DNA of 64,000 nucleotides, taken from the NCBI RefSeq assembly GCF_025917005.1, contig NZ_CP078091.1:1302001-1366000 (forward strand), read 5' to 3'. The number at the start of each line of letters is the position of its first letter. Position 1 is the stretch's first letter. This DNA comes from Porphyrobacter sp. ULC335 (GTDB lineage: Bacteria > Pseudomonadota > Alphaproteobacteria > Sphingomonadales > Sphingomonadaceae). The notes below the pieces were generated by a model that did no database searches, was not told where the DNA came from, and worked only from the letters and a program-made list of their open reading frames with translations. The position numbers and the translations under genes were made by a program. Below, in pieces: positions 1-64,000 of this stretch.

Positions 1-54
1 GGCTTGCGGCAACTCGCACTTTTGCGGCTGGGTTTGGCGCGCTAGGGAGCGGGG

Positions 55-951
55 ATGACCGCAACCACCCCGACGCCGCGCCGCATTGCCCTTGCCGGGG
101 CGAGCGGGACGATAGGCGCAGCGGTGCTGCGGCGGCTTGAGGCGGACGGGCACTATGTTGCGGCCCTTCCACGCGGCGCGATCGCCGAGGTTGATGCGCT
201 TGCGGAAGGGTTGGCGGATGATCGAATCGATGTGGTGATTTCCTGCATCGCCTCGCGCTCGGGCGCGCCGCATGATGCGCTGGCCGTTGATTATGGTGCC
301 AATTCCGACCTGCTCGCAGCAGCACAGGCGGCGGGAGCTGAGCACTTCATCTTGCTTTCGGCGATCTGCGTGCAGAAGCCCTTGCTCGCCTTCCAGCACG
401 CCAAACTCGCCTTCGAGGCGGAGTTGGCGGCGAGCGGGATCGGTTACACCATCGTCCGCCCCACCGCCTTCTTCAAGTCACTGTCCGGACAGGCAAAAAG
501 GGTGAAAGCGGGTAAGCCTTTCCTGATCTTTGGCGACGGCAATCTGACCCGCTGCAAGCCGATCAGCGATGATGATCTGGCGCGGTTTATCGCCGGGTGC
601 ATCGACAACCCTGAAATGTCAGGCAAAATTCTTCCCATCGGCGGTCCCGGCCCGGCGCTTTCCCTGCGCGATGCGGGGGAGATGCTGTTCGAGGCAACGG
701 GAAAAACGCCGAAATTCAAGTCCGTATCGCCGAAGATGTTCACCTGGGCCGGTCGCGTTCTGGGACTTGGCGCGCCGTTTTCTGCCTGGTTCGCCGAGAA
801 GGCCGAATATGCCCGGATCGCCCATTACTACGCCACCGAATCGATGCTGGTGATCGATCCGGCGACCGGCGAGTATTCCGCCGACCTCACCCCCGAATTC
901 GGACAGGAAACGCTGGAATCGCATTACCGGCGGCTTTTGGCGGGGGTCTAG
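55..951 (+). CDS. bciA: Divinyl (proto)chlorophyllide a 8-vinyl reductase, BciA type
   Basis: 298 aa NAD(P)H-binding Rossmann protein. By family it reduces the C8 vinyl group of divinyl chlorophyllide in (bacterio)chlorophyll synthesis, in the cytoplasm. The nucleotide-binding loop GASGTIG is at residues 15-21. The stretch FILLSAICVQKPLLAFQHAK, then RPTAFFKSLSGQ, FGDGNLTRCKPISD and a family-like C-terminal half, is typical of BciA rather than of general epimerases. The ATG is preceded by a purine-rich AGGGAGCGGGG. The stop codon sits in a GGGGTCTA-type repeat, and the gene is tail-to-tail with the beta-galactosidase. It implies a bacteriochlorophyll-making organism, although no other photosynthesis gene is in the window. 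A general NmrA/YCF39-like oxidoreductase is the alternative. Confidence 0.83.
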   Translation: MTATTPTPRRIALAGASGTIGAAVLRRLEADGHYVAALPRGAIAEVDALAEGLADDRIDVVISCIASRSGAPHDALAVDYGANSDLLAAAQAAGAEHFILLSAICVQKPLLAFQHAKLAFEAELAASGIGYTIVRPTAFFKSLSGQAKRVKAGKPFLIFGDGNLTRCKPISDDDLARFIAGCIDNPEMSGKILPIGGPGPALSLRDAGEMLFEATGKTPKFKSVSPKMFTWAGRVLGLGAPFSAWFAEKAEYARIAHYYATESMLVIDPATGEYSADLTPEFGQETLESHYRRLLAGV

Positions 952-994
952 GAGGGGTCTGGAGGGGGTCTAAACGGGGCTAGCGGGGGTCTAG
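942..994. repeat. GGGGTCTA-type short repeat cluster at gene ends
   Basis: Three to four degenerate copies of GGGGGTCTA or GGGGTCTGGA lie back to back in the gap between bciA and the beta-galactosidase gene, and carry the stop codons of both convergent genes. The same units, in inverted orientation, occur at 41494-41526 after the CorA-like gene. The role is unknown. Confidence 0.6.
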
Positions 995-2884
995 GTGCCA
1001 GCTGGCGGGGGGCAAAGTGGCCTCTAGATGGGGCACAAAAACCGGTGTGGCCGCGTAATTGAACGTAAAAACATGGGCTTGCGTGCGCCGCACCCGGATT
1101 CCGTCGGGCAAAGCGAGCAATTCCACACCGGCTTCGCCCGCCATGCGTTCCACCAGCAGCTTCAGCAAGGCGCGGTCGGGCCAGACCGTGCAATATCGCA
1201 CGCCGTCCTTGTAGTAAACGACGCCCCGCCCCCCGGAATCCGCGAGTTCGGGAGCGAGGTCGCTCGCCACATCCTCGCGCCAGCGGGTGACGGCAAAGCC
1301 TTCTGCGGGTTCAGCCACACCGTCACGCAGGCTCTCGACGCGGGTGATGGTGAGGGGGATCAGATCGCGCAACGCGCCGGGCGCAAGGCCTTCGGGAATG
1401 CAGAAGCTTGCCGTCTTGCTGCCCGAACGCGGGCCGATCAGCACAGGGCAATCCAGCGCCGCCAGCTTCTCGGCGAAGCCTTCGGGGATGATCGGCAAGG
1501 TCGGCACCAGCACCATGCGGTAGCCTGACAGATCGGCCCCCGGCGCGACGATATCGACGTCGAGCCCCTGCTGCCGCAGCGCCGAATACCATTCGAAGAC
1601 CAGTTCGAGATAGCGGAAGCTCTGCCCCTGGGGCTGGATGCCGATGGTCCACGCCGCCTCATAGGAGAAAACCAGCGCGACCGGAGCCTTGGCGCAGGTC
1701 TGCGGGCCGATCTCCGCCAGCACCGCCGCCGCCGCGCGCACTTCGTCCGCCGCCTCGGCCTCGCTGCTGTCAGGGCGCAAGAGCCCCGCGTGCATCTGTT
1801 CCTGCGCGAACGGCGCCTGCCGCCAGCGGAAATAGCTCGTCAGCTCTGCCCCATGCGCGCAGGCCTCCAGCGTCCACAGAGCGACCATGCCCGGCAGCGG
1901 TGCAGGGTTGAAGCGCGCCCAGTTTACCGGCCCCGGCTGCTGTTCCATCACCCCCCAGCGACCGTTCGAACACCCCCGGTAAAGGTCATGGTGGAAGGCG
2001 GCGATATCGGGGTGGCCCTGCCGCAGATAGGCCTGCTTCTCCTCGCGCGAGAACCAGAACTGTTCGAGGAAGCCGAGCGGATAGGAATCCCACGTCGCCA
2101 CGTCGATATCGCGGCCCACATCGTGGTGATCGAACTCGGTGAAGAAGCCCATGAAGTTGTGGGTGATGTCGACGCCCGGTGAAGCCTTGCGCAGGATGTC
2201 GACCTGCTCGCGGTTGAAGCTCGCAACCTGATCCGAGGCGAAGCGGCGGTAGTCGAGCCAGTGCGCAGGGTTCGCTTCGGTAACGGTGAGGTGCGGCGGA
2301 TCGACCTCGGCGAAGCTGCGATACTCCATGCTCCAGAACACATTGCCCCAGGCTGCGTTGAGCGCATCGGGCGTGCCGTAGCGCGCTGCCAGCCAGCCCC
2401 GGAACGCGGATGCGGCTGCGGCGGAGAAGCTCAAGACCGTATCGTGGCAGCCATATTCATTGTCGGTCTGCCACATGGCGATGGCGGGGTGCTGGCCGTA
2501 GCGGGTCGCCAGCGCGGCGGTGATGCGGCGGCATTCCGCGCGATAGCCTTCGTGGCTGAAGCAATAGTGCCGCCGCGACCCGAAGCCGCGCGGGCGGGCC
2601 TGTTCGTCGATGGCGACCATGTCGGGCATCGCGTCGACCAGCCACTTGGGCGGGGTCGCGGTCGGCGTGCCGAGGATCACTTTCAGCCCCGCCGCGTGCA
2701 GCGTTTCGATGGCGCGGTCGAGCCAGCCCCAGTCATAACGGGCGCCGCCTTCCGGCTCGATCCGGCTCCACGCGAATTCGCCGATGCGCACGAGGTTCAG
2801 GCCCATCTCGGCCATGCGGCGTGCGTCCTCGGCCCACCATTCTTCCGGCCAGTGTTCGGGATAGTAGCAGCAGCCGAGTTTCAT
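980..2884 (-). CDS. Beta-galactosidase, glycoside hydrolase family 42
   Basis: 634 aa. By family a retaining beta-galactosidase that releases galactose from beta-galactosides. It opens with the GH42 signature GCCYYPEHWPEEWW. The acid/base Glu is E143 in WQTDNEYGCH and the nucleophile Glu is E314 in VMEQQPGPVNW. No signal peptide is visible, so it acts in the cytoplasm. The ATG was chosen because it overlaps the stop of the alpha-galactosidase gene (ATGA), giving translational coupling; an upstream in-frame ATG would add 51 residues that look nothing like the family. Together with the divergent symporter, galT and galK it forms a galactoside uptake and Leloir module. Confidence 0.93.
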   Translation of the reverse strand: MKLGCCYYPEHWPEEWWAEDARRMAEMGLNLVRIGEFAWSRIEPEGGARYDWGWLDRAIETLHAAGLKVILGTPTATPPKWLVDAMPDMVAIDEQARPRGFGSRRHYCFSHEGYRAECRRITAALATRYGQHPAIAMWQTDNEYGCHDTVLSFSAAAASAFRGWLAARYGTPDALNAAWGNVFWSMEYRSFAEVDPPHLTVTEANPAHWLDYRRFASDQVASFNREQVDILRKASPGVDITHNFMGFFTEFDHHDVGRDIDVATWDSYPLGFLEQFWFSREEKQAYLRQGHPDIAAFHHDLYRGCSNGRWGVMEQQPGPVNWARFNPAPLPGMVALWTLEACAHGAELTSYFRWRQAPFAQEQMHAGLLRPDSSEAEAADEVRAAAAVLAEIGPQTCAKAPVALVFSYEAAWTIGIQPQGQSFRYLELVFEWYSALRQQGLDVDIVAPGADLSGYRMVLVPTLPIIPEGFAEKLAALDCPVLIGPRSGSKTASFCIPEGLAPGALRDLIPLTITRVESLRDGVAEPAEGFAVTRWREDVASDLAPELADSGGRGVVYYKDGVRYCTVWPDRALLKLLVERMAGEAGVELLALPDGIRVRRTQAHVFTFNYAATPVFVPHLEATLPPASWHLDPR

Positions 2885-4986
2885 TGCGGCAGTCTCTCCA
2901 GCGCGATCAGCCACGCGGTTTCGGGATGGGTGAGGGGGAGGGCAAGGCCATGGCCCATCAGCACCGCGCCCGAAAGGGTCAGCCCTTCGCGCCATGCGTC
3001 CGGGTTGGCGAGGTAGTGCCGCGCGCGGGGTGGCCAAGGGTCAGGCAGGGTGACGCGGTAACGCGCCTGCGGCTCAAGGCCCGCGAGCCGCAAGGGAGCG
3101 GCATCGAACACCGGCGAGAACGCCGTCTGCGCTGCGAGCGCCAGCGCCCTGCCTTCGTGCGTCACCATAATCAATGTGACGTTCGGATCGGGATGCGCGA
3201 GGTGGTGGAGCGCGCCTGCGTGCAACACCCCGCGCCATGCCTTGTAGAGCGCGATATGCGCGGCGAGGGTCTCGCGCTCCTTTTCGCTCATGCGGGCCGG
3301 ATCGGCCTCCACCCCCATGTGCCCGAACACCGCGACCTTGGCGCGGAAGTCCATCGCGAGCCTGCGCCCGGTGATCGGATTGGGCGAAGGGCCGACATGG
3401 CTGCCCAGCACTTCGAGCGGCAGGAACTGCGACCATGCCGGGATAATCCGCAGGCGCTCGATGGCGTCGTTGTTGTCGGAGGGCCAGACGCGGTGGACAC
3501 GGCTGAGCACGCCATAGTCGATCCGCCCCCCGCCGCTTGAACAGCTTTCGATTTCCACGTGCGGGTGCGCGGCGCGAAGACGGTCGAGCAGGGCGTAGAA
3601 GCCCTCTGTCTGCCGGGGCGCTGAGGGGAAGAGGTCGCGGTTGTGATCCCACTTGAGGTAGGCGATGTCGTACGCGCGCAGCAGGGCGTCGAGACGTTCG
3701 AACAGGTAATCGCACACCTCCGCCCGCGCCATGTCGAGTGCGAGCTGGCCGCGCATCGTTGACTTGTCGCGGCCATCCTGTTGCAGGCTCCAGTCGGGGT
3801 GCGTGCGGTAAAGGTCACTGACGGGCGAGACCATCTCGGGCTCGACCCACAGGCCGAAATCCATGCCGAGCGACTTCACGTGGTCGATCAGTGGGCCGAG
3901 ACCATTCGGGAAGATGTCGGGCGAGACGAACCAATCACCGAGGCTGGTCTGGTCGTTGCGGCGTCCACCGAACCAGCCGTCGTCCAGCACGAAGCGTTCG
4001 ATGCCGAGGCTTGCGGCGTCTTCGGCGAGCGCGATCAGGGCGTCTTCGGAAAGGTTGAACCCCAGCGCCTCCCACGAATTGAGATGCACCTTGCGCAGGC
4101 CCCAGGCCTTGCGGTTCGGGAGAATGGCGCGGGCATGATCGTGGAACACTTGCGCCAGAGCCGACCGGTCGGGGGCAAGTGCGAACATCGCCGTGGGTGT
4201 CCGGTAGCCGACGCCGTGTTCGAGATCGACCTCCCCCCCGTCCCACGCTGCGCCCATCTGGAGCACCGCGCGCCCGTCGGCGCTGCCCACCAAGTCCACG
4301 TCGATGCGGGTATCGTGATCGCCGCTCCACGCAAGGTGCGCGCCCAGCACTTCGCCCGAGGCAGGGTCTTCGAGGATCAGCCAATTGCCGCCCGCAAAGC
4401 CCGGCTTGCCGGCGACCGAGGTGCGGGCTAAGCCTTCTGGCGCGACCGGGCGGCTGTGCTCGCGCATCTCTCCCGCCCAGCGCCCGGTGAAGCTGGTGAG
4501 GTGGGTGAAACGGCGGGGAATGGGGAGGGCGAGCGCGCTCAGCCGGTCGAGGACGAGCTTGCGCCCGCCGCCGCTGGTGAGGAAAGCTTCTGTGCAGACC
4601 ATGCCCGACGTGCCGATCCACCAGCATTGCTCGATATCGACGCCGAGCAAGGCGTCATGGAAGGTGAGGATCAGCTCGGTCGGGTAATGCTCCCAGGCGA
4701 CGAGGCGGAAATCGGTGGCACATTCGGTGGAGGCGTGGTCTGTGCGTTCGCGCAGGCGCACCGCAGGCATCCCGCTCCACCCCGCCTTGCCTTCGGGGAG
4801 CAGTCCCGGCACCGGCGGCACATCGGGCTGGCTTTCGTGCCGCCCGCGCGCGCTGGCGGTTGCGAGAATCGCCAGATCGTCGCCATCGGGAAGGCGCGCG
4901 CCGCAATAGGCGAGGTCCGCCGCGCCCCCTTCCTCCAGCGCGAACACCAGCGTCAGCCGCTCGCCGTCCAGCCTGACAAATTCCAC
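2881..4986 (-). CDS. Alpha-galactosidase, glycoside hydrolase family 36
   Basis: 701 aa, full length for bacterial GH36. By family it hydrolyses terminal alpha-1,6-galactosides such as melibiose and raffinose. The N-terminal beta-supersandwich is followed by a TIM barrel carrying LDDGWFGGRR (about 335-343), the nucleophile D447 in YLKWDHNR and the acid/base D504 in WPSDNNDA. CSSGGGRIDYG (about 482-492) is the sugar-binding segment. No signal peptide is seen. It is the first gene of a two-gene leftward operon with the GH42 gene, transcribed from a 108-bp gap shared with the symporter. Confidence 0.94.
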   Translation of the reverse strand: MEFVRLDGERLTLVFALEEGGAADLAYCGARLPDGDDLAILATASARGRHESQPDVPPVPGLLPEGKAGWSGMPAVRLRERTDHASTECATDFRLVAWEHYPTELILTFHDALLGVDIEQCWWIGTSGMVCTEAFLTSGGGRKLVLDRLSALALPIPRRFTHLTSFTGRWAGEMREHSRPVAPEGLARTSVAGKPGFAGGNWLILEDPASGEVLGAHLAWSGDHDTRIDVDLVGSADGRAVLQMGAAWDGGEVDLEHGVGYRTPTAMFALAPDRSALAQVFHDHARAILPNRKAWGLRKVHLNSWEALGFNLSEDALIALAEDAASLGIERFVLDDGWFGGRRNDQTSLGDWFVSPDIFPNGLGPLIDHVKSLGMDFGLWVEPEMVSPVSDLYRTHPDWSLQQDGRDKSTMRGQLALDMARAEVCDYLFERLDALLRAYDIAYLKWDHNRDLFPSAPRQTEGFYALLDRLRAAHPHVEIESCSSGGGRIDYGVLSRVHRVWPSDNNDAIERLRIIPAWSQFLPLEVLGSHVGPSPNPITGRRLAMDFRAKVAVFGHMGVEADPARMSEKERETLAAHIALYKAWRGVLHAGALHHLAHPDPNVTLIMVTHEGRALALAAQTAFSPVFDAAPLRLAGLEPQARYRVTLPDPWPPRARHYLANPDAWREGLTLSGAVLMGHGLALPLTHPETAWLIALERLPQ

Positions 4987-5009
4987 GCGAAGCCCTCTCC
5001 CTTACCCCG

Positions 5010-5029
5010 GCACCGGTGATGAGCGGTGC
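5010..5029. promoter_or_regulatory. Candidate operator, inverted repeat GCACCG-N8-CGGTGC
   Basis: Six-base arms separated by eight bases in the 108-bp gap between the divergent alpha-galactosidase and symporter genes. The position suits a site controlling both directions. No regulator gene is adjacent, so its identity is open. Confidence 0.3.
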
Positions 5030-5094
5030 GCGCGGGCTTGTCCGGCACCCGCCAATGCGCTGTAACCGCCCCCAACGAGAGGGGAAAGCGCACA

Positions 5095-6585
5095 ATGTCG
5101 CAAGCTGTGATGTCCGGAGGGACGGGCGGAAGTCTGGTCCAGATTGCGGTATGCCTCGGGGTGACCGCGGTCATCGGGCTTGTGACCTGGCTGACCATCC
5201 GCCGGGACAAGCACGACGGATCGGACAAGGACGTCTATCTTGCCGGTAACTCGCTGTCGTGGCTGTTCGTCGCGGGGGCGATCACGCTGACCAACCTCTC
5301 GACCGATCAGCTGGTGGGGATGAACGGCAACCAGATGCTGCTGCTCGCGTGGTGGGAGATCAGCGGCTTTGTGGGCCTGCTGATCCTCGCCTATGTGTTT
5401 GTTCCGATCTATTACCGCGCCAAGGTTACGACCGTGACCGAGCTGCTCGAACAGCGCTATAACGGGGGCGGCATCCGCACGCTGGTGTCGGCGCTGTTCC
5501 TGTTCGGGATGATCCTCATCTACCTGCCTGCCGGGCTCTATTCGGGCGCGCTGTTCCTCAAGACGGCGGGGATCGATCTGCCGCTGCTGGTGCTGGCGGC
5601 GTTCTTGGGCGTGGTGGCGGCGGCCTATACCATGGCGGGCGGATTGCGGGCGGTGGCGGTGATGGAGACCTATGCGGGCATCGGCGTGCTCGCCATCGCA
5701 GTGCTGATCGTGGTGCTGGCGCTCAATGCGGTCGATTGGGACATCGCGCGCGGCGTTCCGCCAGAGCGGCTGACGATGGTGGGCGCGGCGGATTCGCCGA
5801 TCCCGTTCCATACCCTCTTCACCGGCATGATCTTCATCCAGATCTATTACTGGTCGACCAACCAGCCGATCACCCAGAAGGCGATGGCCGCACCCAATGT
5901 GCGCGAGGCGCAGAAGGGCGTCTTGGCGGCGGCCTGCGTGCGCATCCTGATCATCCCCGCGATCGTGGTGATCCCGGGCGTGGTGGCCTTCCAGCTGTTC
6001 GGCGATATCGATGATGCCGCCTATGGCAGGCTGGTGGGCGAGGTGCTGCCGCCATGGCTGTCGGGCGTGTTCGCGGCCGCCATTGCCGCAGCGGTGATCG
6101 CGCACACGGCGGCGGTGATGAATGCGGCGGTTGGGCTCTATGCGGTCGACTTCCACGAGAAGTTCGTCGGCAAGGTGGAGAGCCACTGGCGGCTGTCGAG
6201 CATCGTCACCGCGCTGCTGACCGTCACCTCGATCGCGCTGGTTCCGGTGTTTGCGACGGCGACGAGCATCATCAACCTGCTCCAGCAGTTGAACGGGCTC
6301 AGCTCAATGCCGATCCTGTCGGCCTTCGTGGTCGGGTTGCTGTTCACCGGCGTGGAATCGCGCGCGGCGATTGTCGGGGTGCTGTGGGGCTTTGCGCTTT
6401 ATGCTGTCTACACCTTCGTTGCCGAGCCCCTGGGGGCGGTGCCGCTGCACTATATCGACTTCATGGTGGTGACACTGGTGACGAGCATTATCGCGGCGCT
6501 GGCCTTCAACCGCTTCGTGCTGGGCGGCCGGGCCGCCTTCGCGCCGCGCAAGGTCTTTGCCGGGTTGGCGGAGACTGCGCGATGA
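5095..6585 (+). CDS. Sodium/solute symporter (SSS/SGLT family), probably for galactose or galactosides
   Basis: 496 aa inner-membrane protein with about 13-14 hydrophobic segments. SSS members couple solute entry to the sodium gradient. It shows the SGLT-like opening with DVYLAGNSLSWLFVAGAITL and TNLSTDQLVGMNG (about 40-70) and the central YYWSTNQPITQKAMAA. The ATG is chosen because GAGAGGGGAAAG precedes it by a normal spacing. The following galT starts inside its stop codon (ATGA), so uptake and first metabolic steps are translated together. Specificity is inferred only from neighbouring galactosidases, galT and galK. Confidence 0.9.
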   Translation: MSQAVMSGGTGGSLVQIAVCLGVTAVIGLVTWLTIRRDKHDGSDKDVYLAGNSLSWLFVAGAITLTNLSTDQLVGMNGNQMLLLAWWEISGFVGLLILAYVFVPIYYRAKVTTVTELLEQRYNGGGIRTLVSALFLFGMILIYLPAGLYSGALFLKTAGIDLPLLVLAAFLGVVAAAYTMAGGLRAVAVMETYAGIGVLAIAVLIVVLALNAVDWDIARGVPPERLTMVGAADSPIPFHTLFTGMIFIQIYYWSTNQPITQKAMAAPNVREAQKGVLAAACVRILIIPAIVVIPGVVAFQLFGDIDDAAYGRLVGEVLPPWLSGVFAAAIAAAVIAHTAAVMNAAVGLYAVDFHEKFVGKVESHWRLSSIVTALLTVTSIALVPVFATATSIINLLQQLNGLSSMPILSAFVVGLLFTGVESRAAIVGVLWGFALYAVYTFVAEPLGAVPLHYIDFMVVTLVTSIIAALAFNRFVLGGRAAFAPRKVFAGLAETAR

Positions 6586-7610
6586 TGCTCGACCTCGCCC
6601 AGCCGCACCGGCGTTTCAATCCGCTCACCGGCGGCTGGGTGCAGGTTTCTCCGCAGCGCATGGGGCGGCCGTGGCAGGGTGAGGTCAGCCCGCCCGATCC
6701 CCCGCCGCCGTCCTATGATCCGGGCTGCTACCTGTGCCCCGGCAATGCCCGTGTCGGCGGCGAGGTGAACCCGGCCTACGAAGGCGTTTACGTCTTCGCC
6801 AATGACTTTCCCGCGTTGGCCGAAGATGCGCCGGGCGGCACGAGCGATGATCCGCTGTTCCGGGTCGAGGCTTCCGCAGGCGTGTGCCGGGTGATCTGCT
6901 TCTCACCCGATCACGGCAAGTCGCTGCCCCTGCTTACCCCAGTGCAATTGCGCAGCGTGGTCGATTGCTGGGCCGACCAGACTGCCGAACTCGGCGCGCG
7001 CTTCGCCAGTGTGCAGGTGTTCGAGAACAAGGGCGCGATGATGGGGTGTTCCAACCCCCATCCCCACGGACAGGTCTGGGCAACCGCGCATCTGCCGAAG
7101 GAAACCGCCACCGAGGACGCACAGCAGCGCGATTACTACGCCGCCCATGGCCGCCCGCTGCTGCTCGACGTGGCGACGCGCGAGGCGTCCTCGGGTGAGC
7201 GGGTGGTCGAGAGCAATGATGATTGGCTGGCCGTGGTGCCCTTCTGGGCGGCATGGCCGTTCGAAACGCTGCTGCTGCCGCGCTTTGCCGTGCAGCGGAT
7301 GCCCGATCTGACCGCCAGCCAGCGCGCCAGCCTCGCCGCGATCCTCAAGGCGCTGACCACCCGCTACGACAACCTGTTCCAGACCAGCTTTCCCTATTCG
7401 ATGGGCTGGCACGGGGCACCTTTCACGGCGGGCGCGCAGGATCACTGGCAGCTCCACGCCCATTTCTATCCGCCGCTGCTGCGTTCGGCATCGGTGCGCA
7501 AATTCATGGTCGGCTACGAAATGCTGGCAGAACCGCAGCGCGATCTCACGCCCGAGCGGGCAGCGGAGATGTTGCGTTCCGTCAGCGGGTCAGTGCATTA
7601 CCGGGCCTGA
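6582..7610 (+). CDS. galT: Galactose-1-phosphate uridylyltransferase
   Basis: 342 aa, usual length. By family it transfers UMP from UDP-glucose to galactose-1-phosphate (Leloir pathway, cytoplasm). The nucleophile is the second His of HPHGQ (H162), within SNPHPHGQVWAT. A zinc-binding CYLC pair is at C49 and C52. WHGAPF and the later HAHFYPPLL match the second HIT-like half. The ATG overlaps the symporter stop. galK follows after an 18-bp gap. No galE or galM is in the window, so UDP-galactose recycling must be encoded elsewhere. Confidence 0.96.
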   Translation: MMLDLAQPHRRFNPLTGGWVQVSPQRMGRPWQGEVSPPDPPPPSYDPGCYLCPGNARVGGEVNPAYEGVYVFANDFPALAEDAPGGTSDDPLFRVEASAGVCRVICFSPDHGKSLPLLTPVQLRSVVDCWADQTAELGARFASVQVFENKGAMMGCSNPHPHGQVWATAHLPKETATEDAQQRDYYAAHGRPLLLDVATREASSGERVVESNDDWLAVVPFWAAWPFETLLLPRFAVQRMPDLTASQRASLAAILKALTTRYDNLFQTSFPYSMGWHGAPFTAGAQDHWQLHAHFYPPLLRSASVRKFMVGYEMLAEPQRDLTPERAAEMLRSVSGSVHYRA

Positions 7611-7628
7611 AGAGGGAAAAGACACGAC

Positions 7629-8813
7629 ATGGACCGCCGCGAAAAACTGATGGCCCGCGCAAGGCAGGGCTACCGGCTTGCCTACGGGGCAGAGCCGACG
7701 CACTTTTTTGCGGCGCCGGGCCGGGTGAACCTGATCGGCGAGCATGTCGATTACAATGATGGCTATGTCCTGCCCTGCGCAATCGACCGCGAGGCGATCG
7801 TGGCGCTTGGCCCGGCGGACAGGGATGACCCGGTGCCGCGCTTCGAGGCTGTCGCGCTCGATATGGGCGAAATGGCCAGCGCGCGGGACAGCTTCGATCT
7901 GGTCGGCCCGATTCGGCAGGGCGAGAATAACTGGCAGAACCACGTGCGCGGGGTGATCCAGGCGCTGGGACGCTATGGCCACCGGGTCAAGCCGGCGCGG
8001 ATCGCGATTGCTGGCGACGTGCCGATCGGCGCGGGGCTTTCCTCCTCGGCGGCGTTCGGCGTGGCGGTGGCGCTGGCCTGTTCGGAACATTCGGGGCTGG
8101 GGCTTTCGCCGACCATGCTCGCCAAGGTGGCGCAGATTGCCGAGAATGATTTCGTCGGCTGCGCCTGCGGGATCATGGACCAGATGGCATCGGCGGCGAG
8201 CGTGGCGGACCATGCGCTGCTGCTCGATTGCCGGACGCTGGAACACATGCCGATCCCGGTCCACCCGAGCCTTGCCATCACGGTGATCGACACCGGCATC
8301 CGCCGCAGTCTGACCGAGAGTGCATTCAACCAGCGCCGCGCCGAATGCGAGGCAGTGGCGGCGCATTTCGGGCTGAAGGCCCTGCGCGATCTCGATTGGG
8401 CCACGCTTGAGGCGGCGCAGGATTCGCTCGATCCCACGCTCTATCGCCGCGCGCGGCACGTGGTCGGGGAAATCCAGCGGGTCGAACCGGTCGGCACGGC
8501 GCTGGCGCAGGGCGACACGGCTCTGCTGGCCGAGGTCATGCGCGAGGCGCACCTGTCGCTCTCAGCGGATTTCGATGTCTCGCTGCCGCAGATTGACCGG
8601 CTGGCGGCGTTGATCGCGGAAGGGCTGGACGATGCGGGCGGCGTGCGGCTGACGGGGGCAGGCTTTGGCGGCTGTCTGGTCGCCGTCACTGCCCATGATG
8701 CCGCCCCCGTTATCGAAGCGGCTGTCGCGCTCTACAATACCGGTGCCGATCTGCCCGCCCGGACCGAGACGTTCCGGCCGATCAGTGGGGCAGCGGCGAT
8801 CAGGATTGACTGA
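7629..8813 (+). CDS. galK: Galactokinase
   Basis: 394 aa GHMP-family kinase that phosphorylates galactose at C1 with ATP. The galactose signature GRVNLIGEHVDYNDGYVLP is near residues 27-45, the ATP loop is GAGLSSSAAF (about 137-146), and the third GHMP motif is RLTGAGFGGCLVA near the C-terminus. GAGGG precedes the ATG at suitable spacing. It is the last gene of the rightward galactose operon. Confidence 0.96.
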   Translation: MDRREKLMARARQGYRLAYGAEPTHFFAAPGRVNLIGEHVDYNDGYVLPCAIDREAIVALGPADRDDPVPRFEAVALDMGEMASARDSFDLVGPIRQGENNWQNHVRGVIQALGRYGHRVKPARIAIAGDVPIGAGLSSSAAFGVAVALACSEHSGLGLSPTMLAKVAQIAENDFVGCACGIMDQMASAASVADHALLLDCRTLEHMPIPVHPSLAITVIDTGIRRSLTESAFNQRRAECEAVAAHFGLKALRDLDWATLEAAQDSLDPTLYRRARHVVGEIQRVEPVGTALAQGDTALLAEVMREAHLSLSADFDVSLPQIDRLAALIAEGLDDAGGVRLTGAGFGGCLVAVTAHDAAPVIEAAVALYNTGADLPARTETFRPISGAAAIRID

Positions 8814-8878
8814 CGAAGGACCAAGCGCGGCCCCGTGAAGCGCAAATTGGCGCCGCACCCTTCCGAGGACGATTTACA

Positions 8879-8900
8879 CATATAAAAATATCTTTATATG
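8879..8900. promoter_or_regulatory. Near-perfect 22-bp palindrome, probable ArsR-type operator
   Basis: Arms CATATAAA and TTTATATG flank a core that also pairs, so 10 of 11 base pairs are self-complementary. It is a distinctly AT-rich island in GC-rich sequence and ends 11 bases before the ATG of the ArsR-methyltransferase gene. This is the layout expected for autorepression of the methionine operon. Confidence 0.75.
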
Positions 8901-8911
8901 ATGCCCTCACC

Positions 8912-9898
8912 ATGGTGATCGAGGACATCTTCAAAGCGCTGGGCGATCCGACCCGGCTGCGCATCGCCCGCCTGCTCGGGACGATGGAGCTGGCCGTGGG
9001 CGAACTCGCGCAGGTGCTCGGGCAAAGCCAGCCGCGCGTGTCGCGGCATGTCGGCATCCTGTGCGATGTCGGCCTGGCCGAGCGCCGCCGCGAAGGCAGC
9101 TGGGTGTTCCTGCGCCAGAGCGAATCGAGCGGGGCAGTGATTGCCGCCGTGCAGGATCTGCTCGCTCTTGCCGAAACCACCGAACCCGCCTTTGCCGCCT
9201 TGTGCGAAGCTGACCGGCGCAAGCTCGCCGCGATCCGCGAATCGCGCGAGGCTGCGGCCGAAACCTATTTCGCGCGCCACGCCGGCGAGTGGGACGATCT
9301 GCGCGCGCTCCACAGCGCCGACGCCGAGGTCGAACGCCACCTTGCCGATGCGCTGGCCGAAGCGCCGCTCGGCGCGCTGCTCGACATCGGCACCGGCACC
9401 GGCCGGATGGCGGAACTGTTCGCGCCGCAGGCCGACCGCATCGTCGCGCTCGACAAGAATCTGGAAATGCTGCGTGTCGCCCGAGCCAAGCTCCAGCATC
9501 TGCCCACCGCCCGGATCGAGCTGGTGCAGGGCGATTTTGCTGATCTGCCGTTCCCCGATGCCGGTTTCGATACCGTGCTGCTGCATCAGGTGCTGCACTT
9601 CGCCACCGATCCCGCGCCCGCGCTGGCTGAGGCCGCGCGCGTGCTGCGCAGCGGCGGGCGGATCGCGATTGTCGATTTCGCCAGCCACGATCACGAGGAA
9701 CTGCGCACCCGCCACCAGCACGCACGCCTCGGCTTCACCGACCGCCAGATGGCCGAATTGCTGCGCGCCGCCGGCTTCACCGCCAGTCCCCCGCTCGCGC
9801 TCGAAGGTGGCGAGCTGATCGTGAAGATCTGGATCGGCAAGCGCCGTGCCGCCGCCGCTTCCCCTGCCAAGACCCCTGCTCTGGAAACTGCCCGATGA
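8912..9898 (+). CDS. ArsR-family regulator fused to a SAM-dependent methyltransferase domain
   Basis: 328 aa. Residues 1-75 are an ArsR winged helix (FKALGDPTRLRIARLL, then SQPRVSRHVGILCDVGLAERR) without an obvious metal-binding cysteine cluster. Residues about 115-315 are a class I methyltransferase fold with the SAM loop LLDIGTGTGRM at 156-166 and PFPDAGFDTVLLHQVLH. metF overlaps its stop codon and both metH parts follow, so it probably senses SAM or S-adenosylhomocysteine and represses this operon through the palindrome just upstream. ArsR-type regulators of the SAM cycle (SahR, SamR) are known in Proteobacteria; that this is SamR is inference. Whether the methyltransferase part still catalyses is unknown. 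Confidence 0.88.
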   Translation: MVIEDIFKALGDPTRLRIARLLGTMELAVGELAQVLGQSQPRVSRHVGILCDVGLAERRREGSWVFLRQSESSGAVIAAVQDLLALAETTEPAFAALCEADRRKLAAIRESREAAAETYFARHAGEWDDLRALHSADAEVERHLADALAEAPLGALLDIGTGTGRMAELFAPQADRIVALDKNLEMLRVARAKLQHLPTARIELVQGDFADLPFPDAGFDTVLLHQVLHFATDPAPALAEAARVLRSGGRIAIVDFASHDHEELRTRHQHARLGFTDRQMAELLRAAGFTASPPLALEGGELIVKIWIGKRRAAAASPAKTPALETAR

Positions 9899-10824
9899 CC
9901 CCTACCCTCGACCAGCTCAACGAATACCGCACCGCCACCGATACCCCGCTGTTTTCGGGACTGCCGGGCGATGTCGCGGTCAGCTTCGAATTCTTCCCGC
10001 CCAAAAGCGCCAAGATGGAAGAACAGCTGTGGGACGCGGTGACGCAGTTGCAGCCGCTTGCCCCCAGCTTCGTTTCGGTGACCTACGGCGCGGGCGGATC
10101 GACCCGTGAACGCACCCATGCGACCGTCGCCCGGATCATTGCCGAAGCCGGTCTCCCCGCCGCCGCGCATCTCACCTGCGTTGCCGCATCCAAGGCGGAA
10201 ATCCGCGAGGTGGCGGAGCAATATTGGGAAGCGGGCGTGCGCCACATCGTCGCGCTGCGCGGCGACGCGGGCGAACCCGGCGCGCCCTTCACCCCGCACC
10301 CCGAAGGCTTCGCTAGCGCGGCCGAACTGGTGACGGGCCTCAAGGAGATCGCCGATTTCGAGATTTCGGTCGCCGCCTATCCCGAAACCCACCCCGATGC
10401 GCTCAGCCCGCAGGACGATATCGACAACCTGAAGCGCAAGCTTGACGCCGGGGCGACCCGCGCGATCAGCCAGTTCTTCTTCTCGCCCGAGGCGTTCTTC
10501 CGCTTCCGCGATGCCTGCGCCGCGAGCGGGATCGATGCGCCGATCCTGCCCGGCATCCTCCCTGTCACCAATGTCGCCCAGGCGCGCAAGTTCGCCACCG
10601 CCTGCGGTGCGGCGATCCCGGCGTGGATGGACGGGCTGTTCGAAGGCCTCGACGAAAAGCCCGCCGCGCGCCAGCTGGTTGCCGCCACGGTCGCCGCCGA
10701 ACTCTGCCGCCGGCTCTATGCGGGCGGGGTGCGCGATTTCCACTTCTACACCCTCAACCGCCCCGAACTGGCCTATGCGATCTGCCACATGCTCGGGAAG
10801 CGCCCTGTTGGAGAGACCGCATGA
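9895..10824 (+). CDS. metF: 5,10-methylenetetrahydrofolate reductase
   Basis: 309 aa flavoprotein of normal length. By family it reduces methylene-THF to methyl-THF, the methyl donor for methionine synthase. SFEFFPPKS near residues 26-34 carries the active-site Glu. YGAGGSTRERT, HLTCVAASKAEI and LRGDAGEPG are family blocks, and the C-terminal RDFHFYTLNR is diagnostic. It overlaps the regulator upstream and the homocysteine methyltransferase downstream by four bases each, so the three are translated as a unit. Confidence 0.96.
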   Translation: MTPTLDQLNEYRTATDTPLFSGLPGDVAVSFEFFPPKSAKMEEQLWDAVTQLQPLAPSFVSVTYGAGGSTRERTHATVARIIAEAGLPAAAHLTCVAASKAEIREVAEQYWEAGVRHIVALRGDAGEPGAPFTPHPEGFASAAELVTGLKEIADFEISVAAYPETHPDALSPQDDIDNLKRKLDAGATRAISQFFFSPEAFFRFRDACAASGIDAPILPGILPVTNVAQARKFATACGAAIPAWMDGLFEGLDEKPAARQLVAATVAAELCRRLYAGGVRDFHFYTLNRPELAYAICHMLGKRPVGETA

Positions 10825-11864
10825 GCGCCCGCCAGCAACTCCTCGCCGCTGCCGCGGAGCGCGTGCTGATCTTCGACGGCGCGTTCGGGACGCAGATCCA
10901 GAACCGCAAGCTGACCGAGGCGGATTATGCCGGTTCGCTGGGCCTGCCCGCCGACCAGAAGGGCAATAACGACATCCTCGCGCTGACCCGCCCCGATGTC
11001 ATCGGCGACATCACCCGCGCCTATCTGGAAGCGGGATCGGATGTGGTTTCGACCAACACCTTCTCGGCCAACCGCATCAGCCAGGCCGATTACGCGGCCG
11101 AGGACCTCGTGGCGGATATCAACATCGCCAGCGGCAAGCTCGCCCGCGCGCTCGCCGATGAATATGCCGCCAAGGATGGCCGACCCCGCTTTGTCGCAGG
11201 CGCGATCGGGCCGACCAACAAGACCCTCTCGCTCAGCCCCGATGTCGAAGACCCCGGTTACCGCGAGATCGACTTCGATGAACTCGTCGCGGTCTACAAG
11301 GAACAGGCCGAAGCGCTGGTTGCGGGCGGGGTGGACTTCATCCTGATCGAAACCGTGTTCGATACCCTCAACGCCAAGGCCGGGATCATGGCGGTCAAGC
11401 AGCTGGAGCGGGAGACGGGGCAGGACATCCCGCTGATGATCTCGATGACGCTCACTGACCTTTCGGGTCGCAACCTGTCCGGCCACACGGTCGAGGCGTT
11501 CTGGTACGCGGTGCGCCATGCCAAGCCGCTCACCATCGGGCTCAATTGCAGCTTCGGCGCGGAGCAGCTTCGCCCGCATGTGAAGGTGCTCTCGCAGATC
11601 GCGGACACGCTGCTGCTGATCTACCCCAACGCAGGGCTCCCCAACGAGCTGGGCGAATATGACGAAGCGCCCGAAACGACCGCTGGGCTGGTCGCTGACT
11701 GGGCGGATCACGGGCAGGTCAATCTGCTGGGCGGTTGCTGCGGATCGACGCCGGATCACATCGCCGCGATTGCGCGGGCGGTGGCCAAGTCAGCGCCGCG
11801 CACGGTGCCGCACCCCGAGCCCGCCATGCGGCTCGCGGGGCTTGAGGCCTTTATTGCTGCATAG
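10821..11864 (+). CDS. metH: Methionine synthase, homocysteine-binding (N-terminal) part as a separate protein
   Basis: 347 aa, equal to the first MetH module (homocysteine S-methyltransferase barrel). IFDGAFGTQIQ and NTFSANRISQADY are at the N-terminal end. Zinc ligands are the Cys in GLNCSFGA and the paired Cys in LLGGCCGSTPDH. It begins in the metF stop (ATGA). The remaining MetH modules are encoded by the next gene, 87 bases on, with a palindromic repeat between. Split MetH of this kind is, as far as I know, common in sphingomonads, so this is probably not a broken gene. Confidence 0.93.
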   Translation: MSARQQLLAAAAERVLIFDGAFGTQIQNRKLTEADYAGSLGLPADQKGNNDILALTRPDVIGDITRAYLEAGSDVVSTNTFSANRISQADYAAEDLVADINIASGKLARALADEYAAKDGRPRFVAGAIGPTNKTLSLSPDVEDPGYREIDFDELVAVYKEQAEALVAGGVDFILIETVFDTLNAKAGIMAVKQLERETGQDIPLMISMTLTDLSGRNLSGHTVEAFWYAVRHAKPLTIGLNCSFGAEQLRPHVKVLSQIADTLLLIYPNAGLPNELGEYDEAPETTAGLVADWADHGQVNLLGGCCGSTPDHIAAIARAVAKSAPRTVPHPEPAMRLAGLEAFIAA

Positions 11865-11875
11865 AACAACCAAGC

Positions 11876-11940
11876 CCGTTCGTGTCGAGCGAAGTCGAGA
11901 CACAAAAGCGGGGCCTCTCGACTACGCTCGAGGCGAACGG
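11876..11940. repeat. Palindromic intergenic repeat (REP-like), copy 1
   Basis: A 65-bp imperfect inverted repeat beginning CCGTTCGTGTCGAGCGAAG and ending CTCGAGGCGAACGG. A related copy is at 15814-15886. It lies between the two metH parts and could fold into a long RNA hairpin there, so it may tune expression of the downstream part. Confidence 0.8.
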
Positions 11941-11951
11941 AAATATTGAAA

Positions 11952-14582
<2,631 letters not shown>

Positions 14583-14601
14583 CGCGGGCGCGCAGGGAGC
14601 G

Positions 14602-15810
14602 ATGATGCGCGGCATGATCCGCCGCATCCTCGCCGCTCCCCTGCTCCTTGGGGCCCTCGTCGCCGTTCCCTCCGCTGCCGAGGTTTACACGCCCCCGCCG
14701 CCCGCGACGGTGGTGGTGGCGTTTGACCGCGAGAGCATCCGCCCGCTGATCGTCGAAGGGCTGGCGAACAAGGAGACAGGGCGCCCGGTCGAAGCCAATG
14801 ATCCCGTGCGGATTGCGTCGATCTCAAAGCTGATCATGGCGCTGACCGCGCTGCGGCTGATGGACGAGGGGAAGGTCGATCTCGACCGCGACGTTTCCGA
14901 CTACCTCGGCTGGAACCTGCGCTCGCCCCATCATCCCGATGCGCCGGTGACGCTTGCGCACCTGCTGTCCCACCGCGCGGGTCTCAGCGACAAGGCGGGC
15001 TATGTCATCCCCCTGGGCGAGGGCCTTGAAGCCAAGCTCGCCGACCCTGCCGCGTGGCGTGACACTGGCCCGCCGGGCGAAGCGGCGTTCGAATATGCCA
15101 ACCTCGGTTCCCCACTGGTCGCCACCACGCTCGAAGCGGCGAGCGGCGAGCGGTATGACCGGCTGGTCGAGCGGCTGGTGTTTGCGCCGCTCGGGGTGAA
15201 GGCGTGCCTCAACTGGATCGGCTGCGATGCGGAGATGCAGGCCCGCAAGGTGACGCTCTACCGCCACACCGGCGAAGTCGCCGCCGATGGCGCAGACAGG
15301 CTGTCGCCCGCCTGCACGATCCCGGTGGCTGAGGGGCAGGCGTGCGATCTTTCCAACTATGTTCCCGGCACCAATGCCTCGATCTTCTCGCCACAGGGCG
15401 GGGTGCGGATCGGGATGGTCGATCTGGCGAAGATCGGGCAGGCGCTGATCAGTTGGCGGGACGAGAGATTGCTTGCGACAGAGACATTCAAGCGCCTCGC
15501 CAAGTCGGCATTTTTTGGTGAAACCGGGGCGCAGGAGTTATTCTGTCATTACGGACTCGGGCTGCAAGCGATCGAAATGGGTGTGATCGATTGTAATGAC
15601 GCCTTGTTCGGAAGAGGGCCGTGGCTCGGACATCCTGGCGAGGCCTACGGGTTGCTCTCGGGGCTGTGGGTTGATGGCGAGGGCAAACAGGGCTTCGTCT
15701 ATTTCACCACCCAGAACCCGCCCCCTGAAGGCGGCGAAGATACCGGCAATTTCACCCCGCGCGAGAAGGCGCTGATGGCGCAAGCGCTGGGGATGGTGGA
15801 GAAGCCATAA
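14602..15810 (+). CDS. Secreted serine hydrolase, beta-lactamase/transpeptidase-like family
   Basis: 402 aa. An N-terminal signal peptide (MIRRILAAPLLLGALVAV, cleavage after SAA) sends it to the periplasm. The serine nucleophile motif SxxK is SISK in VRIASISKLIMA, and YxN is YANLG in AAFEYANLGSP. This is the class C-like beta-lactamase family that includes esterases, D-aminopeptidases and PBP-like proteins; the substrate cannot be told. The start was placed at ATGATG after CAGGGAG; an upstream in-frame start would reach into metH. Its end abuts a palindromic repeat. Confidence 0.87.
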   Translation: MMRGMIRRILAAPLLLGALVAVPSAAEVYTPPPPATVVVAFDRESIRPLIVEGLANKETGRPVEANDPVRIASISKLIMALTALRLMDEGKVDLDRDVSDYLGWNLRSPHHPDAPVTLAHLLSHRAGLSDKAGYVIPLGEGLEAKLADPAAWRDTGPPGEAAFEYANLGSPLVATTLEAASGERYDRLVERLVFAPLGVKACLNWIGCDAEMQARKVTLYRHTGEVAADGADRLSPACTIPVAEGQACDLSNYVPGTNASIFSPQGGVRIGMVDLAKIGQALISWRDERLLATETFKRLAKSAFFGETGAQELFCHYGLGLQAIEMGVIDCNDALFGRGPWLGHPGEAYGLLSGLWVDGEGKQGFVYFTTQNPPPEGGEDTGNFTPREKALMAQALGMVEKP

Positions 15811-15813
15811 TCT

Positions 15814-15886
15814 CCGTTCGTGTCGAGCGAAGTCGAGACACCATGGCGCGACGCTAAGGCCTCGCGACTGCACTCGAGGCGAACGG
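15814..15886. repeat. Palindromic intergenic repeat (REP-like), copy 2
   Basis: A 73-bp inverted repeat of the same family as 11876-11940, with the same 28-base left arm and a diverged loop. It lies between two convergent genes, where its hairpin could act as a bidirectional terminator. Confidence 0.8.
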
Positions 15887-15899
15887 AGTTTGAGGAAGC

Positions 15900-17099
15900 C
15901 TAAGCCTCCGCCTTCACCCGATCCCCCAGCTTCTTCAGCAAGGGCGTTGCCAGCGGCGTCGTCAGCATCGTGCTGCCCACCGCCATCAGCAGCAGCGCGG
16001 TGAAGGTCGTGGGCGTGATGACCTGCTTGTCGAGCAGGATGTTGGCGAAGATGATCATGATCAGCGCCTTGGTCTGGAGCAGCCAGCCGATCAGGCTCGC
16101 CTCGGTGCGGCTCCAGCCGAGCAGGCGTCCGGCGATGTGGACGCCCAGCAGCTTGCCCCCCACCGCCGCGGCCAGCAGCAGCGCTGCGACGCCGAACACG
16201 GCAAGCCCGCCGCCCTCCCATTGGGTGCGCAGGCCGGTGGAGAGGAAGAACACCGGCATCACCGTCAGCAGCACGACATTGCGGAAGCGGTCCATCGCTT
16301 CATGGCCGAACCACTTGGCATCGAGCACCACGCCCGCAAGGAACGCGCCGACCATGTAGTGCAGGCCAGACCAGTCGCCCGCCAGCCCGCAGATCGCGAG
16401 CCAGATCAGGCCCACCGGCCAACGGTCATTCTCCGACAGGCGCTTCATCAGCCAGCGCACGGCGATAGCGGCCAGCGTAAAGCCGACGAGGAAGATCGCC
16501 TGCCGTCCGATCCGCTCCCAATCGAGCAGGATCAGCGCCAGCACGCCCCAGATCGCGATATCATCGAGGCTGGCATAGCGCAGGATGCGCTGGCCGATCG
16601 CCTCGCGCAGGATGCCCAGCTTCTCCATCAGCAGCACAAGGATCGGCAGCGCCGTGACCGCACATGCCATGCCGATGCCCAGCAAGGCCTGCCAATACTC
16701 CCCCTGCGCACCCCGCCAGCCGGGGAATTGCAGGATCACCGCCGCCGCCGCCGTTCCTGCGAGTAGCGGCATTCCCAGCGCCAGCCCTGCGGTCAGCCCG
16801 GTCTCGCCGCGGTGCTTCCATGCTTGCGACAGGTCGAGTTCGATCCCCGCGATCCACACGAACAGCATCACCGCCCACCACGCGACGCCGTTCAGCGCGA
16901 TGATCACGTCGGGCCGGAACACGAAGGCATAGTAGTCCGGGAACACCGCGCCCAGCACGCCGGGGCCGAGCAGAATGCCGCCCACGATCTGCACCACCAC
17001 CAGCGGCGCCCAGTAATCTGTGCGCAGCACACGCCAGACGAGCCACGGCACGGCGAAGATGATCGTCAGCGCGATCAGATAGATTTCAGTGAGGTTCAT
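15900..17099 (-). CDS. Kef-type cation/proton antiporter (CPA2 family membrane domain)
   Basis: 399 aa, about 11-12 hydrophobic segments and no C-terminal TrkA-N or other cytosolic domain. CPA2 members exchange K+ or Na+ for protons across the inner membrane. Supporting blocks are GGILLGPGVLG near residue 45, YASLDDIAIWGVLALI in the mid-region (acidic pair typical of the ion site) and MVGAFLAGVVLDAKW. The ATG at MNLTEIYL is preferred; the upstream extension is Arg-rich and not membrane-like. It is transcribed divergently from the glycine riboswitch unit. Confidence 0.88.
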   Translation of the reverse strand: MNLTEIYLIALTIIFAVPWLVWRVLRTDYWAPLVVVQIVGGILLGPGVLGAVFPDYYAFVFRPDVIIALNGVAWWAVMLFVWIAGIELDLSQAWKHRGETGLTAGLALGMPLLAGTAAAAVILQFPGWRGAQGEYWQALLGIGMACAVTALPILVLLMEKLGILREAIGQRILRYASLDDIAIWGVLALILLDWERIGRQAIFLVGFTLAAIAVRWLMKRLSENDRWPVGLIWLAICGLAGDWSGLHYMVGAFLAGVVLDAKWFGHEAMDRFRNVVLLTVMPVFFLSTGLRTQWEGGGLAVFGVAALLLAAAVGGKLLGVHIAGRLLGWSRTEASLIGWLLQTKALIMIIFANILLDKQVITPTTFTALLLMAVGSTMLTTPLATPLLKKLGDRVKAEA

Positions 17100-17240
17100 C
17101 CCGCCGCCGTGTCTATTGCGCCGCGCCTGTGCGCGCAAACGTGTTTTCCACATGGCTAACCGCTGTTCGCCCGATTGACGCGCTGCAGCAAATCAAGCAG
17201 GGCAGGCGCGTCTTCCGGGGCAGAAGTGATTCTGTGCCGG

Positions 17241-17452
17241 GCAGGCGAGCGGGAGAGCCCGATGCACCCTTTGCGGGGGGCAAAGGCGCCGAAGGAGCAA
17301 CCGCCCCGGAAACTCTCAGGCCAACGGACCGCTCGGCTGCGTGACACTCTGGAAAGCGTCTCGGATGTAAATCCGCGGCCACCGAAGGGGAGGTGCTGCG
17401 CCACGTTGGCGGTTGCATCGAAGCTCTCAGGTCACCCGACAGAGGGGGCAGT
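17241..17452 (+). promoter_or_regulatory. Tandem glycine riboswitch (gcvT element, two aptamers)
   Basis: Aptamer 1 shows GCGGGAGAG, CGCCGAAGGAGCAA and AACTCTCAGG. Aptamer 2 shows GACACTCTGG, ACCGAAGGGG, AGCTCTCAGG and GACAGAGGGG. These are the conserved boxes of glycine aptamers, in the right order, about 60 bases before gcvT. By family, glycine binding turns on the glycine cleavage genes. The downstream expression platform is not resolved by eye; the initiation region starts soon after the second aptamer. Confidence 0.95.
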
Positions 17453-17510
17453 TAATGGGCGGTGCCTTTGGCGCTGCCGGACTGCCGTATTCTGCTTCGG
17501 AAGGCCTTTG

Positions 17511-18650
17511 ATGAGCGACCACGACACCGAAGATTTCGTCGAAGATATCCCGCTCGATGCTTTGCCGCTCGACGCGTGGCACCGTGCGCGCGGGGCGCGG
17601 ATGGTGCCGTTTGCGGGCTACGAAATGCCGATCCAGTATGAGGGCATTGTTGCCGAGCACAATTGGACCCGCGAAAGCGCTGGCCTGTTCGATGTCTCGC
17701 ACATGGGACAATTGGTTCTGTCCGGCCCCGATCTCGACGCCGCGGTTGAAGCCGTGCTGCCGATCGACCTCAGCACGCTGAAGCTCGGTCAGCAGCGCTA
17801 TTCGCTGCTGCTGGACGAGGAGGGCGGGGTGCTTGATGACCTGATGGTCTCGCGCTGGCCCGAGGCGCTCTACCTTGTCGTCAACGGCGCGACCAAGTGG
17901 GACGACATGGGCACCCTGCGTGAAGCGCTGCCCGACGATATCACGCTGAACTATCTGGACGACCGCGCGCTGCTGGCCCTGCAAGGCCCCAAGGCAGCCG
18001 AAGCGCTGGCGCGTCACGCGACGGGCGAATACCCGCTGTCGGCGCTGACCTTCATGAAGTTCGGGCAGTTCAAGCTGGCCGGCCACGATGTGACCATCGC
18101 GCGGGCGGGCTATACCGGCGAGGACGGGTTCGAAATCTCGCTCCCTGCCGAGGCCGCTGCCGAAGTCGCCGATCTGCTTTGCGCGGAGCCCGAAGTGAAG
18201 CCCATCGGTCTGGGCGCACGAGATTCGCTGCGGCTGGAGGCGGGCCTGCCGCTCTATGGCCACGACATGTCGCCCGAGACTTCGCCCATCGAAGCGGGGC
18301 TCACCTTCGGCATCAACAAGCGCCGCCGCACCGAAGGGGGCTTCCCCGGCGCTGACCGTATCATCCGCGAGATCAATGAAGGCACGGCGCGCAAGTGGGT
18401 CGGCCTGAAGATCGAAGGCCGCCTGCCCGCGCGCGAAGGCGCCGAGGTTTTCGCAGGCGACGACCATATCGGTACCGTCACCAGCGGTGGCTTCTCGCCC
18501 ACCTTGGGCGCTCCGATTGCGATGGCTTACGTCGCCAGCGACTACGCCGCCATCGGCACCACGTTCGAAGTCGAGGTTCGCGGCAAGCGCCTCGCCGCCA
18601 CCGTTTCGCCCACACCTTTTGTCCCGCACCGCTATTACAGGGGGAACTGA
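17511..18650 (+). CDS. gcvT: Glycine cleavage system T protein (aminomethyltransferase)
   Basis: 379 aa. By family it takes the aminomethyl group from lipoylated H protein and releases ammonia and methylene-THF. GLFDVSHMGQ, the conserved GYTGEDGFEIS (about 201-211) and ARDSLRLEAGLPLYGHD (about 234-250) are signatures. The start ATG follows GGAAGG. It is the first gene after the glycine riboswitch. gcvH starts three bases after its stop. Confidence 0.95.
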   Translation: MSDHDTEDFVEDIPLDALPLDAWHRARGARMVPFAGYEMPIQYEGIVAEHNWTRESAGLFDVSHMGQLVLSGPDLDAAVEAVLPIDLSTLKLGQQRYSLLLDEEGGVLDDLMVSRWPEALYLVVNGATKWDDMGTLREALPDDITLNYLDDRALLALQGPKAAEALARHATGEYPLSALTFMKFGQFKLAGHDVTIARAGYTGEDGFEISLPAEAAAEVADLLCAEPEVKPIGLGARDSLRLEAGLPLYGHDMSPETSPIEAGLTFGINKRRRTEGGFPGADRIIREINEGTARKWVGLKIEGRLPAREGAEVFAGDDHIGTVTSGGFSPTLGAPIAMAYVASDYAAIGTTFEVEVRGKRLAATVSPTPFVPHRYYRGN

Positions 18651-18653
18651 CCC

Positions 18654-19022
18654 ATGCGTTACTACACTGACGAGCACGAATGGATCGACGTCGAAGGCGA
18701 CGTCGCGACCGTTGGCATCACCGATTATGCGCAGGGCCAGCTTGGCGACATCGTGTTCGTCGAACTGCCCGAAGTCGGCGCGCTGATCGAGCAGGGCAAG
18801 GATGCTGCCGTGGTCGAGTCCGTGAAGGCCGCTTCGGACGTCTACGCCCCGATCACCGGCGAGATCACCGAAGTGAACCCGGCGCTGGAAGAAGACCCCT
18901 CGCTGGTCAACTCCGCTCCCGAAGATGGCGGCTGGTTCTTCAAGATGACCATTGCCGATGTCGGCGAGCTCGACGGGCTTATGGACGAAGACGGTTACAA
19001 GGCGTTCGTCGAGGAACTGTGA
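18654..19022 (+). CDS. gcvH: Glycine cleavage system H protein
   Basis: 122 aa, usual length. It is the lipoyl carrier shuttling the aminomethyl intermediate between P, T and L proteins. The lipoylated lysine is K58 in [33 protein letters not shown] and [13 protein letters not shown] complete the biotinyl/lipoyl fold. Its stop overlaps the GTG start of an unrelated glycosyltransferase-like gene. Confidence 0.97.
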
Positions 19023-19810
19023 CCCAGTCGGCGCCGCCCCCTGTGCGATTGCTGGTTGCGACCCCGCTGTATGACGGGGCGCAAGCCGACTATCTGCGCA
19101 GCGTGGTCGGGCTTTCGGGCGCGGCGGAGCGAGCGGGGTTTGCCTGTTCCTTCGCCTGGCTCAGCAACAATGCGTCGATCGACCGGGCAAGGAATGCGCT
19201 CGCGGCGGCCTTTCTGCAATCGGATGCGACGCACCTCGTCTTCATCGACGGCGATATCGGCTTCGTACCGGAAGAGCTCGTCGATGCGGTGGCGCGGATG
19301 CAGGCCGATGATCGCCTCGCCGTGCTCGGCGCGCCCTGTCCCAAGCGGCGGATCAACTGGGGCCTTGTTGCCTCGGCTGCCGCCAAGGGGCTGGGGGAAG
19401 GCAATCCGATGATGCTGGAGCGTTACTCCGGCCTCTTCGCGATCGACCTTGCCGATCCGGACGGCCAGTTCCCGCTGGGAGAGCCGATCGAGCTGCTGCG
19501 GGCGGGCACCGGGTTGATGGTGATCCGCCGCGACGTGATCGAAGCCCTCGCCGCGCGCCACGCCGAGCTGCGCTACATGCCCGACCAGCTTGACCGCGAT
19601 AGCGGGTTGGCAGCTGACACGATCACCGCCCTGTTCCAGCCGTTGATCGACCCCGAGACGGGCCACTTGCTGTCCGACGACTACGCCTTCTGCCACCGCG
19701 CCCGCGCGGCCGGCTACCGCATCTGGCTCGCCCCCTGGATGCGTACCACCCACACTGGCCCGGCGCGATTTGCCGGGACCCTTGCCGATCTTGCGCAGTT
19801 GAGCGCCTGA
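19019..19810 (+). CDS. Glycosyltransferase-like protein embedded in the glycine cleavage operon
   Basis: 263 aa from a GTG that overlaps the gcvH stop (GTGA). It has a GT-A style fold: [10 protein letters not shown] at the N-terminus, [16 protein letters not shown] (DxD-type metal/nucleotide motif at about 77-79), then [15 protein letters not shown] and [20 protein letters not shown]. This resembles GT2 and the Anp1/Mnn9-like glycosyltransferases. No signal peptide or membrane segment is present. It lies between gcvH and gcvPA and so is presumably under the glycine riboswitch, which is odd for a sugar transferase. The acceptor and any link to glycine are unknown. Confidence 0.75.
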
Positions 19811-19844
19811 GCCTTTCCACCACCAGCCACGGACACCTCTCCCC

Positions 19845-21218
19845 ATGCGCTACCTTCCCCTCACCGATACCGACCGGCAGGAAATGCTGGCGACAATCGG
19901 CGCCGCCACGGTCGATGATCTGTTCGTGGACGTGCCCGAAGTCGCCCGGCTCGATGGCCCGATCCATGGTCTGCCGATGCATGCGAGCGAGATGGCGGTC
20001 GAACGCCACATGAAAAAGCTGGCGGCGAAGAACCTGGTGGCGGGCGAGGTGCCGTTCTTCCTCGGCGCGGGGGCGTATCGCCACCACGTGCCCGCCAGCG
20101 TCGATACCATCATCCAGCGCGGCGAGTTCCTGACCGCCTACACGCCCTACCAGCCGGAAATCGCGCAGGGCACGCTGCAGATGCTGTTCGAATTCCAGAC
20201 GCAGGTCGCCCGGCTTTACGGCTGCGCAGTGGCGAATGCCTCGCTCTACGATGGCTCGACCGCGTGCTGGGAGGCGGTGGCGATGGCGACCCGCGTCACC
20301 AAGCGCAAGCGTGCGGTGCTCTCGGGCGCGCTGCACCCGCATTACGCGCAGGTGGTGAAGACCATGGCGCACTTCACGGGTGACACCATCGCCGATGCGC
20401 TTCCCGCGATCACGCCCGATCCCGAACTTGCGGGCCTGATCGCCCGCATCGACGAGGATACCGCCTGCGTCGTGGTGCAATATCCCGACATTCTCGGCCG
20501 CATCAGCGACCTGACCCCGGTGGCCGAAGCCGCCCACGCCAAGGGCGCGCTGCTGGTTGTGGTCAACACCGAGCCTGTGGCGCTGGGCGCGATCAAATCG
20601 CCGGGCGAAATGGGCGCGGATATTGTGGTGGGCGAGGGGCAATCGCTCGGCGTCGGCCTCCAGTTCGGCGGCCCCTACCTCGGCCTGTTCGCGGTGCGCG
20701 ATCCCAAGCACGTGCGCCAGATGCCGGGCCGGCTGTGCGGCGAGACCACCGATGCCGAGGGCAAGCGCGCCTTCGTGCTCACGCTCTCGACCCGCGAACA
20801 GCACATCCGCCGCGAGAAGGCGACCAGCAACATCTGCACCAATTCCGGCCTGTGCGCGCTGGCCTTCACCGTGCACATGACGCTGCTGGGTGAACGGGGC
20901 CTGCGCGAACTCGCCGCCGAGAACCACCGCTTGGCCTGCATCGCCGCCGACCGGCTGGCCAAGGTGCCGGGCGTGGAAGTGCTCAACAACGCCTTCTTCA
21001 ACGAGTTCACCCTGATGCTCGGCGGCAAGCCCGCGCGCGAGATCATCCGTGATCTGGCGGATCGCGGCGTGCTGGGCGGTGTGTCGCTGGGGCGGCTCTA
21101 TCCCGGGGTCGAGGCGCTGGAGCACGCGCTACTCGTCGCCGTGACCGAGACCACCACCGAAGAGGATATCGAGCGGCTCGCGCAGGAGCTTGAAGCCAGC
21201 ATCAAGGAGACCGTGTGA
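19845..21218 (+). CDS. gcvPA: Glycine dehydrogenase (decarboxylating) subunit 1
   Basis: 457 aa, the N-terminal half of P protein in the two-subunit form. With GcvPB it decarboxylates glycine with [23 protein letters not shown]-type [20 protein letters not shown], and [12 protein letters not shown] are family blocks, and [18 protein letters not shown] follows further on. It overlaps gcvPB by four bases. A 34-bp gap follows the glycosyltransferase gene. Confidence 0.95.
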
Positions 21219-22774
21219 TGAACGCCCCCAACAAGTCCGGCTGGAAGCCCGAGATGGAACTCTCCGAGGACGGGATGCACAACGGCCCCGCCACCACCAC
21301 CGGCAACCGCGCGCTGATGCTGGAAGAGCCGCTGCTGTTCGAAATCGGCCGCGCCGAAGTGACCGGTGTCGATCTGCCGCCGGTTGACGCCAATGCGCCG
21401 ACGCGTCTCGGCGGCCTTGCCCGCTCGGAAGCGATCGGCCTCGTCGGCCTGACCGAGCCCGAGACGGTGCGCCACTACACTCGCCTGTCGCGCCAGAACT
21501 ACGGGATCGACCTCGGGTTCTTCCCGCTCGGTTCGTGCACGATGAAGCACAACCCGCGCCTCAACGAGAAGATGGCGCGGCTGCCGGGCTTTGCCGACAT
21601 CCACCCGCTCGCCCCGCAATCGACGGTGCAGGGCGCGCTGGAGGTGGTGCACCAGCTCGGTCATTGGCTGTGCACGCTGACCGGCATGCCCGCCGTGGCG
21701 ATGAGCCCCAAGGCGGGCGCGCATGGCGAGCTGTGCGGCATCCTCGCGATCCGCGCCGCGCACGAAGCCCGCGGCGATGCACGTGAAGTGGTGCTGGTGC
21801 CTGAAAGCGCCCACGGCACCAACCCCGCCACCGCCGCCTTCGCCAACTACCGCGTCGAGGATATCCCTGCGACGCCCGAAGGCCGGGTGGATGTGGCGGC
21901 GCTCAAAGCGCGTCTCGGCCCTGATGTGGCGGCAGTGATGATCACCAACCCCAACACCTGCGGGTTGTTTGAAAAGGACTTCCGCGAAATCGCCGATGCG
22001 GTCCATGCAGTGGGCGGATACGTCTATTGCGACGGGGCGAACTTCAACGCCATCGTCGGCAAGGTGCGACCGGGCGACCTCGGCGTCGATGCCATGCACA
22101 TCAACCTGCACAAGACCTTCTCCACCCCGCACGGCGGTGGCGGTCCCGGTTCGGGGCCGGTGGTGCTGTCCGAAGCGCTCGCACCTTATGCGCCGTTGCC
22201 CTTCATCCGTCAGAAGGACGGCGGCGAGTTCTACCTCGTCGAGGAAGAAAACCGCGAGGAGCGCGGGCCGACCTTCGGGCGCATGACCGCTTTCCACGGA
22301 CAGATGGGGATGTTCACCCGCGCGCTCACCTACATGCTCAGCCACGGAGCCGATGGCTTGCAGCAGGTGGCCGAGGATGCAGTGCTTAACGCCAACTACA
22401 TCCTGCGTTCGATGGAGGACATTCTCCACGCGCCTTTCGCGGCGTCTGGCCCGTGCATGCATGAGGCGCTGTTCGGCGACAAGGACTTCACCGAGGGGCT
22501 CACCACGCTCGATGTGGCCAAGGGGCTGATCGACGAAGGCTATCACCCGATGACGGTGTACTTCCCGCTGGTGGTCCACGGCGCGATGCTGGTCGAACCG
22601 ACCGAAACCGAGAGCAAGGCCGCCATCGACCAGTTCATCACCGCCTTCCGGGCTGTGGTGACGCGGGCGCTGGACGGGGACGAGGCGCTGAAGCAGGCGC
22701 CCTATTACGCGCCCCGCCGCCGCCTCGACGAGACCGGCGCGGCAAGAAAGCCCAAGCTCGCGTTCGAGGGGTGA
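21215..22774 (+). CDS. gcvPB: Glycine dehydrogenase (decarboxylating) subunit 2
   Basis: 519 aa PLP subunit of the P protein. The Schiff-base lysine is K300 in [34 protein letters not shown] (about 102-115) and [13 protein letters not shown] (about 195-207) are diagnostic. It is the last gene of the riboswitch-controlled operon. The L protein (lipoamide dehydrogenase) is not in the window. Confidence 0.96.
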
Positions 22775-22782
22775 CAGCCCTT

Positions 22783-22899
22783 CTCCCCCTCCCCTTGTGG
22801 GAGGGGGTCGGGGGGAGGGGGCTCCCACGCCAGCTGCTAAGTGGCGAGGCCTGCGGCCTCGTACCCCTCCCCCAACCCCTCCCGCAAGGGGAGGGGGGC
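22783..22899. repeat. Inverted pair of C/T-rich repeats between convergent genes
   Basis: The left arm (about 22783-22820) contains CCCCTCCCCTTGTGGGAGG. The right arm (about 22864-22899) is close to its reverse complement and contains CCTCCCGCAAGGGGAGGGG. About 43 bases separate them. Each arm is itself a hairpin. It sits between gcvPB and the flippase gene and may end transcription from both sides. Confidence 0.65.
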
Positions 22900-22900
22900 G

Positions 22901-24208
22901 TTAGCGAGGTGGTGAAGCGGGGTCCGCCCCTTCGTCGTCCGGCTCGTCCACCACCAGCCGGAACTGCCGCAGGTTCACGATCGCCAGATAGAAGCCGACC
23001 ACCGTCAGCACGCTCGACCCGAGCACCGCAAAGCCTGCGCCCTGCGCGCCCTTCCAGTCGATCGCCATTTCCAGCATCACCAGCGCAAGGATCGTCGGGA
23101 ACAGCCGCACGAGGAAGGCAACATGCGCCTTGCCCGCGGAGATCAGCAGCGATTCAAGGCTCGCGCCCACCAGTTCCACCGCACCCGCGATGCTGAGGAT
23201 GATCATCGCCCAGTAGAAGCCGGTGAACTGCTCGCCCGCGATCAGCGCCAGCCCTTCGCGGCCGAACAGGATCGCGCTGACCACCGCCGTCACCCCGGCT
23301 ATCGCGGCGATGTTCGCCATGCGCCGCGCCATTTCCACCGCGCCGTCCTTGGACTGCACCAGTTCGGGCAGGATCGCCTTCGAGATAGTCTGCGCCAGCG
23401 CGATCAGCGCCACGCCCAGCTGGTTGGCGATGCGGAAACCGCCCGCCAGATAGGCCCCTCCAAATGTACCGACCAGCAGGATCATCACCTGCTTGCCCGC
23501 CACCGCGAGGCTGCCCGACATGTTGGTCGACAGCACGAATTTCCAGACGTCCTTGTGCCGCGAAGGGATCGTGCGCAGGCTGATCGAAGACAGCGGCACC
23601 GGCTGCACCCGCGCGGCGACGATCCACAGGGCAATGGCGGTCGCCACTTCGGACGCGGCGAAGGCGAGGATGAATCCGGTCACATCGGGCATCAGCCACA
23701 GGGCCAGCCCCGCGCCGGTGGTGCGCACGATCGGCTGCACGGCTTCCGCCCAGGTCGCTCTGCCATACTCGGAATGGAGCCGCAGCATCCCTGTCGGCGT
23801 GGTGCGGATCGTCAGCAGCGAGATCACGCAATAGCCAAAGGTCAGCCACATCAGATCGGGCGGCACGTCGAGCCACAGCGGCGCGGTCAGCACCAGCACC
23901 ATCGAAGCGAGCGTGCCGACCGCCACCGAGACCCCGTCGAGCGCAACCGCAAACCCCGTCGCCTCTCGCGCGCGCTGGATATCGACGCCGGGATTGTCGG
24001 GATCGGCCCCCCAGCGGACAATGAACTGCCAGGTCTGGAAGCTGGAAAAGCCGGTGATCGCCTGCCCCAGCGCAATGATCAGCGCGAAATAGCCGAAGGC
24101 TTCGGTGCCAAGCGTGCGCGCGGTGATGGCGAGGTAGACGAGGCTCAACACCGCGTTGAACCCGCGCCCGCCGAGCAGCCAGCCCATATTGGCGAAAACC
24201 TGCTTCAT
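22901..24208 (-). CDS. Oligosaccharide flippase (Wzx/MOP superfamily) membrane protein
   Basis: 435 aa with about 12-14 hydrophobic segments. N-terminal block NMGWLLGGRGFNAVLSLVYL and ARTLGTEAFGYFALI are typical of Wzx-like polysaccharide exporters. By family it moves lipid-linked sugars across the inner membrane. The C-terminal tail is acidic and cytosolic. No glycosyltransferase cluster adjoins it; the nearest glycan genes are the gcv-embedded glycosyltransferase and the polysaccharide deacetylase 1 kb away. Confidence 0.85.
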   Translation of the reverse strand: MKQVFANMGWLLGGRGFNAVLSLVYLAITARTLGTEAFGYFALIIALGQAITGFSSFQTWQFIVRWGADPDNPGVDIQRAREATGFAVALDGVSVAVGTLASMVLVLTAPLWLDVPPDLMWLTFGYCVISLLTIRTTPTGMLRLHSEYGRATWAEAVQPIVRTTGAGLALWLMPDVTGFILAFAASEVATAIALWIVAARVQPVPLSSISLRTIPSRHKDVWKFVLSTNMSGSLAVAGKQVMILLVGTFGGAYLAGGFRIANQLGVALIALAQTISKAILPELVQSKDGAVEMARRMANIAAIAGVTAVVSAILFGREGLALIAGEQFTGFYWAMIILSIAGAVELVGASLESLLISAGKAHVAFLVRLFPTILALVMLEMAIDWKGAQGAGFAVLGSSVLTVVGFYLAIVNLRQFRLVVDEPDDEGADPASPPR

Positions 24209-24384
24209 GATGTGACCGGCGCGGCCTAGCTTTCGGCCTTGGCGCGCAGGGCGGGCAGGGGCAGGTTTACCATGCGCGCGGCCTTAGCCGCAAAGCGAGC
24301 GGTTCGCCAAGTGCGGATGGTGTGGCACTTGCAACAAACGCCCCCGCGCCATGCACCGGACGCGGACCACGTTACTGGAGGACG

Positions 24385-25152
24385 CTAACCTGCGGACGGG
24401 CAGCGCAGCAAGGTTTCCACCTGTTCCGGATCGTCAATCGGGCGAAATCTTGCATAGGGGTTGGGCTGCCAGTCAGGATCTGCGGAGGCCCGCCCGATCT
24501 GGCCAAGGCTGAGAATTGTCAGCTGCTTCCCGTCCGGTGACAGGCGCAGGACGCGCTGTTCATCGAAAGAAATGTCGGCGATGGAAACCGAAGCTTCGAT
24601 CAGGACTTCGTCCGGGTTTCTGCCTGTTGGCTTGACCATCAAGGTGCGCTCGCCGACCTCGGGCGAAACGAAGCCGGCCGGCGTCACGCGGAAGCTGGCG
24701 TAATCGACGCCGCAATCTTTCTTCTCGGTCGCCCATTCGCCAACGAACTGCGCAGGGATCGGATCGGCGCAGCGCCACAGCCGTCTGGCCAATGCGCTTT
24801 CACCTTCGAGATCTTCGATATCCATCGCCATGCGGCGCTGATCGATCGTCAGGCGGATTTTCGCACGCCATTCTCCGCCGCCCCCCGATATGTCCACCAC
24901 CGCATCATAGGCAGCGGGATCGTCGGCGACCTTCTCCAGCGTCAGGATATCGGCACCGCCTTCTTCGGTAATGAGCCCGCTGTCCGAAACCTGCCACAGC
25001 GCGAAAGGCGACGGATTGGCATGGCAAGCCTCAGGCTGGGTGGTCCATTCGCCGTGGAATGCCTCGGGAAGCCGGAGGGCGACCGGCCTCTCTGCGTGAA
25101 GGCCGCCCGCGCCCACAGCGGCCAGCATTGCGGTGAGAACGAGGCGATACAT
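24385..25152 (-). CDS. Secreted protein of unknown function
   Basis: 255 aa. Signal peptide MYRLVLTAMLAAVGAGGLHA. The mature part seems to contain two similar halves: FHGEWTTQPEACHANPSPFA and later FVGEWATEKKDCGVDYASFR, each a GEW-x-T/A-x-C-like start followed by a beta-rich stretch. This suggests a duplicated small beta-barrel domain in the periplasm. The ATG was chosen because the signal peptide begins there; the longer reading adds 31 unrelated residues. No function can be given. Confidence 0.7.
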   Translation of the reverse strand: MYRLVLTAMLAAVGAGGLHAERPVALRLPEAFHGEWTTQPEACHANPSPFALWQVSDSGLITEEGGADILTLEKVADDPAAYDAVVDISGGGGEWRAKIRLTIDQRRMAMDIEDLEGESALARRLWRCADPIPAQFVGEWATEKKDCGVDYASFRVTPAGFVSPEVGERTLMVKPTGRNPDEVLIEASVSIADISFDEQRVLRLSPDGKQLTILSLGQIGRASADPDWQPNPYARFRPIDDPEQVETLLRCPSAG

Positions 25153-25277
25153 CGGGGGAATCCTGTGAACGAAGCGAAGCGACCGAGCGTAGCCGGTGGC
25201 GGACCGTCGCCCAATGGTCAGTAACGTACTGGTGCAATCTGCCATTGCCTGTGGAGATCGGTTTCAGGCACGCTTCC

Positions 25278-26231
25278 TCACTTCTTCTGCGGCTCCGCCA
25301 GCACCTTCTGCTCGAACAGCCAGCTCATCATGTCGGTGCTCATCCACAGCGGCGCGATGGGCGGCTTGATATCGCGTTCCCACGCCATTGCGCCGGTCAG
25401 GGTGCCATAGGCGTAGGGCACGTCGGGCATGGCGGCGGCAAGCTCGACGTCGGCATAGGCCTCGTCGGCGGTGATGATCGTCCAGCCATCGCGCCGCAGT
25501 TCGGCGACAAGATCGGCGATGAACAGCGCGGCGAGATCGGTCTCGTGCAGCAGCATCACCTGCGGCGGCACACGGCCCAACGTGCGCCGGGCCAGCGCCT
25601 CGTGATAGGCGATGCCGCTCATCTGCGATTGCAGGTAGAGCTGTCGCAGCGCGGCCATGTCGATGGCGCGGCCATCGCGCTTGGCATCGATGCTCAGCTG
25701 CTCGAGATGCCAGTCCGACCCGTCGGCGGTGACATAGCCGTTCCTGAGCCCCCGCGCCGCGAGCCCCGCGCGCACGGCATCGCGCCGCGCCTTGTCGCGG
25801 GCGCCCTCGTCGAGATAGGGAAAACGGAACCACGGCCTGACGCCCGGGCGGCCAGCCAGCCAAGCCCCGGCGCGGTCGATGTCGGCGAGATAATCGGCCG
25901 CTTCGGTCTTGCTCAGGCGGGTATGGTCATGGCTGTGATTGGCGATCACGTGCCCGGCCGCGACATAGGCTGAAATCCGCGCTTCGCCGCCTGCACCGTC
26001 GGGGGTGTCGAGCCGTCCGGTGGTCACGAAGAATGCCGCCTGCGTGACATCCGCTTCGCGCAGGGCTGCGATAAGCCGCTGCGCGCGCTCGTCAGGCGTG
26101 AAGAACGCCCCCGCCTGGCGCGGCACATCGTCGAAGGTGAGCGCGATCCGCTTGTCCTGCGCGGCAGCAGGCGCGGCACCCGCAAGGATCAGCGCGCACA
26201 GCGCCATGAGGAATGCGCGCACGCCCTTCAC
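25278..26231 (-). CDS. Secreted polysaccharide deacetylase (NodB homology domain)
   Basis: 317 aa from a GTG that overlaps the mmsA stop (GTGA). Signal peptide VKGVRAFLMALCALILAG ending near AAAQ. NodB motifs are visible: IALTFDDVP (metal-binding Asp pair, about 29-37) and VIANHSHDHTRL (HxxxH). It carries HEALARRTLGRVPPQVMLLHE and a C-terminal LITADEAYAD-like block. By family a metal-dependent N- or O-deacetylase acting on a glycan outside the cytoplasm. Coupling to a dehydrogenase gene is unusual. Confidence 0.85.
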   Translation of the reverse strand: MKGVRAFLMALCALILAGAAPAAAQDKRIALTFDDVPRQAGAFFTPDERAQRLIAALREADVTQAAFFVTTGRLDTPDGAGGEARISAYVAAGHVIANHSHDHTRLSKTEAADYLADIDRAGAWLAGRPGVRPWFRFPYLDEGARDKARRDAVRAGLAARGLRNGYVTADGSDWHLEQLSIDAKRDGRAIDMAALRQLYLQSQMSGIAYHEALARRTLGRVPPQVMLLHETDLAALFIADLVAELRRDGWTIITADEAYADVELAAAMPDVPYAYGTLTGAMAWERDIKPPIAPLWMSTDMMSWLFEQKVLAEPQKK

Positions 26232-27721
26232 CCCATCGTCGGAATCACAAAGGCGTTCGACCCGTCCTGCGAGCCATCCGGCCAGCGCTGGGTGATCTTC
26301 TTGTTCTTCGTCCAGAACCGCAGGCCTTCCGTCCCGTACTGGTCGATATCGCCGAAGCCCGACCGCTTCCACCCGCCGAAGCTGTGGTAGGCGACCGGCA
26401 CCGGGATCGGCACGTTGATGCCGACCATGCCGACATTCACCCGCGCGGCGAATTCGCGCGCGGCGTGGCCGTTGCGGGTGAAGATCGCGACACCGTTGCC
26501 ATACTGGTGCTCGCTGGGCAGGCGCACGGCCTCCTCGAAGTCCTTGGCGCGGACGATTTGCAGGACGGGGCCGAAGATTTCCTCCTGATAGGATGTCATC
26601 TGCGGGGTGACGTGGTCGATCAGAGTGGGGCCAACGAAGAAGCCCTTCTCGTGCCCCTGCAGCGTGAAGCCGCGCCCGTCGACGACGATCTCCGCGCCTT
26701 CCTGCTCGGCCGTGGTGATCCACTGTTCGATCCGCGCCTTGTGTTCAGGCGTGACGACGGGGCCGTAATCGGCGTCAGGATCGTTGGAGACACCGATGCG
26801 CAGCCCCGCGATCGACTTGAGCAGCTTTTCCTTCAGCCGCTCCGCCGTCTCCTCGCCCACCGGCACCACCACGGGCAGCGCCATGCAGCGTTCGCCCGCC
26901 GAGCCGAAGGCCGCGCCGGTCAGATCGGTGACGACCTGATCGAGATCGGCATCGGGCAGCACGATCCCGTGGTTCTTCGCGCCGCCGAAGGCCTGCACCC
27001 GCTTGTTGTTGGCGCTCCCGCGCGCGTAGATATATTGCGCGATGTCGGAACTTCCGACGAAGCTGATCGCGGCGATATCCGGGTGGTCGAGGATCGCGTC
27101 GACCATTTCCTTGTCACCATGGACAACCTGCAGCAGCCCTTCGGGCGCGCCCGCTTCAAGGAACAGTTCGGCGAGGCGCACCGGCACGCTGGGATCGCGT
27201 TCCGAGGGCTTGAGGATAAAGGCATTGCCCGCCGCGCAGGCCATGCCGAACATCCACATCGGGATCATCGCCGGGAAGTTGAACGGCGTGATGCCCACGC
27301 CGATGCCGAGCGGCTGGCGCATCGAATAGACGTCGATCCCCGGTCCTGCGCCGTGGGTGTATTCGCCCTTCATGATCTGCGGCAGGCCGCAGGCGTATTC
27401 GATCACTTCAAGCCCGCGCTGCACGTCGCCGCGCGCGTCAGGGACGGTCTTGCCGTGTTCGCTGGAGAGCATTTCGGCCAGCGACTGCATATTCGCCTCG
27501 ACCAGCTCCTTGAAGGCGAACATCACCCGTGCGCGGCGCTGCGGATTGGTGGCGGCCCAGGCGGGCTGGACGCGCTTGGCGGTCTCCACCGCGCGGGCGA
27601 GCAGCGCGGCATCGCCCAGCGCGACTTCGGCCTGCACTTCGCCGGTCGAGGGGTTCCAGATGGCGTGCTTGCGGGTGGGGGCCGGGCTGTCGCCGACGAT
27701 GAAGTGGTCGATCTGACGCAT
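26228..27721 (-). CDS. mmsA: Methylmalonate-semialdehyde dehydrogenase (CoA-acylating)
   Basis: 497 aa aldehyde dehydrogenase. By family it converts methylmalonate or malonate semialdehyde to propionyl- or acetyl-CoA in valine, thymine or inositol breakdown. Catalytic Cys is in FGSAGERCMALPV. MIPMWMFGMACAAGNAF and FVGSSDIAQYIY are MmsA signatures. It is divergent from the lactonase gene across a 139-bp gap and overlaps the deacetylase start. No other valine or inositol genes are adjacent. Confidence 0.93.
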   Translation of the reverse strand: MRQIDHFIVGDSPAPTRKHAIWNPSTGEVQAEVALGDAALLARAVETAKRVQPAWAATNPQRRARVMFAFKELVEANMQSLAEMLSSEHGKTVPDARGDVQRGLEVIEYACGLPQIMKGEYTHGAGPGIDVYSMRQPLGIGVGITPFNFPAMIPMWMFGMACAAGNAFILKPSERDPSVPVRLAELFLEAGAPEGLLQVVHGDKEMVDAILDHPDIAAISFVGSSDIAQYIYARGSANNKRVQAFGGAKNHGIVLPDADLDQVVTDLTGAAFGSAGERCMALPVVVPVGEETAERLKEKLLKSIAGLRIGVSNDPDADYGPVVTPEHKARIEQWITTAEQEGAEIVVDGRGFTLQGHEKGFFVGPTLIDHVTPQMTSYQEEIFGPVLQIVRAKDFEEAVRLPSEHQYGNGVAIFTRNGHAAREFAARVNVGMVGINVPIPVPVAYHSFGGWKRSGFGDIDQYGTEGLRFWTKNKKITQRWPDGSQDGSNAFVIPTMG

Positions 27722-27860
27722 GGATTGGGGTCTCCTGTCTCTGCCGCCCCAATGCCCCCCGCGAAGGCCTCATGCAAGCCTTGCGGCTCCCCTCAAAAGT
27801 GCTGGCATCGCTGAACGCGGCGGGGCAGGTTGCGCGTGCGACGAGATGCGAAAGGTACGG

Positions 27861-28796
27861 ATGATGGGCAAGACTTGGGGCTGGATTGCAGGACTGGCAG
27901 CGGCGTGGGCGGCCAGCGGTGCGCTCGCTGAAACGCCCGAGACCGAGGGCGGCATCATCATCCCCGAAAGCCTTGAGCTTGCGGCAACCGGATACACCTT
28001 CACCGAAGGTCCGGCGTGGGACGGGGCGCGACTGATCTTCAGCGATATTCCGGGTGACACGGTCTATCTGCTGACGCCGGGAGCGGGCGTGCCGAAAGTG
28101 CTCTACACGCCGAGCGCGAACGCCAACGGCCACACTTTCGATCTGCAAGGCCGGCTGCTCAATGCCGAGCATGGCAGCGGTGAAATCACCCGCTGGACGC
28201 AGGAGGGTGGCCGCAAGACCATCGTTGCGGCCCATGAAGGCAAGCGCCTCAACAGCCCTAACGATGTCGTCGTGCGCAGCGACGGGCTGATCCTGTTCAC
28301 CGATCCGCCCTATGGCCTCGGCCAGCGTGCGGCCGAGCTGGGCTTCTCCGGGGTGTTCGCGCTCGACGAGGCGACCGGCAAGATGGTGCTGATCGACGAT
28401 GCGTTGTCCCGTCCCAACGGCCTCGCGCTCTCGCCCGATGAAAAGGTGCTCTATGTCGGCGACACCGCCACCCAGACGCTGTGGGCCTATGACCTTGCTG
28501 CCGATGGCACCGCTTCGGGCAAGCGGCTGGTCGTCGATGTGACCGACGACAGCAAGCCGGGCCGCGTGGACGGCGTGCGCGTGGATACGGAAGGCCGTGT
28601 CTATTTCACCTGCCCCGGCGGCATCTGCGTGGTCGATCCCGCTCGCAGAGAGGTGATCGAACGGCTTGCCACGCAAAAGCGCGCGACCAACCTTGCGTGG
28701 GGCGGGGCTGACCTGTCGGAACTGTACATCACCGCGCTGACCGATGTTTACCGCGTCAAGACCCGCGCGAAGGGCACCGGTTCGTCGAGCCGCTAG
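27861..28796 (+). CDS. SMP-30/gluconolactonase family protein, exported
   Basis: 311 aa. Signal peptide MMGKTWGWIAGLAAAWAASG with cleavage near ALA. Six-bladed propeller of the SMP-30 family: FTEGPAWDGARLIFSDI (metal-binding Glu), RLNSPNDVVVRSDG (Asn), SRPNGLALSPDEKVLYVGD (Asn/Asp) and KPGRVDGVRVDTEGRVYF. By family it hydrolyses sugar lactones. GAAAGG before the ATGATG decides the start. Its stop codon overlaps that of the convergent M24 gene (shared CTAG). Confidence 0.88.
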   Translation: MMGKTWGWIAGLAAAWAASGALAETPETEGGIIIPESLELAATGYTFTEGPAWDGARLIFSDIPGDTVYLLTPGAGVPKVLYTPSANANGHTFDLQGRLLNAEHGSGEITRWTQEGGRKTIVAAHEGKRLNSPNDVVVRSDGLILFTDPPYGLGQRAAELGFSGVFALDEATGKMVLIDDALSRPNGLALSPDEKVLYVGDTATQTLWAYDLAADGTASGKRLVVDVTDDSKPGRVDGVRVDTEGRVYFTCPGGICVVDPARREVIERLATQKRATNLAWGGADLSELYITALTDVYRVKTRAKGTGSSSR

Positions 28797-30145
28797 CCCG
28801 AGGGGATCAGCGTGATTTCCGTCTGGCGCCCGTCGATATAGCGCACGGTCTCGCCGTCGAAGAAGGCGTCCTCCTCGGTGCGGAAATCGACGCGCTGGTC
28901 GCCCCATTCGGGCACGTTCGCATAGGAGGTCAGCTCGATCGACCATGCCGTGTTCGCCCGGATCGGACCGCTGCCGCGCGGATCAGCCTTCTGGTTGTCC
29001 CAGAAACCGATGCTCGGCCCCGCGCCGTGGCCGTGGTGGCCGATGGGGTGGGTGTAAATCGACGGATCGAGCCCCGCCGCGATGCTATCGGCGCGGGCCT
29101 GTGCCAGCGCATCATTGCCGCTTATGCCCACCTTGAAGGCGCGGGTGAGGAAATCCTGCACCTTGTTGCTGTTCGCCAGCCCCGCACGCAGACCCGCCGG
29201 AGCCGCCGTCTCGCCGGGCTTCAATACATAGGCTAGGTGCTGCGTATCGGTGTTGAGGCGCAAATAGGTGATGCCGAAATCGGTCCACAGCAGATCGCCC
29301 GGCTGGATCACTTCCACGCCTTCAATCATCCCCTTCACGCCCTGCCGCTGGATGGCGACCGAGGGGTGGAACCACGGGTCGAGCCCCAGCGCCAGCAGCC
29401 GGTCGCGGTACCACCATTGCACCTGTTCTGCGGTGGTGACGCCGGGGGTGATGACCTTGCGAGAGAACGCTTCCCCGATCACCGCATGGGCGATGCGTAC
29501 CACGGTGGGGTAGAGTTCCATCTCCGCAGGCGTGCGGGTCTCCAGCCAGCGGATCGCCAGCCCTTCGCCACTGGTGACGCGCTCGTGCAGTTCGGTGGGC
29601 AGGGCGGACATGAAGCGATCATATTGGCTCAGCGTCATGCCATCTGCGAACTGATAGAGGTCCGAGGAGTTGATCGCGATTTTCTTCGGATCGCGCGCGG
29701 CGATGATCTCGGCGACCGCGGCCCATTGGTCGGGCTGCTTGTCCGGGTTCCACGTGGGCGCGAACAGCCCGCCGAGGCCGTATCGGCTGACAGTCAGCCG
29801 CTCGACAGGCTTGCCTTCGCCCGGATCGAAGAAGATCAGGATCGTCCGCCGCCGCGCGTGCATGTTTTCCGCGTCGAGCATGGTGGCGACCACCGGCTCC
29901 TCGAAATATTCGCGCGCGACCAGCAGCCACATGTCCACGCCCTCGGCGCGCATGATCTGCGGGATCAGGGTGTCGAGCCGTTCAGCAAGGATGCGGTTCT
30001 CAAGCGCCGCCCGTTCGCGCGGGGCGAGGATGGCGGGCAGGGCGGGGGCGGCGACCTCTGTTTGGCTGAGCGGCAGGGGTGCGTCAGCCAGCGCAGGCGT
30101 CGCAGCCAACAGCGCCGCGAATGAAATCAAATGCCGTCCGATCAT
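28793..30145 (-). CDS. Secreted M24-family peptidase (Xaa-Pro aminopeptidase-like)
   Basis: 450 aa. Signal peptide MIGRHLISFAALLAATPALA. The C-terminal pita-bread domain keeps the metal ligands: LLWTDFGITYLRLNTDTQ (two Asp), HPIGHHGHGAGPSIG (His), WSIELTSY (Glu) and DFRTEEDAFF (Glu). It is therefore likely an active dimetal aminopeptidase or prolidase in the periplasm. It stands alone between a convergent lactonase and a 62-bp gap to the citryl-CoA-lyase-like gene read in the same direction. Confidence 0.88.
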   Translation of the reverse strand: MIGRHLISFAALLAATPALADAPLPLSQTEVAAPALPAILAPRERAALENRILAERLDTLIPQIMRAEGVDMWLLVAREYFEEPVVATMLDAENMHARRRTILIFFDPGEGKPVERLTVSRYGLGGLFAPTWNPDKQPDQWAAVAEIIAARDPKKIAINSSDLYQFADGMTLSQYDRFMSALPTELHERVTSGEGLAIRWLETRTPAEMELYPTVVRIAHAVIGEAFSRKVITPGVTTAEQVQWWYRDRLLALGLDPWFHPSVAIQRQGVKGMIEGVEVIQPGDLLWTDFGITYLRLNTDTQHLAYVLKPGETAAPAGLRAGLANSNKVQDFLTRAFKVGISGNDALAQARADSIAAGLDPSIYTHPIGHHGHGAGPSIGFWDNQKADPRGSGPIRANTAWSIELTSYANVPEWGDQRVDFRTEEDAFFDGETVRYIDGRQTEITLIPSG

Positions 30146-30207
30146 GCTCGTCCCCTTTGCTGCGCGCCAACAGTGGCCGAGGGGCAGCGCCGGATCAAGC
30201 GGGCAGC

Positions 30208-30990
30208 TTATTCGCTTCCGTCGTCGAACCCGATCCGCTCCGCCGCCGCGCCGCTCATGATGAAGCCGATGGGCCGCTCGGTCTCTTCCTGAAGGTGCGC
30301 GATCAGGCTGGCGGTGCGGGCAAGGAGCGAGATGCCCTTGAGCGCGGCAAGCGGGAAGCCTGCGTCGAGCATCACGGCGGGGATTGCGCCGTTGACGTTG
30401 ATGGGCAGGCCGCGGCCGATAGCCTCGGGCAAAACCTGCTCGATGGTGCGCAGCATGGCGATATGCTTGCCCTCCATCCCGTGCTCCTTGGCGAGGGCGA
30501 GCAGGCGGTGCGCGCGCGGGTCGCCGCCGGAGTGCTGGGGGTGGCCGAAGCCGGGGATCGCCTTCTTCTCGGCCCGCAGCGCCTTGATGGCGGCGATGGC
30601 GGTGGCGGCGGCATCACCGCCCTCGGCATCGGCGACGACCTGCGCATAGAACTTGCCCGCGACCTCGGCGCTGCCCAGCACCACAGAGCCGCAGCCCAGC
30701 AGCCCGGCGGCCACCGCGCCGTGGAAGGCCTCGGGCGCGGCGGCATAGGTCATGCGCGTGGCGACGACGCTCGGCACCAGCCCGTGCTCGGCAATCGCGC
30801 ACAGCACCGCGTCCGCCAGCGCCTTCTGCGGGGCCGAGGGCATGGTGCCCGTCACCAGCAGCCAGAAATAGCTCGTGAAGTCGACATGGCCGATCACCTC
30901 GCTACACAGATCCAACCCCCGCACGGTGATGCTCGTCGCATCCGAGGTGCAAATCGAGGTGACGGCGTTATCCTGCTTGCCGATGCGCAT
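30208..30990 (-). CDS. Citryl-CoA lyase-like protein (citrate synthase superfamily)
   Basis: 260 aa, short relative to citrate synthase but normal for citryl-CoA lyase-type members. Diagnostic block IPGFGHPQHSGGDPRAHRLL (about 162-181) holds the catalytic His, with INVNGAIPAVMLDAGFP after it. By family it cleaves a citryl-CoA-like 3-hydroxyacyl-CoA to acetyl-CoA and an oxo acid. It is transcribed away from the CoA-transferase and IclR genes, with a double inverted repeat in the shared promoter. Acting after the CoA-transferase on a degradation intermediate is the likely role. Confidence 0.82.
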   Translation of the reverse strand: MRIGKQDNAVTSICTSDATSITVRGLDLCSEVIGHVDFTSYFWLLVTGTMPSAPQKALADAVLCAIAEHGLVPSVVATRMTYAAAPEAFHGAVAAGLLGCGSVVLGSAEVAGKFYAQVVADAEGGDAAATAIAAIKALRAEKKAIPGFGHPQHSGGDPRAHRLLALAKEHGMEGKHIAMLRTIEQVLPEAIGRGLPINVNGAIPAVMLDAGFPLAALKGISLLARTASLIAHLQEETERPIGFIMSGAAAERIGFDDGSE

Positions 30991-31002
30991 GGGGCGTGCC
31001 TT

Positions 31003-31034
31003 TTCGTTATTCGAAGTTGATTTCGGTATGCGAA
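31003..31034. promoter_or_regulatory. Operator A: TTCG-N5-CGAA-GTTGAT-TTCG-N5-CGAA
   Basis: Two 13-bp inverted repeats spaced 19 bp centre to centre lie between the divergent lyase and CoA-transferase genes, 60 bases before the latter's ATG. The identical architecture, with the same linker except one base, is found at 34955-34986. A dimer-of-dimers regulator such as the IclR protein encoded 1.2 kb away would fit. Confidence 0.8.
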
Positions 31035-31093
31035 GAATATAGTGTCACATCGACCGCGAGGCAAGCTTTGGGCAATCAGATGGGATTTGTTGG

Positions 31094-32254
31094 ATGACAG
31101 CTCGGCCATTGGCAGGCGTTACCGTGCTTGAAATGGGCACCTTCATCACCGGCCCTGCCGCCGGGATGCTGCTGGCCGACATGGGCGCGGATGTCATCAA
31201 GGTCGAACAGCCCGGCACCGGCGATCCCTTCCGCAGCTTCAAGGGTGAACTCTATTCGCCCCACTTCCAGACCTATAACCGCAACAAGCGCTCGATCACC
31301 ATCGATCCCAAGAACCCCGAGGACTTGGCCGTGCTCGACCGGCTGGTGGCCGAAGCGGACGTGTTCATCCAGAACTTCCGCCCCGGCGTGGCGGACCGGC
31401 TGAAGGTCGATGCGGCGCGGCTCCAGGCGATCAACCCCGCGCTGGTCTATGCCTCGATCTCGGGCTTCGGGCCCGAGGGGCCGGAGCGTGATCGCCCCGC
31501 TTTCGACACCGTGGCGCAGGCCGCCAGCGGATTCCTGCGGCTGCTGGTCAACCCCGAGCATCCCCGCGTCGTCGGTCCGGCGATCGCCGACGCCATGACC
31601 GGCTTCTACACCGCATTGGGCATTCTGGCGGCACTCAATGAACGCCACACCACCGGCAAGGGCCGCGTGGTCGAAACCTCGATGTTCGAGGCGATGTGCC
31701 ACTTCAACCTCGACGATTTCACCCACCTGCTCTCCGCCGATCAGGTGATGGGGCCATACTCGCGCCCCCACGTCTCGCAGAGCTATGTTTTCCAATGCGC
31801 CGACGGCAAGTGGCTGGCGCTGCACATGTCCTCCCCGCCCAAGTTCTGGGAGAACCTCGCGATTGCCGTGGGCCAGCCCGACATGCTGGGCCTGCCCGCC
31901 TTCGCCAGCCGCGAAGCGCGCATCGCGCATTACGAAGATGTCGTCGCCTTTCTCGCCCCGATCTTTGCGCAGCAGACCCGCGATCACTGGACGGCGGAGC
32001 TGACCCGCCTCGAAGTCCCCAATTCGCCCGTCTATGACAGTGCCGAAGTCCTCGCCACCGAGCAGGCCAAGGTGCTCGGCATCGAAGTGACCGACGCGCA
32101 CGGGCCGAAGGGCGAGTTCCGCACGATCCGTTTCCCCCTCAGCTTCGATGGCGAACGGATGGACAGCGTCACCGCGCCGCCCCTATTGGGGGCCGACGAC
32201 GCGGCGGTTCGCCGCTCCATCGAAAGGCCGGTGCATGGGATCCGCAGGGGCTGA
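31094..32254 (+). CDS. CaiB/BaiF family CoA-transferase (class III)
   Basis: 386 aa. By family it moves CoA between carboxylic acids through an aspartyl-CoA intermediate. Opening LAGVTVLEMGTFITGPAAG and ADMGADVIKVEQPGTGDPFR are signatures. The catalytic Asp is in IADAMTGFYTALGILAAL. RNKRSITIDPKNPEDLAVL also matches. IclR starts inside its 3' end, so both are one operon. It probably activates an acid for the divergent lyase. Confidence 0.92.
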   Translation: MTARPLAGVTVLEMGTFITGPAAGMLLADMGADVIKVEQPGTGDPFRSFKGELYSPHFQTYNRNKRSITIDPKNPEDLAVLDRLVAEADVFIQNFRPGVADRLKVDAARLQAINPALVYASISGFGPEGPERDRPAFDTVAQAASGFLRLLVNPEHPRVVGPAIADAMTGFYTALGILAALNERHTTGKGRVVETSMFEAMCHFNLDDFTHLLSADQVMGPYSRPHVSQSYVFQCADGKWLALHMSSPPKFWENLAIAVGQPDMLGLPAFASREARIAHYEDVVAFLAPIFAQQTRDHWTAELTRLEVPNSPVYDSAEVLATEQAKVLGIEVTDAHGPKGEFRTIRFPLSFDGERMDSVTAPPLLGADDAAVRRSIERPVHGIRRG

Positions 32255-33065
32255 CGCCGCAGACAAGCTTGCCGGGGGGAAAGACCCGGAATTTCTCTCG
32301 ACGCTGGAGCGGGGCCTGCGCGTCCTCAAGGCGTTTGACGAGGATCACCCCGAAATGACCCTCTCCGAGGTGGCAGCCAAAACGGCGCTGCCCCCGGCGG
32401 TGGCGCGGCGCTGCCTGATCACGCTGGTGGAGCTGGGTTACGTTGGCCAGCACGAGCGCAAGTTCCTGCTGCGCCCGGCGGTGCTGACCATTGGTTCGGC
32501 CTTCCTTGCCTCGATGCAGATCGAACAGGTGGTGCTGCCCCCCTTGCAAGGGCTGCGCGACCAGACCGGCGACAGCGCGTCGCTCGCCGTGCTGTCAGGG
32601 GCGGAGATCCTCTACGTCGCCCATGTCTCGACCGACCGGCGCTTCCGCGTGGCGGCGGGGGTGGGCACGCGCTTTCCCTTCCACGCAACCTCGCTGGGCA
32701 AGGCGCTCGCAGCGCACCTGCCCGAGGGCGAGCGGGAGAGCCTGATGGCTGCCGCCCCGTTCCAGCGCTTCACCGAACGCACCGTCACCGATGGCGCGGC
32801 GATGGCCGAGCGCCTGAACCTGATCGCCACGCGCGGTTACGATTCGGCGCTGGATGAACTCGATTACGGCATCGTCTCGGTCGCGGTGCCGATCTTCGGG
32901 CGTGGCGGGCGGGTGATTGCCAGCATCAACTGCTCCACCTCGACCACCCGCATTTCGCAAGACGAGCTGGTGCGCACCCGCCTGCCGCTGCTGCGCGAGG
33001 CTGCGGGCGAGATCGAGGCGTCGCTGAAGCGCTGGCCCGCGCTTGAGGCCTCGCTGCGGCCTTAG
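32235..33065 (+). CDS. IclR-family transcriptional regulator
   Basis: 276 aa. An N-terminal winged helix (LSTLERGLRVLKAFDEDHP, LSEVAAKTALPPAVARRCL) is followed by an IclR effector domain with FPFHATSLGKALAAHLPEG and the C-terminal LDELDYGIVSVAVPIFGRGG. This resembles PcaR/PobR-type activators or repressors of aromatic catabolism. Its ATG lies 20 bases inside the CoA-transferase gene. The likely targets are the two double inverted repeats at 31003 and 34955. Confidence 0.92.
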   Translation: MGSAGADAADKLAGGKDPEFLSTLERGLRVLKAFDEDHPEMTLSEVAAKTALPPAVARRCLITLVELGYVGQHERKFLLRPAVLTIGSAFLASMQIEQVVLPPLQGLRDQTGDSASLAVLSGAEILYVAHVSTDRRFRVAAGVGTRFPFHATSLGKALAAHLPEGERESLMAAAPFQRFTERTVTDGAAMAERLNLIATRGYDSALDELDYGIVSVAVPIFGRGGRVIASINCSTSTTRISQDELVRTRLPLLREAAGEIEASLKRWPALEASLRP

Positions 33066-33212
33066 GGGGCAGGGCGATACGAGCGCCCACTTTCGCGCGG
33101 GCGCAGAAAAACCTGCCGGTCGTGAAACGACGCCCGTCTCGCTGCAAGGATCATCGCAAGCAATTTCTGCTGCTGAGGTTGGCTTCAACGCCCGGTCAGA
33201 ATATGCTGCATT

Positions 33213-34748
33213 ATGCGTTCTGTTCTCACAGCGGTGTTGCTCGGGGTCGCCCTGATCTCTCCACCATCCGATGCTATCGCTAGAACGCTCAGCGACCAGC
33301 AGGTGGCCCGACTGGATTTCGAGGAGCTGCGGTTCGTTTGTCCGCTCGGCGGGGAGAAATTCAAACAGGCGGTGACGCATCCGCATTTTCCGTTGGAGAG
33401 CTTTCCGGACGGCAGTCATCCCGGCGACGAATGGATTGATCAGGTCATCCCCGAATGCCCCGACAATGGCCTGCTGATCCTCCCCGACTACGCCGCCACG
33501 CCGGAAGGGCAGGTGCCGCCGCAATATTACACCTACAGCGCCGCCGATCTCGATCGCTTGCCCGGCCTGCTCGCAAGCGCGGATTGGCAGGCACTGCGCG
33601 GGCAGACCCGCACCTTGCGTGGCTATTGGCTGGCGACGCAGTTGGGCCTTGCGGCGAAGGCGCGGTGGCATTTGCTGCTGCACGCCAGTTGGGGCGCAGA
33701 AGATGGCGAGCAACGACGTACCGCGCTGGAATGGCTGCTGCGCGATGGCCCTGGGCTGATCGAAGCGGCTTTTGCCGGGAAAATAGAGGAAGAAATCTGG
33801 GCCCGCGAACGGATCGTCAATGCCACCCGCGAATTGGGCCGTTTCGAGGACGCCGCAGCGCTAATTGGGCTCGACGCCGCGCTTGTGCCTATCAACGGCA
33901 CGGATACCTCGCCAGAACTGGTGGATGATCCCATGGGCCTTGCTCTTGGCGCCCGTGACGACGACCGTTTCGCCATTGATCTCCTGAGCGATGACATGGC
34001 TGGCCGGGTCTGCAATCTGGCGGAATACGCCCAATATCGCGGTGCTCATGCCGCGGAACGCTGTGCCGCCCGGGAACGGCGTTCTCAGGCCCGGCAGGCC
34101 ATATTGGACGAGGCCTTCGAACTATCCCGGAACATCGCAGCGCTTGACATAGAATGCGAAAGGGTAGCCGAGGCCGCCCGCCGCCCAGCCTTGGCGCGGG
34201 CCTGCGACTATCGCCAGTCCGATCTCAGTCAAGCCGAGGCGGACAGCATGCTGAAGCTGCAAACCGATACGGTGGCAGAGGCTTGCTGGGTCGGCCCGAC
34301 CAAGGTCCCCACGATTACGACGATGGACAAAGCCTGCGCCGGTTATCGCTGGGCCATGGGCGCAGTGGTGCTCCATCTTCTGGTGCGCGACGCGCGCGCC
34401 TATGACATCCTCTGCAAACAGATGCCGGTCACTTATGAAGAGGATGACGAGGTCAATCTCGCCTGCACGCAAGCAACGGACAGGCTTGCCGACATTGGTG
34501 CGCTGGAGTTGTGGAAAGATCTGCCTGCCCTACGCAGATATTGTGCGAAGACCGATCTGGAACAGCGAAGCCGCGCGCATATCGTCGCCTGCGTCTGGAC
34601 GGAATTCCACAACGAGAAGAACCCGCCCGAGGCATATGCGCTGGAATATCTCAACGGCCCGATGTTCTTCGACGCATTGACCGAGCACGCGGTCCCCTAT
34701 GCCCGAAAGCTGGTCGAAAAGCTGATCGCCGAACGGAGCGAGCGCTAA
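33213..34748 (+). CDS. Secreted protein of unknown function
   Basis: 511 aa. Signal peptide MRSVLTAVLLGVALISPPSD, cleavage near AIA. After it comes LRFVCPLGGEKFKQ, then a long helical region with many Ala, Arg and Glu and repeated TPR/Sel1-like helical pairs (for example RERIVNATRELGRFEDAAAL and AARRPALARACDYRQ). Cysteines are spaced through the C-terminal half, consistent with disulfides in the periplasm. I do not recognise the family. It separates the IclR gene from the TonB receptor, and it reads as an insertion in an otherwise coherent catabolic cluster. Confidence 0.72.
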   Translation: MRSVLTAVLLGVALISPPSDAIARTLSDQQVARLDFEELRFVCPLGGEKFKQAVTHPHFPLESFPDGSHPGDEWIDQVIPECPDNGLLILPDYAATPEGQVPPQYYTYSAADLDRLPGLLASADWQALRGQTRTLRGYWLATQLGLAAKARWHLLLHASWGAEDGEQRRTALEWLLRDGPGLIEAAFAGKIEEEIWARERIVNATRELGRFEDAAALIGLDAALVPINGTDTSPELVDDPMGLALGARDDDRFAIDLLSDDMAGRVCNLAEYAQYRGAHAAERCAARERRSQARQAILDEAFELSRNIAALDIECERVAEAARRPALARACDYRQSDLSQAEADSMLKLQTDTVAEACWVGPTKVPTITTMDKACAGYRWAMGAVVLHLLVRDARAYDILCKQMPVTYEEDDEVNLACTQATDRLADIGALELWKDLPALRRYCAKTDLEQRSRAHIVACVWTEFHNEKNPPEAYALEYLNGPMFFDALTEHAVPYARKLVEKLIAERSER

Positions 34749-34852
34749 CCAGGCCCAATATCCCGGCTTTCTGGGCGCATTCAGGCACAGCGCAGGGATA
34801 ATCTGCCCCCTCCTGAGGAGTGGCGGCTTTCCACCCACAAGCACCCGCAAAG

Positions 34853-34915
34853 CCACCTCTAACGCTCTCCAAGGCACCTCTGACGCAGGCTGGGTTACCT
34901 CTGGCGCGGCCTGAA
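34853..34915. repeat. Three 21-bp direct repeats with core ACCTCTRRCGC
   Basis: Units start at 34853, 34874 and 34895, exactly 21 bp (two helical turns) apart. They read ACCTCTAACGC, ACCTCTGACGC and ACCTCTGGCGC at the same phase. They lie 40 bases upstream of operator B and about 140 bases before the TonB receptor ATG, an activator-site position. The rest of this 309-bp intergenic stretch holds nothing else clear. Confidence 0.6.
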
Positions 34916-34954
34916 ACGCCGCGCAGCGTGGCCGCGTTGCCACAATCCCGAGAT

Positions 34955-34986
34955 TTCGCATATCGAAGTTGACTTCGCATTGCGAA
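34955..34986. promoter_or_regulatory. Operator B: TTCG-N5-CGAA-GTTGAC-TTCG-N5-CGAA
   Basis: Same double inverted repeat as operator A; over the 24-bp core, 20 positions are identical. It ends 71 bases before the TonB receptor ATG, placing that receptor and the genes behind it under the same regulator. Confidence 0.8.
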
Positions 34987-35057
34987 TTTCATAGTTGCAG
35001 CCTAGGGAGGGGTCGCCAAAAGAGCGGCGCGTTCGCGCGCACACAGGGGAGAGTTGT

Positions 35058-37277
35058 ATGAAGTTTCCGGGCATGAGCCTCGCCGCGCGCGGGCTTGTCA
35101 GCACCACGGCCATCGCTGTCGCCGCGCTCGCCGCCGCGCCGCTCGCCGCACAGGACGCCGCAGCACAGGAAGAGGCCAGCGACGATCAGGGCATCGTCGT
35201 CACCAGCTTGCGCCGCAGCGAAACCCTTCAGGACACGCCCGCAGCGGTGACCGCGTTTGATTCCCAGGCGATCCAGAACGCCGGGATCGAGCGTCCGGCG
35301 GACTTCATCGCCCTGACCCCCAACGTGAACCTCGTCGAGACGCAGAACGCGGGCAATGCCTTCGTCATCATTCGCGGCATCACCCAGAACCGCAACTCCG
35401 AGCCTTCGGTCGCGGTGATCGTTGACGGCGTGCAGCAGGTGAACCCGGCGCAGTTCAATCAGGACCTGTTCGATATCGAGCAGATCGAAGTGCTCAAGGG
35501 TCCGCAGGGCGGCCTTTACGGACGCAATGCCATCGGCGGCGCGATCATCATCACCACCAAGCCCGCGACCGACGAGTTTGCGGGCAATGTCACTGCCGGT
35601 GTGGACAATGGCTTCGGCTATTTCCTGCGTGGCGGGATCAGCGGGCCGATTGCCGAGAACGTCAAGTTCCGCATCGCCGGGTCATATTACAACACCGACG
35701 GCTTCATCCAGAACACCTTCCTGAATGACGAAGCCGATCCGGTCGAGGATTTCAGCCTGCGCGGCAACCTCGTGATCGAGGCGACCGACAAGCTGACCTT
35801 CGATCTGCGCGGTTCGGTGAACCAGCTGCGCACGCAGGGCCTTTATTACAACATCGTCGGTGACGTGAACACGGTTGCCGATGTCGAGGTGAACAACCCC
35901 GGCCAGAACGACCGCGATATCTACAACATCGCGCTGAAGGTCGAATATGCGGGCGACAACGCCGTGCTCACCTCGGTGTCGTCCTACGACACGGTCAAGG
36001 AAGTGCTGACCGGGGACGCCTTCGACTTCAAGCCGATCCCGGACAGCTTCTTCTTCAACCTGTTCGAATTCCTGTTCGGCGCGGGCAACGGCTTCGACCT
36101 CAACCAGAGCCAGTATCTGAACGTCAAGGCGTTCAGCCAGGAAGTGCGCCTCGCCTCGCCCGAGGATGGCCGCGCGCTGAACTGGATGGTCGGCGGCTAC
36201 ATGATCGACACCACCCGCTTCATCTCGACCGGCAACATGATCGATACCGGGCAGGGCGTCTTCCCGGTGTTCCGCAGTCCTTCGACCAACCCGATCAACC
36301 CGCAGTTCTCCTATCTGGCCGATGGTCAGGAGAACTTCGCCTGGGCGCTGTTCGCCAATGCAGGTTACGAGTTTTCGCCGCAGTTCCGCGCCGATGCCTC
36401 GCTGCGCTATGACCGCGACCGCCGCCGCCAGACAACGCTGACCCCGCAGGCCTTCCTGCCCAACGTGCCGGGCGTGCCGCAGGCCGTGAGCGGCGAGGTG
36501 CGCACTGTCACCTTCGACGATTGGCAGCCCAAGCTGACCCTCACCTATGAACCGACCCCCGATCTGACGATCTACGGCGGCTATTCGCGCGGCTTCCGTT
36601 CGGGCGGGTTCAACCAGACCGGCGTCGGCGCGGAAGCGGTGAACAATGGCATTGTCGGCGTGGGCGATATCTTCAACTCCGAAACCGCCGACACCTTCGA
36701 GATCGGGGCCAAGGCCCAGCTCGGCCCGGTGCGTCTGGCGGGCGCGGCCTACACCACCAAGTCGGAAAACAGCTACTTCTTCGTCTTCCTCGCCCAGTCC
36801 TCGACCCAGAACCTCGGCAACATCCCCGAGACGCGGATCAACGGCTTCGAGCTGGAAGCGACGGCGGAGATCCTCCCCGATCTCGACATCAACGCCGCAA
36901 TCGGCGTGACCGACAGCGAGATCAATGCCTTCGCCGACCCGTCGGTGATCGGCAACGAAGCGCCGCAGATCTCGCGTTATACATTCAACCTCGGCGCGCA
37001 ATATGCAGGCCCGATCAGCGACAGCGTCGATGGCCTGCTGCGGATCGACTATCGCCGCATCGGCAAGACCTGGTGGGAGCCGTTCAACACCACGGTCCGT
37101 CAGCCGGTCGATCTGGTCGATGTGCGTGCGGGCGTGACGCTCGGCAACGGCGTGTCGATCACTGCCTTCGCGCAGAACCTGTTCGACGAGACGTATAATG
37201 CCGAATTCTCGCCCGGCGGCTTCGTCTTCCGTGCCCGTCCGGCCCGCTACGGGTTTGAAGTCGGTTACAAGTTTTAG
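35058..37277 (+). CDS. TonB-dependent outer-membrane receptor
   Basis: 739 aa. Signal peptide to about residue 31 (AAPLAAQ). Plug domain: GIVVTSLRRSETLQDTPAAV (TonB-box-like start), VVIRGI-like FVIIRGITQNRNSEPSVAV, and EQIEVLKGPQGGLYGRNAIG. The C-terminal barrel ends ARPARYGFEVGYKF with a terminal aromatic residue. By family it takes a scarce or bulky substrate through the outer membrane using TonB energy. The start follows AGGGGAGAG. It heads the run WrbA, VOC, hydrolase, MetE-like; the substrate is probably what that cluster degrades. Confidence 0.93.
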   Translation: MKFPGMSLAARGLVSTTAIAVAALAAAPLAAQDAAAQEEASDDQGIVVTSLRRSETLQDTPAAVTAFDSQAIQNAGIERPADFIALTPNVNLVETQNAGNAFVIIRGITQNRNSEPSVAVIVDGVQQVNPAQFNQDLFDIEQIEVLKGPQGGLYGRNAIGGAIIITTKPATDEFAGNVTAGVDNGFGYFLRGGISGPIAENVKFRIAGSYYNTDGFIQNTFLNDEADPVEDFSLRGNLVIEATDKLTFDLRGSVNQLRTQGLYYNIVGDVNTVADVEVNNPGQNDRDIYNIALKVEYAGDNAVLTSVSSYDTVKEVLTGDAFDFKPIPDSFFFNLFEFLFGAGNGFDLNQSQYLNVKAFSQEVRLASPEDGRALNWMVGGYMIDTTRFISTGNMIDTGQGVFPVFRSPSTNPINPQFSYLADGQENFAWALFANAGYEFSPQFRADASLRYDRDRRRQTTLTPQAFLPNVPGVPQAVSGEVRTVTFDDWQPKLTLTYEPTPDLTIYGGYSRGFRSGGFNQTGVGAEAVNNGIVGVGDIFNSETADTFEIGAKAQLGPVRLAGAAYTTKSENSYFFVFLAQSSTQNLGNIPETRINGFELEATAEILPDLDINAAIGVTDSEINAFADPSVIGNEAPQISRYTFNLGAQYAGPISDSVDGLLRIDYRRIGKTWWEPFNTTVRQPVDLVDVRAGVTLGNGVSITAFAQNLFDETYNAEFSPGGFVFRARPARYGFEVGYKF

Positions 37278-37287
37278 GGGTTAGATC

Positions 37288-37890
37288 ATGACCAAGGTGC
37301 TGGTGCTCTACTATTCGAGCTATGGTCATATCGAGGCCATGGCCGCTGCGGTTGCCGAGGGCGCTGCCAGCGTCCCCGGCACCGAGGTGACGGTCAAGCG
37401 CGTCCCCGAATTGGTGCCGGAGACGGTGGCGGCGGCTTCAGGAATGAAGGTTGACCAGCGCGCTCCGATTGCGACCCCGGACGAGTTGGCGGATTACGAC
37501 GCGATCATCTTCGGCACACCCACCCGCTTCGGCAACATGGCCGCGCAAATGCGCAACTTCCTCGATCAGACCGGCGGGCTTTGGTTCACCAAGGCGCTGG
37601 TCGGCAAGGTCGGGAGCGTGTTCGTCTCCACCGCCAGCCAGCACGGCGGGCAGGAGACCACCATCACCTCGTTCCACACCACGCTGCTGCATCACGGCAT
37701 GGTGATTGTCGGCCTGCCCTATACCTTCGCGGGCAATTCCGAGATGGGCGAGATCAGCGGCGGCACCCCCTATGGCGCGAGCACTTTGGCGGGTAATGAC
37801 GGCAGCCGGATGCCGAGCGACAACGAGCTTGACGGTGCCCGCTTCCAGGGCGCGCACGTGGCCAAGATCGCTGCCAAGCTGGCCGCTTGA
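37288..37890 (+). CDS. wrbA: NAD(P)H:quinone oxidoreductase, WrbA family
   Basis: 200 aa flavodoxin-like FMN protein. By family it makes two-electron reductions of quinones. FMN loop [18 protein letters not shown] (about 7-24), then [20 protein letters not shown] and [12 protein letters not shown] are WrbA signatures. It starts 10 bases after the TonB receptor stop, so it is in the same transcript. In this context it may keep a hydroquinone intermediate reduced before ring cleavage. Confidence 0.92.
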
Positions 37891-37911
37891 TTGACTACAG
37901 GAGACCGCACG

Positions 37912-38457
37912 ATGACGAAGATTTTGGCGAACCGCCTGCACCACACCGCCTATGTCACCAAGGACCTCGAAGCGACCCGCGCCTTCTATGAAGACGTGCT
38001 CGGCTTCCCGCTGATGGCGACCTATTGCGAGAAGGACGAACTGTTCGGCAAGGAACGCGTCTATTGCCACGTGTTCTTCGAACTGGCCGATGGCAGCGCG
38101 CTCGCCTTCTTCCAGTTTGCCGATCCGGACGACCAGGCCGAATTCGGCCCCGAAATGCCGTCCAGCCCCTTCATCCACATCGCGCTACAGGTCGATGCCG
38201 AGGGCCAGGCCGAATTGGCCAAGCGCATCGCCGCCGCCGGGATCGTGGAACCGCAGACCTATGTGCTGGAGCATGGCTATTGCCGCTCGCTCTATGTCAC
38301 CGATCCCAATGGCATGATCATCGAATTCACCCATGATGATCCGCGCGCCGCGCCGCTCGATGCAGACCGCCGTACGGCAGCCCACGCCGAATTGAAGCGT
38401 TGGCTCGCCGGGCAGCACCACAACAACAACCCGTTCCGCGCCGAAGAAGCGGCCTGA
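37912..38457 (+). CDS. VOC-superfamily protein (extradiol dioxygenase/glyoxalase-like)
   Basis: 181 aa, two beta-alpha-beta-beta-beta units in one chain. Likely metal ligands are H in RLHHTAYVTKDLEATRAFY, H in FIHIALQVDAEG and E in DPNGMIIEFTHDD. The C-terminal tail is His/Asn-rich (GQHHNNNPF). The AGGAGA before this ATG decides the start. Short VOC proteins include ring-cleaving dioxygenases, glyoxalases and isomerases; ring or thiol chemistry fits the neighbours but is inference. Confidence 0.82.
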   Translation: MTKILANRLHHTAYVTKDLEATRAFYEDVLGFPLMATYCEKDELFGKERVYCHVFFELADGSALAFFQFADPDDQAEFGPEMPSSPFIHIALQVDAEGQAELAKRIAAAGIVEPQTYVLEHGYCRSLYVTDPNGMIIEFTHDDPRAAPLDADRRTAAHAELKRWLAGQHHNNNPFRAEEAA

Positions 38458-38481
38458 GCCAGCGCAACAGGGCCGCCGCTA

Positions 38482-39342
38482 ATGCCTGCTGCCCATGTTG
38501 CCGCGCCTGAGCCGGTGCAGTTCGTCGATGTCGCGGTCCCCGGCGGCGTGCTGTCCGTTGCGGTGGCCGGGGCCAGATCGCTGGGGCGCGCGCCGCTGAT
38601 CCTGCTGCACGGCTGGACGCTCGATCACCGCATGTGGCAGCCGCAGATCGCCGGGCTGGGGCAGGAGTATTTTCTCGTCATGCCCGACCGGCGCGGGTGC
38701 GGGCGCACGGCAGCCCCGCCAGACCTTGGGCGCGAAGCTGATGACGTGATCGCCATCGCCGATGCGCTGGAGTTGGATCGCTTCGCGCTTGCCGGATTGT
38801 CGCAAGGGGCAAGCGTGGCGCTGGATGTGGCGCGGCAATATCCCCACCGCCTCAACGCCGTGGTCGTCTCGGGCACGCCCTTGCCCGGACTGGTGGCACG
38901 CGACGAGCCTATCGATCTTGATCGCTATGCGGCGCTGGCGGCGGCGGGCGACATGGCGGCGCTGCGGGCCGACTGGGCACGCCATCCGCTGATGCAGGCC
39001 CATGCGCCGGCCGCGCGCGATCTGCTGGCGCTGATGCTGGCCGATTATGACGGTCGCGATCTGCTTGCCCCGTCCGACCCGCCCGAACTGTCCGGCGCCG
39101 TGCTGGGCGCGCTGGGCGTGCCGCTGCTGGCCGTGACCGGAGAGCATGATACCGCATGGCGGCGCGCCTGTGCCAAGGCGCTCGCCGCGGTCGTCCCGCG
39201 CGCGATGCACGGGTTGGTCCCGGGCGCGGGCCACCTCGCCAATGCTGACAATCCCGAACGCTTCAACGCGATGCTGGGCGCCTTCCTGCACAACGCTGCT
39301 GCGCAATTGTCTTCCCCTTTGCAAACAAGGCCGAACCCATGA
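38482..39342 (+). CDS. Alpha/beta hydrolase
   Basis: 286 aa. Oxyanion region LHGWTLDHRMW, nucleophile elbow GLSQG (Ser about residue 112), catalytic His in VPGAGHLANADNP. This resembles 3-oxoadipate enol-lactonase and ring-cleavage hydrolases. No signal peptide. Its stop overlaps the start of the MetE-like gene (ATGA). It probably hydrolyses a ring-fission or ester intermediate in the cluster. Confidence 0.86.
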   Translation: MPAAHVAAPEPVQFVDVAVPGGVLSVAVAGARSLGRAPLILLHGWTLDHRMWQPQIAGLGQEYFLVMPDRRGCGRTAAPPDLGREADDVIAIADALELDRFALAGLSQGASVALDVARQYPHRLNAVVVSGTPLPGLVARDEPIDLDRYAALAAAGDMAALRADWARHPLMQAHAPAARDLLALMLADYDGRDLLAPSDPPELSGAVLGALGVPLLAVTGEHDTAWRRACAKALAAVVPRAMHGLVPGAGHLANADNPERFNAMLGAFLHNAAAQLSSPLQTRPNP

Positions 39343-40466
39343 CCACCAACCGCTTCCTCACCACCCACGTCGGCAGCCTGCCGCGCCCCGAAGCCCTGCT
39401 CGATCTGGTTTTCGCGCGCGAAGGCGGCGAGGCGGTGTCCGAGGCTGATTTCGATGCCGCCGTGGAAGCGGCCACGGCCTATGTCATCAAGCGCCAGATC
39501 GAAGCCGGGGTCAGCATCGTCAATGATGGCGAGCAGTCCAAGCCCAGCTACGCCACCTATATCAAGCACCGCCTGTCAGGCTTTGGCGGGGAGGCGGGGC
39601 AGTATGAATTCGCCGATCTGGAAGCCTTCCCCGGCGCCAAGGCCCAAGTGTTCGGCAACAAGGGCCGCGCCAAGCGTTCCGCACCCGCCTGCACCGCGCC
39701 CATCACCGTGATCGACATGGAAGCCCCGCGCATCGATGCCGAGCGATTGGTGCGCCTCGCGGATGGCCACGCCACCTTCATGTCCGCCGCATCGCCGGGC
39801 GTCACCGCACTGTTCTTCCCCAACCAGTACTACGCCAGCGACGAGGAATATGTCTTCGCCCTCGCCGAAGGGCTGCGCCACGAATACGAGACCATCGCGG
39901 CCGCCGGGATCACCTTGCAGGTCGATTGCCCCGATCTCGCGATGGGCCGCCATGTGCAGTTCACCGACCTGAGCCTTGAGGAATTCCGCAAGCGCATCGG
40001 CATGAACATCGCCGCGCTCAATCACGCGGTGCAGAACATCCCTGCCGAGCAACTGCGCATGCATCTGTGCTGGGGCAATTACCCCGGCCCGCACCATTGC
40101 GATGTCGCCTTGGGAGAGATCGCCGATATCGTCTGGACGGCCAAGCCGCAGACCGTGCTGATCGAAGGCGCCAACCCGCGCCACGCGCATGAATTCGTCT
40201 TCTTCGAAACCAACCCGCTGCCCGATAACAAGGTGCTCTGTCCCGGCATGGTCGAACCGCAGAGCCCCTATATCGAGCACCCCGAACTGATCGCCCAGCG
40301 CATTGGCCGCTACGCCGATCTGCTCGGACGCGAGCGGGTGATGGCGGGGGTCGATTGCGGCTTCTCGGTCCATGCGGGCAGCAATGCGCTCGATCCCGAA
40401 ATCGTCTGGGCGAAGCTTGCCGCGCTCGCCGAAGGGGCAGAGATCGCCAGCGCCAGGTATTTCTGA
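39339..40466 (+). CDS. MetE-like (cobalamin-independent methionine synthase II family) zinc methyl/alkyl transferase
   Basis: 375 aa, about half of MetE. It corresponds to the catalytic C-terminal barrel, a family that also holds epoxyalkane:coenzyme M transferase and archaeal MetE. Opening FLTTHVGSLPRPEALLD. Zinc ligands as in MetE are H and C of MHLCWGNYPGPHH, E of IEGANPRHAHEF and C of AGVDCGFSVH. Because a complete MetH pathway is 25 kb upstream and this gene is in a catabolic operon, it more likely demethylates or alkylates a degradation intermediate than makes methionine. Confidence 0.82.
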   Translation: MTTNRFLTTHVGSLPRPEALLDLVFAREGGEAVSEADFDAAVEAATAYVIKRQIEAGVSIVNDGEQSKPSYATYIKHRLSGFGGEAGQYEFADLEAFPGAKAQVFGNKGRAKRSAPACTAPITVIDMEAPRIDAERLVRLADGHATFMSAASPGVTALFFPNQYYASDEEYVFALAEGLRHEYETIAAAGITLQVDCPDLAMGRHVQFTDLSLEEFRKRIGMNIAALNHAVQNIPAEQLRMHLCWGNYPGPHHCDVALGEIADIVWTAKPQTVLIEGANPRHAHEFVFFETNPLPDNKVLCPGMVEPQSPYIEHPELIAQRIGRYADLLGRERVMAGVDCGFSVHAGSNALDPEIVWAKLAALAEGAEIASARYF

Positions 40467-40525
40467 CCGGCTTTTCCCCCGCCGCCGCTTGCCGACAGCG
40501 CAGCGGCGGCGCTAACACTGCCGCG

Positions 40526-41497
40526 ATGGACGCAATCATCCGCCCGATCACCGTGCAAGCGCTTATGGTGCGCGGCGGTGTCGTCACCGAAATCGGGCCG
40601 GGTGATGTGGCGAATTTCACCGGCCCCGGCTTTGTCTGGCTCCATGTCGAGGGGGTGGGCCACGGCGAGTCGATGGACTTGCCCGACTATGTCCCGCCGA
40701 TGGCCGCGAACGCGCTGGTGGCAAGCGAGACCCGCCCGCGCTGCGACGAGGTGGATGACGCGGCGCTTATCAACCTGCGCGGCACGGCTGTCGATACGAT
40801 GCAGGACAGCGACGGGCTGGTCTCGATCCGCGTCTGGGTGGAAGGACAGCGCGTCACCTCGGTCAGCCGCCACCGCATGGCCGCGCTCGCCAAGGTGGAA
40901 AGCGCGATGCGTGCCGGTCGGCTGACCGACGGGGGCGATTTCGTGGCGGCCCTGGCGCAGGCGATCTCGGTCCAGCTCGATCCGCAAGTCGCCGATCTGG
41001 GCGACAGCCTCGACGATTGCGAGGGCATGCTCGACGGCGGGGACATCTATGCGCTGCGGCGCAAGATCGCCGCGATCCGCTCGCAGGCGATCGTGCTGCG
41101 CCGCTTCGTCGCCCCCGATCGCGATGCGCTGGCGGAAATGGCCCAGCTCGAATTCGACTGGATCAGCAAGGAAGACCGGATGCACCTGCGCGAGGCGGCG
41201 GACCGCTTTGCCCGCATGGCCGAAGAACTGGAATCGGTGCGCGAACGTGCGGCGCTGCTCCACGAACAGCTCACCGATCTGCGTGCCGAAAAGATCGACC
41301 AGCGCAGTCTGGGGATCGCGGTGACGGCGTTCATCTTCCTGCCGCTGACCTTCGTGACCGGGCTGCTCGGCATGAATGTCGAGGGCATCCCCTATGCCGG
41401 CCACCCGTGGGCGTTCTGGGGAGTGGTTGCGTTCTGCCTCATCATCGCGCTGATCGTGATGGGCTGGTTCGCGTGGCGCCACTGGCTTGAGGATTAG
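40526..41497 (+). CDS. CorA/ZntB-family divalent metal transporter
   Basis: 323 aa. A cytosolic N-terminal alpha/beta domain is followed by a long helix and two C-terminal membrane segments. The GMN pore motif is in VTGLLGMNVEGIPYAGHP. By family it transports Zn2+ or Mg2+. ZntB-like length. The gene follows the MetE-like gene by 59 bases but its function need not be linked. Its stop codon lies in the GGGGTCTA-type repeat. Confidence 0.9.
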   Translation: MDAIIRPITVQALMVRGGVVTEIGPGDVANFTGPGFVWLHVEGVGHGESMDLPDYVPPMAANALVASETRPRCDEVDDAALINLRGTAVDTMQDSDGLVSIRVWVEGQRVTSVSRHRMAALAKVESAMRAGRLTDGGDFVAALAQAISVQLDPQVADLGDSLDDCEGMLDGGDIYALRRKIAAIRSQAIVLRRFVAPDRDALAEMAQLEFDWISKEDRMHLREAADRFARMAEELESVRERAALLHEQLTDLRAEKIDQRSLGIAVTAFIFLPLTFVTGLLGMNVEGIPYAGHPWAFWGVVAFCLIIALIVMGWFAWRHWLED

Positions 41498-41526
41498 ACC
41501 CCTCCTAGACCCCCTCCAGACCCCCC
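41494..41526. repeat. GGGGTCTA-type repeat cluster, second copy
   Basis: TAGACCCCCTCCAGACCCC units on the plus strand are the reverse complement of those at 942-994. They begin at the stop codon of the CorA-like gene. Two unlinked gene ends in one window sharing this element suggests a dispersed family. Confidence 0.6.
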
Positions 41527-41544
41527 TTACCCCGTTTTGACCGG

Positions 41545-41560
41545 TGTTTCATGTGAAACA
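41545..41560. promoter_or_regulatory. parS-like 16-mer TGTTTCATGTGAAACA
   Basis: It differs by one base from the canonical ParB-binding site TGTTTCACGTGAAACA. It is intergenic, between the CorA-like gene and the convergent OleC-like gene. One-mismatch parS sites can bind ParB, but no parAB is in the window, so function is open. Confidence 0.5.
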
Positions 41561-41577
41561 GAGGGCCGCTGTCAGGC

Positions 41578-42996
41578 CTAAGCCCGCACCATTTGCGCAA
41601 GCCGGGCATAATCGACCTTGGAACGGTGGCGGCGGTCAAGCGGGATGGATTTGAGCGGCATGGTCCGTTCCACGCCAAGCCGTGCTGCTGCCTTTTGCCA
41701 GTCGGGAAGGTGCACCGGATCACCCTCGATCGCGAGGCAGGATTGTCCCTCCAGCCCGCACAGCGCTGCGCGGCGGACCCCCGGCCAACTGCGCGCGGCC
41801 GTCTCGATGGCGAAGGGCCAAAGCCCCCCGATCCGCCCCTGCGTCCGGCCCAGCAGCCACAGCCGCCCCTCGGCATCGAAGCGCCCGCCATCGCCGGTGC
41901 GGTGCCAGACGGTGCCGTGTTCGTCGCGCGTTTTGGTCGCGGCATTGTCGGCAGGATCGACATAGGTTTCAACGACATGCGAGCCTGCGACAAGGATCTC
42001 GTCATCGACAATCCGCACCCGCACCGCCGCCACGGGAGGGCCAGCCAGCAGGCCTTCCCCCGCAGCGATCCGGGCGCGGTCGGCAGGGGCGAGGGCGCTG
42101 ACCTCTAGCTCGGCAATCGGCTCGGCCTCGGTCGAGCCATAGACCGCCATCACGCGGAGGGCGGGGTTCTGCGCCGTCAGCCGGTCGACCACATCGGGGA
42201 ACACCGGACCGCCGCCGGTGAACAGCGTGGTGACGCTGGCTGGCAGCGGCGCATCGGTGAGCGCCTCGGCCAGCACGGGCGGGAGCAGCAGGCGGGTGAC
42301 GCCCTGCCGGGCGCAATGCTGGCGTATCGCCTCAGGCCGGGCGCGGTCGGGACGGCGCAGCGGCCAGTTGGGCAGCACAGAAGTCACTCCGCTGCCGAGA
42401 TTGGCGAGGACGAACACGGGAAAGGCAACCAGATCAACCTCTTGCCGGTCGCTCGCCAGCAATGGTCCCACCGCACGATTCTGCGCGGAGAGGAAGCCGT
42501 GGCTACGCAGGATCGCCTTGGCCCGCCCGGTCGATCCTGAGGTGAAGCTCATCAGCGCGGGGTGGTCGTCCGGCCAGTCGGGCGAAAGCTCCGTGCCGCG
42601 CAGCATTCCGCCTTTCAGCGGCAGGCGCGGCACCGCAAGCAACCGCGGCACCAGCAGTGGCAGCACCCTGAGCATCCCCGCCCCGATCCACGCCTTCACG
42701 TCAGCCGCAGCAAGCGCGGTCCTGACGCCCTTCAGCCCCATCGCAGGCTCCGGAAGCACTGCCACCGCCCCCAGCCGCCACAGCGCGGCGAGCGCGGCGT
42801 AGAGATCGGGCGTCACCCCCATCGCGATCAGCACCCGGTCGCCCGGCCCGATCCCGCGCTTGGCCCACTCGTCGGCCAGGAACCCGGCGCGGTGATAGAG
42901 GTCTGTAAAGCTGACACTGTGCCCCTTGCTGTCGATGATCGCAGGCCGATCCCAATGGGCGGCAACAGCAGCGTCAAAGGCGGCGAGGATCGTCAA
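41578..42996 (-). CDS. AMP-forming acyl ligase, OleC-like (ANL superfamily)
   Basis: 472 aa. Adenylation loop MSFTSGSTGRAKAILRSHG (about 149-167), VYGSTEAEPIAEL, and WHRTGDGGRFDAEGRLWLL near the hinge; a catalytic Lys fits the C-terminal HRSKVDYARL. The segment VAFPVFVLANLGSGVTSVLP followed by a proline-rich loop resembles OleC, the beta-lactone synthetase of olefin biosynthesis, more than acetyl-CoA synthetase. The start is a TTG that overlaps the GNAT stop (TTGA). It is the last gene of the seven-gene operon and may activate a hydroxy or fatty acid. Confidence 0.82.
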   Translation of the reverse strand: MTILAAFDAAVAAHWDRPAIIDSKGHSVSFTDLYHRAGFLADEWAKRGIGPGDRVLIAMGVTPDLYAALAALWRLGAVAVLPEPAMGLKGVRTALAAADVKAWIGAGMLRVLPLLVPRLLAVPRLPLKGGMLRGTELSPDWPDDHPALMSFTSGSTGRAKAILRSHGFLSAQNRAVGPLLASDRQEVDLVAFPVFVLANLGSGVTSVLPNWPLRRPDRARPEAIRQHCARQGVTRLLLPPVLAEALTDAPLPASVTTLFTGGGPVFPDVVDRLTAQNPALRVMAVYGSTEAEPIAELEVSALAPADRARIAAGEGLLAGPPVAAVRVRIVDDEILVAGSHVVETYVDPADNAATKTRDEHGTVWHRTGDGGRFDAEGRLWLLGRTQGRIGGLWPFAIETAARSWPGVRRAALCGLEGQSCLAIEGDPVHLPDWQKAAARLGVERTMPLKSIPLDRRHRSKVDYARLAQMVRA

Positions 42997-43814
42997 GCGG
43001 GGCGGTGCCCGAACAGGGTGTAGCGCCGGAACACCTCCGCCCCGTGCTGGCCGCTCCGCACCAGCGAGACATTGTCGGCGTGCATCAGCGCGTGGATCAC
43101 ATGGGTGCAGCCCAGCCCCCGCGCTGCCTCGTGGAAATGGTGCGCCAAAAGGTGCCCGATCCCGCGCCGCACCCCCGCATAGGTCTTGAGCACAGCGCGG
43201 GTCGGCATGGCCGGATCGCGGTAGCCGAGCAGGAAGCCGACGATACCGTCCCCCTCCCGCGCCAGAAACACCAGCCGCGGATCGAGCAGCGGGAGCAGCG
43301 GCAGGTAGAGGCCGAGGAACTGCTCGCGCGTGATTGCTTTGAAGAACTGCTTGTCCGCGAAAGACCCGCCCGCAAAGGCGAAGACCTGTTCAAGCAGCGG
43401 CTGCGCATCCTTGCCGTCCCACGGTTCGACCGTGATCCCTTCGACCGGAGCGGGCTCGGCCTGCGGGGTGTCGAGCGCCAGGCGGGTCGAGGCGTAGTGC
43501 GCGACCGGTTCAAAGCCCGCCAAGGCCAGCGCTTCGGCCACATGCGGATGGGCGGCGGGCTCCAGCAGGAAGGCGGGGCTACCGTCACTCTGCGTCACCG
43601 TGCGGTAGGCGTGCCAGGTGTCGCCATCCATCGGCGCAAGCACCGGGCGCCCGCCTGCCCGGACCAAAGCCTCGGCCAGCAGCGCCGCACCGGCGGCGGG
43701 GTCGTCAAAGGCTAGCGTTCCCAGTGCCACCGCAGGGACCCCGTCCCAGGCCGGGCCGTCGTTGTAGAACCGCAGGCTCGCGCCCTTGGCGCGCATCTCG
43801 TCGAAACCGCTCAT
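42993..43814 (-). CDS. GNAT-family acyltransferase-like protein
   Basis: 273 aa with two GNAT-like halves. The N-terminal half lacks a clear CoA loop. The C-terminal half has FLLGYRDPAMPTRAVLKTYA then VRRGIGHLLAHHFHEAAR, a plausible acetyl- or acyl-CoA pyrophosphate loop, and NVSLVRSGQHGAEVFRRYT. The start is the ATG in the ATGA overlap with the upstream kinase-like gene. In an operon with an acyl ligase it could transfer an acyl group onto an amine or hydroxyl of a lipid; this is inference. Confidence 0.75.
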   Translation of the reverse strand: MSGFDEMRAKGASLRFYNDGPAWDGVPAVALGTLAFDDPAAGAALLAEALVRAGGRPVLAPMDGDTWHAYRTVTQSDGSPAFLLEPAAHPHVAEALALAGFEPVAHYASTRLALDTPQAEPAPVEGITVEPWDGKDAQPLLEQVFAFAGGSFADKQFFKAITREQFLGLYLPLLPLLDPRLVFLAREGDGIVGFLLGYRDPAMPTRAVLKTYAGVRRGIGHLLAHHFHEAARGLGCTHVIHALMHADNVSLVRSGQHGAEVFRRYTLFGHRPA

Positions 43815-45109
43815 TGCATCCCCAAGGTTGCGAAATAGGCCGCGAAGGGCACCAGATTGGCCGCAACTCCCAGTCGCGGGGCGCGCCAGCGGTCGAACCA
43901 TGCGGTGCGCGTCAGCACCAGCGCGGTGACCAGCAGCAGGCTCACGCCCGCTGCCAGCGGCAGGTGCACCGACTGGAGCGCATGGCCGGGAGCGAGCCCC
44001 AGCAGCCCGACATAGCCAGCCACCGCCAGCGCTGCGAGCGCAACGCCCGCCACGATCCTGCCGTGGGTCGCCACCAGCAGCAGCCCCAGCGCCATCCCCG
44101 CCATGCCGAGATTGTAGAAATTGAGCGCGCTCGCCCCGATGGTCTCGCCAACGAAATACCAGATCAGCGCCGCACCGCAGAGGGTCGCGATGAAATCGAG
44201 ATCGCTGTGCGGGCTGGCACAGGGCCGCCGCCGGGCAAGCAGGTGCGCGCCCATCGCCAGCATCGGCACCGCCGCGCCGTAAGGCCCGCCCGCGCCCAGG
44301 AACAGGAAAATCGCGATCACGAAGGCGCGGCTGGCATGAACCGACAGCGCCAGCCGCCGCGCGATCAGTGCCACCGCGATCACCGCCACGCCGAATTGCA
44401 AGCCGATCAGCGCGAGCTCCACCGGTGCTGCAAAGAGGTAGCCCTTGATGAAGAATTGCAGGCAGATCGGCACGAACAGGTTATCGAGCCCGCGCCAAGA
44501 GACTGCCTCGACAATCGCGCCGAACGCCGCAATCGCCAGAGCGAGCACCACCACGTTCACGCGCGGGGCATCGGTCAGCAGCAGCAGCATGGTCATCGCC
44601 ACGATCACGCTGACCATGAAGAAGGCGACCACCCCCTCCCAGCTTTTCACCCCGTCCTCGACAGCAAAGCGGCTGCGGCCATAGGCGCTGCCGGTCAGCG
44701 CGGCGGCGGTATCGGAAAGGGTGATGATTGCGAGCGGCAAGGCGTAGTAGATGTATTCGCCGCCCGATTGCAGGAACACGAAGCCGATGGCGAGCGCCAG
44801 CCAGATATCGCCGAGCGATCGCCGCTCGACCGCGTGGATCGCCTTGCCGAGGCCGCTGGTGCGCACCTGCGGCAGACGCAGCCAGCCCATCAGCGCGAGC
44901 GCGATCAGCAGCAAAGCCACCACCGGCCATGCGGCATCGAACATCAGCGGCAGGGCCATGGCATAGAGGCCGATGGCGACGTGAATGGTCTTGCGGCTGA
45001 CCTCTGCGTGCCAGCCAAAGCGCTCGCCCGCGTAACGCACGGCGGCGATCACGCCCATCAGCAGCGCGACCGATCCGGCGAGCAGTGCCAGGCTCAGCGC
45101 GATGCTCAA
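43811..45109 (-). CDS. Phytol/dolichol kinase-like polytopic membrane protein
   Basis: 432 aa, about 12-14 hydrophobic segments. It carries SRKTIHVAIG (38-47), the Arg-Lys-x-x-His-x-x-x-Gly motif of phytol, farnesol and dolichol kinases, and SDTAAALTGSAYGRSR then VKSWEGVVAFF, matching the CTP-binding part of that family. By family it phosphorylates isoprenoid alcohols with CTP. The start is a TTG overlapping the previous stop. The C-terminal half (from about residue 220) is extra relative to plain phytol kinase and is all membrane. Confidence 0.8.
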   Translation of the reverse strand: MSIALSLALLAGSVALLMGVIAAVRYAGERFGWHAEVSRKTIHVAIGLYAMALPLMFDAAWPVVALLLIALALMGWLRLPQVRTSGLGKAIHAVERRSLGDIWLALAIGFVFLQSGGEYIYYALPLAIITLSDTAAALTGSAYGRSRFAVEDGVKSWEGVVAFFMVSVIVAMTMLLLLTDAPRVNVVVLALAIAAFGAIVEAVSWRGLDNLFVPICLQFFIKGYLFAAPVELALIGLQFGVAVIAVALIARRLALSVHASRAFVIAIFLFLGAGGPYGAAVPMLAMGAHLLARRRPCASPHSDLDFIATLCGAALIWYFVGETIGASALNFYNLGMAGMALGLLLVATHGRIVAGVALAALAVAGYVGLLGLAPGHALQSVHLPLAAGVSLLLVTALVLTRTAWFDRWRAPRLGVAANLVPFAAYFATLGMQ

Positions 45110-46194
45110 GGCAAAACCTCGTCAACATGGAAGGCCGAGTAGAAGAACGCCTGATCGCGCGCGGCAAGCGGCGCGGCGATATCGGGACGGGGCTGGACGC
45201 GCGGGGCGTATTCGGGCGGCATGGCGCGCGGGGCCATCATGTTCCAGTAGACGAGCCGCGCACCCGGGTTGGAGGCGGAAAGGATGGCGCCATAGGCTGC
45301 GCGGAATCCCTCGGGCGACATGTATTCGAAGATGTCCGAGAGGTTCCAGCCATCGACACCGCCGCTGGCCGCTTCCTCCAGGGGGCCGAGGTGGAGGCGG
45401 ATACGACCCACCCGCTCGGCAATGGTTGCATGATGCTCCGCCCGCCATGCGAGCGGCAGGGCAGGGCCGTGCGTGCCGGTCAGCACATAGCGCAGGTAGG
45501 GATTGGCGACCGGGTCATTGGCGACGAAGGCATGCTCGATGCGCCGTGCGACATGGTCTGACACGCTGCCATCCACCTGATCGAAGAACGCCGGATCGCG
45601 GCCCAGTGCGCCCATCGCGGTCCGCGAGAAGAACGCCTTGAGCAGCCAGCGCCAGCGCCAATTGTTCCAGCGCTTGGCGAGGAAGCGTGCGCGATCGGCT
45701 TGGTCGCGCGGCTCGAACACCGCTTCGACGGTGCGGCGGGAATGGACGAAGGGAAGCAGGCGGCGGTGGAACAGGCGGAAGTAACGTTCAAACTTGCCGA
45801 CCCCGCCCGCGCCGTGGGCGATCACTTCAGGGCGCAGCGCGGCCCAGAAGGCGGCGGTTTCGGCGTCGCATTCTGCCAGCACCCGATCGAGCAGCGCGCC
45901 TCTCCGCGAGGAGGGGGCCGCGCCAAGCAATTCGGTCAATTCGGCATGATCCAGCAGCGGGAAGGCCGTCAACCGCAGCTTCAGGCACGCGAGCTGCGCG
46001 GGCGACAGGTCGGCGGCGATCACCTCGGCCGGATCGCACAGCAGCATCGCCAGCGCATTGTCGCCTGCCGAGCAGATCGACACCAGCCGCCCGCCGGGGC
46101 GCGGGCCGATGGCGTTGACCAGCACATCGGCATCTTCCCACAGCTGGGCATAGCGGATGTGATCGAAGGCGGCCTTGGTGGCAATCTCGCTCAT
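45106..46194 (-). CDS. DUF3419 protein, BtaA-like SAM:lipid 3-amino-3-carboxypropyl transferase
   Basis: 362 aa, normal for BtaA-like proteins. IRYAQLWEDADVLVNAIG (13-30) and the SAM loop VSICSAGDNALAM (38-50), followed by IAADLSPAQLACLKLRL, are family hallmarks. NLSDIFEYMS and NPGARLVYWNMMAPR complete the Rossmann fold. BtaA moves the aminocarboxypropyl group of SAM to diacylglycerol in betaine-lipid synthesis. There is no btaB methyltransferase beside it, so the acceptor here may be a different hydroxyl. Confidence 0.85.
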   Translation of the reverse strand: MSEIATKAAFDHIRYAQLWEDADVLVNAIGPRPGGRLVSICSAGDNALAMLLCDPAEVIAADLSPAQLACLKLRLTAFPLLDHAELTELLGAAPSSRRGALLDRVLAECDAETAAFWAALRPEVIAHGAGGVGKFERYFRLFHRRLLPFVHSRRTVEAVFEPRDQADRARFLAKRWNNWRWRWLLKAFFSRTAMGALGRDPAFFDQVDGSVSDHVARRIEHAFVANDPVANPYLRYVLTGTHGPALPLAWRAEHHATIAERVGRIRLHLGPLEEAASGGVDGWNLSDIFEYMSPEGFRAAYGAILSASNPGARLVYWNMMAPRAMPPEYAPRVQPRPDIAAPLAARDQAFFYSAFHVDEVLP

Positions 46195-48602
46195 GCTTTG
46201 CTCACCCTGCCGGTTGCGCCGTCCACGGTCAGGCTTTCCCCGTCCACGATCCACCGCGTTGCATCGGAAAGCCCGACGACGCAGGGAATACCCAGCTCGC
46301 GCGCAACGATGGCGCTGTGTGACAGCAGGCTGCCGCGCTCGACCACGATGGCGCCCGCGCTGGCGAACAGCGCGATCCATCCCGGATCGGTGTGCCGCGC
46401 CACCAGTATCTCGCCCGCCGCGATGCTCTGCCCGCGCGGGTCAGCGATGACGCGGGCGACCGCGGTGATGGTGCCTGCGGACGCGCCGGTGCCGGAGCGG
46501 GTGCGTTCATCGCTGGTGGCGGCTTGCGGCGCAGCGAGGGTCGCGGCAGCGCAGGCGGGGCCTTCGGTGATGATACGTTCGGGCGGGTCGGGCAGGGCAG
46601 CGGCGCGCTCCATTTCGCGGCGGCGCACTTCGGCGAGGCCTGCGAGATCGGCGGTGACACCGAAGCCCTCGATCGCGCCGAGCACTTCGGGCAGGGTCAG
46701 CAGGAACACGTCGCGCGGTGCACCGATGAGGCCCATCGCGTGAAACTGCGTGCCCATCGCCAGCAGCACGCGGCGCGCGCGGCCGAAGATACGGGTGCGC
46801 TCGTACCGCAGGTTCTCGCGGTCGCGCACGCGGTCCTTCGCCCAGCGCACCAGCCAGCGGGCAACGCGGCGTTTGACCGGTTTGCCCTTGAGCGCGCTGT
46901 CGAGCCGTGCCCAAGCATCGCCGCGTTCGGGCGCGGGGCCATGGCGGCTGCGCGCGGCGGCGGCAATGGCGGCGAACAGCGGGGTGGGGTCTTCGTCGAG
47001 CGTGACGCTTTCCAGCTTCAACTCCTCGGTGCAGCGGTCGCCGAATTCGGCGATGTAGCCCGCGACGCCCGGCGCGATGGCGCTGGCCTCCACGCCCGCG
47101 CGGTCCTGCGCATCGAGCGCTTCGAGCAGCGCCGCATCGTCCCGCGCGGTCTCTCCCATGGCGCGGATCAGCTGAGCGGGGCGGGCCGAGATGATGTCGC
47201 CTTGCCCGATCAGCACATCATTGAGCGCCGCCGTGCCCTCGGCCCCCGCCCAGTTCTCGAGCGCTTTGCGCGCCGCGCCAAAGGCAATCATGCACAGGAA
47301 ATCATTGACGATCGGCGCGTCCCAGCGGTCGAGCAGGTCGGCCTCGATCCGGCGGTATTCCGCCGCGAGTTCGGTGAGCGACAGGGTTGCCACCCGCTCG
47401 GGCGTGGTCGCCGCCAGCGCCCGGTCGAGCCGCTTGCGAAACAGTGCCGACGTTTCGGGCAGAGCGCGCGACGCCCGCCACAACCGCCACGCCGAACGGG
47501 CCATGCGGACATATTCGCGGAAGCGCTGGGGCTGGCCATGCTCGATCTGCCCCAGCAGCCGTTCGGGCAGGGGGGCGCTTGTCCCCATCATCCCGTCCAT
47601 GAAGCCGCGGTTGAGGCTGTATCCCGGCAGCATCGCCAGCGCGCGGTGCCAGTTGCCGAGGTTGTAATAGACCCGCCCCTCGATGCGGGAGAGCATGTTC
47701 TCGAACACCACCCGCTCGGCACGGATGCGTTCCGGCTCCACCCCTAACAGAGCCACGAAGGCCATATAGACCCGCGCATAGGCGTAGCTGGCGAAGGAGA
47801 AGGTTAGCGGGGCGACGATGCCGGGATAGCTCTCGACGATGTTCGAATTGTCGAACACCATGAAGCCGGGGTCGGCCAGCGGCGCGGGGCGTAAGGGGGA
47901 TGTGATCGGGCGGCTTTGCAACAGGTAGAGCTGCCCTTCGGCAAAGGCCCATTCGATATCCTGCGGCCCGCCGAAAGCGGCTTCGGCGGCGAGGCATAAT
48001 TCGGCGACTTCGCGCACCTGAGCCGGGGTCATCCCTTCGCCTTCGCCGGTGGTAGCGACCACCTCCAGAGCAGGGCGCGCCAGCCACCAGCCGCTCCCGT
48101 CGACCTCGCCTGCCACCAGCCGGTCACCGAGGCCGCGCGTGGCTGACACCACAACCCGGTCGCGGCGGCCCGCCACCGGGTCTGCGGAGAAGGCGACGCC
48201 GGCGTGATCGGCCGGGATCATGCGCTGTACCACCACGGCGGGTGGCGCGCTTTCGGCAATGCCCCGTTCGCTGCGATAAGCGGCAAGGCCCTCGCCAGCG
48301 CCCGATGCCGCAACCTGCGCGATCGCGTCGGCAACCGCTCCAGCGGGGACATTCAGCAGGCTTTCGAACTGACCGGCGTGGCTCGCTTCGGCCCCGTCTT
48401 CCGCCAACCCCGATGATCGCACCGCGTAAGGCCCCGGACCGAGTGTTTCGAGCGCATCGGCCAGTGAGGCCGGATCAGGCATCCCGCCCGAGGGCACGAC
48501 AAAGAACGGCGGCACGGCAAAGCCCGCCGCGCTCGCCCGGGCCAGCGCTTGGCCCTTGCCCCCCGCTCCCGCCGTGTTGGCCGCCGCCCCCGCAAGGATC
48601 AT
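46191..48602 (-). CDS. PEP synthase/rifampin-phosphotransferase-like dikinase
   Basis: 803 aa. N-terminal ATP-binding domain: GAGGKGQALARASAAGFAVP, YAVRSSGLAEDG, VVVQRMIPADHAGVAFS and DIEWAFAEGQLYLLQSRPIT. C-terminal swivelling domain: GSLLSHSAIVARELGIPCVV with the phospho-acceptor His at about 762. There is no PEP/pyruvate-binding TIM barrel after it, so the order (ATP domain, large middle domain, His domain) is that of rifampin phosphotransferase, which phosphorylates a small molecule. The ATG overlaps the UbiA stop. The middle domain (about 300-700) probably binds the operon's product or precursor. Confidence 0.86.
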   Translation of the reverse strand: MILAGAAANTAGAGGKGQALARASAAGFAVPPFFVVPSGGMPDPASLADALETLGPGPYAVRSSGLAEDGAEASHAGQFESLLNVPAGAVADAIAQVAASGAGEGLAAYRSERGIAESAPPAVVVQRMIPADHAGVAFSADPVAGRRDRVVVSATRGLGDRLVAGEVDGSGWWLARPALEVVATTGEGEGMTPAQVREVAELCLAAEAAFGGPQDIEWAFAEGQLYLLQSRPITSPLRPAPLADPGFMVFDNSNIVESYPGIVAPLTFSFASYAYARVYMAFVALLGVEPERIRAERVVFENMLSRIEGRVYYNLGNWHRALAMLPGYSLNRGFMDGMMGTSAPLPERLLGQIEHGQPQRFREYVRMARSAWRLWRASRALPETSALFRKRLDRALAATTPERVATLSLTELAAEYRRIEADLLDRWDAPIVNDFLCMIAFGAARKALENWAGAEGTAALNDVLIGQGDIISARPAQLIRAMGETARDDAALLEALDAQDRAGVEASAIAPGVAGYIAEFGDRCTEELKLESVTLDEDPTPLFAAIAAAARSRHGPAPERGDAWARLDSALKGKPVKRRVARWLVRWAKDRVRDRENLRYERTRIFGRARRVLLAMGTQFHAMGLIGAPRDVFLLTLPEVLGAIEGFGVTADLAGLAEVRRREMERAAALPDPPERIITEGPACAAATLAAPQAATSDERTRSGTGASAGTITAVARVIADPRGQSIAAGEILVARHTDPGWIALFASAGAIVVERGSLLSHSAIVARELGIPCVVGLSDATRWIVDGESLTVDGATGRVSKA

Positions 48603-49528
48603 CCGAAGGCCGCTCCCGCAAACGGCGCAAAGCCTGCTGCGCCGTAGCAGGCAAACACCCACAGGCCCGAGGCATCCTCCAGCGCCTTGGCTCGCTCCGG
48701 CGTAGCCTGCGCGCGGTAACGCAGCGCTGCTCGCACGGCATAGACCACCGCGACCAGCCCGATCCCGCCCGTCAGCCATGGCGTCCGCGTCGCCCAGCCA
48801 ACCGCGAGCAGCAGCGCAAGCGCCGCCATGAGGCACGCCAGCCACAGCACCGCGCCCCGCGCGGGGCCGAGGATACGGCTGTAACTATCCACCCCCTCGC
48901 GCTCGCTCTCCGGCGCCCACAGCTTGCGCCCGATCTCCAGCACGCAGCCATTGGCAAAGCTGAGGAACAGGAACAGCCACAGCCCCGCTGGCGGGGTGCC
49001 GTGCGGCGTCCACTCGACCCCGGTGATGACGAGGTCGATCAGCGGCATCACCGCCATGTGGCTGACCAGATAGGCAAAGGCCCGCGCCTTCAGCCAGTCG
49101 GCCACGAAGAACTCGAAGCTCATCAGCGTCATCCACAGCCACGCTGCGCCGAGCAGTCCCAGCAGCAGCAGCGGGCCGACCGACAGCGCGGCCAGCGCGG
49201 CGACGGCGGCGCTTGCGATGCCGAGCGCGATGATCGTCTCCAGCCGCACCAGTCCGCGCGGGATCGGGCGTTCGGGGCGGAAGCGGGCGTCGTCTTCCTT
49301 GTCCTTGATCTCGTCGAGCACCCGCAACTGGAAGAAGAAGGCGAGTGTGATGACGAAAGCGGCGAGATAGGCGGCCAGCGGCGGGGCGCCGCGCCCGGCA
49401 AGGTGCGCCGAAACACTGACGCTCGCGCCTGCAAAGACGGCGCAGAGCACGGCGGTCTTGCCGAGCGGGAAGCGTTCGGCCTGATAGGTCCACAGGCGGG
49501 CGGGCAGGGAGGGGCGGGCGGTCGCCAT
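48599..49528 (-). CDS. UbiA-family membrane prenyltransferase
   Basis: 309 aa with about 8-9 hydrophobic segments. First Asp-rich motif LDEIKDKEDDARFRPERPIPRG (split: DEIKDKEDD at 72-80, then RPIPRG). The second motif is weaker: EIGRKLWAPESE then GVDSYSRILG. By family it attaches an isoprenoid diphosphate to an acceptor in the membrane. It does not look like BchG or UbiA proper from these blocks. It lies three bases after the HMGR-like gene. Confidence 0.85.
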   Translation of the reverse strand: MATARPSLPARLWTYQAERFPLGKTAVLCAVFAGASVSVSAHLAGRGAPPLAAYLAAFVITLAFFFQLRVLDEIKDKEDDARFRPERPIPRGLVRLETIIALGIASAAVAALAALSVGPLLLLGLLGAAWLWMTLMSFEFFVADWLKARAFAYLVSHMAVMPLIDLVITGVEWTPHGTPPAGLWLFLFLSFANGCVLEIGRKLWAPESEREGVDSYSRILGPARGAVLWLACLMAALALLLAVGWATRTPWLTGGIGLVAVVYAVRAALRYRAQATPERAKALEDASGLWVFACYGAAGFAPFAGAAFG

Positions 49529-49531
49529 GCG

Positions 49532-50800
49532 TCAGCCGCGCGTCCGGGCGAGCTTATGGTGCGCGCTGGTGAAGACCCCGCTGGCAATCGCCGCCATGAT
49601 CGAGATTTCGCCAGCAAGACACAGCCCCGCGGTCACTTCCGCAAGCGCCCGCGCCTTGCCGCTGCCCGCAAGGCCCATCAGGTCGAGCGCTGCGCGCTGG
49701 TGCGGCATCCCCGTTCCGCCGCCCACCGTGCCGACCATCAGGTTGGGCAGGGTGACGCTCATGAACAACGCGCCGTCCGCGCGCGCCTCCATCCGGGTAA
49801 AGCCGACGGCGCTCTCGGCCACGCAGGCCGCGTCCTGCCCGGTAGCGATGAACAGCGCGGCGAGGCCGTTGGCAAAATGCCCCTGCGCGCCGATCTGGCC
49901 TGACAGCGTCGCGCCCAACTGCGCCACCCGCGCATAGGCAAGCATGGTTTCTGCCGACGTGCCAAGCGTGCGGCGGATCACCTCTTCGGGCAGGGTGACG
50001 CTAGCGGACACCTTGCGCCCGCGCCCGCCGATCAGGCCCAGGTAACTCGCCTTCTTGTCGCCCGAGAAATTGCCCTCGATGAACCAGTGCAGCGGCTTCA
50101 CCGGTGTGTGCGCGATGATCCAGCGGCACAGCGCATCGGTAGCGATGGTGACCATGTTCTGCCCGGATGCATCGCCGGTGGTGTAGCGGCAGACAAGGAA
50201 CACGGTGTCGCTGTCGATCATCGGCTCGATCGATTGCAGGCGGCCGTGGCGGGTGGTGGCGTGCGCGGCGGCGGCCAGCTCGGCTTCATGCTGGGTAGCC
50301 CAGGCGACAAAGCTTCCGGCTTCGGCCAGCGAGGTAAAGACGAAGGCGGGCGCGCGGGCGACATTCTCGCCCAGCAGCGCCGCGCTCGTCCCGCCGGCCT
50401 GATTGATGGCGTGCGCACCGCGTGCATAGGAGGCGACCAGCGCCGCCTCGCTAGTGGCAAGCGGTAGCCAGTAATCGCCCGATGCATGGAGGCCGTTGAC
50501 CCGCAGCGGCCCCGCCACGCCCAGCGGCAGGGCGGTCATGCCGATCGGATTTTCGATATTGCCCGCGCATTGTCCGAGCGCGGCGAGCGCCTCTTCGCTG
50601 GCAATTGGCCCCGTCGCTCCGGTGCCTGCATCGGCCCACCATTGGCGGATCGCATCGGGATCAATCCCGCGACGGACGGTGAAGCGCTTCGTCCCCGCCG
50701 TGCCCGCACCGCCAAGCCGCGCGCTCAAGGCGTCTGCCGCACCGGCACCCCCCAGCGATTCGATGAAAGCCAGCAGACGCCGGGGAAACAACACACTCAT
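49532..50800 (-). CDS. HMG-CoA reductase-like protein, class I type
   Basis: 422 aa, the length of soluble class I (archaeal-type) HMG-CoA reductase. All four catalytic residues align: E118 in LATSEAALVAS, K249 in FSGDKKASY, D323 in IATGQDAACVAES, H414 in TSAHHKLAR. ENPIGMTALPLGVAGPLRVN, TTGDASGQNM (NAD(P)-binding) and GTVGGGTGMPHQ also match. By family it reduces HMG-CoA to mevalonate. Alphaproteobacteria normally use the MEP route, so this first gene of a seven-gene operon is unexpected. The start is uncertain: ATG at 50800 is preferred, a GTG 27 bases upstream is possible. Confidence 0.85.
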   Translation of the reverse strand: MSVLFPRRLLAFIESLGGAGAADALSARLGGAGTAGTKRFTVRRGIDPDAIRQWWADAGTGATGPIASEEALAALGQCAGNIENPIGMTALPLGVAGPLRVNGLHASGDYWLPLATSEAALVASYARGAHAINQAGGTSAALLGENVARAPAFVFTSLAEAGSFVAWATQHEAELAAAAHATTRHGRLQSIEPMIDSDTVFLVCRYTTGDASGQNMVTIATDALCRWIIAHTPVKPLHWFIEGNFSGDKKASYLGLIGGRGRKVSASVTLPEEVIRRTLGTSAETMLAYARVAQLGATLSGQIGAQGHFANGLAALFIATGQDAACVAESAVGFTRMEARADGALFMSVTLPNLMVGTVGGGTGMPHQRAALDLMGLAGSGKARALAEVTAGLCLAGEISIMAAIASGVFTSAHHKLARTRG

Positions 50801-50955
50801 TCTCCCACGCGCCGGCGGGCCCGGCACGTAAGGGGCTTAAACCATGAGTGCTTAAATTAATGCAACGCCAAAGCGTGGCGCGTGCGCGGCGAAGTAACCG
50901 GGCGGCGATCCAAATGAGCGGCCGGCAGAATTCCTCCGGTGAGGCGCCGTAGCGA
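50801..50955 (-). other. Gap upstream of the HMGR-like operon
   Basis: Reading leftward, a small hairpin (arms CGCCA and TGGCG at 50864-50878) is followed by an AT-rich stretch with two GCTTAAA direct repeats 15 bases apart (50833 and 50848). The hairpin may end the carotenoid-oxygenase transcript and the AT-rich part may hold the operon promoter; no convincing -35/-10 pair was found. Confidence 0.4.
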
Positions 50956-52434
50956 TTATGCCCCGACGAACACCCCGTGAAAACTGATCGGCAGCGCGAC
51001 ATCGGCGCGCCAGCTTGCAACCGGGCCAGCTGCCACATCGCCAGCACGAAGCAGATGCAACTCGCTCACACCGGCTTTCAGATTGAGGGTTGATCCGATC
51101 AGCCAGCCATCGCCTTCGCGCGCGCTTTTGCCTGGTGCATACTGGAACTCCTCCACGAGCTGATGTTCCCCGAAGTCGAAGCTGTCCGCGCGCCCGCGTT
51201 GCCAGTCCCAGGTGGCGATGCCGTGGGGAAAGGGTCCGTTGTCGTCATATCCCGTCACATGGACGGTCAACTGGTGCGGCTGCTGCGCGCGGCGCAGGTC
51301 GCTGGCCGGGAATTCCGCCGCGATCCCTGTGGTTTCAAGCGCGGCCTTTCCGTCGGGGTAGAGCACGATCTGCTGCAGCACGGGACGCGGCGCGCGGATA
51401 TATTCCCCGCGCAGCATGGCGCTGGCGCTGGTCTGGCCGAAGGTCGGATCTGCCTCGATGCAGCCGGCAAAGCGGATGGTGCCATCGGCCTCCTCCCAGC
51501 CATCACCATAGTGGAAGGCGCTGAAGGCCGGCAGCTCGTAGATGCGGCGCTGGCTCAGATCGTCCTTGGCGACGACCAGGATCTGTGTGCCAAGACCGGG
51601 CTGCCATTCCATCGTGGTGCTGATCGGAAAGCCGCCGCGGGTTTGCAGCCACGGTTGCAGCACGATCACGATGTGCCGTGCGGTGATGGTGAAGTCATGG
51701 AAATAGCTGGCGCGCGGCAGTGGCAGCACGGCAAAATCAATCAACCGCCCGTCCGCGCCGAGATGCCAAAGTCCCGTCACCCGCCCATTGCCGCCGAAAT
51801 TCCAGACCGAACCGTCAGCCTCTATCCGCGGGTGAGCGGAAAACGGCATATGACGAAGATCGTCGCGGAAGGTCTTGATCCCCGCGGTCAACAGGCTTTC
51901 CGGGTCGAGCTGCGTCGCCGATCCGCCCTCCCAAAGGGCCAGCAGTTCGCCGCCGAGCATCATCACACTGGTGTTGGCAGCGTTGGTATCATCGTTGTTG
52001 TTGATGGTCGCTCCTTCCCCGACAGGCGTGCCGAAGCCGGGCATCACGATCCGGTCGAGCCGGGCTTCCTGCCGCCGTTTGGGCGTATCGGCGAAACGTG
52101 CGGCGAGGCTCGCGCGGCCGTCGGCAACCCGGAACCGCCGGATCAACCCGTCCCCGTCGAACCAGTGGCCCGCGCTCGATCCGCCGCGCCGGAATTTGGC
52201 GGGGCCGTTGCGGTAGAGGGTGCCTGCGAAATCTGTCGGCGCACGGCCCGCAATCTGGGTCAGGGTGCGCGGCGCGATATCGGCCTCGACATCGGCGACT
52301 CCCAACGCCCAAAGCGCAGGCGCTGACCCGGCCAGCGCCCGTTCGGGGGTGATGACCGCGCTGGCTGCCGCGGCGGCCAGGAGCGACTGGATGAAGCGGC
52401 GGCGGTCGAGCGGGGAAGAAGGCAAGCTGGTCAT
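50956..52434 (-). CDS. Exported carotenoid oxygenase (retinal pigment epithelial protein family)
   Basis: 492 aa. Twin-arginine leader RRRFIQSLLAAAAAS at the N-terminus suggests Tat export, unusual for this family. Iron ligands are the four His at about 201 (SAHPRIEADG), 246 (SYFHDFTIT), 308 (FSAFHYGDGWEE) and 486 (SFHGVFV). By family it cleaves carotenoids, or stilbenes in the lignostilbene branch, at a double bond. AGGAG precedes the ATG. The HMGR operon follows 155 bases downstream on the same strand and the DUF2141 gene is 25 bases upstream. Confidence 0.9.
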   Translation of the reverse strand: MTSLPSSPLDRRRFIQSLLAAAAASAVITPERALAGSAPALWALGVADVEADIAPRTLTQIAGRAPTDFAGTLYRNGPAKFRRGGSSAGHWFDGDGLIRRFRVADGRASLAARFADTPKRRQEARLDRIVMPGFGTPVGEGATINNNDDTNAANTSVMMLGGELLALWEGGSATQLDPESLLTAGIKTFRDDLRHMPFSAHPRIEADGSVWNFGGNGRVTGLWHLGADGRLIDFAVLPLPRASYFHDFTITARHIVIVLQPWLQTRGGFPISTTMEWQPGLGTQILVVAKDDLSQRRIYELPAFSAFHYGDGWEEADGTIRFAGCIEADPTFGQTSASAMLRGEYIRAPRPVLQQIVLYPDGKAALETTGIAAEFPASDLRRAQQPHQLTVHVTGYDDNGPFPHGIATWDWQRGRADSFDFGEHQLVEEFQYAPGKSAREGDGWLIGSTLNLKAGVSELHLLRAGDVAAGPVASWRADVALPISFHGVFVGA

Positions 52435-52459
52435 TGATCGTGCTCCTGCGCCAGGCCGG

Positions 52460-52963
52460 TTACCGGAATGAAATCGTCTGCACGGTGGGCCCGGCAATCT
52501 CGAACGCGGCGGCATCCCATGTGGCAGGCCCCATGTTCCCGACCGCGTTGTTGGAGAAGGCAAAGGGTTCGATCGGCATCCCGAACGGGTTGGTGTTCAT
52601 CTTGCCGTCGGCGTTCACATCATGGAGGATCTTGAACCCGTAACGCCCCGGAGCGACATCGGCGATCGTGGCCGTGACGGTGTCTCCGGTGACCGCAATG
52701 GCGATCGCCCGGACCGGAGCCTTGCCGCTGTCATAGGCATCCTTGCTGTCGAACAGAGCCAGCATGATCTGGCCGGTCGGGCTGGCAAACCGGGTGAAGT
52801 TGATCTGGAGCGTCGTGGCGCCGGCGACCGGGCTGCCGCGTTCCGCATCGGCCTGCGCCACCGTCGGAGCAGGCGGAACGGCGTCCTCGGCAGCGAGGCG
52901 AGGGGTGTGGATCAGCAGGGCAAGGCCGATAACAGCGGAGATGGTGGTGTTTGAACGGGTCAT
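52460..52963 (-). CDS. DUF2141 domain protein, exported
   Basis: 167 aa. Signal peptide MTRSNTTISAVIGLALLIHT with cleavage near RLAA. DUF2141 signature: GQIMLALFDSKDAYDSG, then VAPGRYGFKILHDVNADGKM and NPFGMPIEPFAFSNNAVGNM. A beta-sandwich of unknown role, often found near carotenoid or lipid genes. AAGGA before the ATG decides the start. It lies 25 bases upstream of the carotenoid-oxygenase gene in the same direction, so they are likely co-transcribed. Confidence 0.85.
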   Translation of the reverse strand: MTRSNTTISAVIGLALLIHTPRLAAEDAVPPAPTVAQADAERGSPVAGATTLQINFTRFASPTGQIMLALFDSKDAYDSGKAPVRAIAIAVTGDTVTATIADVAPGRYGFKILHDVNADGKMNTNPFGMPIEPFAFSNNAVGNMGPATWDAAAFEIAGPTVQTISFR

Positions 52964-53080
52964 GGCAAGCGTTCCTTCACATGCGGTGGTTGATGACGAT
53001 TGCCGTCTGCCGCCCGCCGCAGTGCCGCGCCATCGCAGCTTCGCAATGTGCAAGGATCCTTCGCCAAATGCGGAGACAAA

Positions 53081-53103
53081 CCATTTCACGCTGCGTGAAA
53101 TGG
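53081..53103. promoter_or_regulatory. Perfect 23-bp palindrome, arms CCATTTCACGC
   Basis: Eleven-base arms around a single T with no mismatch, 117 bases upstream of the DUF2141 gene. It has no T-run, so it looks like a protein-binding site for the DUF2141/carotenoid-oxygenase transcript rather than a terminator. No protein gene was found in 52964-53312. Confidence 0.6.
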
Positions 53104-53312
53104 CCATTGCGCTTCGTCAGCTGGTCGTCCGGGAAGGTCGGAAAGGCGATGTCACCCCTTGCTCTGCCGATGAGGCGTCACGAATCCGCCCAAGGTATGT
53201 TGACCAATCCCGTGTCATCGTGGCAATGGGCGACCGCATCTTGCCAAGCGGCGCAAAACGAAGCGCAGTCCGGTACACGCCGGACCGAAAATCCAGAGCT
53301 TTGCAGATCAAT

Positions 53313-53386
53313 GCGGGTGTAGCTCAATGGTAGAGCAGAAGCTTCCCAAGCTTACGACGAGGGTTCGATTCCCTTCACCCGCTCCA
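53313..53386 (+). tRNA. tRNA-Gly, anticodon CCC
   Basis: 74 nt with encoded CCA. Acceptor stem GCGGGTG pairs with CACCCGC, the D arm is GCTC/GAGC, the anticodon loop TTCCCAA gives CCC, and the T arm GAGGG-TTCGATT-CCCTT is intact. A tyrosine-recombinase remnant follows at once, so its 3' end is the probable attachment site of an island. Confidence 0.96.
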
Positions 53387-53496
53387 GGCATCCCTTCCCA
53401 AACAGCCCCGACAAGTCTTTGAAGCCCTCGGAAATCAGAAGGTTTTAGGCCCTCGGCCGTCCGAGAGAGGCCCTATTCTTCCCGCTGAATCCGGCG

Positions 53497-53938
53497 TTGC
53501 TGGGGGCCACTAGACCGGAAGGAGCTGGTATCTATGGCTCTTATCTTCGTAGCGCCCAGAAATGCGAAGCTCACAAGATGGGTGTAGCCTTCGGCCCATT
53601 TGTGTTGATCCAGCCTTCCGGAGGGAGGCAATGGCGTTTCAAGTATCGTTTTGACGACCGCGAGAAGAAGCTCGCCATCGGAGCCCACCCCGTCATTGGC
53701 GTGGCGGAAGCGCGACGGCCAGAATGCTTGGGTTGCCAGCAAGGCTGTCCGCAGCGAGCACCTGATTTCGCTTTTCAAGGCGCGGTTGGGTCGTATGCCC
53801 CTTACCGACATCGAGCCCGCTGATGTGCTCGCGGCCGTCCGCAAGATCGAACGCCAAGGCCAACTGGTAAGCGCCCGTCGTACCCTGCAACCGGCCGGCG
53901 CAGTATTCCGCTATGCGGTGGCGAACGTCCGGTTCTGA
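53497..53938 (+). pseudogene. Tyrosine recombinase (phage/island integrase) remnant, frameshifted and truncated
   Basis: The first frame (to about 53720) reads VLIQPSGGRQWRFKYRF and KLAIGAHPVIGVAEAR, the arm-binding N-terminus of P4-type integrases. The homology continues in another frame from about 53750: HLISLFKARLGRMPLTDIEP and ARRTLQPAGAVFRYAV, the core-binding domain. It ends before the catalytic R-H-R-Y domain. So the gene is broken at least once internally and lost its catalytic half. Location right after tRNA-Gly marks the insertion point of an old island. Confidence 0.8.
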
Positions 53939-53973
53939 CAAGAGCGGCCGGTCACCGGGTATCCATCGCCTGA

Positions 53974-54981
53974 TTAGGCCCCCGGACAGCGCCCATCCGG
54001 CAATCCAAGGAACGCGCCGAGCAGGGCGTTGGCAGCCTGCGGGTCCTCGAAAGGTGTCCAGTGGCCCACGCCCGCGAGCATCGCAGTGGTGAGGTTTTCT
54101 GACTTGGCACGGGCCCGCTTGGCGAGGGTGGGAGCAAATGTCTTGTCCTCGCTTCCCTCGATCAACAGCACCGGCATGGTTTTGGAGCCCGTGCGCCTTG
54201 GCCACCCGCTGCGGGGACTTATGGCATCAAAGGGCGGGATATTGGCGCGGTACCAAGCAATACCGGCGTCAATCGCTGCCGGGTCGGACAGCGCACTGCG
54301 GAACAGTTCGCCTTCCTCGGCGGTCAATACGCCTTCCGATATTGCGCGGCCATAGGCTGTCTCGAACAGGGTGGACGGCACGTTCAGCCGCTCGATGCTC
54401 TCACGGTTGAGTGCCTGGAGGCGCGGGACGTAAGCCGAGGCTGCCCGCTGCGCCGGGTCGTCGGCCAGCATGTCGAGAAACAGGTCATAAGGCGGCGCGC
54501 TGAATATGGCGAGCCGGTCAAGCCGCTGCGGTTTCCACTGTGCGTAAGACCATGCCAGCGCGCCGCCCCAGTCGTGTCCCACCAGCGTGACTTTCTGACC
54601 AGGCGCCAGCGCCGCAATCGTGCGGTCAAGCTGCCGCGCGAGCCGTGCCACCCGGTAGTCAGCATCGCGCGCAGGACGGCCCGACAGGCCTGCCCCTGGC
54701 GCATCGATTGCGATCATTTTGCGGCACTCGCCGAAGGCCTCCATCTGGTCAAACCAGACATACCAGAAGCTGGGAAAGCCGTGGACGAGGATCACGGGCG
54801 GCCCCTCACCCGTGGAGACGTAGTGGATGCGGTCGTCGCCCTTGCCGATGAAACCTTCGGTATAGGGGCGGCTGCCGACGCGGTTGGCATGAATGACTGC
54901 GGGATCTGTGGCAGCCGCCACTGTTAACAGTCCGGCGACCAAGGCAGCAATCAAGTGCCGCGCCAGCTCAATGATCCGCAT
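53974..54981 (-). CDS. Epoxide hydrolase-like alpha/beta hydrolase, exported
   Basis: 335 aa with an N-terminal hydrophobic signal (ELARHLIAALVAGLLTVAAA). HGFPSFWYVW oxyanion block, Asp nucleophile in LVGHDWGGALAW, and the catalytic His in GVGHWTPFEDP. An Asp nucleophile in GHDWG is typical of epoxide hydrolases and haloalkane dehalogenases; the cap is not resolved by eye. The ATG follows AGGGGG. It is divergent from the cytochrome/PQQ dehydrogenase gene across 50 bp. Confidence 0.84.
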   Translation of the reverse strand: MRIIELARHLIAALVAGLLTVAAATDPAVIHANRVGSRPYTEGFIGKGDDRIHYVSTGEGPPVILVHGFPSFWYVWFDQMEAFGECRKMIAIDAPGAGLSGRPARDADYRVARLARQLDRTIAALAPGQKVTLVGHDWGGALAWSYAQWKPQRLDRLAIFSAPPYDLFLDMLADDPAQRAASAYVPRLQALNRESIERLNVPSTLFETAYGRAISEGVLTAEEGELFRSALSDPAAIDAGIAWYRANIPPFDAISPRSGWPRRTGSKTMPVLLIEGSEDKTFAPTLAKRARAKSENLTTAMLAGVGHWTPFEDPQAANALLGAFLGLPDGRCPGA

Positions 54982-54994
54982 TGACACCCCCTTT

Positions 54995-55015
54995 TTATTG
55001 CAATATTCGTCAATA
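54995..55015. promoter_or_regulatory. Island operator motif, copy 1
   Basis: In leftward reading TATTGACG, then AATATTG, then CAATAA; 16 of 21 positions match a site at 61798-61818. It fills most of the 50-bp divergent promoter between the epoxide-hydrolase-like and PQQ-dehydrogenase genes. A partial inverted repeat TTATTG-N10-CAATAA is included. Confidence 0.55.
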
Positions 55016-55031
55016 ACAGAGGGAGAGCTCA

Positions 55032-56858
55032 ATGTCACTAAGGTTTGCAGGGGCTTTGGCTGCAAGTCTCCTGATCGCCGGCTGCGCGCCGTCGGAAAGC
55101 GAAACCAAGCCCGATGCCGCATCCTCACTCAGCGGGCAGGCCGAGCTCGGCGAAAGCCTTTATCTCACCCATTGCAGCAGCTGTCATGACAATGCCACGG
55201 GCGGCGCCCCTGTCCGGGCAGCCATCGAAAAACGCAGTGCTGCCTATATCAAACAGTCTCTCACGACCGGGGTGATGAAGGCGCAGGGCTCTGCGCTTAA
55301 TCCCTATGAAATCGCGATCCTCGCGGATCATCTGGGGACTGATGCCCCGCCGCAGGTGGTGGCGGGAAAACGCTGCGAGGGTCGCCTCGCGGTGTCTGGT
55401 ACGCCTCTCTGGAACCGCTGGGGCAACGGCCTGTCCAACGCGCGTTACCAGCGTCAGACTGCGATCACGCCCGCCAATGTCGGGCGACTGGAGCTTGCCT
55501 GGGCCTTCGGCTTTCCCGAAGCGCAGCGTGCCCGTTCACAACCTGCGGTAATCGAGCAGGCAGTGTTCACCGGCAGCCAATCGGGCCGGGTCTATGCGCT
55601 CGACCGGATGACGGGGTGCATCTGGTGGACGTTCGATGCCAAGGCCGAAGTGCGCAATGCGCCCGTCCTTGACGTCGATGCCGCCGCTGGCCCGACGCTG
55701 TATTTCGGGGACTTTGACGCGCGTGTTTATGCGGTTGATGCCGAAACCGGCAAACTGCGCTGGACCACAACAGTGCGCGACCATCCGGACGGCACGATCA
55801 CGGGCAGCCTCGCGCTGCATGGCGGTCGATTGTTCGTGCCAATGTCATCGACCGAAGTCCTGAGCGCTTTCAACGAGGATTACGAGTGCTGCACCTTCCG
55901 CGGCGGTGTGACGGCGCTCGATGTGTCGGATGGCAGCCGGGTGTGGCGCTGGTATTCGGTCGACAAGCCCGTCAGGCACAAGGGCGGCGAGACCGCGCCG
56001 AGCGGTGCGCCGGTTTGGGGCACCCCCACAGTCGATCCGGCGCGCGGACTGTTGTATGTCGGCACGGGCGAAAACTACTCCTCCCCCGCCAATGACCAAA
56101 GCGATGCGATCATCGCGATCGAACTTGCCACCGGCCGGCGCAAGTGGGTGATGCAGGCCACCGCCGGAGACGCGTGGAATGCGGCTTGCGGTACAAAGCA
56201 AAGCGCCAATTGCCCGGCCCAGGATGGACCCGACTTCGATTTCGGTGCGCCCCCGATGCTGGTGAAAGCGGGCGCTCGCGATATCCTGCTCGCCGGACAG
56301 AAATCTGGCGAGATCTTCGCGATCGATCCGGACCGGGGAAGCGTGCTGTGGCGCCAGCGGGTCGGGCGCGGCGGGTTCAACGGGGGTATACACTGGGGAA
56401 TGGCAAGTGATGGCACAACGCTGTTCGTGCCTATTGCCGACACGCCCGGCAGCCGTTTCGCCAAGGGCGATCCGCGCCCCGGCATCCATGCATTCGACGT
56501 CGCAACGGGCCGCCCGCTGTGGTCGCGGATCGAAAAGCTTCGCTGTCCGGAATTCTCCTTTGCCTGCATCACCGCACTATCCGCTCCGGTCACACTGATC
56601 CCCGGGGTGGTGTTCGGCGGAGGGCATGACGGGCGGTTGGTCGCCTACGCTGCCAAGGATGGCGCAGTGCTGTGGAAGACAGACACCAACCGCGCCTTTG
56701 CGACCATCAACGGGGTTGAGGCCAAGGGCGGCACGATCGACGGTCAAGGACCGGTGGTGGCAGGGGACATGGTGATTGTGAACTCGGGATACGACAAGTT
56801 CGGCGAGATCGCGGGCAATGTGCTGCTGGTCTATCGCCTCAAGGGAGCCGACCGATGA
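55032..56858 (+). CDS. Cytochrome c/PQQ-dependent dehydrogenase, lipoprotein (polyvinyl-alcohol-dehydrogenase-like)
   Basis: 608 aa. Lipobox LLIAGC at the N-terminus predicts a lipid-anchored periplasmic protein. Residues about 35-115 are a cytochrome c domain with heme site THCSSCHDN. From about 120 to the end is a PQQ beta-propeller with WAFGFPEAQRARSQPAVIEQ, TGCIWWTFDAKAEVR and a run of W-motif blades. The order heme then propeller is that of polyvinyl-alcohol dehydrogenase. By family it oxidises an alcohol and passes electrons through heme. GAGGGAGAG precedes the ATG; the VOC gene overlaps its stop. Confidence 0.88.
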   Translation: MSLRFAGALAASLLIAGCAPSESETKPDAASSLSGQAELGESLYLTHCSSCHDNATGGAPVRAAIEKRSAAYIKQSLTTGVMKAQGSALNPYEIAILADHLGTDAPPQVVAGKRCEGRLAVSGTPLWNRWGNGLSNARYQRQTAITPANVGRLELAWAFGFPEAQRARSQPAVIEQAVFTGSQSGRVYALDRMTGCIWWTFDAKAEVRNAPVLDVDAAAGPTLYFGDFDARVYAVDAETGKLRWTTTVRDHPDGTITGSLALHGGRLFVPMSSTEVLSAFNEDYECCTFRGGVTALDVSDGSRVWRWYSVDKPVRHKGGETAPSGAPVWGTPTVDPARGLLYVGTGENYSSPANDQSDAIIAIELATGRRKWVMQATAGDAWNAACGTKQSANCPAQDGPDFDFGAPPMLVKAGARDILLAGQKSGEIFAIDPDRGSVLWRQRVGRGGFNGGIHWGMASDGTTLFVPIADTPGSRFAKGDPRPGIHAFDVATGRPLWSRIEKLRCPEFSFACITALSAPVTLIPGVVFGGGHDGRLVAYAAKDGAVLWKTDTNRAFATINGVEAKGGTIDGQGPVVAGDMVIVNSGYDKFGEIAGNVLLVYRLKGADR

Positions 56859-57946
56859 TAAGACCTGCCTTTACCGCACTCGCCTGCGTATGGCTTGCAA
56901 GCTGCGCAGCGACCACCGGCACGGCTGCGCCGGGTGCCGCGGCAGCCGCACCTGTCCCGGTGATCGCAGGGTCGATCAAGGGCGTTCATCACATCGGCAT
57001 CACTGTCAGCGACATCGACGACACGCTCGCCTTCTACAGCCGGTCTGTCCCTTACGAGCTGGTCGAGCGGCGGATGGTCGATGCTGACGCTTTTCCGTCC
57101 GAAGTGCTCACCAGGCGCAAAGGCAAGATCGAAATCGCACTGGTGCGCACGCCCACCGTCTTCCTGCAGTTGATCGATATCGATCCCGACGCCAAGTCCC
57201 CGCCCGAACGCCGCCCGGTGATCGGGCCGGGCTATACCCATATCTGCTTCCAGTCGCCCTCGACGGCGCCGAAATACGACGTGTTCAAGGCCAATGGCCT
57301 CGCCATGCTATCGCGCGGAGACGGGCCTGTCGATCTGGGCGGATACGGGGTGACCTATGCCTATGGCTTCGATCCTGACGGCATCATGATCGAGATGGAG
57401 CAGCTGACGCCCGAGGTGATTGCTGCGCACGGCGAGCTTGGAACCAAGCGGATGCGCTTTCCTGCCTGGGCAACGCATATCGGCAATGTCACCGGCGACA
57501 AGGAGCAGATGGTGGCGTTCTACACCAAGGTCCTCGGCCATGGCCCCCGCCGCGAGCTGCCGCCGACCCGGCGCCAGACCTTCGACGAGATTGCCGATAT
57601 CGACGGCATTGTTGCCGCTGCGAGCTGGTTCGACGTCGGCAATTTCGAGCTGGAGTTCTGGCATTATGTCGAACCGCGCACGCCCAAGGGCACAGCTGCG
57701 CAGATGATCGACGCGATCGGCTACAATGCCATCGTCTTCGAGACCAACGATCTTGCCGCCACACTCGAACGGCTGGAACGCGAGGGCGTCCGCTTTGCCG
57801 GCAAGACATTCGAACTGGGCGGTTGGCGGGTGCGCTATGCCCGCGACCCCGAAGGCAATCTCATCGCATTCCAGCAGAACATCGGCGCCAGTGCGGCGCG
57901 TTCGATTGACGACATGCTGTGGCTGAAGGACAGGGCGCCGCAGTAA
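56855..57946 (+). CDS. Two-domain VOC-superfamily lipoprotein
   Basis: 363 aa. Signal peptide with lipobox WLASC. Two VOC units: VHHIGITVSDIDDTLAFY (from about residue 45) to DPDGIMIEMEQL, and WATHIGNVTGDKEQMVAFYT to DPEGNLIAFQQN. Candidate metal ligands are H in HHIGI and THI, and the Glu of IEMEQL; in the second unit the final acidic ligand is replaced (LIAFQQN). A ring-cleaving or isomerase role outside the cytoplasm is possible. Its start overlaps the dehydrogenase stop (ATGA), so they act together. Confidence 0.8.
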   Translation: MIRPAFTALACVWLASCAATTGTAAPGAAAAAPVPVIAGSIKGVHHIGITVSDIDDTLAFYSRSVPYELVERRMVDADAFPSEVLTRRKGKIEIALVRTPTVFLQLIDIDPDAKSPPERRPVIGPGYTHICFQSPSTAPKYDVFKANGLAMLSRGDGPVDLGGYGVTYAYGFDPDGIMIEMEQLTPEVIAAHGELGTKRMRFPAWATHIGNVTGDKEQMVAFYTKVLGHGPRRELPPTRRQTFDEIADIDGIVAAASWFDVGNFELEFWHYVEPRTPKGTAAQMIDAIGYNAIVFETNDLAATLERLEREGVRFAGKTFELGGWRVRYARDPEGNLIAFQQNIGASAARSIDDMLWLKDRAPQ

Positions 57947-57989
57947 GTTGCCATCTGGATTGGTGCGGCCAGTCTGCTAGGCTTGGCCC

Positions 57990-58634
57990 ATGACTGTTGT
58001 TGCCACCAAGCGCAGAACCCGGCTCGCCCCGGAGGAGAGGCGTTCGTTGATCCTTGATCACGCGGCCGACATGATTGCGCGCGAGGGGATCGCCGAACTC
58101 TCGATGGAGGCCATCGGGCGCGCGGCGGGGGTGAGCAAATCGCTGGTCTACAACTACTTCCCTAACCTCCAGATGTTACTGAGCGAGCTGCTCGAACGTG
58201 AACTGAAGCGGCTGCGGCGGCTCCAGAGCGAGGCGGTCAATGGCGCAGGGACATTCGAGGGCATGGTGCGCGCCACCACCCACGTCTACCTCACCTATAT
58301 CGAGGAGCGGGGGCTGATCATCGAGCGGCTCCAGCAGGAACCCTCGATCAGCGATTTTCACGATCCGACCGAATATGGCCGGGACACGGCGGTCGAGTTT
58401 CTCGCCGCTATCATCGAACGCCATTTCGACCTGCCGCCCGATGTTGCCCGGGCGGCGACCGACATCAGCTTCGGCCTTCCGGCTTCGGCTGGAGCCTACC
58501 TGCTGCGCACCGGAATGGACCGGCAGCAGCTTGAGGACATCACCGTTTCCATGATTTTGGGATCGGTGACGTCGCTCAAGACCGATTTTGCCGCGCGCCG
58601 CAAACCGCTTTGGGACGGCAAACCAGCAGGTTAG
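57990..58634 (+). CDS. TetR-family regulator
   Basis: 214 aa. Helix-turn-helix MEAIGRAAGVSKSLVYNYFP (about 34-53) and a variable ligand domain with YIEERGLIIERLQQEPSIS. It lies 43 bases after the VOC gene, facing the convergent SDR gene. It is the only regulator in the island part seen here and the natural candidate to bind the shared motif at 54995 and 61798. No copy of that motif precedes its own gene. Confidence 0.9.
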   Translation: MTVVATKRRTRLAPEERRSLILDHAADMIAREGIAELSMEAIGRAAGVSKSLVYNYFPNLQMLLSELLERELKRLRRLQSEAVNGAGTFEGMVRATTHVYLTYIEERGLIIERLQQEPSISDFHDPTEYGRDTAVEFLAAIIERHFDLPPDVARAATDISFGLPASAGAYLLRTGMDRQQLEDITVSMILGSVTSLKTDFAARRKPLWDGKPAG

Positions 58635-58647
58635 CCAACGCCGCGGC

Positions 58648-59445
58648 CTACATCGGGAAGATCGACTGCCCCCCGTCGATCACCAGCGAATGACCGGTCA
58701 TATACTGGCTCGCCGGGCCAGCCAGAAACACCGCAGCCCCGGCCATATCGTCGACAGTGCCGAGCTTGCCCGAGGGGGTCCGCCGCAAGCACGCATCCTG
58801 GAACGCCTTGGGTGTGTTGAGGCTCATTTCGGTTGCAATGAACCCCGGCAGGATCGCATTGGCGCGGATACCGGCAGGGGCCAGCTCCACCGCAAGCGAG
58901 CGTACTAGGCCCGAGACGGCAGCCTTCGTTGCGGAATAGCCGCCACCGGGCACGCCCAGCAGCGCCGCGACCGAAGATGTGACGACAAGACTTCCGCCGC
59001 TCCCTTGCGCCATGAACTGCCGGGATGCTGCCTGGAAAGTGTAGACCACGCTGTTGACGTTGAGGTCGAGCGTGCTTTGCCAGTCCCCGGGAGAGAGTTG
59101 GGTGAAAGGCTTTCGCACGCCCGACCCGCCGGCATTGGCAAAACAGCTGTCAAGCCGGCCAAAGCGAGCGATCGTTAGTTCCATCGCTGCTGAGACCTGT
59201 TCCGGGTCGGTAACGTCGCAGGCGAAGTCTGCCACGTCTGCCCCATTGGCCTTCAGCGCCGCGCTCGCCGCCCGGTTGCGCTCGGCATTTCGTCCCCAGA
59301 TCGCAACGCTGGCCCCGGCGCTCGCGAGGCCTCGCGCCATTCCGATGCCGAGGCCCCCATTGCCTCCGGTCACAAGTGCGACATGTCCGGTCAGATCGAA
59401 CAGCTGCGGCATGGCGGCGGCTGTGTTGTTGGTGGCTGTGTCCAT
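58648..59445 (-). CDS. Short-chain dehydrogenase/reductase
   Basis: 265 aa classical SDR. Cofactor loop VTGGNGGLGIGMARG (about 24-38), catalytic Ser in SLVVTSSVAALLG and YxxxK in YSATKAAVSGLVRS. An Asn after the loop and the acidic residue DVTDPEQ (DV) fit NAD(P) binding. It begins in the stop codon of the TonB receptor (TGATG), so the two are coupled. It probably oxidises a hydroxyl of the receptor's substrate. Confidence 0.92.
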   Translation of the reverse strand: MDTATNNTAAAMPQLFDLTGHVALVTGGNGGLGIGMARGLASAGASVAIWGRNAERNRAASAALKANGADVADFACDVTDPEQVSAAMELTIARFGRLDSCFANAGGSGVRKPFTQLSPGDWQSTLDLNVNSVVYTFQAASRQFMAQGSGGSLVVTSSVAALLGVPGGGYSATKAAVSGLVRSLAVELAPAGIRANAILPGFIATEMSLNTPKAFQDACLRRTPSGKLGTVDDMAGAAVFLAGPASQYMTGHSLVIDGGQSIFPM

Positions 59446-61760
59446 CAGAAGCCCGCCCGCAGGTTGACGCCATACACGCGAGGATCGAGCAGGAAGGCGC
59501 TGCGGAAACTGCCGACGAGGTTGGAGTTCACTTCGAGGAACGTGATGTCGTCGTTGTTCTGGACGTTCTTCACAAAGAAGATCAGCGCCAGATCGCGGTC
59601 GTCATGGGCAACCTGCAGCTGCAGGTCGAGCTGCTCCCAGCTGCCCACACGGTCCGCTGCGACATTGAATTCCCGCGCCCAGAAGCCGGTCTGCGAGTAG
59701 TAATCGACACGCGGTTTGAGCGACCAGCTTCCCGCAACCGGAATGTTGTATTCTGCCGCCAGCTTGAGGGTCCGGCTCGGCGCGTTGGGCAATTCGTTGC
59801 CTTGGATCTGGAAGAACGCCCCCCCGCGCGACGGATCGGACGACCGGAAATCGCTGCGGATATCGGTCTTGAGCAGGCCCAGCGCCCCTTCCAGTCGCAG
59901 CCCTTCAAGCGGCGTGAAGACCGTCTCGAGCTCGAAGCCTCGCACGCGGGTTTCGGGAATGTTGACGTTCGTGGCAAGGGTACCAACGATGTTGCCGACG
60001 ATCAGATTGCTGTAATCGTATTGGAACAGCGCCCCGTTGAGGGTCAGCTTGGAATCAAGCAGCGTGTTCTTCGAACCGAGTTCCCACGAGTTGATGAATT
60101 CGGAATCGAAGGTTGGCGTACCGACGTTGCCCGGATTGAAACCGCCCGATTTGAACCCGCGCGAGAAGGTCAGATAGAGATTGTTGTCCGGCGTCGGCTG
60201 CCAGGTCACGCTGCCGCGTCCGGTCCAGGCATCGAATGAAGCCTCGCCTTCGAAGAACGGGCCCAGCGCGAAGGTGCCGCTGGCGGTGCGAATGGACTTG
60301 TCGTCCTTGGTATAGCGGATGCCGCCCAGCACACTCAGTTCAGGCGTGATATCGATGTAAACCTCACCGAACACCGCGTGCGAGGTAACGCTCGCATCGG
60401 TGGTTACCCCGGCCGCGACAAAGCCGGCGGTCCGGTTGGCGGGCATATAGGTGATGACATCGCCTGCGCTGTTGGCCTTCAGATAATACCCGCCCAGCAG
60501 GAAGTTGAACGGCCCCGACAAGTCCGATGCAAGGCGCAGTTCCTGGCTGACCTGATCGCGCTCTCCCGAACCATACTGGGCTGAACGCCAATCGGGCGAC
60601 GAAATCACCTGGCCCGGACCAAGCAGATAGGTCAGGACACCATTGCCCGCGCCATTTGCGGGCGAAATCGCGGTCGGATTGAAAGCATTGGGCCGCGTGC
60701 CCTGATCGAAGTCACGGACGGAATCATTGCTGCCGTCCCGGAAGCCGGTGACCGAAGTCAGGCGCAGCCAGTCACCGATGTCCTGATTGATCTCGAAGGT
60801 GGCGAGCAGGTCCTTGGCTCTCTGTTCAGGCAGAACGTCGATGCGAACTTCACGCAGATTGGCCGGATTGGCGCTGAATGTATCGGCGCGCACAACCCCG
60901 GGGATCAGGAAGCGGTCGATCGGGAAGTTGACGGCGGGGAAATCATTTGTGACCGAGTCAGGCGAGCAGCCCAAAGTCGGATCGGGTGTGCACAGCGTCT
61001 TCACCGCGTTGGCGCGGTTGCTGTCCTCTTCGAAATACGTGACCACGAAGTCGACCGTCGTGCCGGAGCCGGTGTCGAGCCGGGCACTGCCGCGCAGGGT
61101 GAACTGGTCACGACCGTCGATGCGCGAGCCATCCTCGAGGTTGCGGGTATAGCCGTCGCGCTTGAGATAGTGCCCGGCAAACCGCAAGCCGAAGCCTTCA
61201 GTAACCGGCACGTTCACCGCACCTTCGATGCGACGCCCGTCAAAGTTCTCGACCTGCGCGCTCACATAGCCTTCGAAGGCATCTGTCGGCTTGCGGGTGA
61301 CGAAATTGATCAGGCCGCCGGTGGTGTTACGGCCGAACAGGGTGCCCTGCGGGCCGCGCAGCACTTCGACCCGTTCAAGGTCGAAGAATTCACCAAATGT
61401 GCTGCCCTGCTGCAGGAATACGCCGTTGATGAGGACGCCGATGTTGGTGTCGTTGGAACCACCGAAGGACTGCGACCCGACCCCGCGGATCGTCAGGTTG
61501 CGGTTGGCTGAAAGGATGACGTTGGGTGCGTTGAACTGAAGGTCAAGCGCGTCTTCGATGCGGGCATTGCGGATGTTCTCGCCGGTCAGGGCTGTGATCG
61601 CGATGGGCACTTCCTGCACGTTTTCCTCGCGCAGCTGGGCGGTCACGATGATGACGTTTTCGCTTTGCTCGGCGGCTTCGTCAGCCTCCTGTGCGAACAC
61701 AGGTTGGCTGCACAGCGCAGCAAGCGGCAGGGCCGAGATGGCCGGGAACAGCTTTTTCAT
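59445..61760 (-). CDS. TonB-dependent outer-membrane receptor
   Basis: 771 aa. Signal peptide MKKLFPAISALPLAALCSQP, cleavage near FAQ. Plug: NVIIVTAQLREENVQEVPIA, LTIRGVGSQSFGGSNDT and LERVEVLRGPQGTLFGRNTT. The C-terminal barrel ends DPRVYGVNLRAGF with a terminal Phe. By family it imports a large or scarce compound. It is coupled with the SDR gene and has the island motif about 40 bases upstream. Two distinct TonB receptors with separate catabolic units within 25 kb suggests two different substrates. Confidence 0.92.
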   Translation of the reverse strand: MKKLFPAISALPLAALCSQPVFAQEADEAAEQSENVIIVTAQLREENVQEVPIAITALTGENIRNARIEDALDLQFNAPNVILSANRNLTIRGVGSQSFGGSNDTNIGVLINGVFLQQGSTFGEFFDLERVEVLRGPQGTLFGRNTTGGLINFVTRKPTDAFEGYVSAQVENFDGRRIEGAVNVPVTEGFGLRFAGHYLKRDGYTRNLEDGSRIDGRDQFTLRGSARLDTGSGTTVDFVVTYFEEDSNRANAVKTLCTPDPTLGCSPDSVTNDFPAVNFPIDRFLIPGVVRADTFSANPANLREVRIDVLPEQRAKDLLATFEINQDIGDWLRLTSVTGFRDGSNDSVRDFDQGTRPNAFNPTAISPANGAGNGVLTYLLGPGQVISSPDWRSAQYGSGERDQVSQELRLASDLSGPFNFLLGGYYLKANSAGDVITYMPANRTAGFVAAGVTTDASVTSHAVFGEVYIDITPELSVLGGIRYTKDDKSIRTASGTFALGPFFEGEASFDAWTGRGSVTWQPTPDNNLYLTFSRGFKSGGFNPGNVGTPTFDSEFINSWELGSKNTLLDSKLTLNGALFQYDYSNLIVGNIVGTLATNVNIPETRVRGFELETVFTPLEGLRLEGALGLLKTDIRSDFRSSDPSRGGAFFQIQGNELPNAPSRTLKLAAEYNIPVAGSWSLKPRVDYYSQTGFWAREFNVAADRVGSWEQLDLQLQVAHDDRDLALIFFVKNVQNNDDITFLEVNSNLVGSFRSAFLLDPRVYGVNLRAGF

Positions 61761-61797
61761 TGGTATCCTCCCCTCGTTATGGGAAGGGAGATGGCAC

Positions 61798-61818
61798 TTA
61801 ATGGACTAAACGTCAATA
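61798..61818. promoter_or_regulatory. Island operator motif, copy 2
   Basis: Leftward reading TATTGACG, then TTTAGTC, then CATTAA; 16 of 21 positions match the copy at 54995-55015. It lies 38 bases upstream of the second TonB receptor's ATG. Confidence 0.55.
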
Positions 61819-62511
61819 TAAACACCGATACGAGTTCATAAGTGCGTGTTTGCCACGCCAATACGGGGCTTTGCGGCATTATTCGTCACTATGCCCAATT
61901 CCCCTCCCCGCTGACTGAATGCGCCACATGGCGCGCTCCAAGCGGTCCGCGACGACTGCGCAACGTTTTCTGATCAGCTGTTGATGCTCGACTCGACCAT
62001 TCCGGCATTGCCAAGCCAGACGAGCCCGCCTCGCGCAGCGGGGAACGCAATACCGGCGGCCCTGCCTTCGGCCCGTTCCCTCGCGATTCGATGGGCCGGT
62101 CGAACGAACGAAGCTTGTCAGCTTCTATCAAAACCAGACATTCGACATATCTTGGGGGAAGTTTGTCGGCTCGCGCCAAAACCTGCCGATTGGATATGGC
62201 GGAAGATGCGGGCAGACGCCTCTACGAACTCGGTCAATCCTGGCCAGAATTACGCTGGTCCAAACCTGCGGTTAATTCAGTGGTTTTGAAATACGAGAAC
62301 CGGGAAAAGTCGCTCCCCTTCGCATCGGGTCAACTGCAGCTTGCGCAAGAGCCGACCTTTGCAAAGTGCCGGATAGCAATCTGACCGTAATGAACGTTAC
62401 GAACCCTGTTCGTTTCTGGGTCAGATAGCCTGCTTCGGTAGCAAGACTATGGGCGATGATATAACTTGCCGCATCGGAACAGAGCCAGGCGCTCTACGGG
62501 GGAAACGCAAG
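61819..62511. other. Intergenic stretch, no supported gene
   Basis: 693 bases, less GC-rich than the neighbours. Short reading frames on both strands (up to about 100 codons) have no recognisable domain or ribosome site. No tRNA, repeat or second attachment site was found. Confidence 0.5.
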
Positions 62512-64000
62512 ATGATGTCTCGCCGATTGATGATGGCCAGTGGAGCGGCAGCAATTGTTGCGCCCGGTCTGCTCTCGCCCGGCCCCGCGTCCCCGTCATT
62601 GCGAGCGCAAGTACCCACGCGGGGTGGTGCAATCCCGCGTGATCCCGCCATCGCCGCTGCCGCGCCGCCCGTGCGCCTTGGCGGCACAATCTTCACGGCT
62701 GATGATCCCGATGCATTGTGGCAGAGGGCGGGGCTGCACACGGTGCGGGTGTTCCTGCGCAAGGGGCCATGGGCGCTGATCTGGTACCTGCAAGCGGCAT
62801 CCCCGGTGGATGGTAAGCCGTTTGATGTGGTGGTCGTAGAACGGCAACGCTGGACCAGTTTGGCGGCGGAGACCCCTGCTGTCAGCTATCAGGCGAGCGT
62901 GTTTGACCGCAGCTTCCCGGTGTACGGCCATGGAGACTTTCAACGCTGGATCGCCGCATCGCGCGCTTGGCCTGTATCCGATCGTGAATTGAACCGCTGG
63001 CAAGCCAACGGCTTGTTGTTGCCGTGGGGCATCGGACCAAAGCTGCAGGCACCATCGGAATGGTCCTATCTGGACCCCGTCCCGGACTACACTCCGCTAA
63101 ACAAAGGCGGGCTCACGCCGGCCATGGGGACCACCGGATTGCGCGATGAAGTGGGGCCAATTGTCCACCGGCAGGCGCGCTACATCATCGAACGCAGCGC
63201 AGAGATGCGGCGCATCACCATGAATTACGGGCTGACCGCGGCATCAATCCCGTGGCATGTGCGCGGGGCCGACGGATTGCCGCTGCTGCTCGATACCCCG
63301 AATATACCGCTGAAAGTGCAGCAATATTATCAGAACTATCCCGAAGAAAGAGTCATCGGCGTGAGCCCCGGGATGCAGTTCGATTGGGACATCGACAATG
63401 CCCACCGCCCGTGCCCGGCGTTCATCCCGGCTTTGCTATCCGAACTGCATCCGTTTTTCGTTGAGGAGCAGGTGTTTTCCGCCTGCACCGTCCTGAACAC
63501 CGTTACCCCCGATTATCGCGGTACCAGCGGAAAACTGGTTGATCAGGATCAGGGCCGCGACTGGGCGTGGTCAATGCGCGATCTTGTTCTGGCCTATGCC
63601 CTGCTCCGAGCCATGCCGGCGCTTGACTGGTTGCCAACCGCAGAACGGTTCGATGCGATCCTGTCGGCCAATCTCGACCGCGCGGTGAGGGCTCTCGCAG
63701 TGCCGGGGATGGGGCAGTTGGGGATGTTCTGGGAAGGCGCTGCCGGCGACAGCCAGCCCAATCCGACCTTCTGGCCATCGATCCGGACGGGGCAGCGGCC
63801 CGGCGTCTATACGGGATCGATCGTCAATTATATTGCTTATACGCTGGATTGGGGTCGGCGACTGCATCCCGATCCGCGCTGGTCCCAATTGCAAATCGCT
63901 TTTGCAGAAAGGTTTCAGGCGCGGCGCTTTTTGGCAAGCGGGCCTTTCTGCTTCCTCAATCTGCCAGCACGGCTGGAAGGGCGCTGGTTCAGCGACTGGC
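62512..64000 (+). CDS. Secreted protein of unknown function, cut by the window end
   Basis: Open for 496 codons without a stop up to the window edge. Basic, hydrophobic N-terminus MMSRRLMMASGAAAIVAPG suggests a signal, possibly Tat-type. Then long aromatic-rich blocks: RLGGTIFTADDPDALWQRAG, TVRVFLRKGPWALIWYLQAA, TTGLRDEVGPIVHRQARYII and RDWAWSMRDLVLAYALLRAM, with many Trp and Pro. I do not recognise the family; the later helical part looks like an alpha/alpha-barrel carbohydrate enzyme, but no catalytic signature was found. GGGGGAAA before the ATG supports the start. Confidence 0.75.
   Translation, partial: MMSRRLMMASGAAAIVAPGLLSPGPASPSLRAQVPTRGGAIPRDPAIAAAAPPVRLGGTIFTADDPDALWQRAGLHTVRVFLRKGPWALIWYLQAASPVDGKPFDVVVVERQRWTSLAAETPAVSYQASVFDRSFPVYGHGDFQRWIAASRAWPVSDRELNRWQANGLLLPWGIGPKLQAPSEWSYLDPVPDYTPLNKGGLTPAMGTTGLRDEVGPIVHRQARYIIERSAEMRRITMNYGLTAASIPWHVRGADGLPLLLDTPNIPLKVQQYYQNYPEERVIGVSPGMQFDWDIDNAHRPCPAFIPALLSELHPFFVEEQVFSACTVLNTVTPDYRGTSGKLVDQDQGRDWAWSMRDLVLAYALLRAMPALDWLPTAERFDAILSANLDRAVRALAVPGMGQLGMFWEGAAGDSQPNPTFWPSIRTGQRPGVYTGSIVNYIAYTLDWGRRLHPDPRWSQLQIAFAERFQARRFLASGPFCFLNLPARLEGRWFSDW

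Follow-up and report, generated by a model that had tools for sequence, protein, structure and literature searches.

A seven-gene set shared by bacteria of several lineages looks like a still undescribed route to an unusual lipid

The initial annotation of a locus in Porphyrobacter sp. ULC335 took seven leftward genes for a biosynthetic route to a modified isoprenoid or lipid that could be matched to no described pathway, raising the question of what their products make together. In the window, that is, the whole stretch of 64,000 nucleotides analyzed, reading of the open reading frames (ORFs) confirmed all seven on the minus strand between positions 41578 and 50800, with the ends first proposed (Table 1). 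The junctions also proved exact to the base: direct reading of the strand gave five 4-base overlaps and, from the stop codon of the HMG-CoA reductase (HMGR)-like gene to the ATG of the UbiA gene, one gap of 3 bases. The families HMG-CoA_red, UbiA, PPDK_N with PEP-utilizers, DUF3419, and AMP-binding were all matched above their curated Pfam cut-offs, and alignments of the cluster copies revealed that key residues are kept in all seven proteins.

Table 1 Features of the seven-gene operon in the window
Feature	Position	Strand	Basis
HMG-CoA-reductase-fold enzyme, FcrA-type, probable fatty acyl-CoA reductase	49532..50800, ATG at 50800	-	PF00368 360.6 bits
UbiA-family integral membrane transferase, second Asp-rich motif altered	48599..49528	-	PF01040 48.2 bits
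UbiA/dikinase overlap ATGA	48599-48602	-	strand reading
Dikinase without PEP-binding domain, rifampin-phosphotransferase-like layout	46191..48602	-	PF01326 + PF00391
Dikinase/DUF3419 overlap ATGA	46191-46194	-	strand reading
DUF3419/BtaA-like SAM-dependent 3-amino-3-carboxypropyl transferase (predicted)	45106..46194	-	PF11899 181 bits
DUF3419/kinase-like overlap TTGA	45106-45109	-	strand reading
CTP-dependent lipid-alcohol kinase / cytidylyltransferase-superfamily membrane protein (predicted), extra C-terminal membrane half	43811..45109	-	AlphaFold model, fold match
Kinase-like/GNAT overlap ATGA	43811-43814	-	strand reading
Tandem-GNAT acyltransferase	42993..43814	-	AlphaFold model, fold matches
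GNAT/AMP-ligase overlap TTGA	42993-42996	-	strand reading
AMP-forming acid:CoA-ligase-type enzyme, fatty-acid CoA ligase family	41578..42996	-	PF00501 128.1 bits

The tight coupling had been taken to argue against a chance neighborhood, and a search for the gene order in other genomes bears this out. The identical seven-gene order occurs in 50 of the 57 loci scanned and also on a Roseinatronobacter plasmid (one plasmid copy), the genes mostly overlapping; with start codons chosen by script, each junction overlaps in 42–48 of the 48 copies measured. The seven exceptions comprise four loci cut by contig ends (L018, L047, L058, and L060), in which the order is kept where visible, together with L068, cut at its downstream end and without an HMGR match upstream, L069, which has all seven genes rearranged, and L071, which has three genes only. 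Carriers include Roseovarius nubinhibens ISM, Thalassococcus halodurans DSM 26915, and Erythrobacter ramosus JCM 10282, and the seven families are correlated in their pairwise distances at 0.84–0.96 (48 loci and the window). Six of the genes, from UbiA to the ligase, recur in unchanged order and at 28–41% identity in the cyanobacterial phylum, namely in five small genomes of low GC content in which no HMGR match was found. That the order is maintained in Alphaproteobacteria and as far afield as a gammaproteobacterial bin, and that the cyanobacterial phylum has a core of six genes, strongly suggests a selected pathway, and the seven genes almost certainly serve a single one. Occurrence is patchy, the cluster being found in 1 of 298 genomes of the family and, at 400 bits or more, in 16 of the 295 from the Roseovarius family.

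The HMGR-like protein had been read as supplying an isoprenoid precursor, a reading that its residues argue against. The catalytic Glu559, Lys691, Asp767, and His866 are kept in all 55 cluster copies, including that of the window, whereas three other residues are replaced throughout: Ser684 by Glu (54 copies) or Asp (1), Lys735 by Ala (54) or Gly (1), and Leu862 by Phe (55), the window copy carrying Glu, Ala, and Phe. Ser684 and Lys735, which contact the HMG carboxylate, are both present in three other bacterial HMGRs (L104–L106), and the score of the window protein with TIGR00533 is 306.8 bits against a cut-off of 441.8. The same pattern, an acidic residue at 684, a small residue replacing the HMG-binding lysine, and a bulky residue at 862, is described for FcrA, a fatty acyl-CoA reductase of HMGR fold, by Grossi et al. 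2025 (PMC11948995). That paper prints the HMG-binding lysine as Lys795, which we read as 735 because position 795 is Cys in the aligned human HMGR and because the HMG salt-bridge lysine is given as Lys735 elsewhere (PMC9500038). Besides the fold, these residues, and the catalytic Glu/Lys/Asp/His, the cluster reductases share with FcrA, as portrayed in that paper, carrier genomes devoid of HMG-CoA synthase (0 of 11 by profile search). They differ in having Phe862 where the FcrA of N. pharaonis has Trp862, in forming a clade apart from the Trp862 bacterial group (5 of 9 members of which retain Ser684), and in belonging to a seven-gene operon; ‘Rhodobact’, ‘Vibrio’, ‘Sphingo’, and ‘gene cluster’ are all unmentioned in the main text of PMC11948995. 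A quick tree separated the cluster reductases from the Lys735-bearing HMGRs at 95% SH-aLRT, and because this tree is without an FcrA reference sequence, membership in the FcrA type rests on the residues together with the separation from canonical HMGR. Altogether, the protein is very probably an FcrA-type fatty acyl-CoA reductase rather than an HMGR, and the HMGR-looking gene would thus probably make a fatty alcohol instead.

The FcrA-type HMGR and the six-gene operon each also occur separately. In one proteobacterial genus, none of the other six genes lies near the FcrA-type HMGR in the four of eight genomes examined, two of which have no kinase-like protein at all. Within the cyanobacterial phylum, the kinase-like protein reaches at least 150 bits in 9 of 281 genomes (in G1246 only as two fragments truncated at contig ends); four of these are all those with a cluster-type HMGR, and the remaining five carry the six-gene operon. 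Cyanobacterium G1041 has the set DUF3419–kinase–GNAT–ligase and a Leptolyngbya the set HMGR–UbiA–dikinase, and we therefore distinguish two modules.

For the ligase, the initial annotation had left a choice between acid activation and beta-lactone formation, of which only the former is upheld. Lys460 is present in 49 of 49 copies, and the score with NCBIfam PRK09274 is 253.6 bits, below the cut-off of 478. Beta-lactone chemistry of the OleC type was rejected as a named function, both NCBIfam OleC models scoring far under their cut-offs (144.9 vs 900 and 116.4 vs 850 bits); the ligase and OleC share the AMP-binding family, but the OleA, OleB, and OleD families are absent among the seven genes. 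The adjoining GNAT falls short of its Pfam cut-off of 20.7 bits at the sequence level, with 16.9 bits, and its profile gave only weak matches in the PDB. Its AlphaFold model (pLDDT 93.0) is a clear tandem GNAT, matching MAB_4324 (7q3a, Z 18.7) and mycothiol synthase (2c27, Z 17.4), with Z values of 17–19 over 228–241 residues for the three best chains, and Gly218 and Gly220 are found in 49 of 49 copies. The GNAT and ligase genes are adjacent in every locus in which both are whole.

The BtaA-like and phytol-kinase-like labels hold at the level of the family and not beyond it. The DUF3419 protein clears its Pfam cut-off of 28.2 bits by a wide margin, and a phmmer search against the PDB returned no match. 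BtaA works together with the N-methyltransferase BtaB in the synthesis of the betaine lipid DGTS; the operon resembles this system in the DUF3419 domain with its SAM-binding residues but is without BtaB, no methyltransferase family being found by Pfam among the seven genes. A second DUF3419 protein in the window genome, 25% identical to that of the cluster, is adjoined by a methyltransferase gene. As to the kinase-like membrane protein, that of the window has no Pfam match, and a homologue encoded by this operon at another locus (L201) passes PF01148 (CTP_transf_1; 24.6 vs 24 bits). PF01148 was matched in none of the 54 proteobacterial members (window and 53 others) at E up to 5, nor was any consistent Pfam family. 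Foldseek returned no match for the AlphaFold model (pLDDT 87.9) at E 0.001; the best aligned fold was CDP-DAG synthetase (4q2g, Z 8.7 over 19–225). The N-terminal half also scores with proteins of about 240 residues from many cyanobacteria, which we take to be phytol kinases. This half is a candidate member of the superfamily of phytol/dolichol kinases and CDP-DAG synthetase by its fold and, in the one homologue, by PF01148, whereas the additional C-terminal membrane half of about 200 residues sets the protein apart.

In the dikinase, the ATP-grasp and phospho-His domains occur without PF02896, and the catalytic His762 is present in 48 of 48 ungapped rows. Its best PDB matches by sequence, 5fbs and 5hv1, are labeled phosphoenolpyruvate synthase in the table of matches and are presumably rifampin phosphotransferases, with which the dikinase has in common the ATP-grasp domain, a long middle domain, the phospho-His domain, and the lack of a PEP-binding domain. 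Because the NCBIfam Rph cut-off of 999 bits is missed, with a score of 214.6, the likeness is one of layout only and not to the named enzyme. UbiA prenyltransferases have two Asp-rich motifs, NDxxDxxxD and DxxxD. The cluster protein passes the UbiA cut-off of 34.2 bits and departs from this canonical pair, its first motif, DExxDxxxD, and its second, ExxRK...E, being invariant in 49 of 49 copies.

From the genes, their order, conservation, and co-occurrence, and the active-site residues, all of which are observed, we infer every reaction, the sequence of steps, and the product. The product is likely to be a lipid, and we give about even credence to a dedicated pathway whose product is an aminolipid of the membrane or storage type, with a fatty alcohol as its building block. 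In this pathway, whose order of steps is a guess, the ligase would convert a fatty acid to acyl-CoA, which the FcrA-type reductase would reduce to a long-chain alcohol, a pairing also used in ElbD-type ether-lipid synthesis according to PMC11948995; the operon differs from that system in having DUF3419, UbiA, dikinase, and GNAT proteins instead of the multidomain ElbD. The DUF3419 enzyme would then transfer the 3-amino-3-carboxypropyl group of SAM to a lipid hydroxyl, forming a homoserine-type ether, and the tandem GNAT may acylate the new amine with acyl-CoA, although N-acylation of this group by the GNAT is proposed only tentatively. Finally, the kinase-like protein (with CTP), the dikinase, and the UbiA protein may phosphorylate a lipid alcohol and add another group. 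The UbiA protein is hard to place within the fatty-alcohol pathway. In some roseobacters, the product might further be tailored through hydroxylation by a P450 and sulfation by a sulfotransferase, the genes of which adjoin the cluster in 15 of 57 loci, upstream and divergent in 14 of them and codirectional 3′ of the ligase in one (some flanks are short).

Among the other readings, a true HMGR delivering mevalonate for a modified isoprenoid would accord with the Pfam and TIGR00533 similarity and the retained catalytic residues, but it is hardly credible given the loss of Lys735 and Ser684 in 55 of 55 copies, the low TIGR00533 score, and the finding of neither HMG-CoA synthase nor a mevalonate kinase above cut-off in any of 11 carrier genomes; the mevalonate role was therefore rejected. 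Mevalonate kinase matches below cut-off occur in three of these genomes (the window genome, G678, and G687). That of the window genome, ORF 7629-8813, was dismissed as a pathway member, since it reads, by inspection rather than by profile, as a galactokinase adjoining a GalT-like ORF. The use of mevalonate as an acyl group, as by SidI/SidF-like enzymes, was also dropped in favor of the FcrA pattern given in PMC11948995, where FcrA is linked to wax esters. A wax-ester or acyl-amide storage lipid, for which the reductase would provide the alcohol, the ligase the acyl-CoA, and the GNAT the joining of both, would suit that link and the constant adjacency of ligase and GNAT. It would leave UbiA, dikinase, DUF3419, and kinase unexplained, and GNAT enzymes are not known to be wax synthases, so that we regard it as very unlikely. 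Rather less remote, if still unlikely, is a route in which a long-chain or prenyl alcohol is phosphorylated twice, by the kinase-like protein with CTP and by the dikinase with ATP, and UbiA then moves the chain of the allylic diphosphate onto an acceptor; where present, the reductase would supply the alcohol. Chemically, the series from reductase through kinase and second phosphotransferase to UbiA is complete, and part of it is the Leptolyngbya module; operons without the reductase would salvage the alcohol, and the 240-residue relatives of the kinase-like protein add to the case. Against it stand the altered second motif of UbiA, the expectation that a saturated alkyl diphosphate would not ionize, and the absence of a Pfam match for the one 240-residue relative scanned, L200, which leaves the phytol kinase name putative. 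In a further, improbable reading, ‘false prenyl’ donors are produced by bacteria as distant from one another as marine roseobacters, sphingomonads, and the cyanobacterial phylum. The HMGR-fold reductase would yield the alcohol from acyl-CoA or 2-enoyl-CoA, the CTP kinase and dikinase its diphosphate, and UbiA would pass the chain to an acceptor also bearing an N-acylated aminocarboxypropyl group, giving a lipid class without glycerol backbone and with no described counterpart.

The product might instead be a small secreted natural product (a signal, antibiotic, or pigment), which we also consider unlikely. The patchy distribution with one plasmid copy, the optional P450 and sulfotransferase, and the ABC-transporter ATPases, albeit from a very common family, that 21 of 59 loci have in the vicinity of the cluster would fit this reading, but no carrier protein or thioesterase was seen by eye among the 40 largest neighbor families, and two membrane enzymes and a reductase of the fatty acyl-CoA type point to a lipid. 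Regarding other neighbors, the upstream carotenoid-oxygenase and DUF2141 genes were rejected as cluster members, as they do not travel with it in the loci searched (sole match 32%, in L016). An MFS-PlsC-AMP-ligase fusion adjoins the cluster in L020, L201, and L202, the latter two being near relatives (3 of 70 sequences searched), and is a weak lead.

Returning to the lipid pathway, the first proposal thus stands as one co-evolving operon, probably for a lipid, and loses its isoprenoid part; no matching described pathway was found in an open full-text library that holds only a minority of subscription papers and of preprints. The gene set, present in several bacterial lineages, looks like a still undescribed route to an unusual lipid. 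If the lipid reading is true, its product would represent a new class of bacterial lipid, and since the enzymes bear profile names of the cholesterol, quinone, and betaine-lipid types, such annotations may mislead.

Seven minus-strand genes, each at the place given by the initial annotation, form the operon, and re-reading of the strand returned its junctions, a 3-base gap and five 4-base overlaps, exactly. The family labels stood for the five genes with Pfam scores above the cut-off, whereas the GNAT-like gene falls under it and the gene for the kinase-like membrane protein has no Pfam match. Upstream on the operon strand lie genes for an RPE65-family carotenoid oxygenase and a DUF2141 protein, neither conserved with the operon in the loci searched, and an ORF resembling CorA/ZntB metal transporters (GMN motif, by eye) ends near the operon 3' end.

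Coordinates and strands of the operon genes and of other features discussed in the text
Feature	Location	Coordinates	Strand	Remark
HMGR-like	window	49532-50800	minus	1st in transcription; Pfam label above cut-off
UbiA	window	48599-49528	minus	2nd; Pfam label above cut-off
Dikinase	window	46191-48602	minus	3rd; Pfam label above cut-off
DUF3419/BtaA-like	window	45106-46194	minus	4th; Pfam label above cut-off
Kinase-like membrane protein	window	43811-45109	minus	5th; no Pfam match
GNAT-like	window	42993-43814	minus	6th; Pfam score below cut-off
AMP-ligase	window	41578-42996	minus	7th; Pfam label above cut-off
Carotenoid oxygenase	window	50956-52563	minus	
DUF2141 protein	window	52460-53107	minus	
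CorA/ZntB-like ORF	window	40355-41497	plus	
GalT-like and galactokinase-like ORFs	window	6054-8813	plus	
Second DUF3419 gene and methyltransferase	window's genome	G000:C1:2153618-2155536 (L176:5618-7536)	minus	
Sulfotransferase-P450 pair	L042	6278-8661	minus	
Sulfotransferase-P450 pair	L059	17988-20392	plus	
MFS-PlsC-AMP-ligase fusion	L020	5198-8653	plus	
MFS-PlsC-AMP-ligase fusion	L201	12261-15731	minus	
MFS-PlsC-AMP-ligase fusion	L202	8844-12314	minus	

A chance neighbourhood, which the tight coupling had been taken to argue against, does not account for the cluster, because the gene order is conserved in other genomes. A two-row UbiA alignment, run against one genome per species, gave 57 loci, and in 50 of these the order and strand of all seven genes are identical. 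Contig ends cut the cluster in four others (L018, L047, L058, and L060), with the order kept over the visible part; L068 is cut downstream and lacks an HMGR match upstream, L069 has all seven genes rearranged, and L071 (Leptolyngbya) has only HMGR-UbiA-dikinase. In Roseinatronobacter sp. S2 (Rhodobacterales), the six downstream genes stand on a plasmid in the window's order, at 40-58% identity to it, and are preceded by an HMGR-like gene that spans the start of the record. With start codons picked by script, the six junctions overlap in 47, 42, 48, 46, 45, and 46 of 48 copies, a count excluding the plasmid and two full-order loci with one gene broken or cut (L017 and L023). Between the seven families, pairwise protein distances correlate at 0.84-0.96 (48 full loci and the window), indicating that the genes travel together.

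The distribution of the operon is patchy. Its hosts are mostly Rhodobacterales, joined by sphingomonads, Neomegalonema, a Rhizobiaceae bin, two unclassed alphaproteobacterial bins, and a gammaproteobacterial (Granulosicoccaceae) bin. Of 298 genomes in the family sample, the only one with the window's UbiA was its own, and in the class sample 1 of 385 matched it strongly, besides genome G479 at 59 bits and seven weaker matches; such whole-genome samples miss carriers, since the operon is present in Erythrobacter ramosus and two Porphyrobacter, all closely related to the window's host. The family of Roseovarius nubinhibens contains UbiA at 400 bits or more in 16 of 295 genomes, three of them (G681, G683, and G685) already known carriers, and at 18-30 bits in 13 others.

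The proposed role of the HMGR-like protein in isoprenoid-precursor supply is not sustained, and from its residues (human numbering) it is probably not a true HMGR. When aligned with human and methanogen HMGR, all 55 cluster copies retain Glu559, Lys691, Asp767, and His866, whereas Ser684 is replaced by Glu (54) or Asp (1), Lys735 by Ala (54) or Gly (1), and Leu862 by Phe (55). In HMGR, Lys735 is described as pairing with the HMG carboxylate in a salt bridge and Ser684 as a conserved polar contact (PMC9500038). Replacements of this kind, with an acidic residue at 684, a small one for the HMG-binding lysine, and a bulky one at 862, are published for FcrA, a fatty acyl-CoA reductase of HMGR fold (PMC11948995); the "Lys795" printed in that paper we take as Lys735, because residue 795 of human HMGR, as aligned, is Cys. 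Neither HMG-CoA synthase nor mevalonate kinase above the cut-off was found in any of 11 carrier genomes; sub-cut-off matches to the latter occur in three, and that in the window is accounted for by a galactokinase-like ORF, which lies with a GalT-like ORF. Streptomyces with HmgR next to a full MEP pathway have been flagged as needing study (PMC13001223).

In a quick tree, with two long-branched rows and no FcrA reference among its rows, canonical HMGRs separate from all Lys735-less ones (95% SH-aLRT), and the cluster HMGRs group with copies from cyanobacteria and one proteobacterial genus (100%), apart from a Trp862 group in which 5 of 9 retain Ser684. Eight genomes of that proteobacterial genus (g444; L087-L094), presumably Vibrio from the neighbouring genes, have an FcrA-like HMGR with Asp/Glu684, Thr/Asn735, and Phe862. 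Speaking against a tight HMGR-cluster link, HMGR stands apart from all of the other six cluster genes in the four of these eight genomes that were inspected (L168-L171); in one of the four, an ordinary pyruvate phosphate dikinase is encoded at a distance of 5 kb. Further Lys735-less homologues occur in the cyanobacterial phylum (L120-L126), with EKK instead of DKK in the catalytic loop of L120-L125.

In that phylum, the kinase-like alignment matched 138 of 281 genomes, nine of them at 150 bits or more (one, G1246, only in two fragments truncated at contig ends); the next score is 112, and lower matches among those listed are mostly of 220-280 residues. Cluster-type HMGR (>600 bits) occurs in 4 of 292 genomes, all among the nine; were genomes independent, which is not the case, the chance of this coincidence would be about 5e-7. 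The remaining five of the nine (L201-L205) carry UbiA-dikinase-DUF3419-kinase-GNAT-ligase in cluster order, 28-41% identical, and HMGR was found neither beside the operon nor in the HMGR search of the phylum; their genome size (1.8-2.3 Mb) and low G+C (31-33% in the stretches) suggest non-photosynthetic Vampirovibrionia. In cyanobacterium G1041, one contig bears DUF3419-kinase-GNAT-ligase and a second HMGR and UbiA, Leptolyngbya has DUF3419 and kinase away from its HMGR-UbiA-dikinase, and G479 has dikinase-DUF3419-UbiA with no match to the kinase-like protein. These partial sets suggest two modules, joined in the alphaproteobacterial operon, with HMGR seemingly the member missing most often.

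Key residues of the other six enzymes do not vary across 49 rows, apart from a gap at the His of one dikinase row, and the second metal motif of UbiA is unusual. The dikinase has ATP-grasp and phospho-His domains and lacks the PEP-binding domain. By its model (pLDDT 93), the GNAT-like protein is a tandem GNAT, most similar to MAB_4324 (Z 18.7, rmsd 3.3, 241 aligned), with mycothiol synthase at Z 17.4. For the kinase-like model (pLDDT 87.9), Foldseek alone gave no match; the best alignment, to CDP-DAG synthetase 4q2g (Z 8.7, rmsd 4.5, 164 aligned, residues 19-225), is modest for a helical protein, ion-pumping pyrophosphatases follow from rank 2 (Z 7.6), and one homologue passes PF01148. The window's genome has a second, stronger-scoring DUF3419 gene, whose protein is 25% identical to that of the cluster; because a methyltransferase gene directly adjoins it, the two are probably the btaA-btaB genes of betaine-lipid synthesis. 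Nine other proteobacterial carriers were searched for DUF3419, and seven of them gave one match each, of cluster type by score.

A sulfotransferase (PF13469)-P450 pair adjoins the cluster in at least 15 of the 57 loci, a lower bound since short flanks could hide it. It is divergent and upstream of HMGR in 14, whereas in L059 it follows the ligase immediately and in the same orientation; the same pair in two placements argues for a link to the cluster. Another P450-like gene lies close downstream in L051 and L055 (Pfam on L051). Separately, in two lineages unrelated to each other, the operon has as its neighbour the gene for a protein of about 1150 residues that fuses an MFS transporter with a PlsC-type acyltransferase and an AMP-ligase (Pfam on L020 and L201).

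The anatomy and conservation of the operon are plain, and we infer every reaction that its products would catalyze: the seven genes very probably constitute one pathway, which may lead to a fatty-alcohol-based aminolipid, the rival readings being a route through an alcohol diphosphate and a secreted product. The initial failure to match any described pathway holds for the open full-text library searched, where none of the papers listed appears to describe the seven-gene set. Each of the seven enzymes belongs to a known superfamily, and any novelty lies at the level of the pathway.
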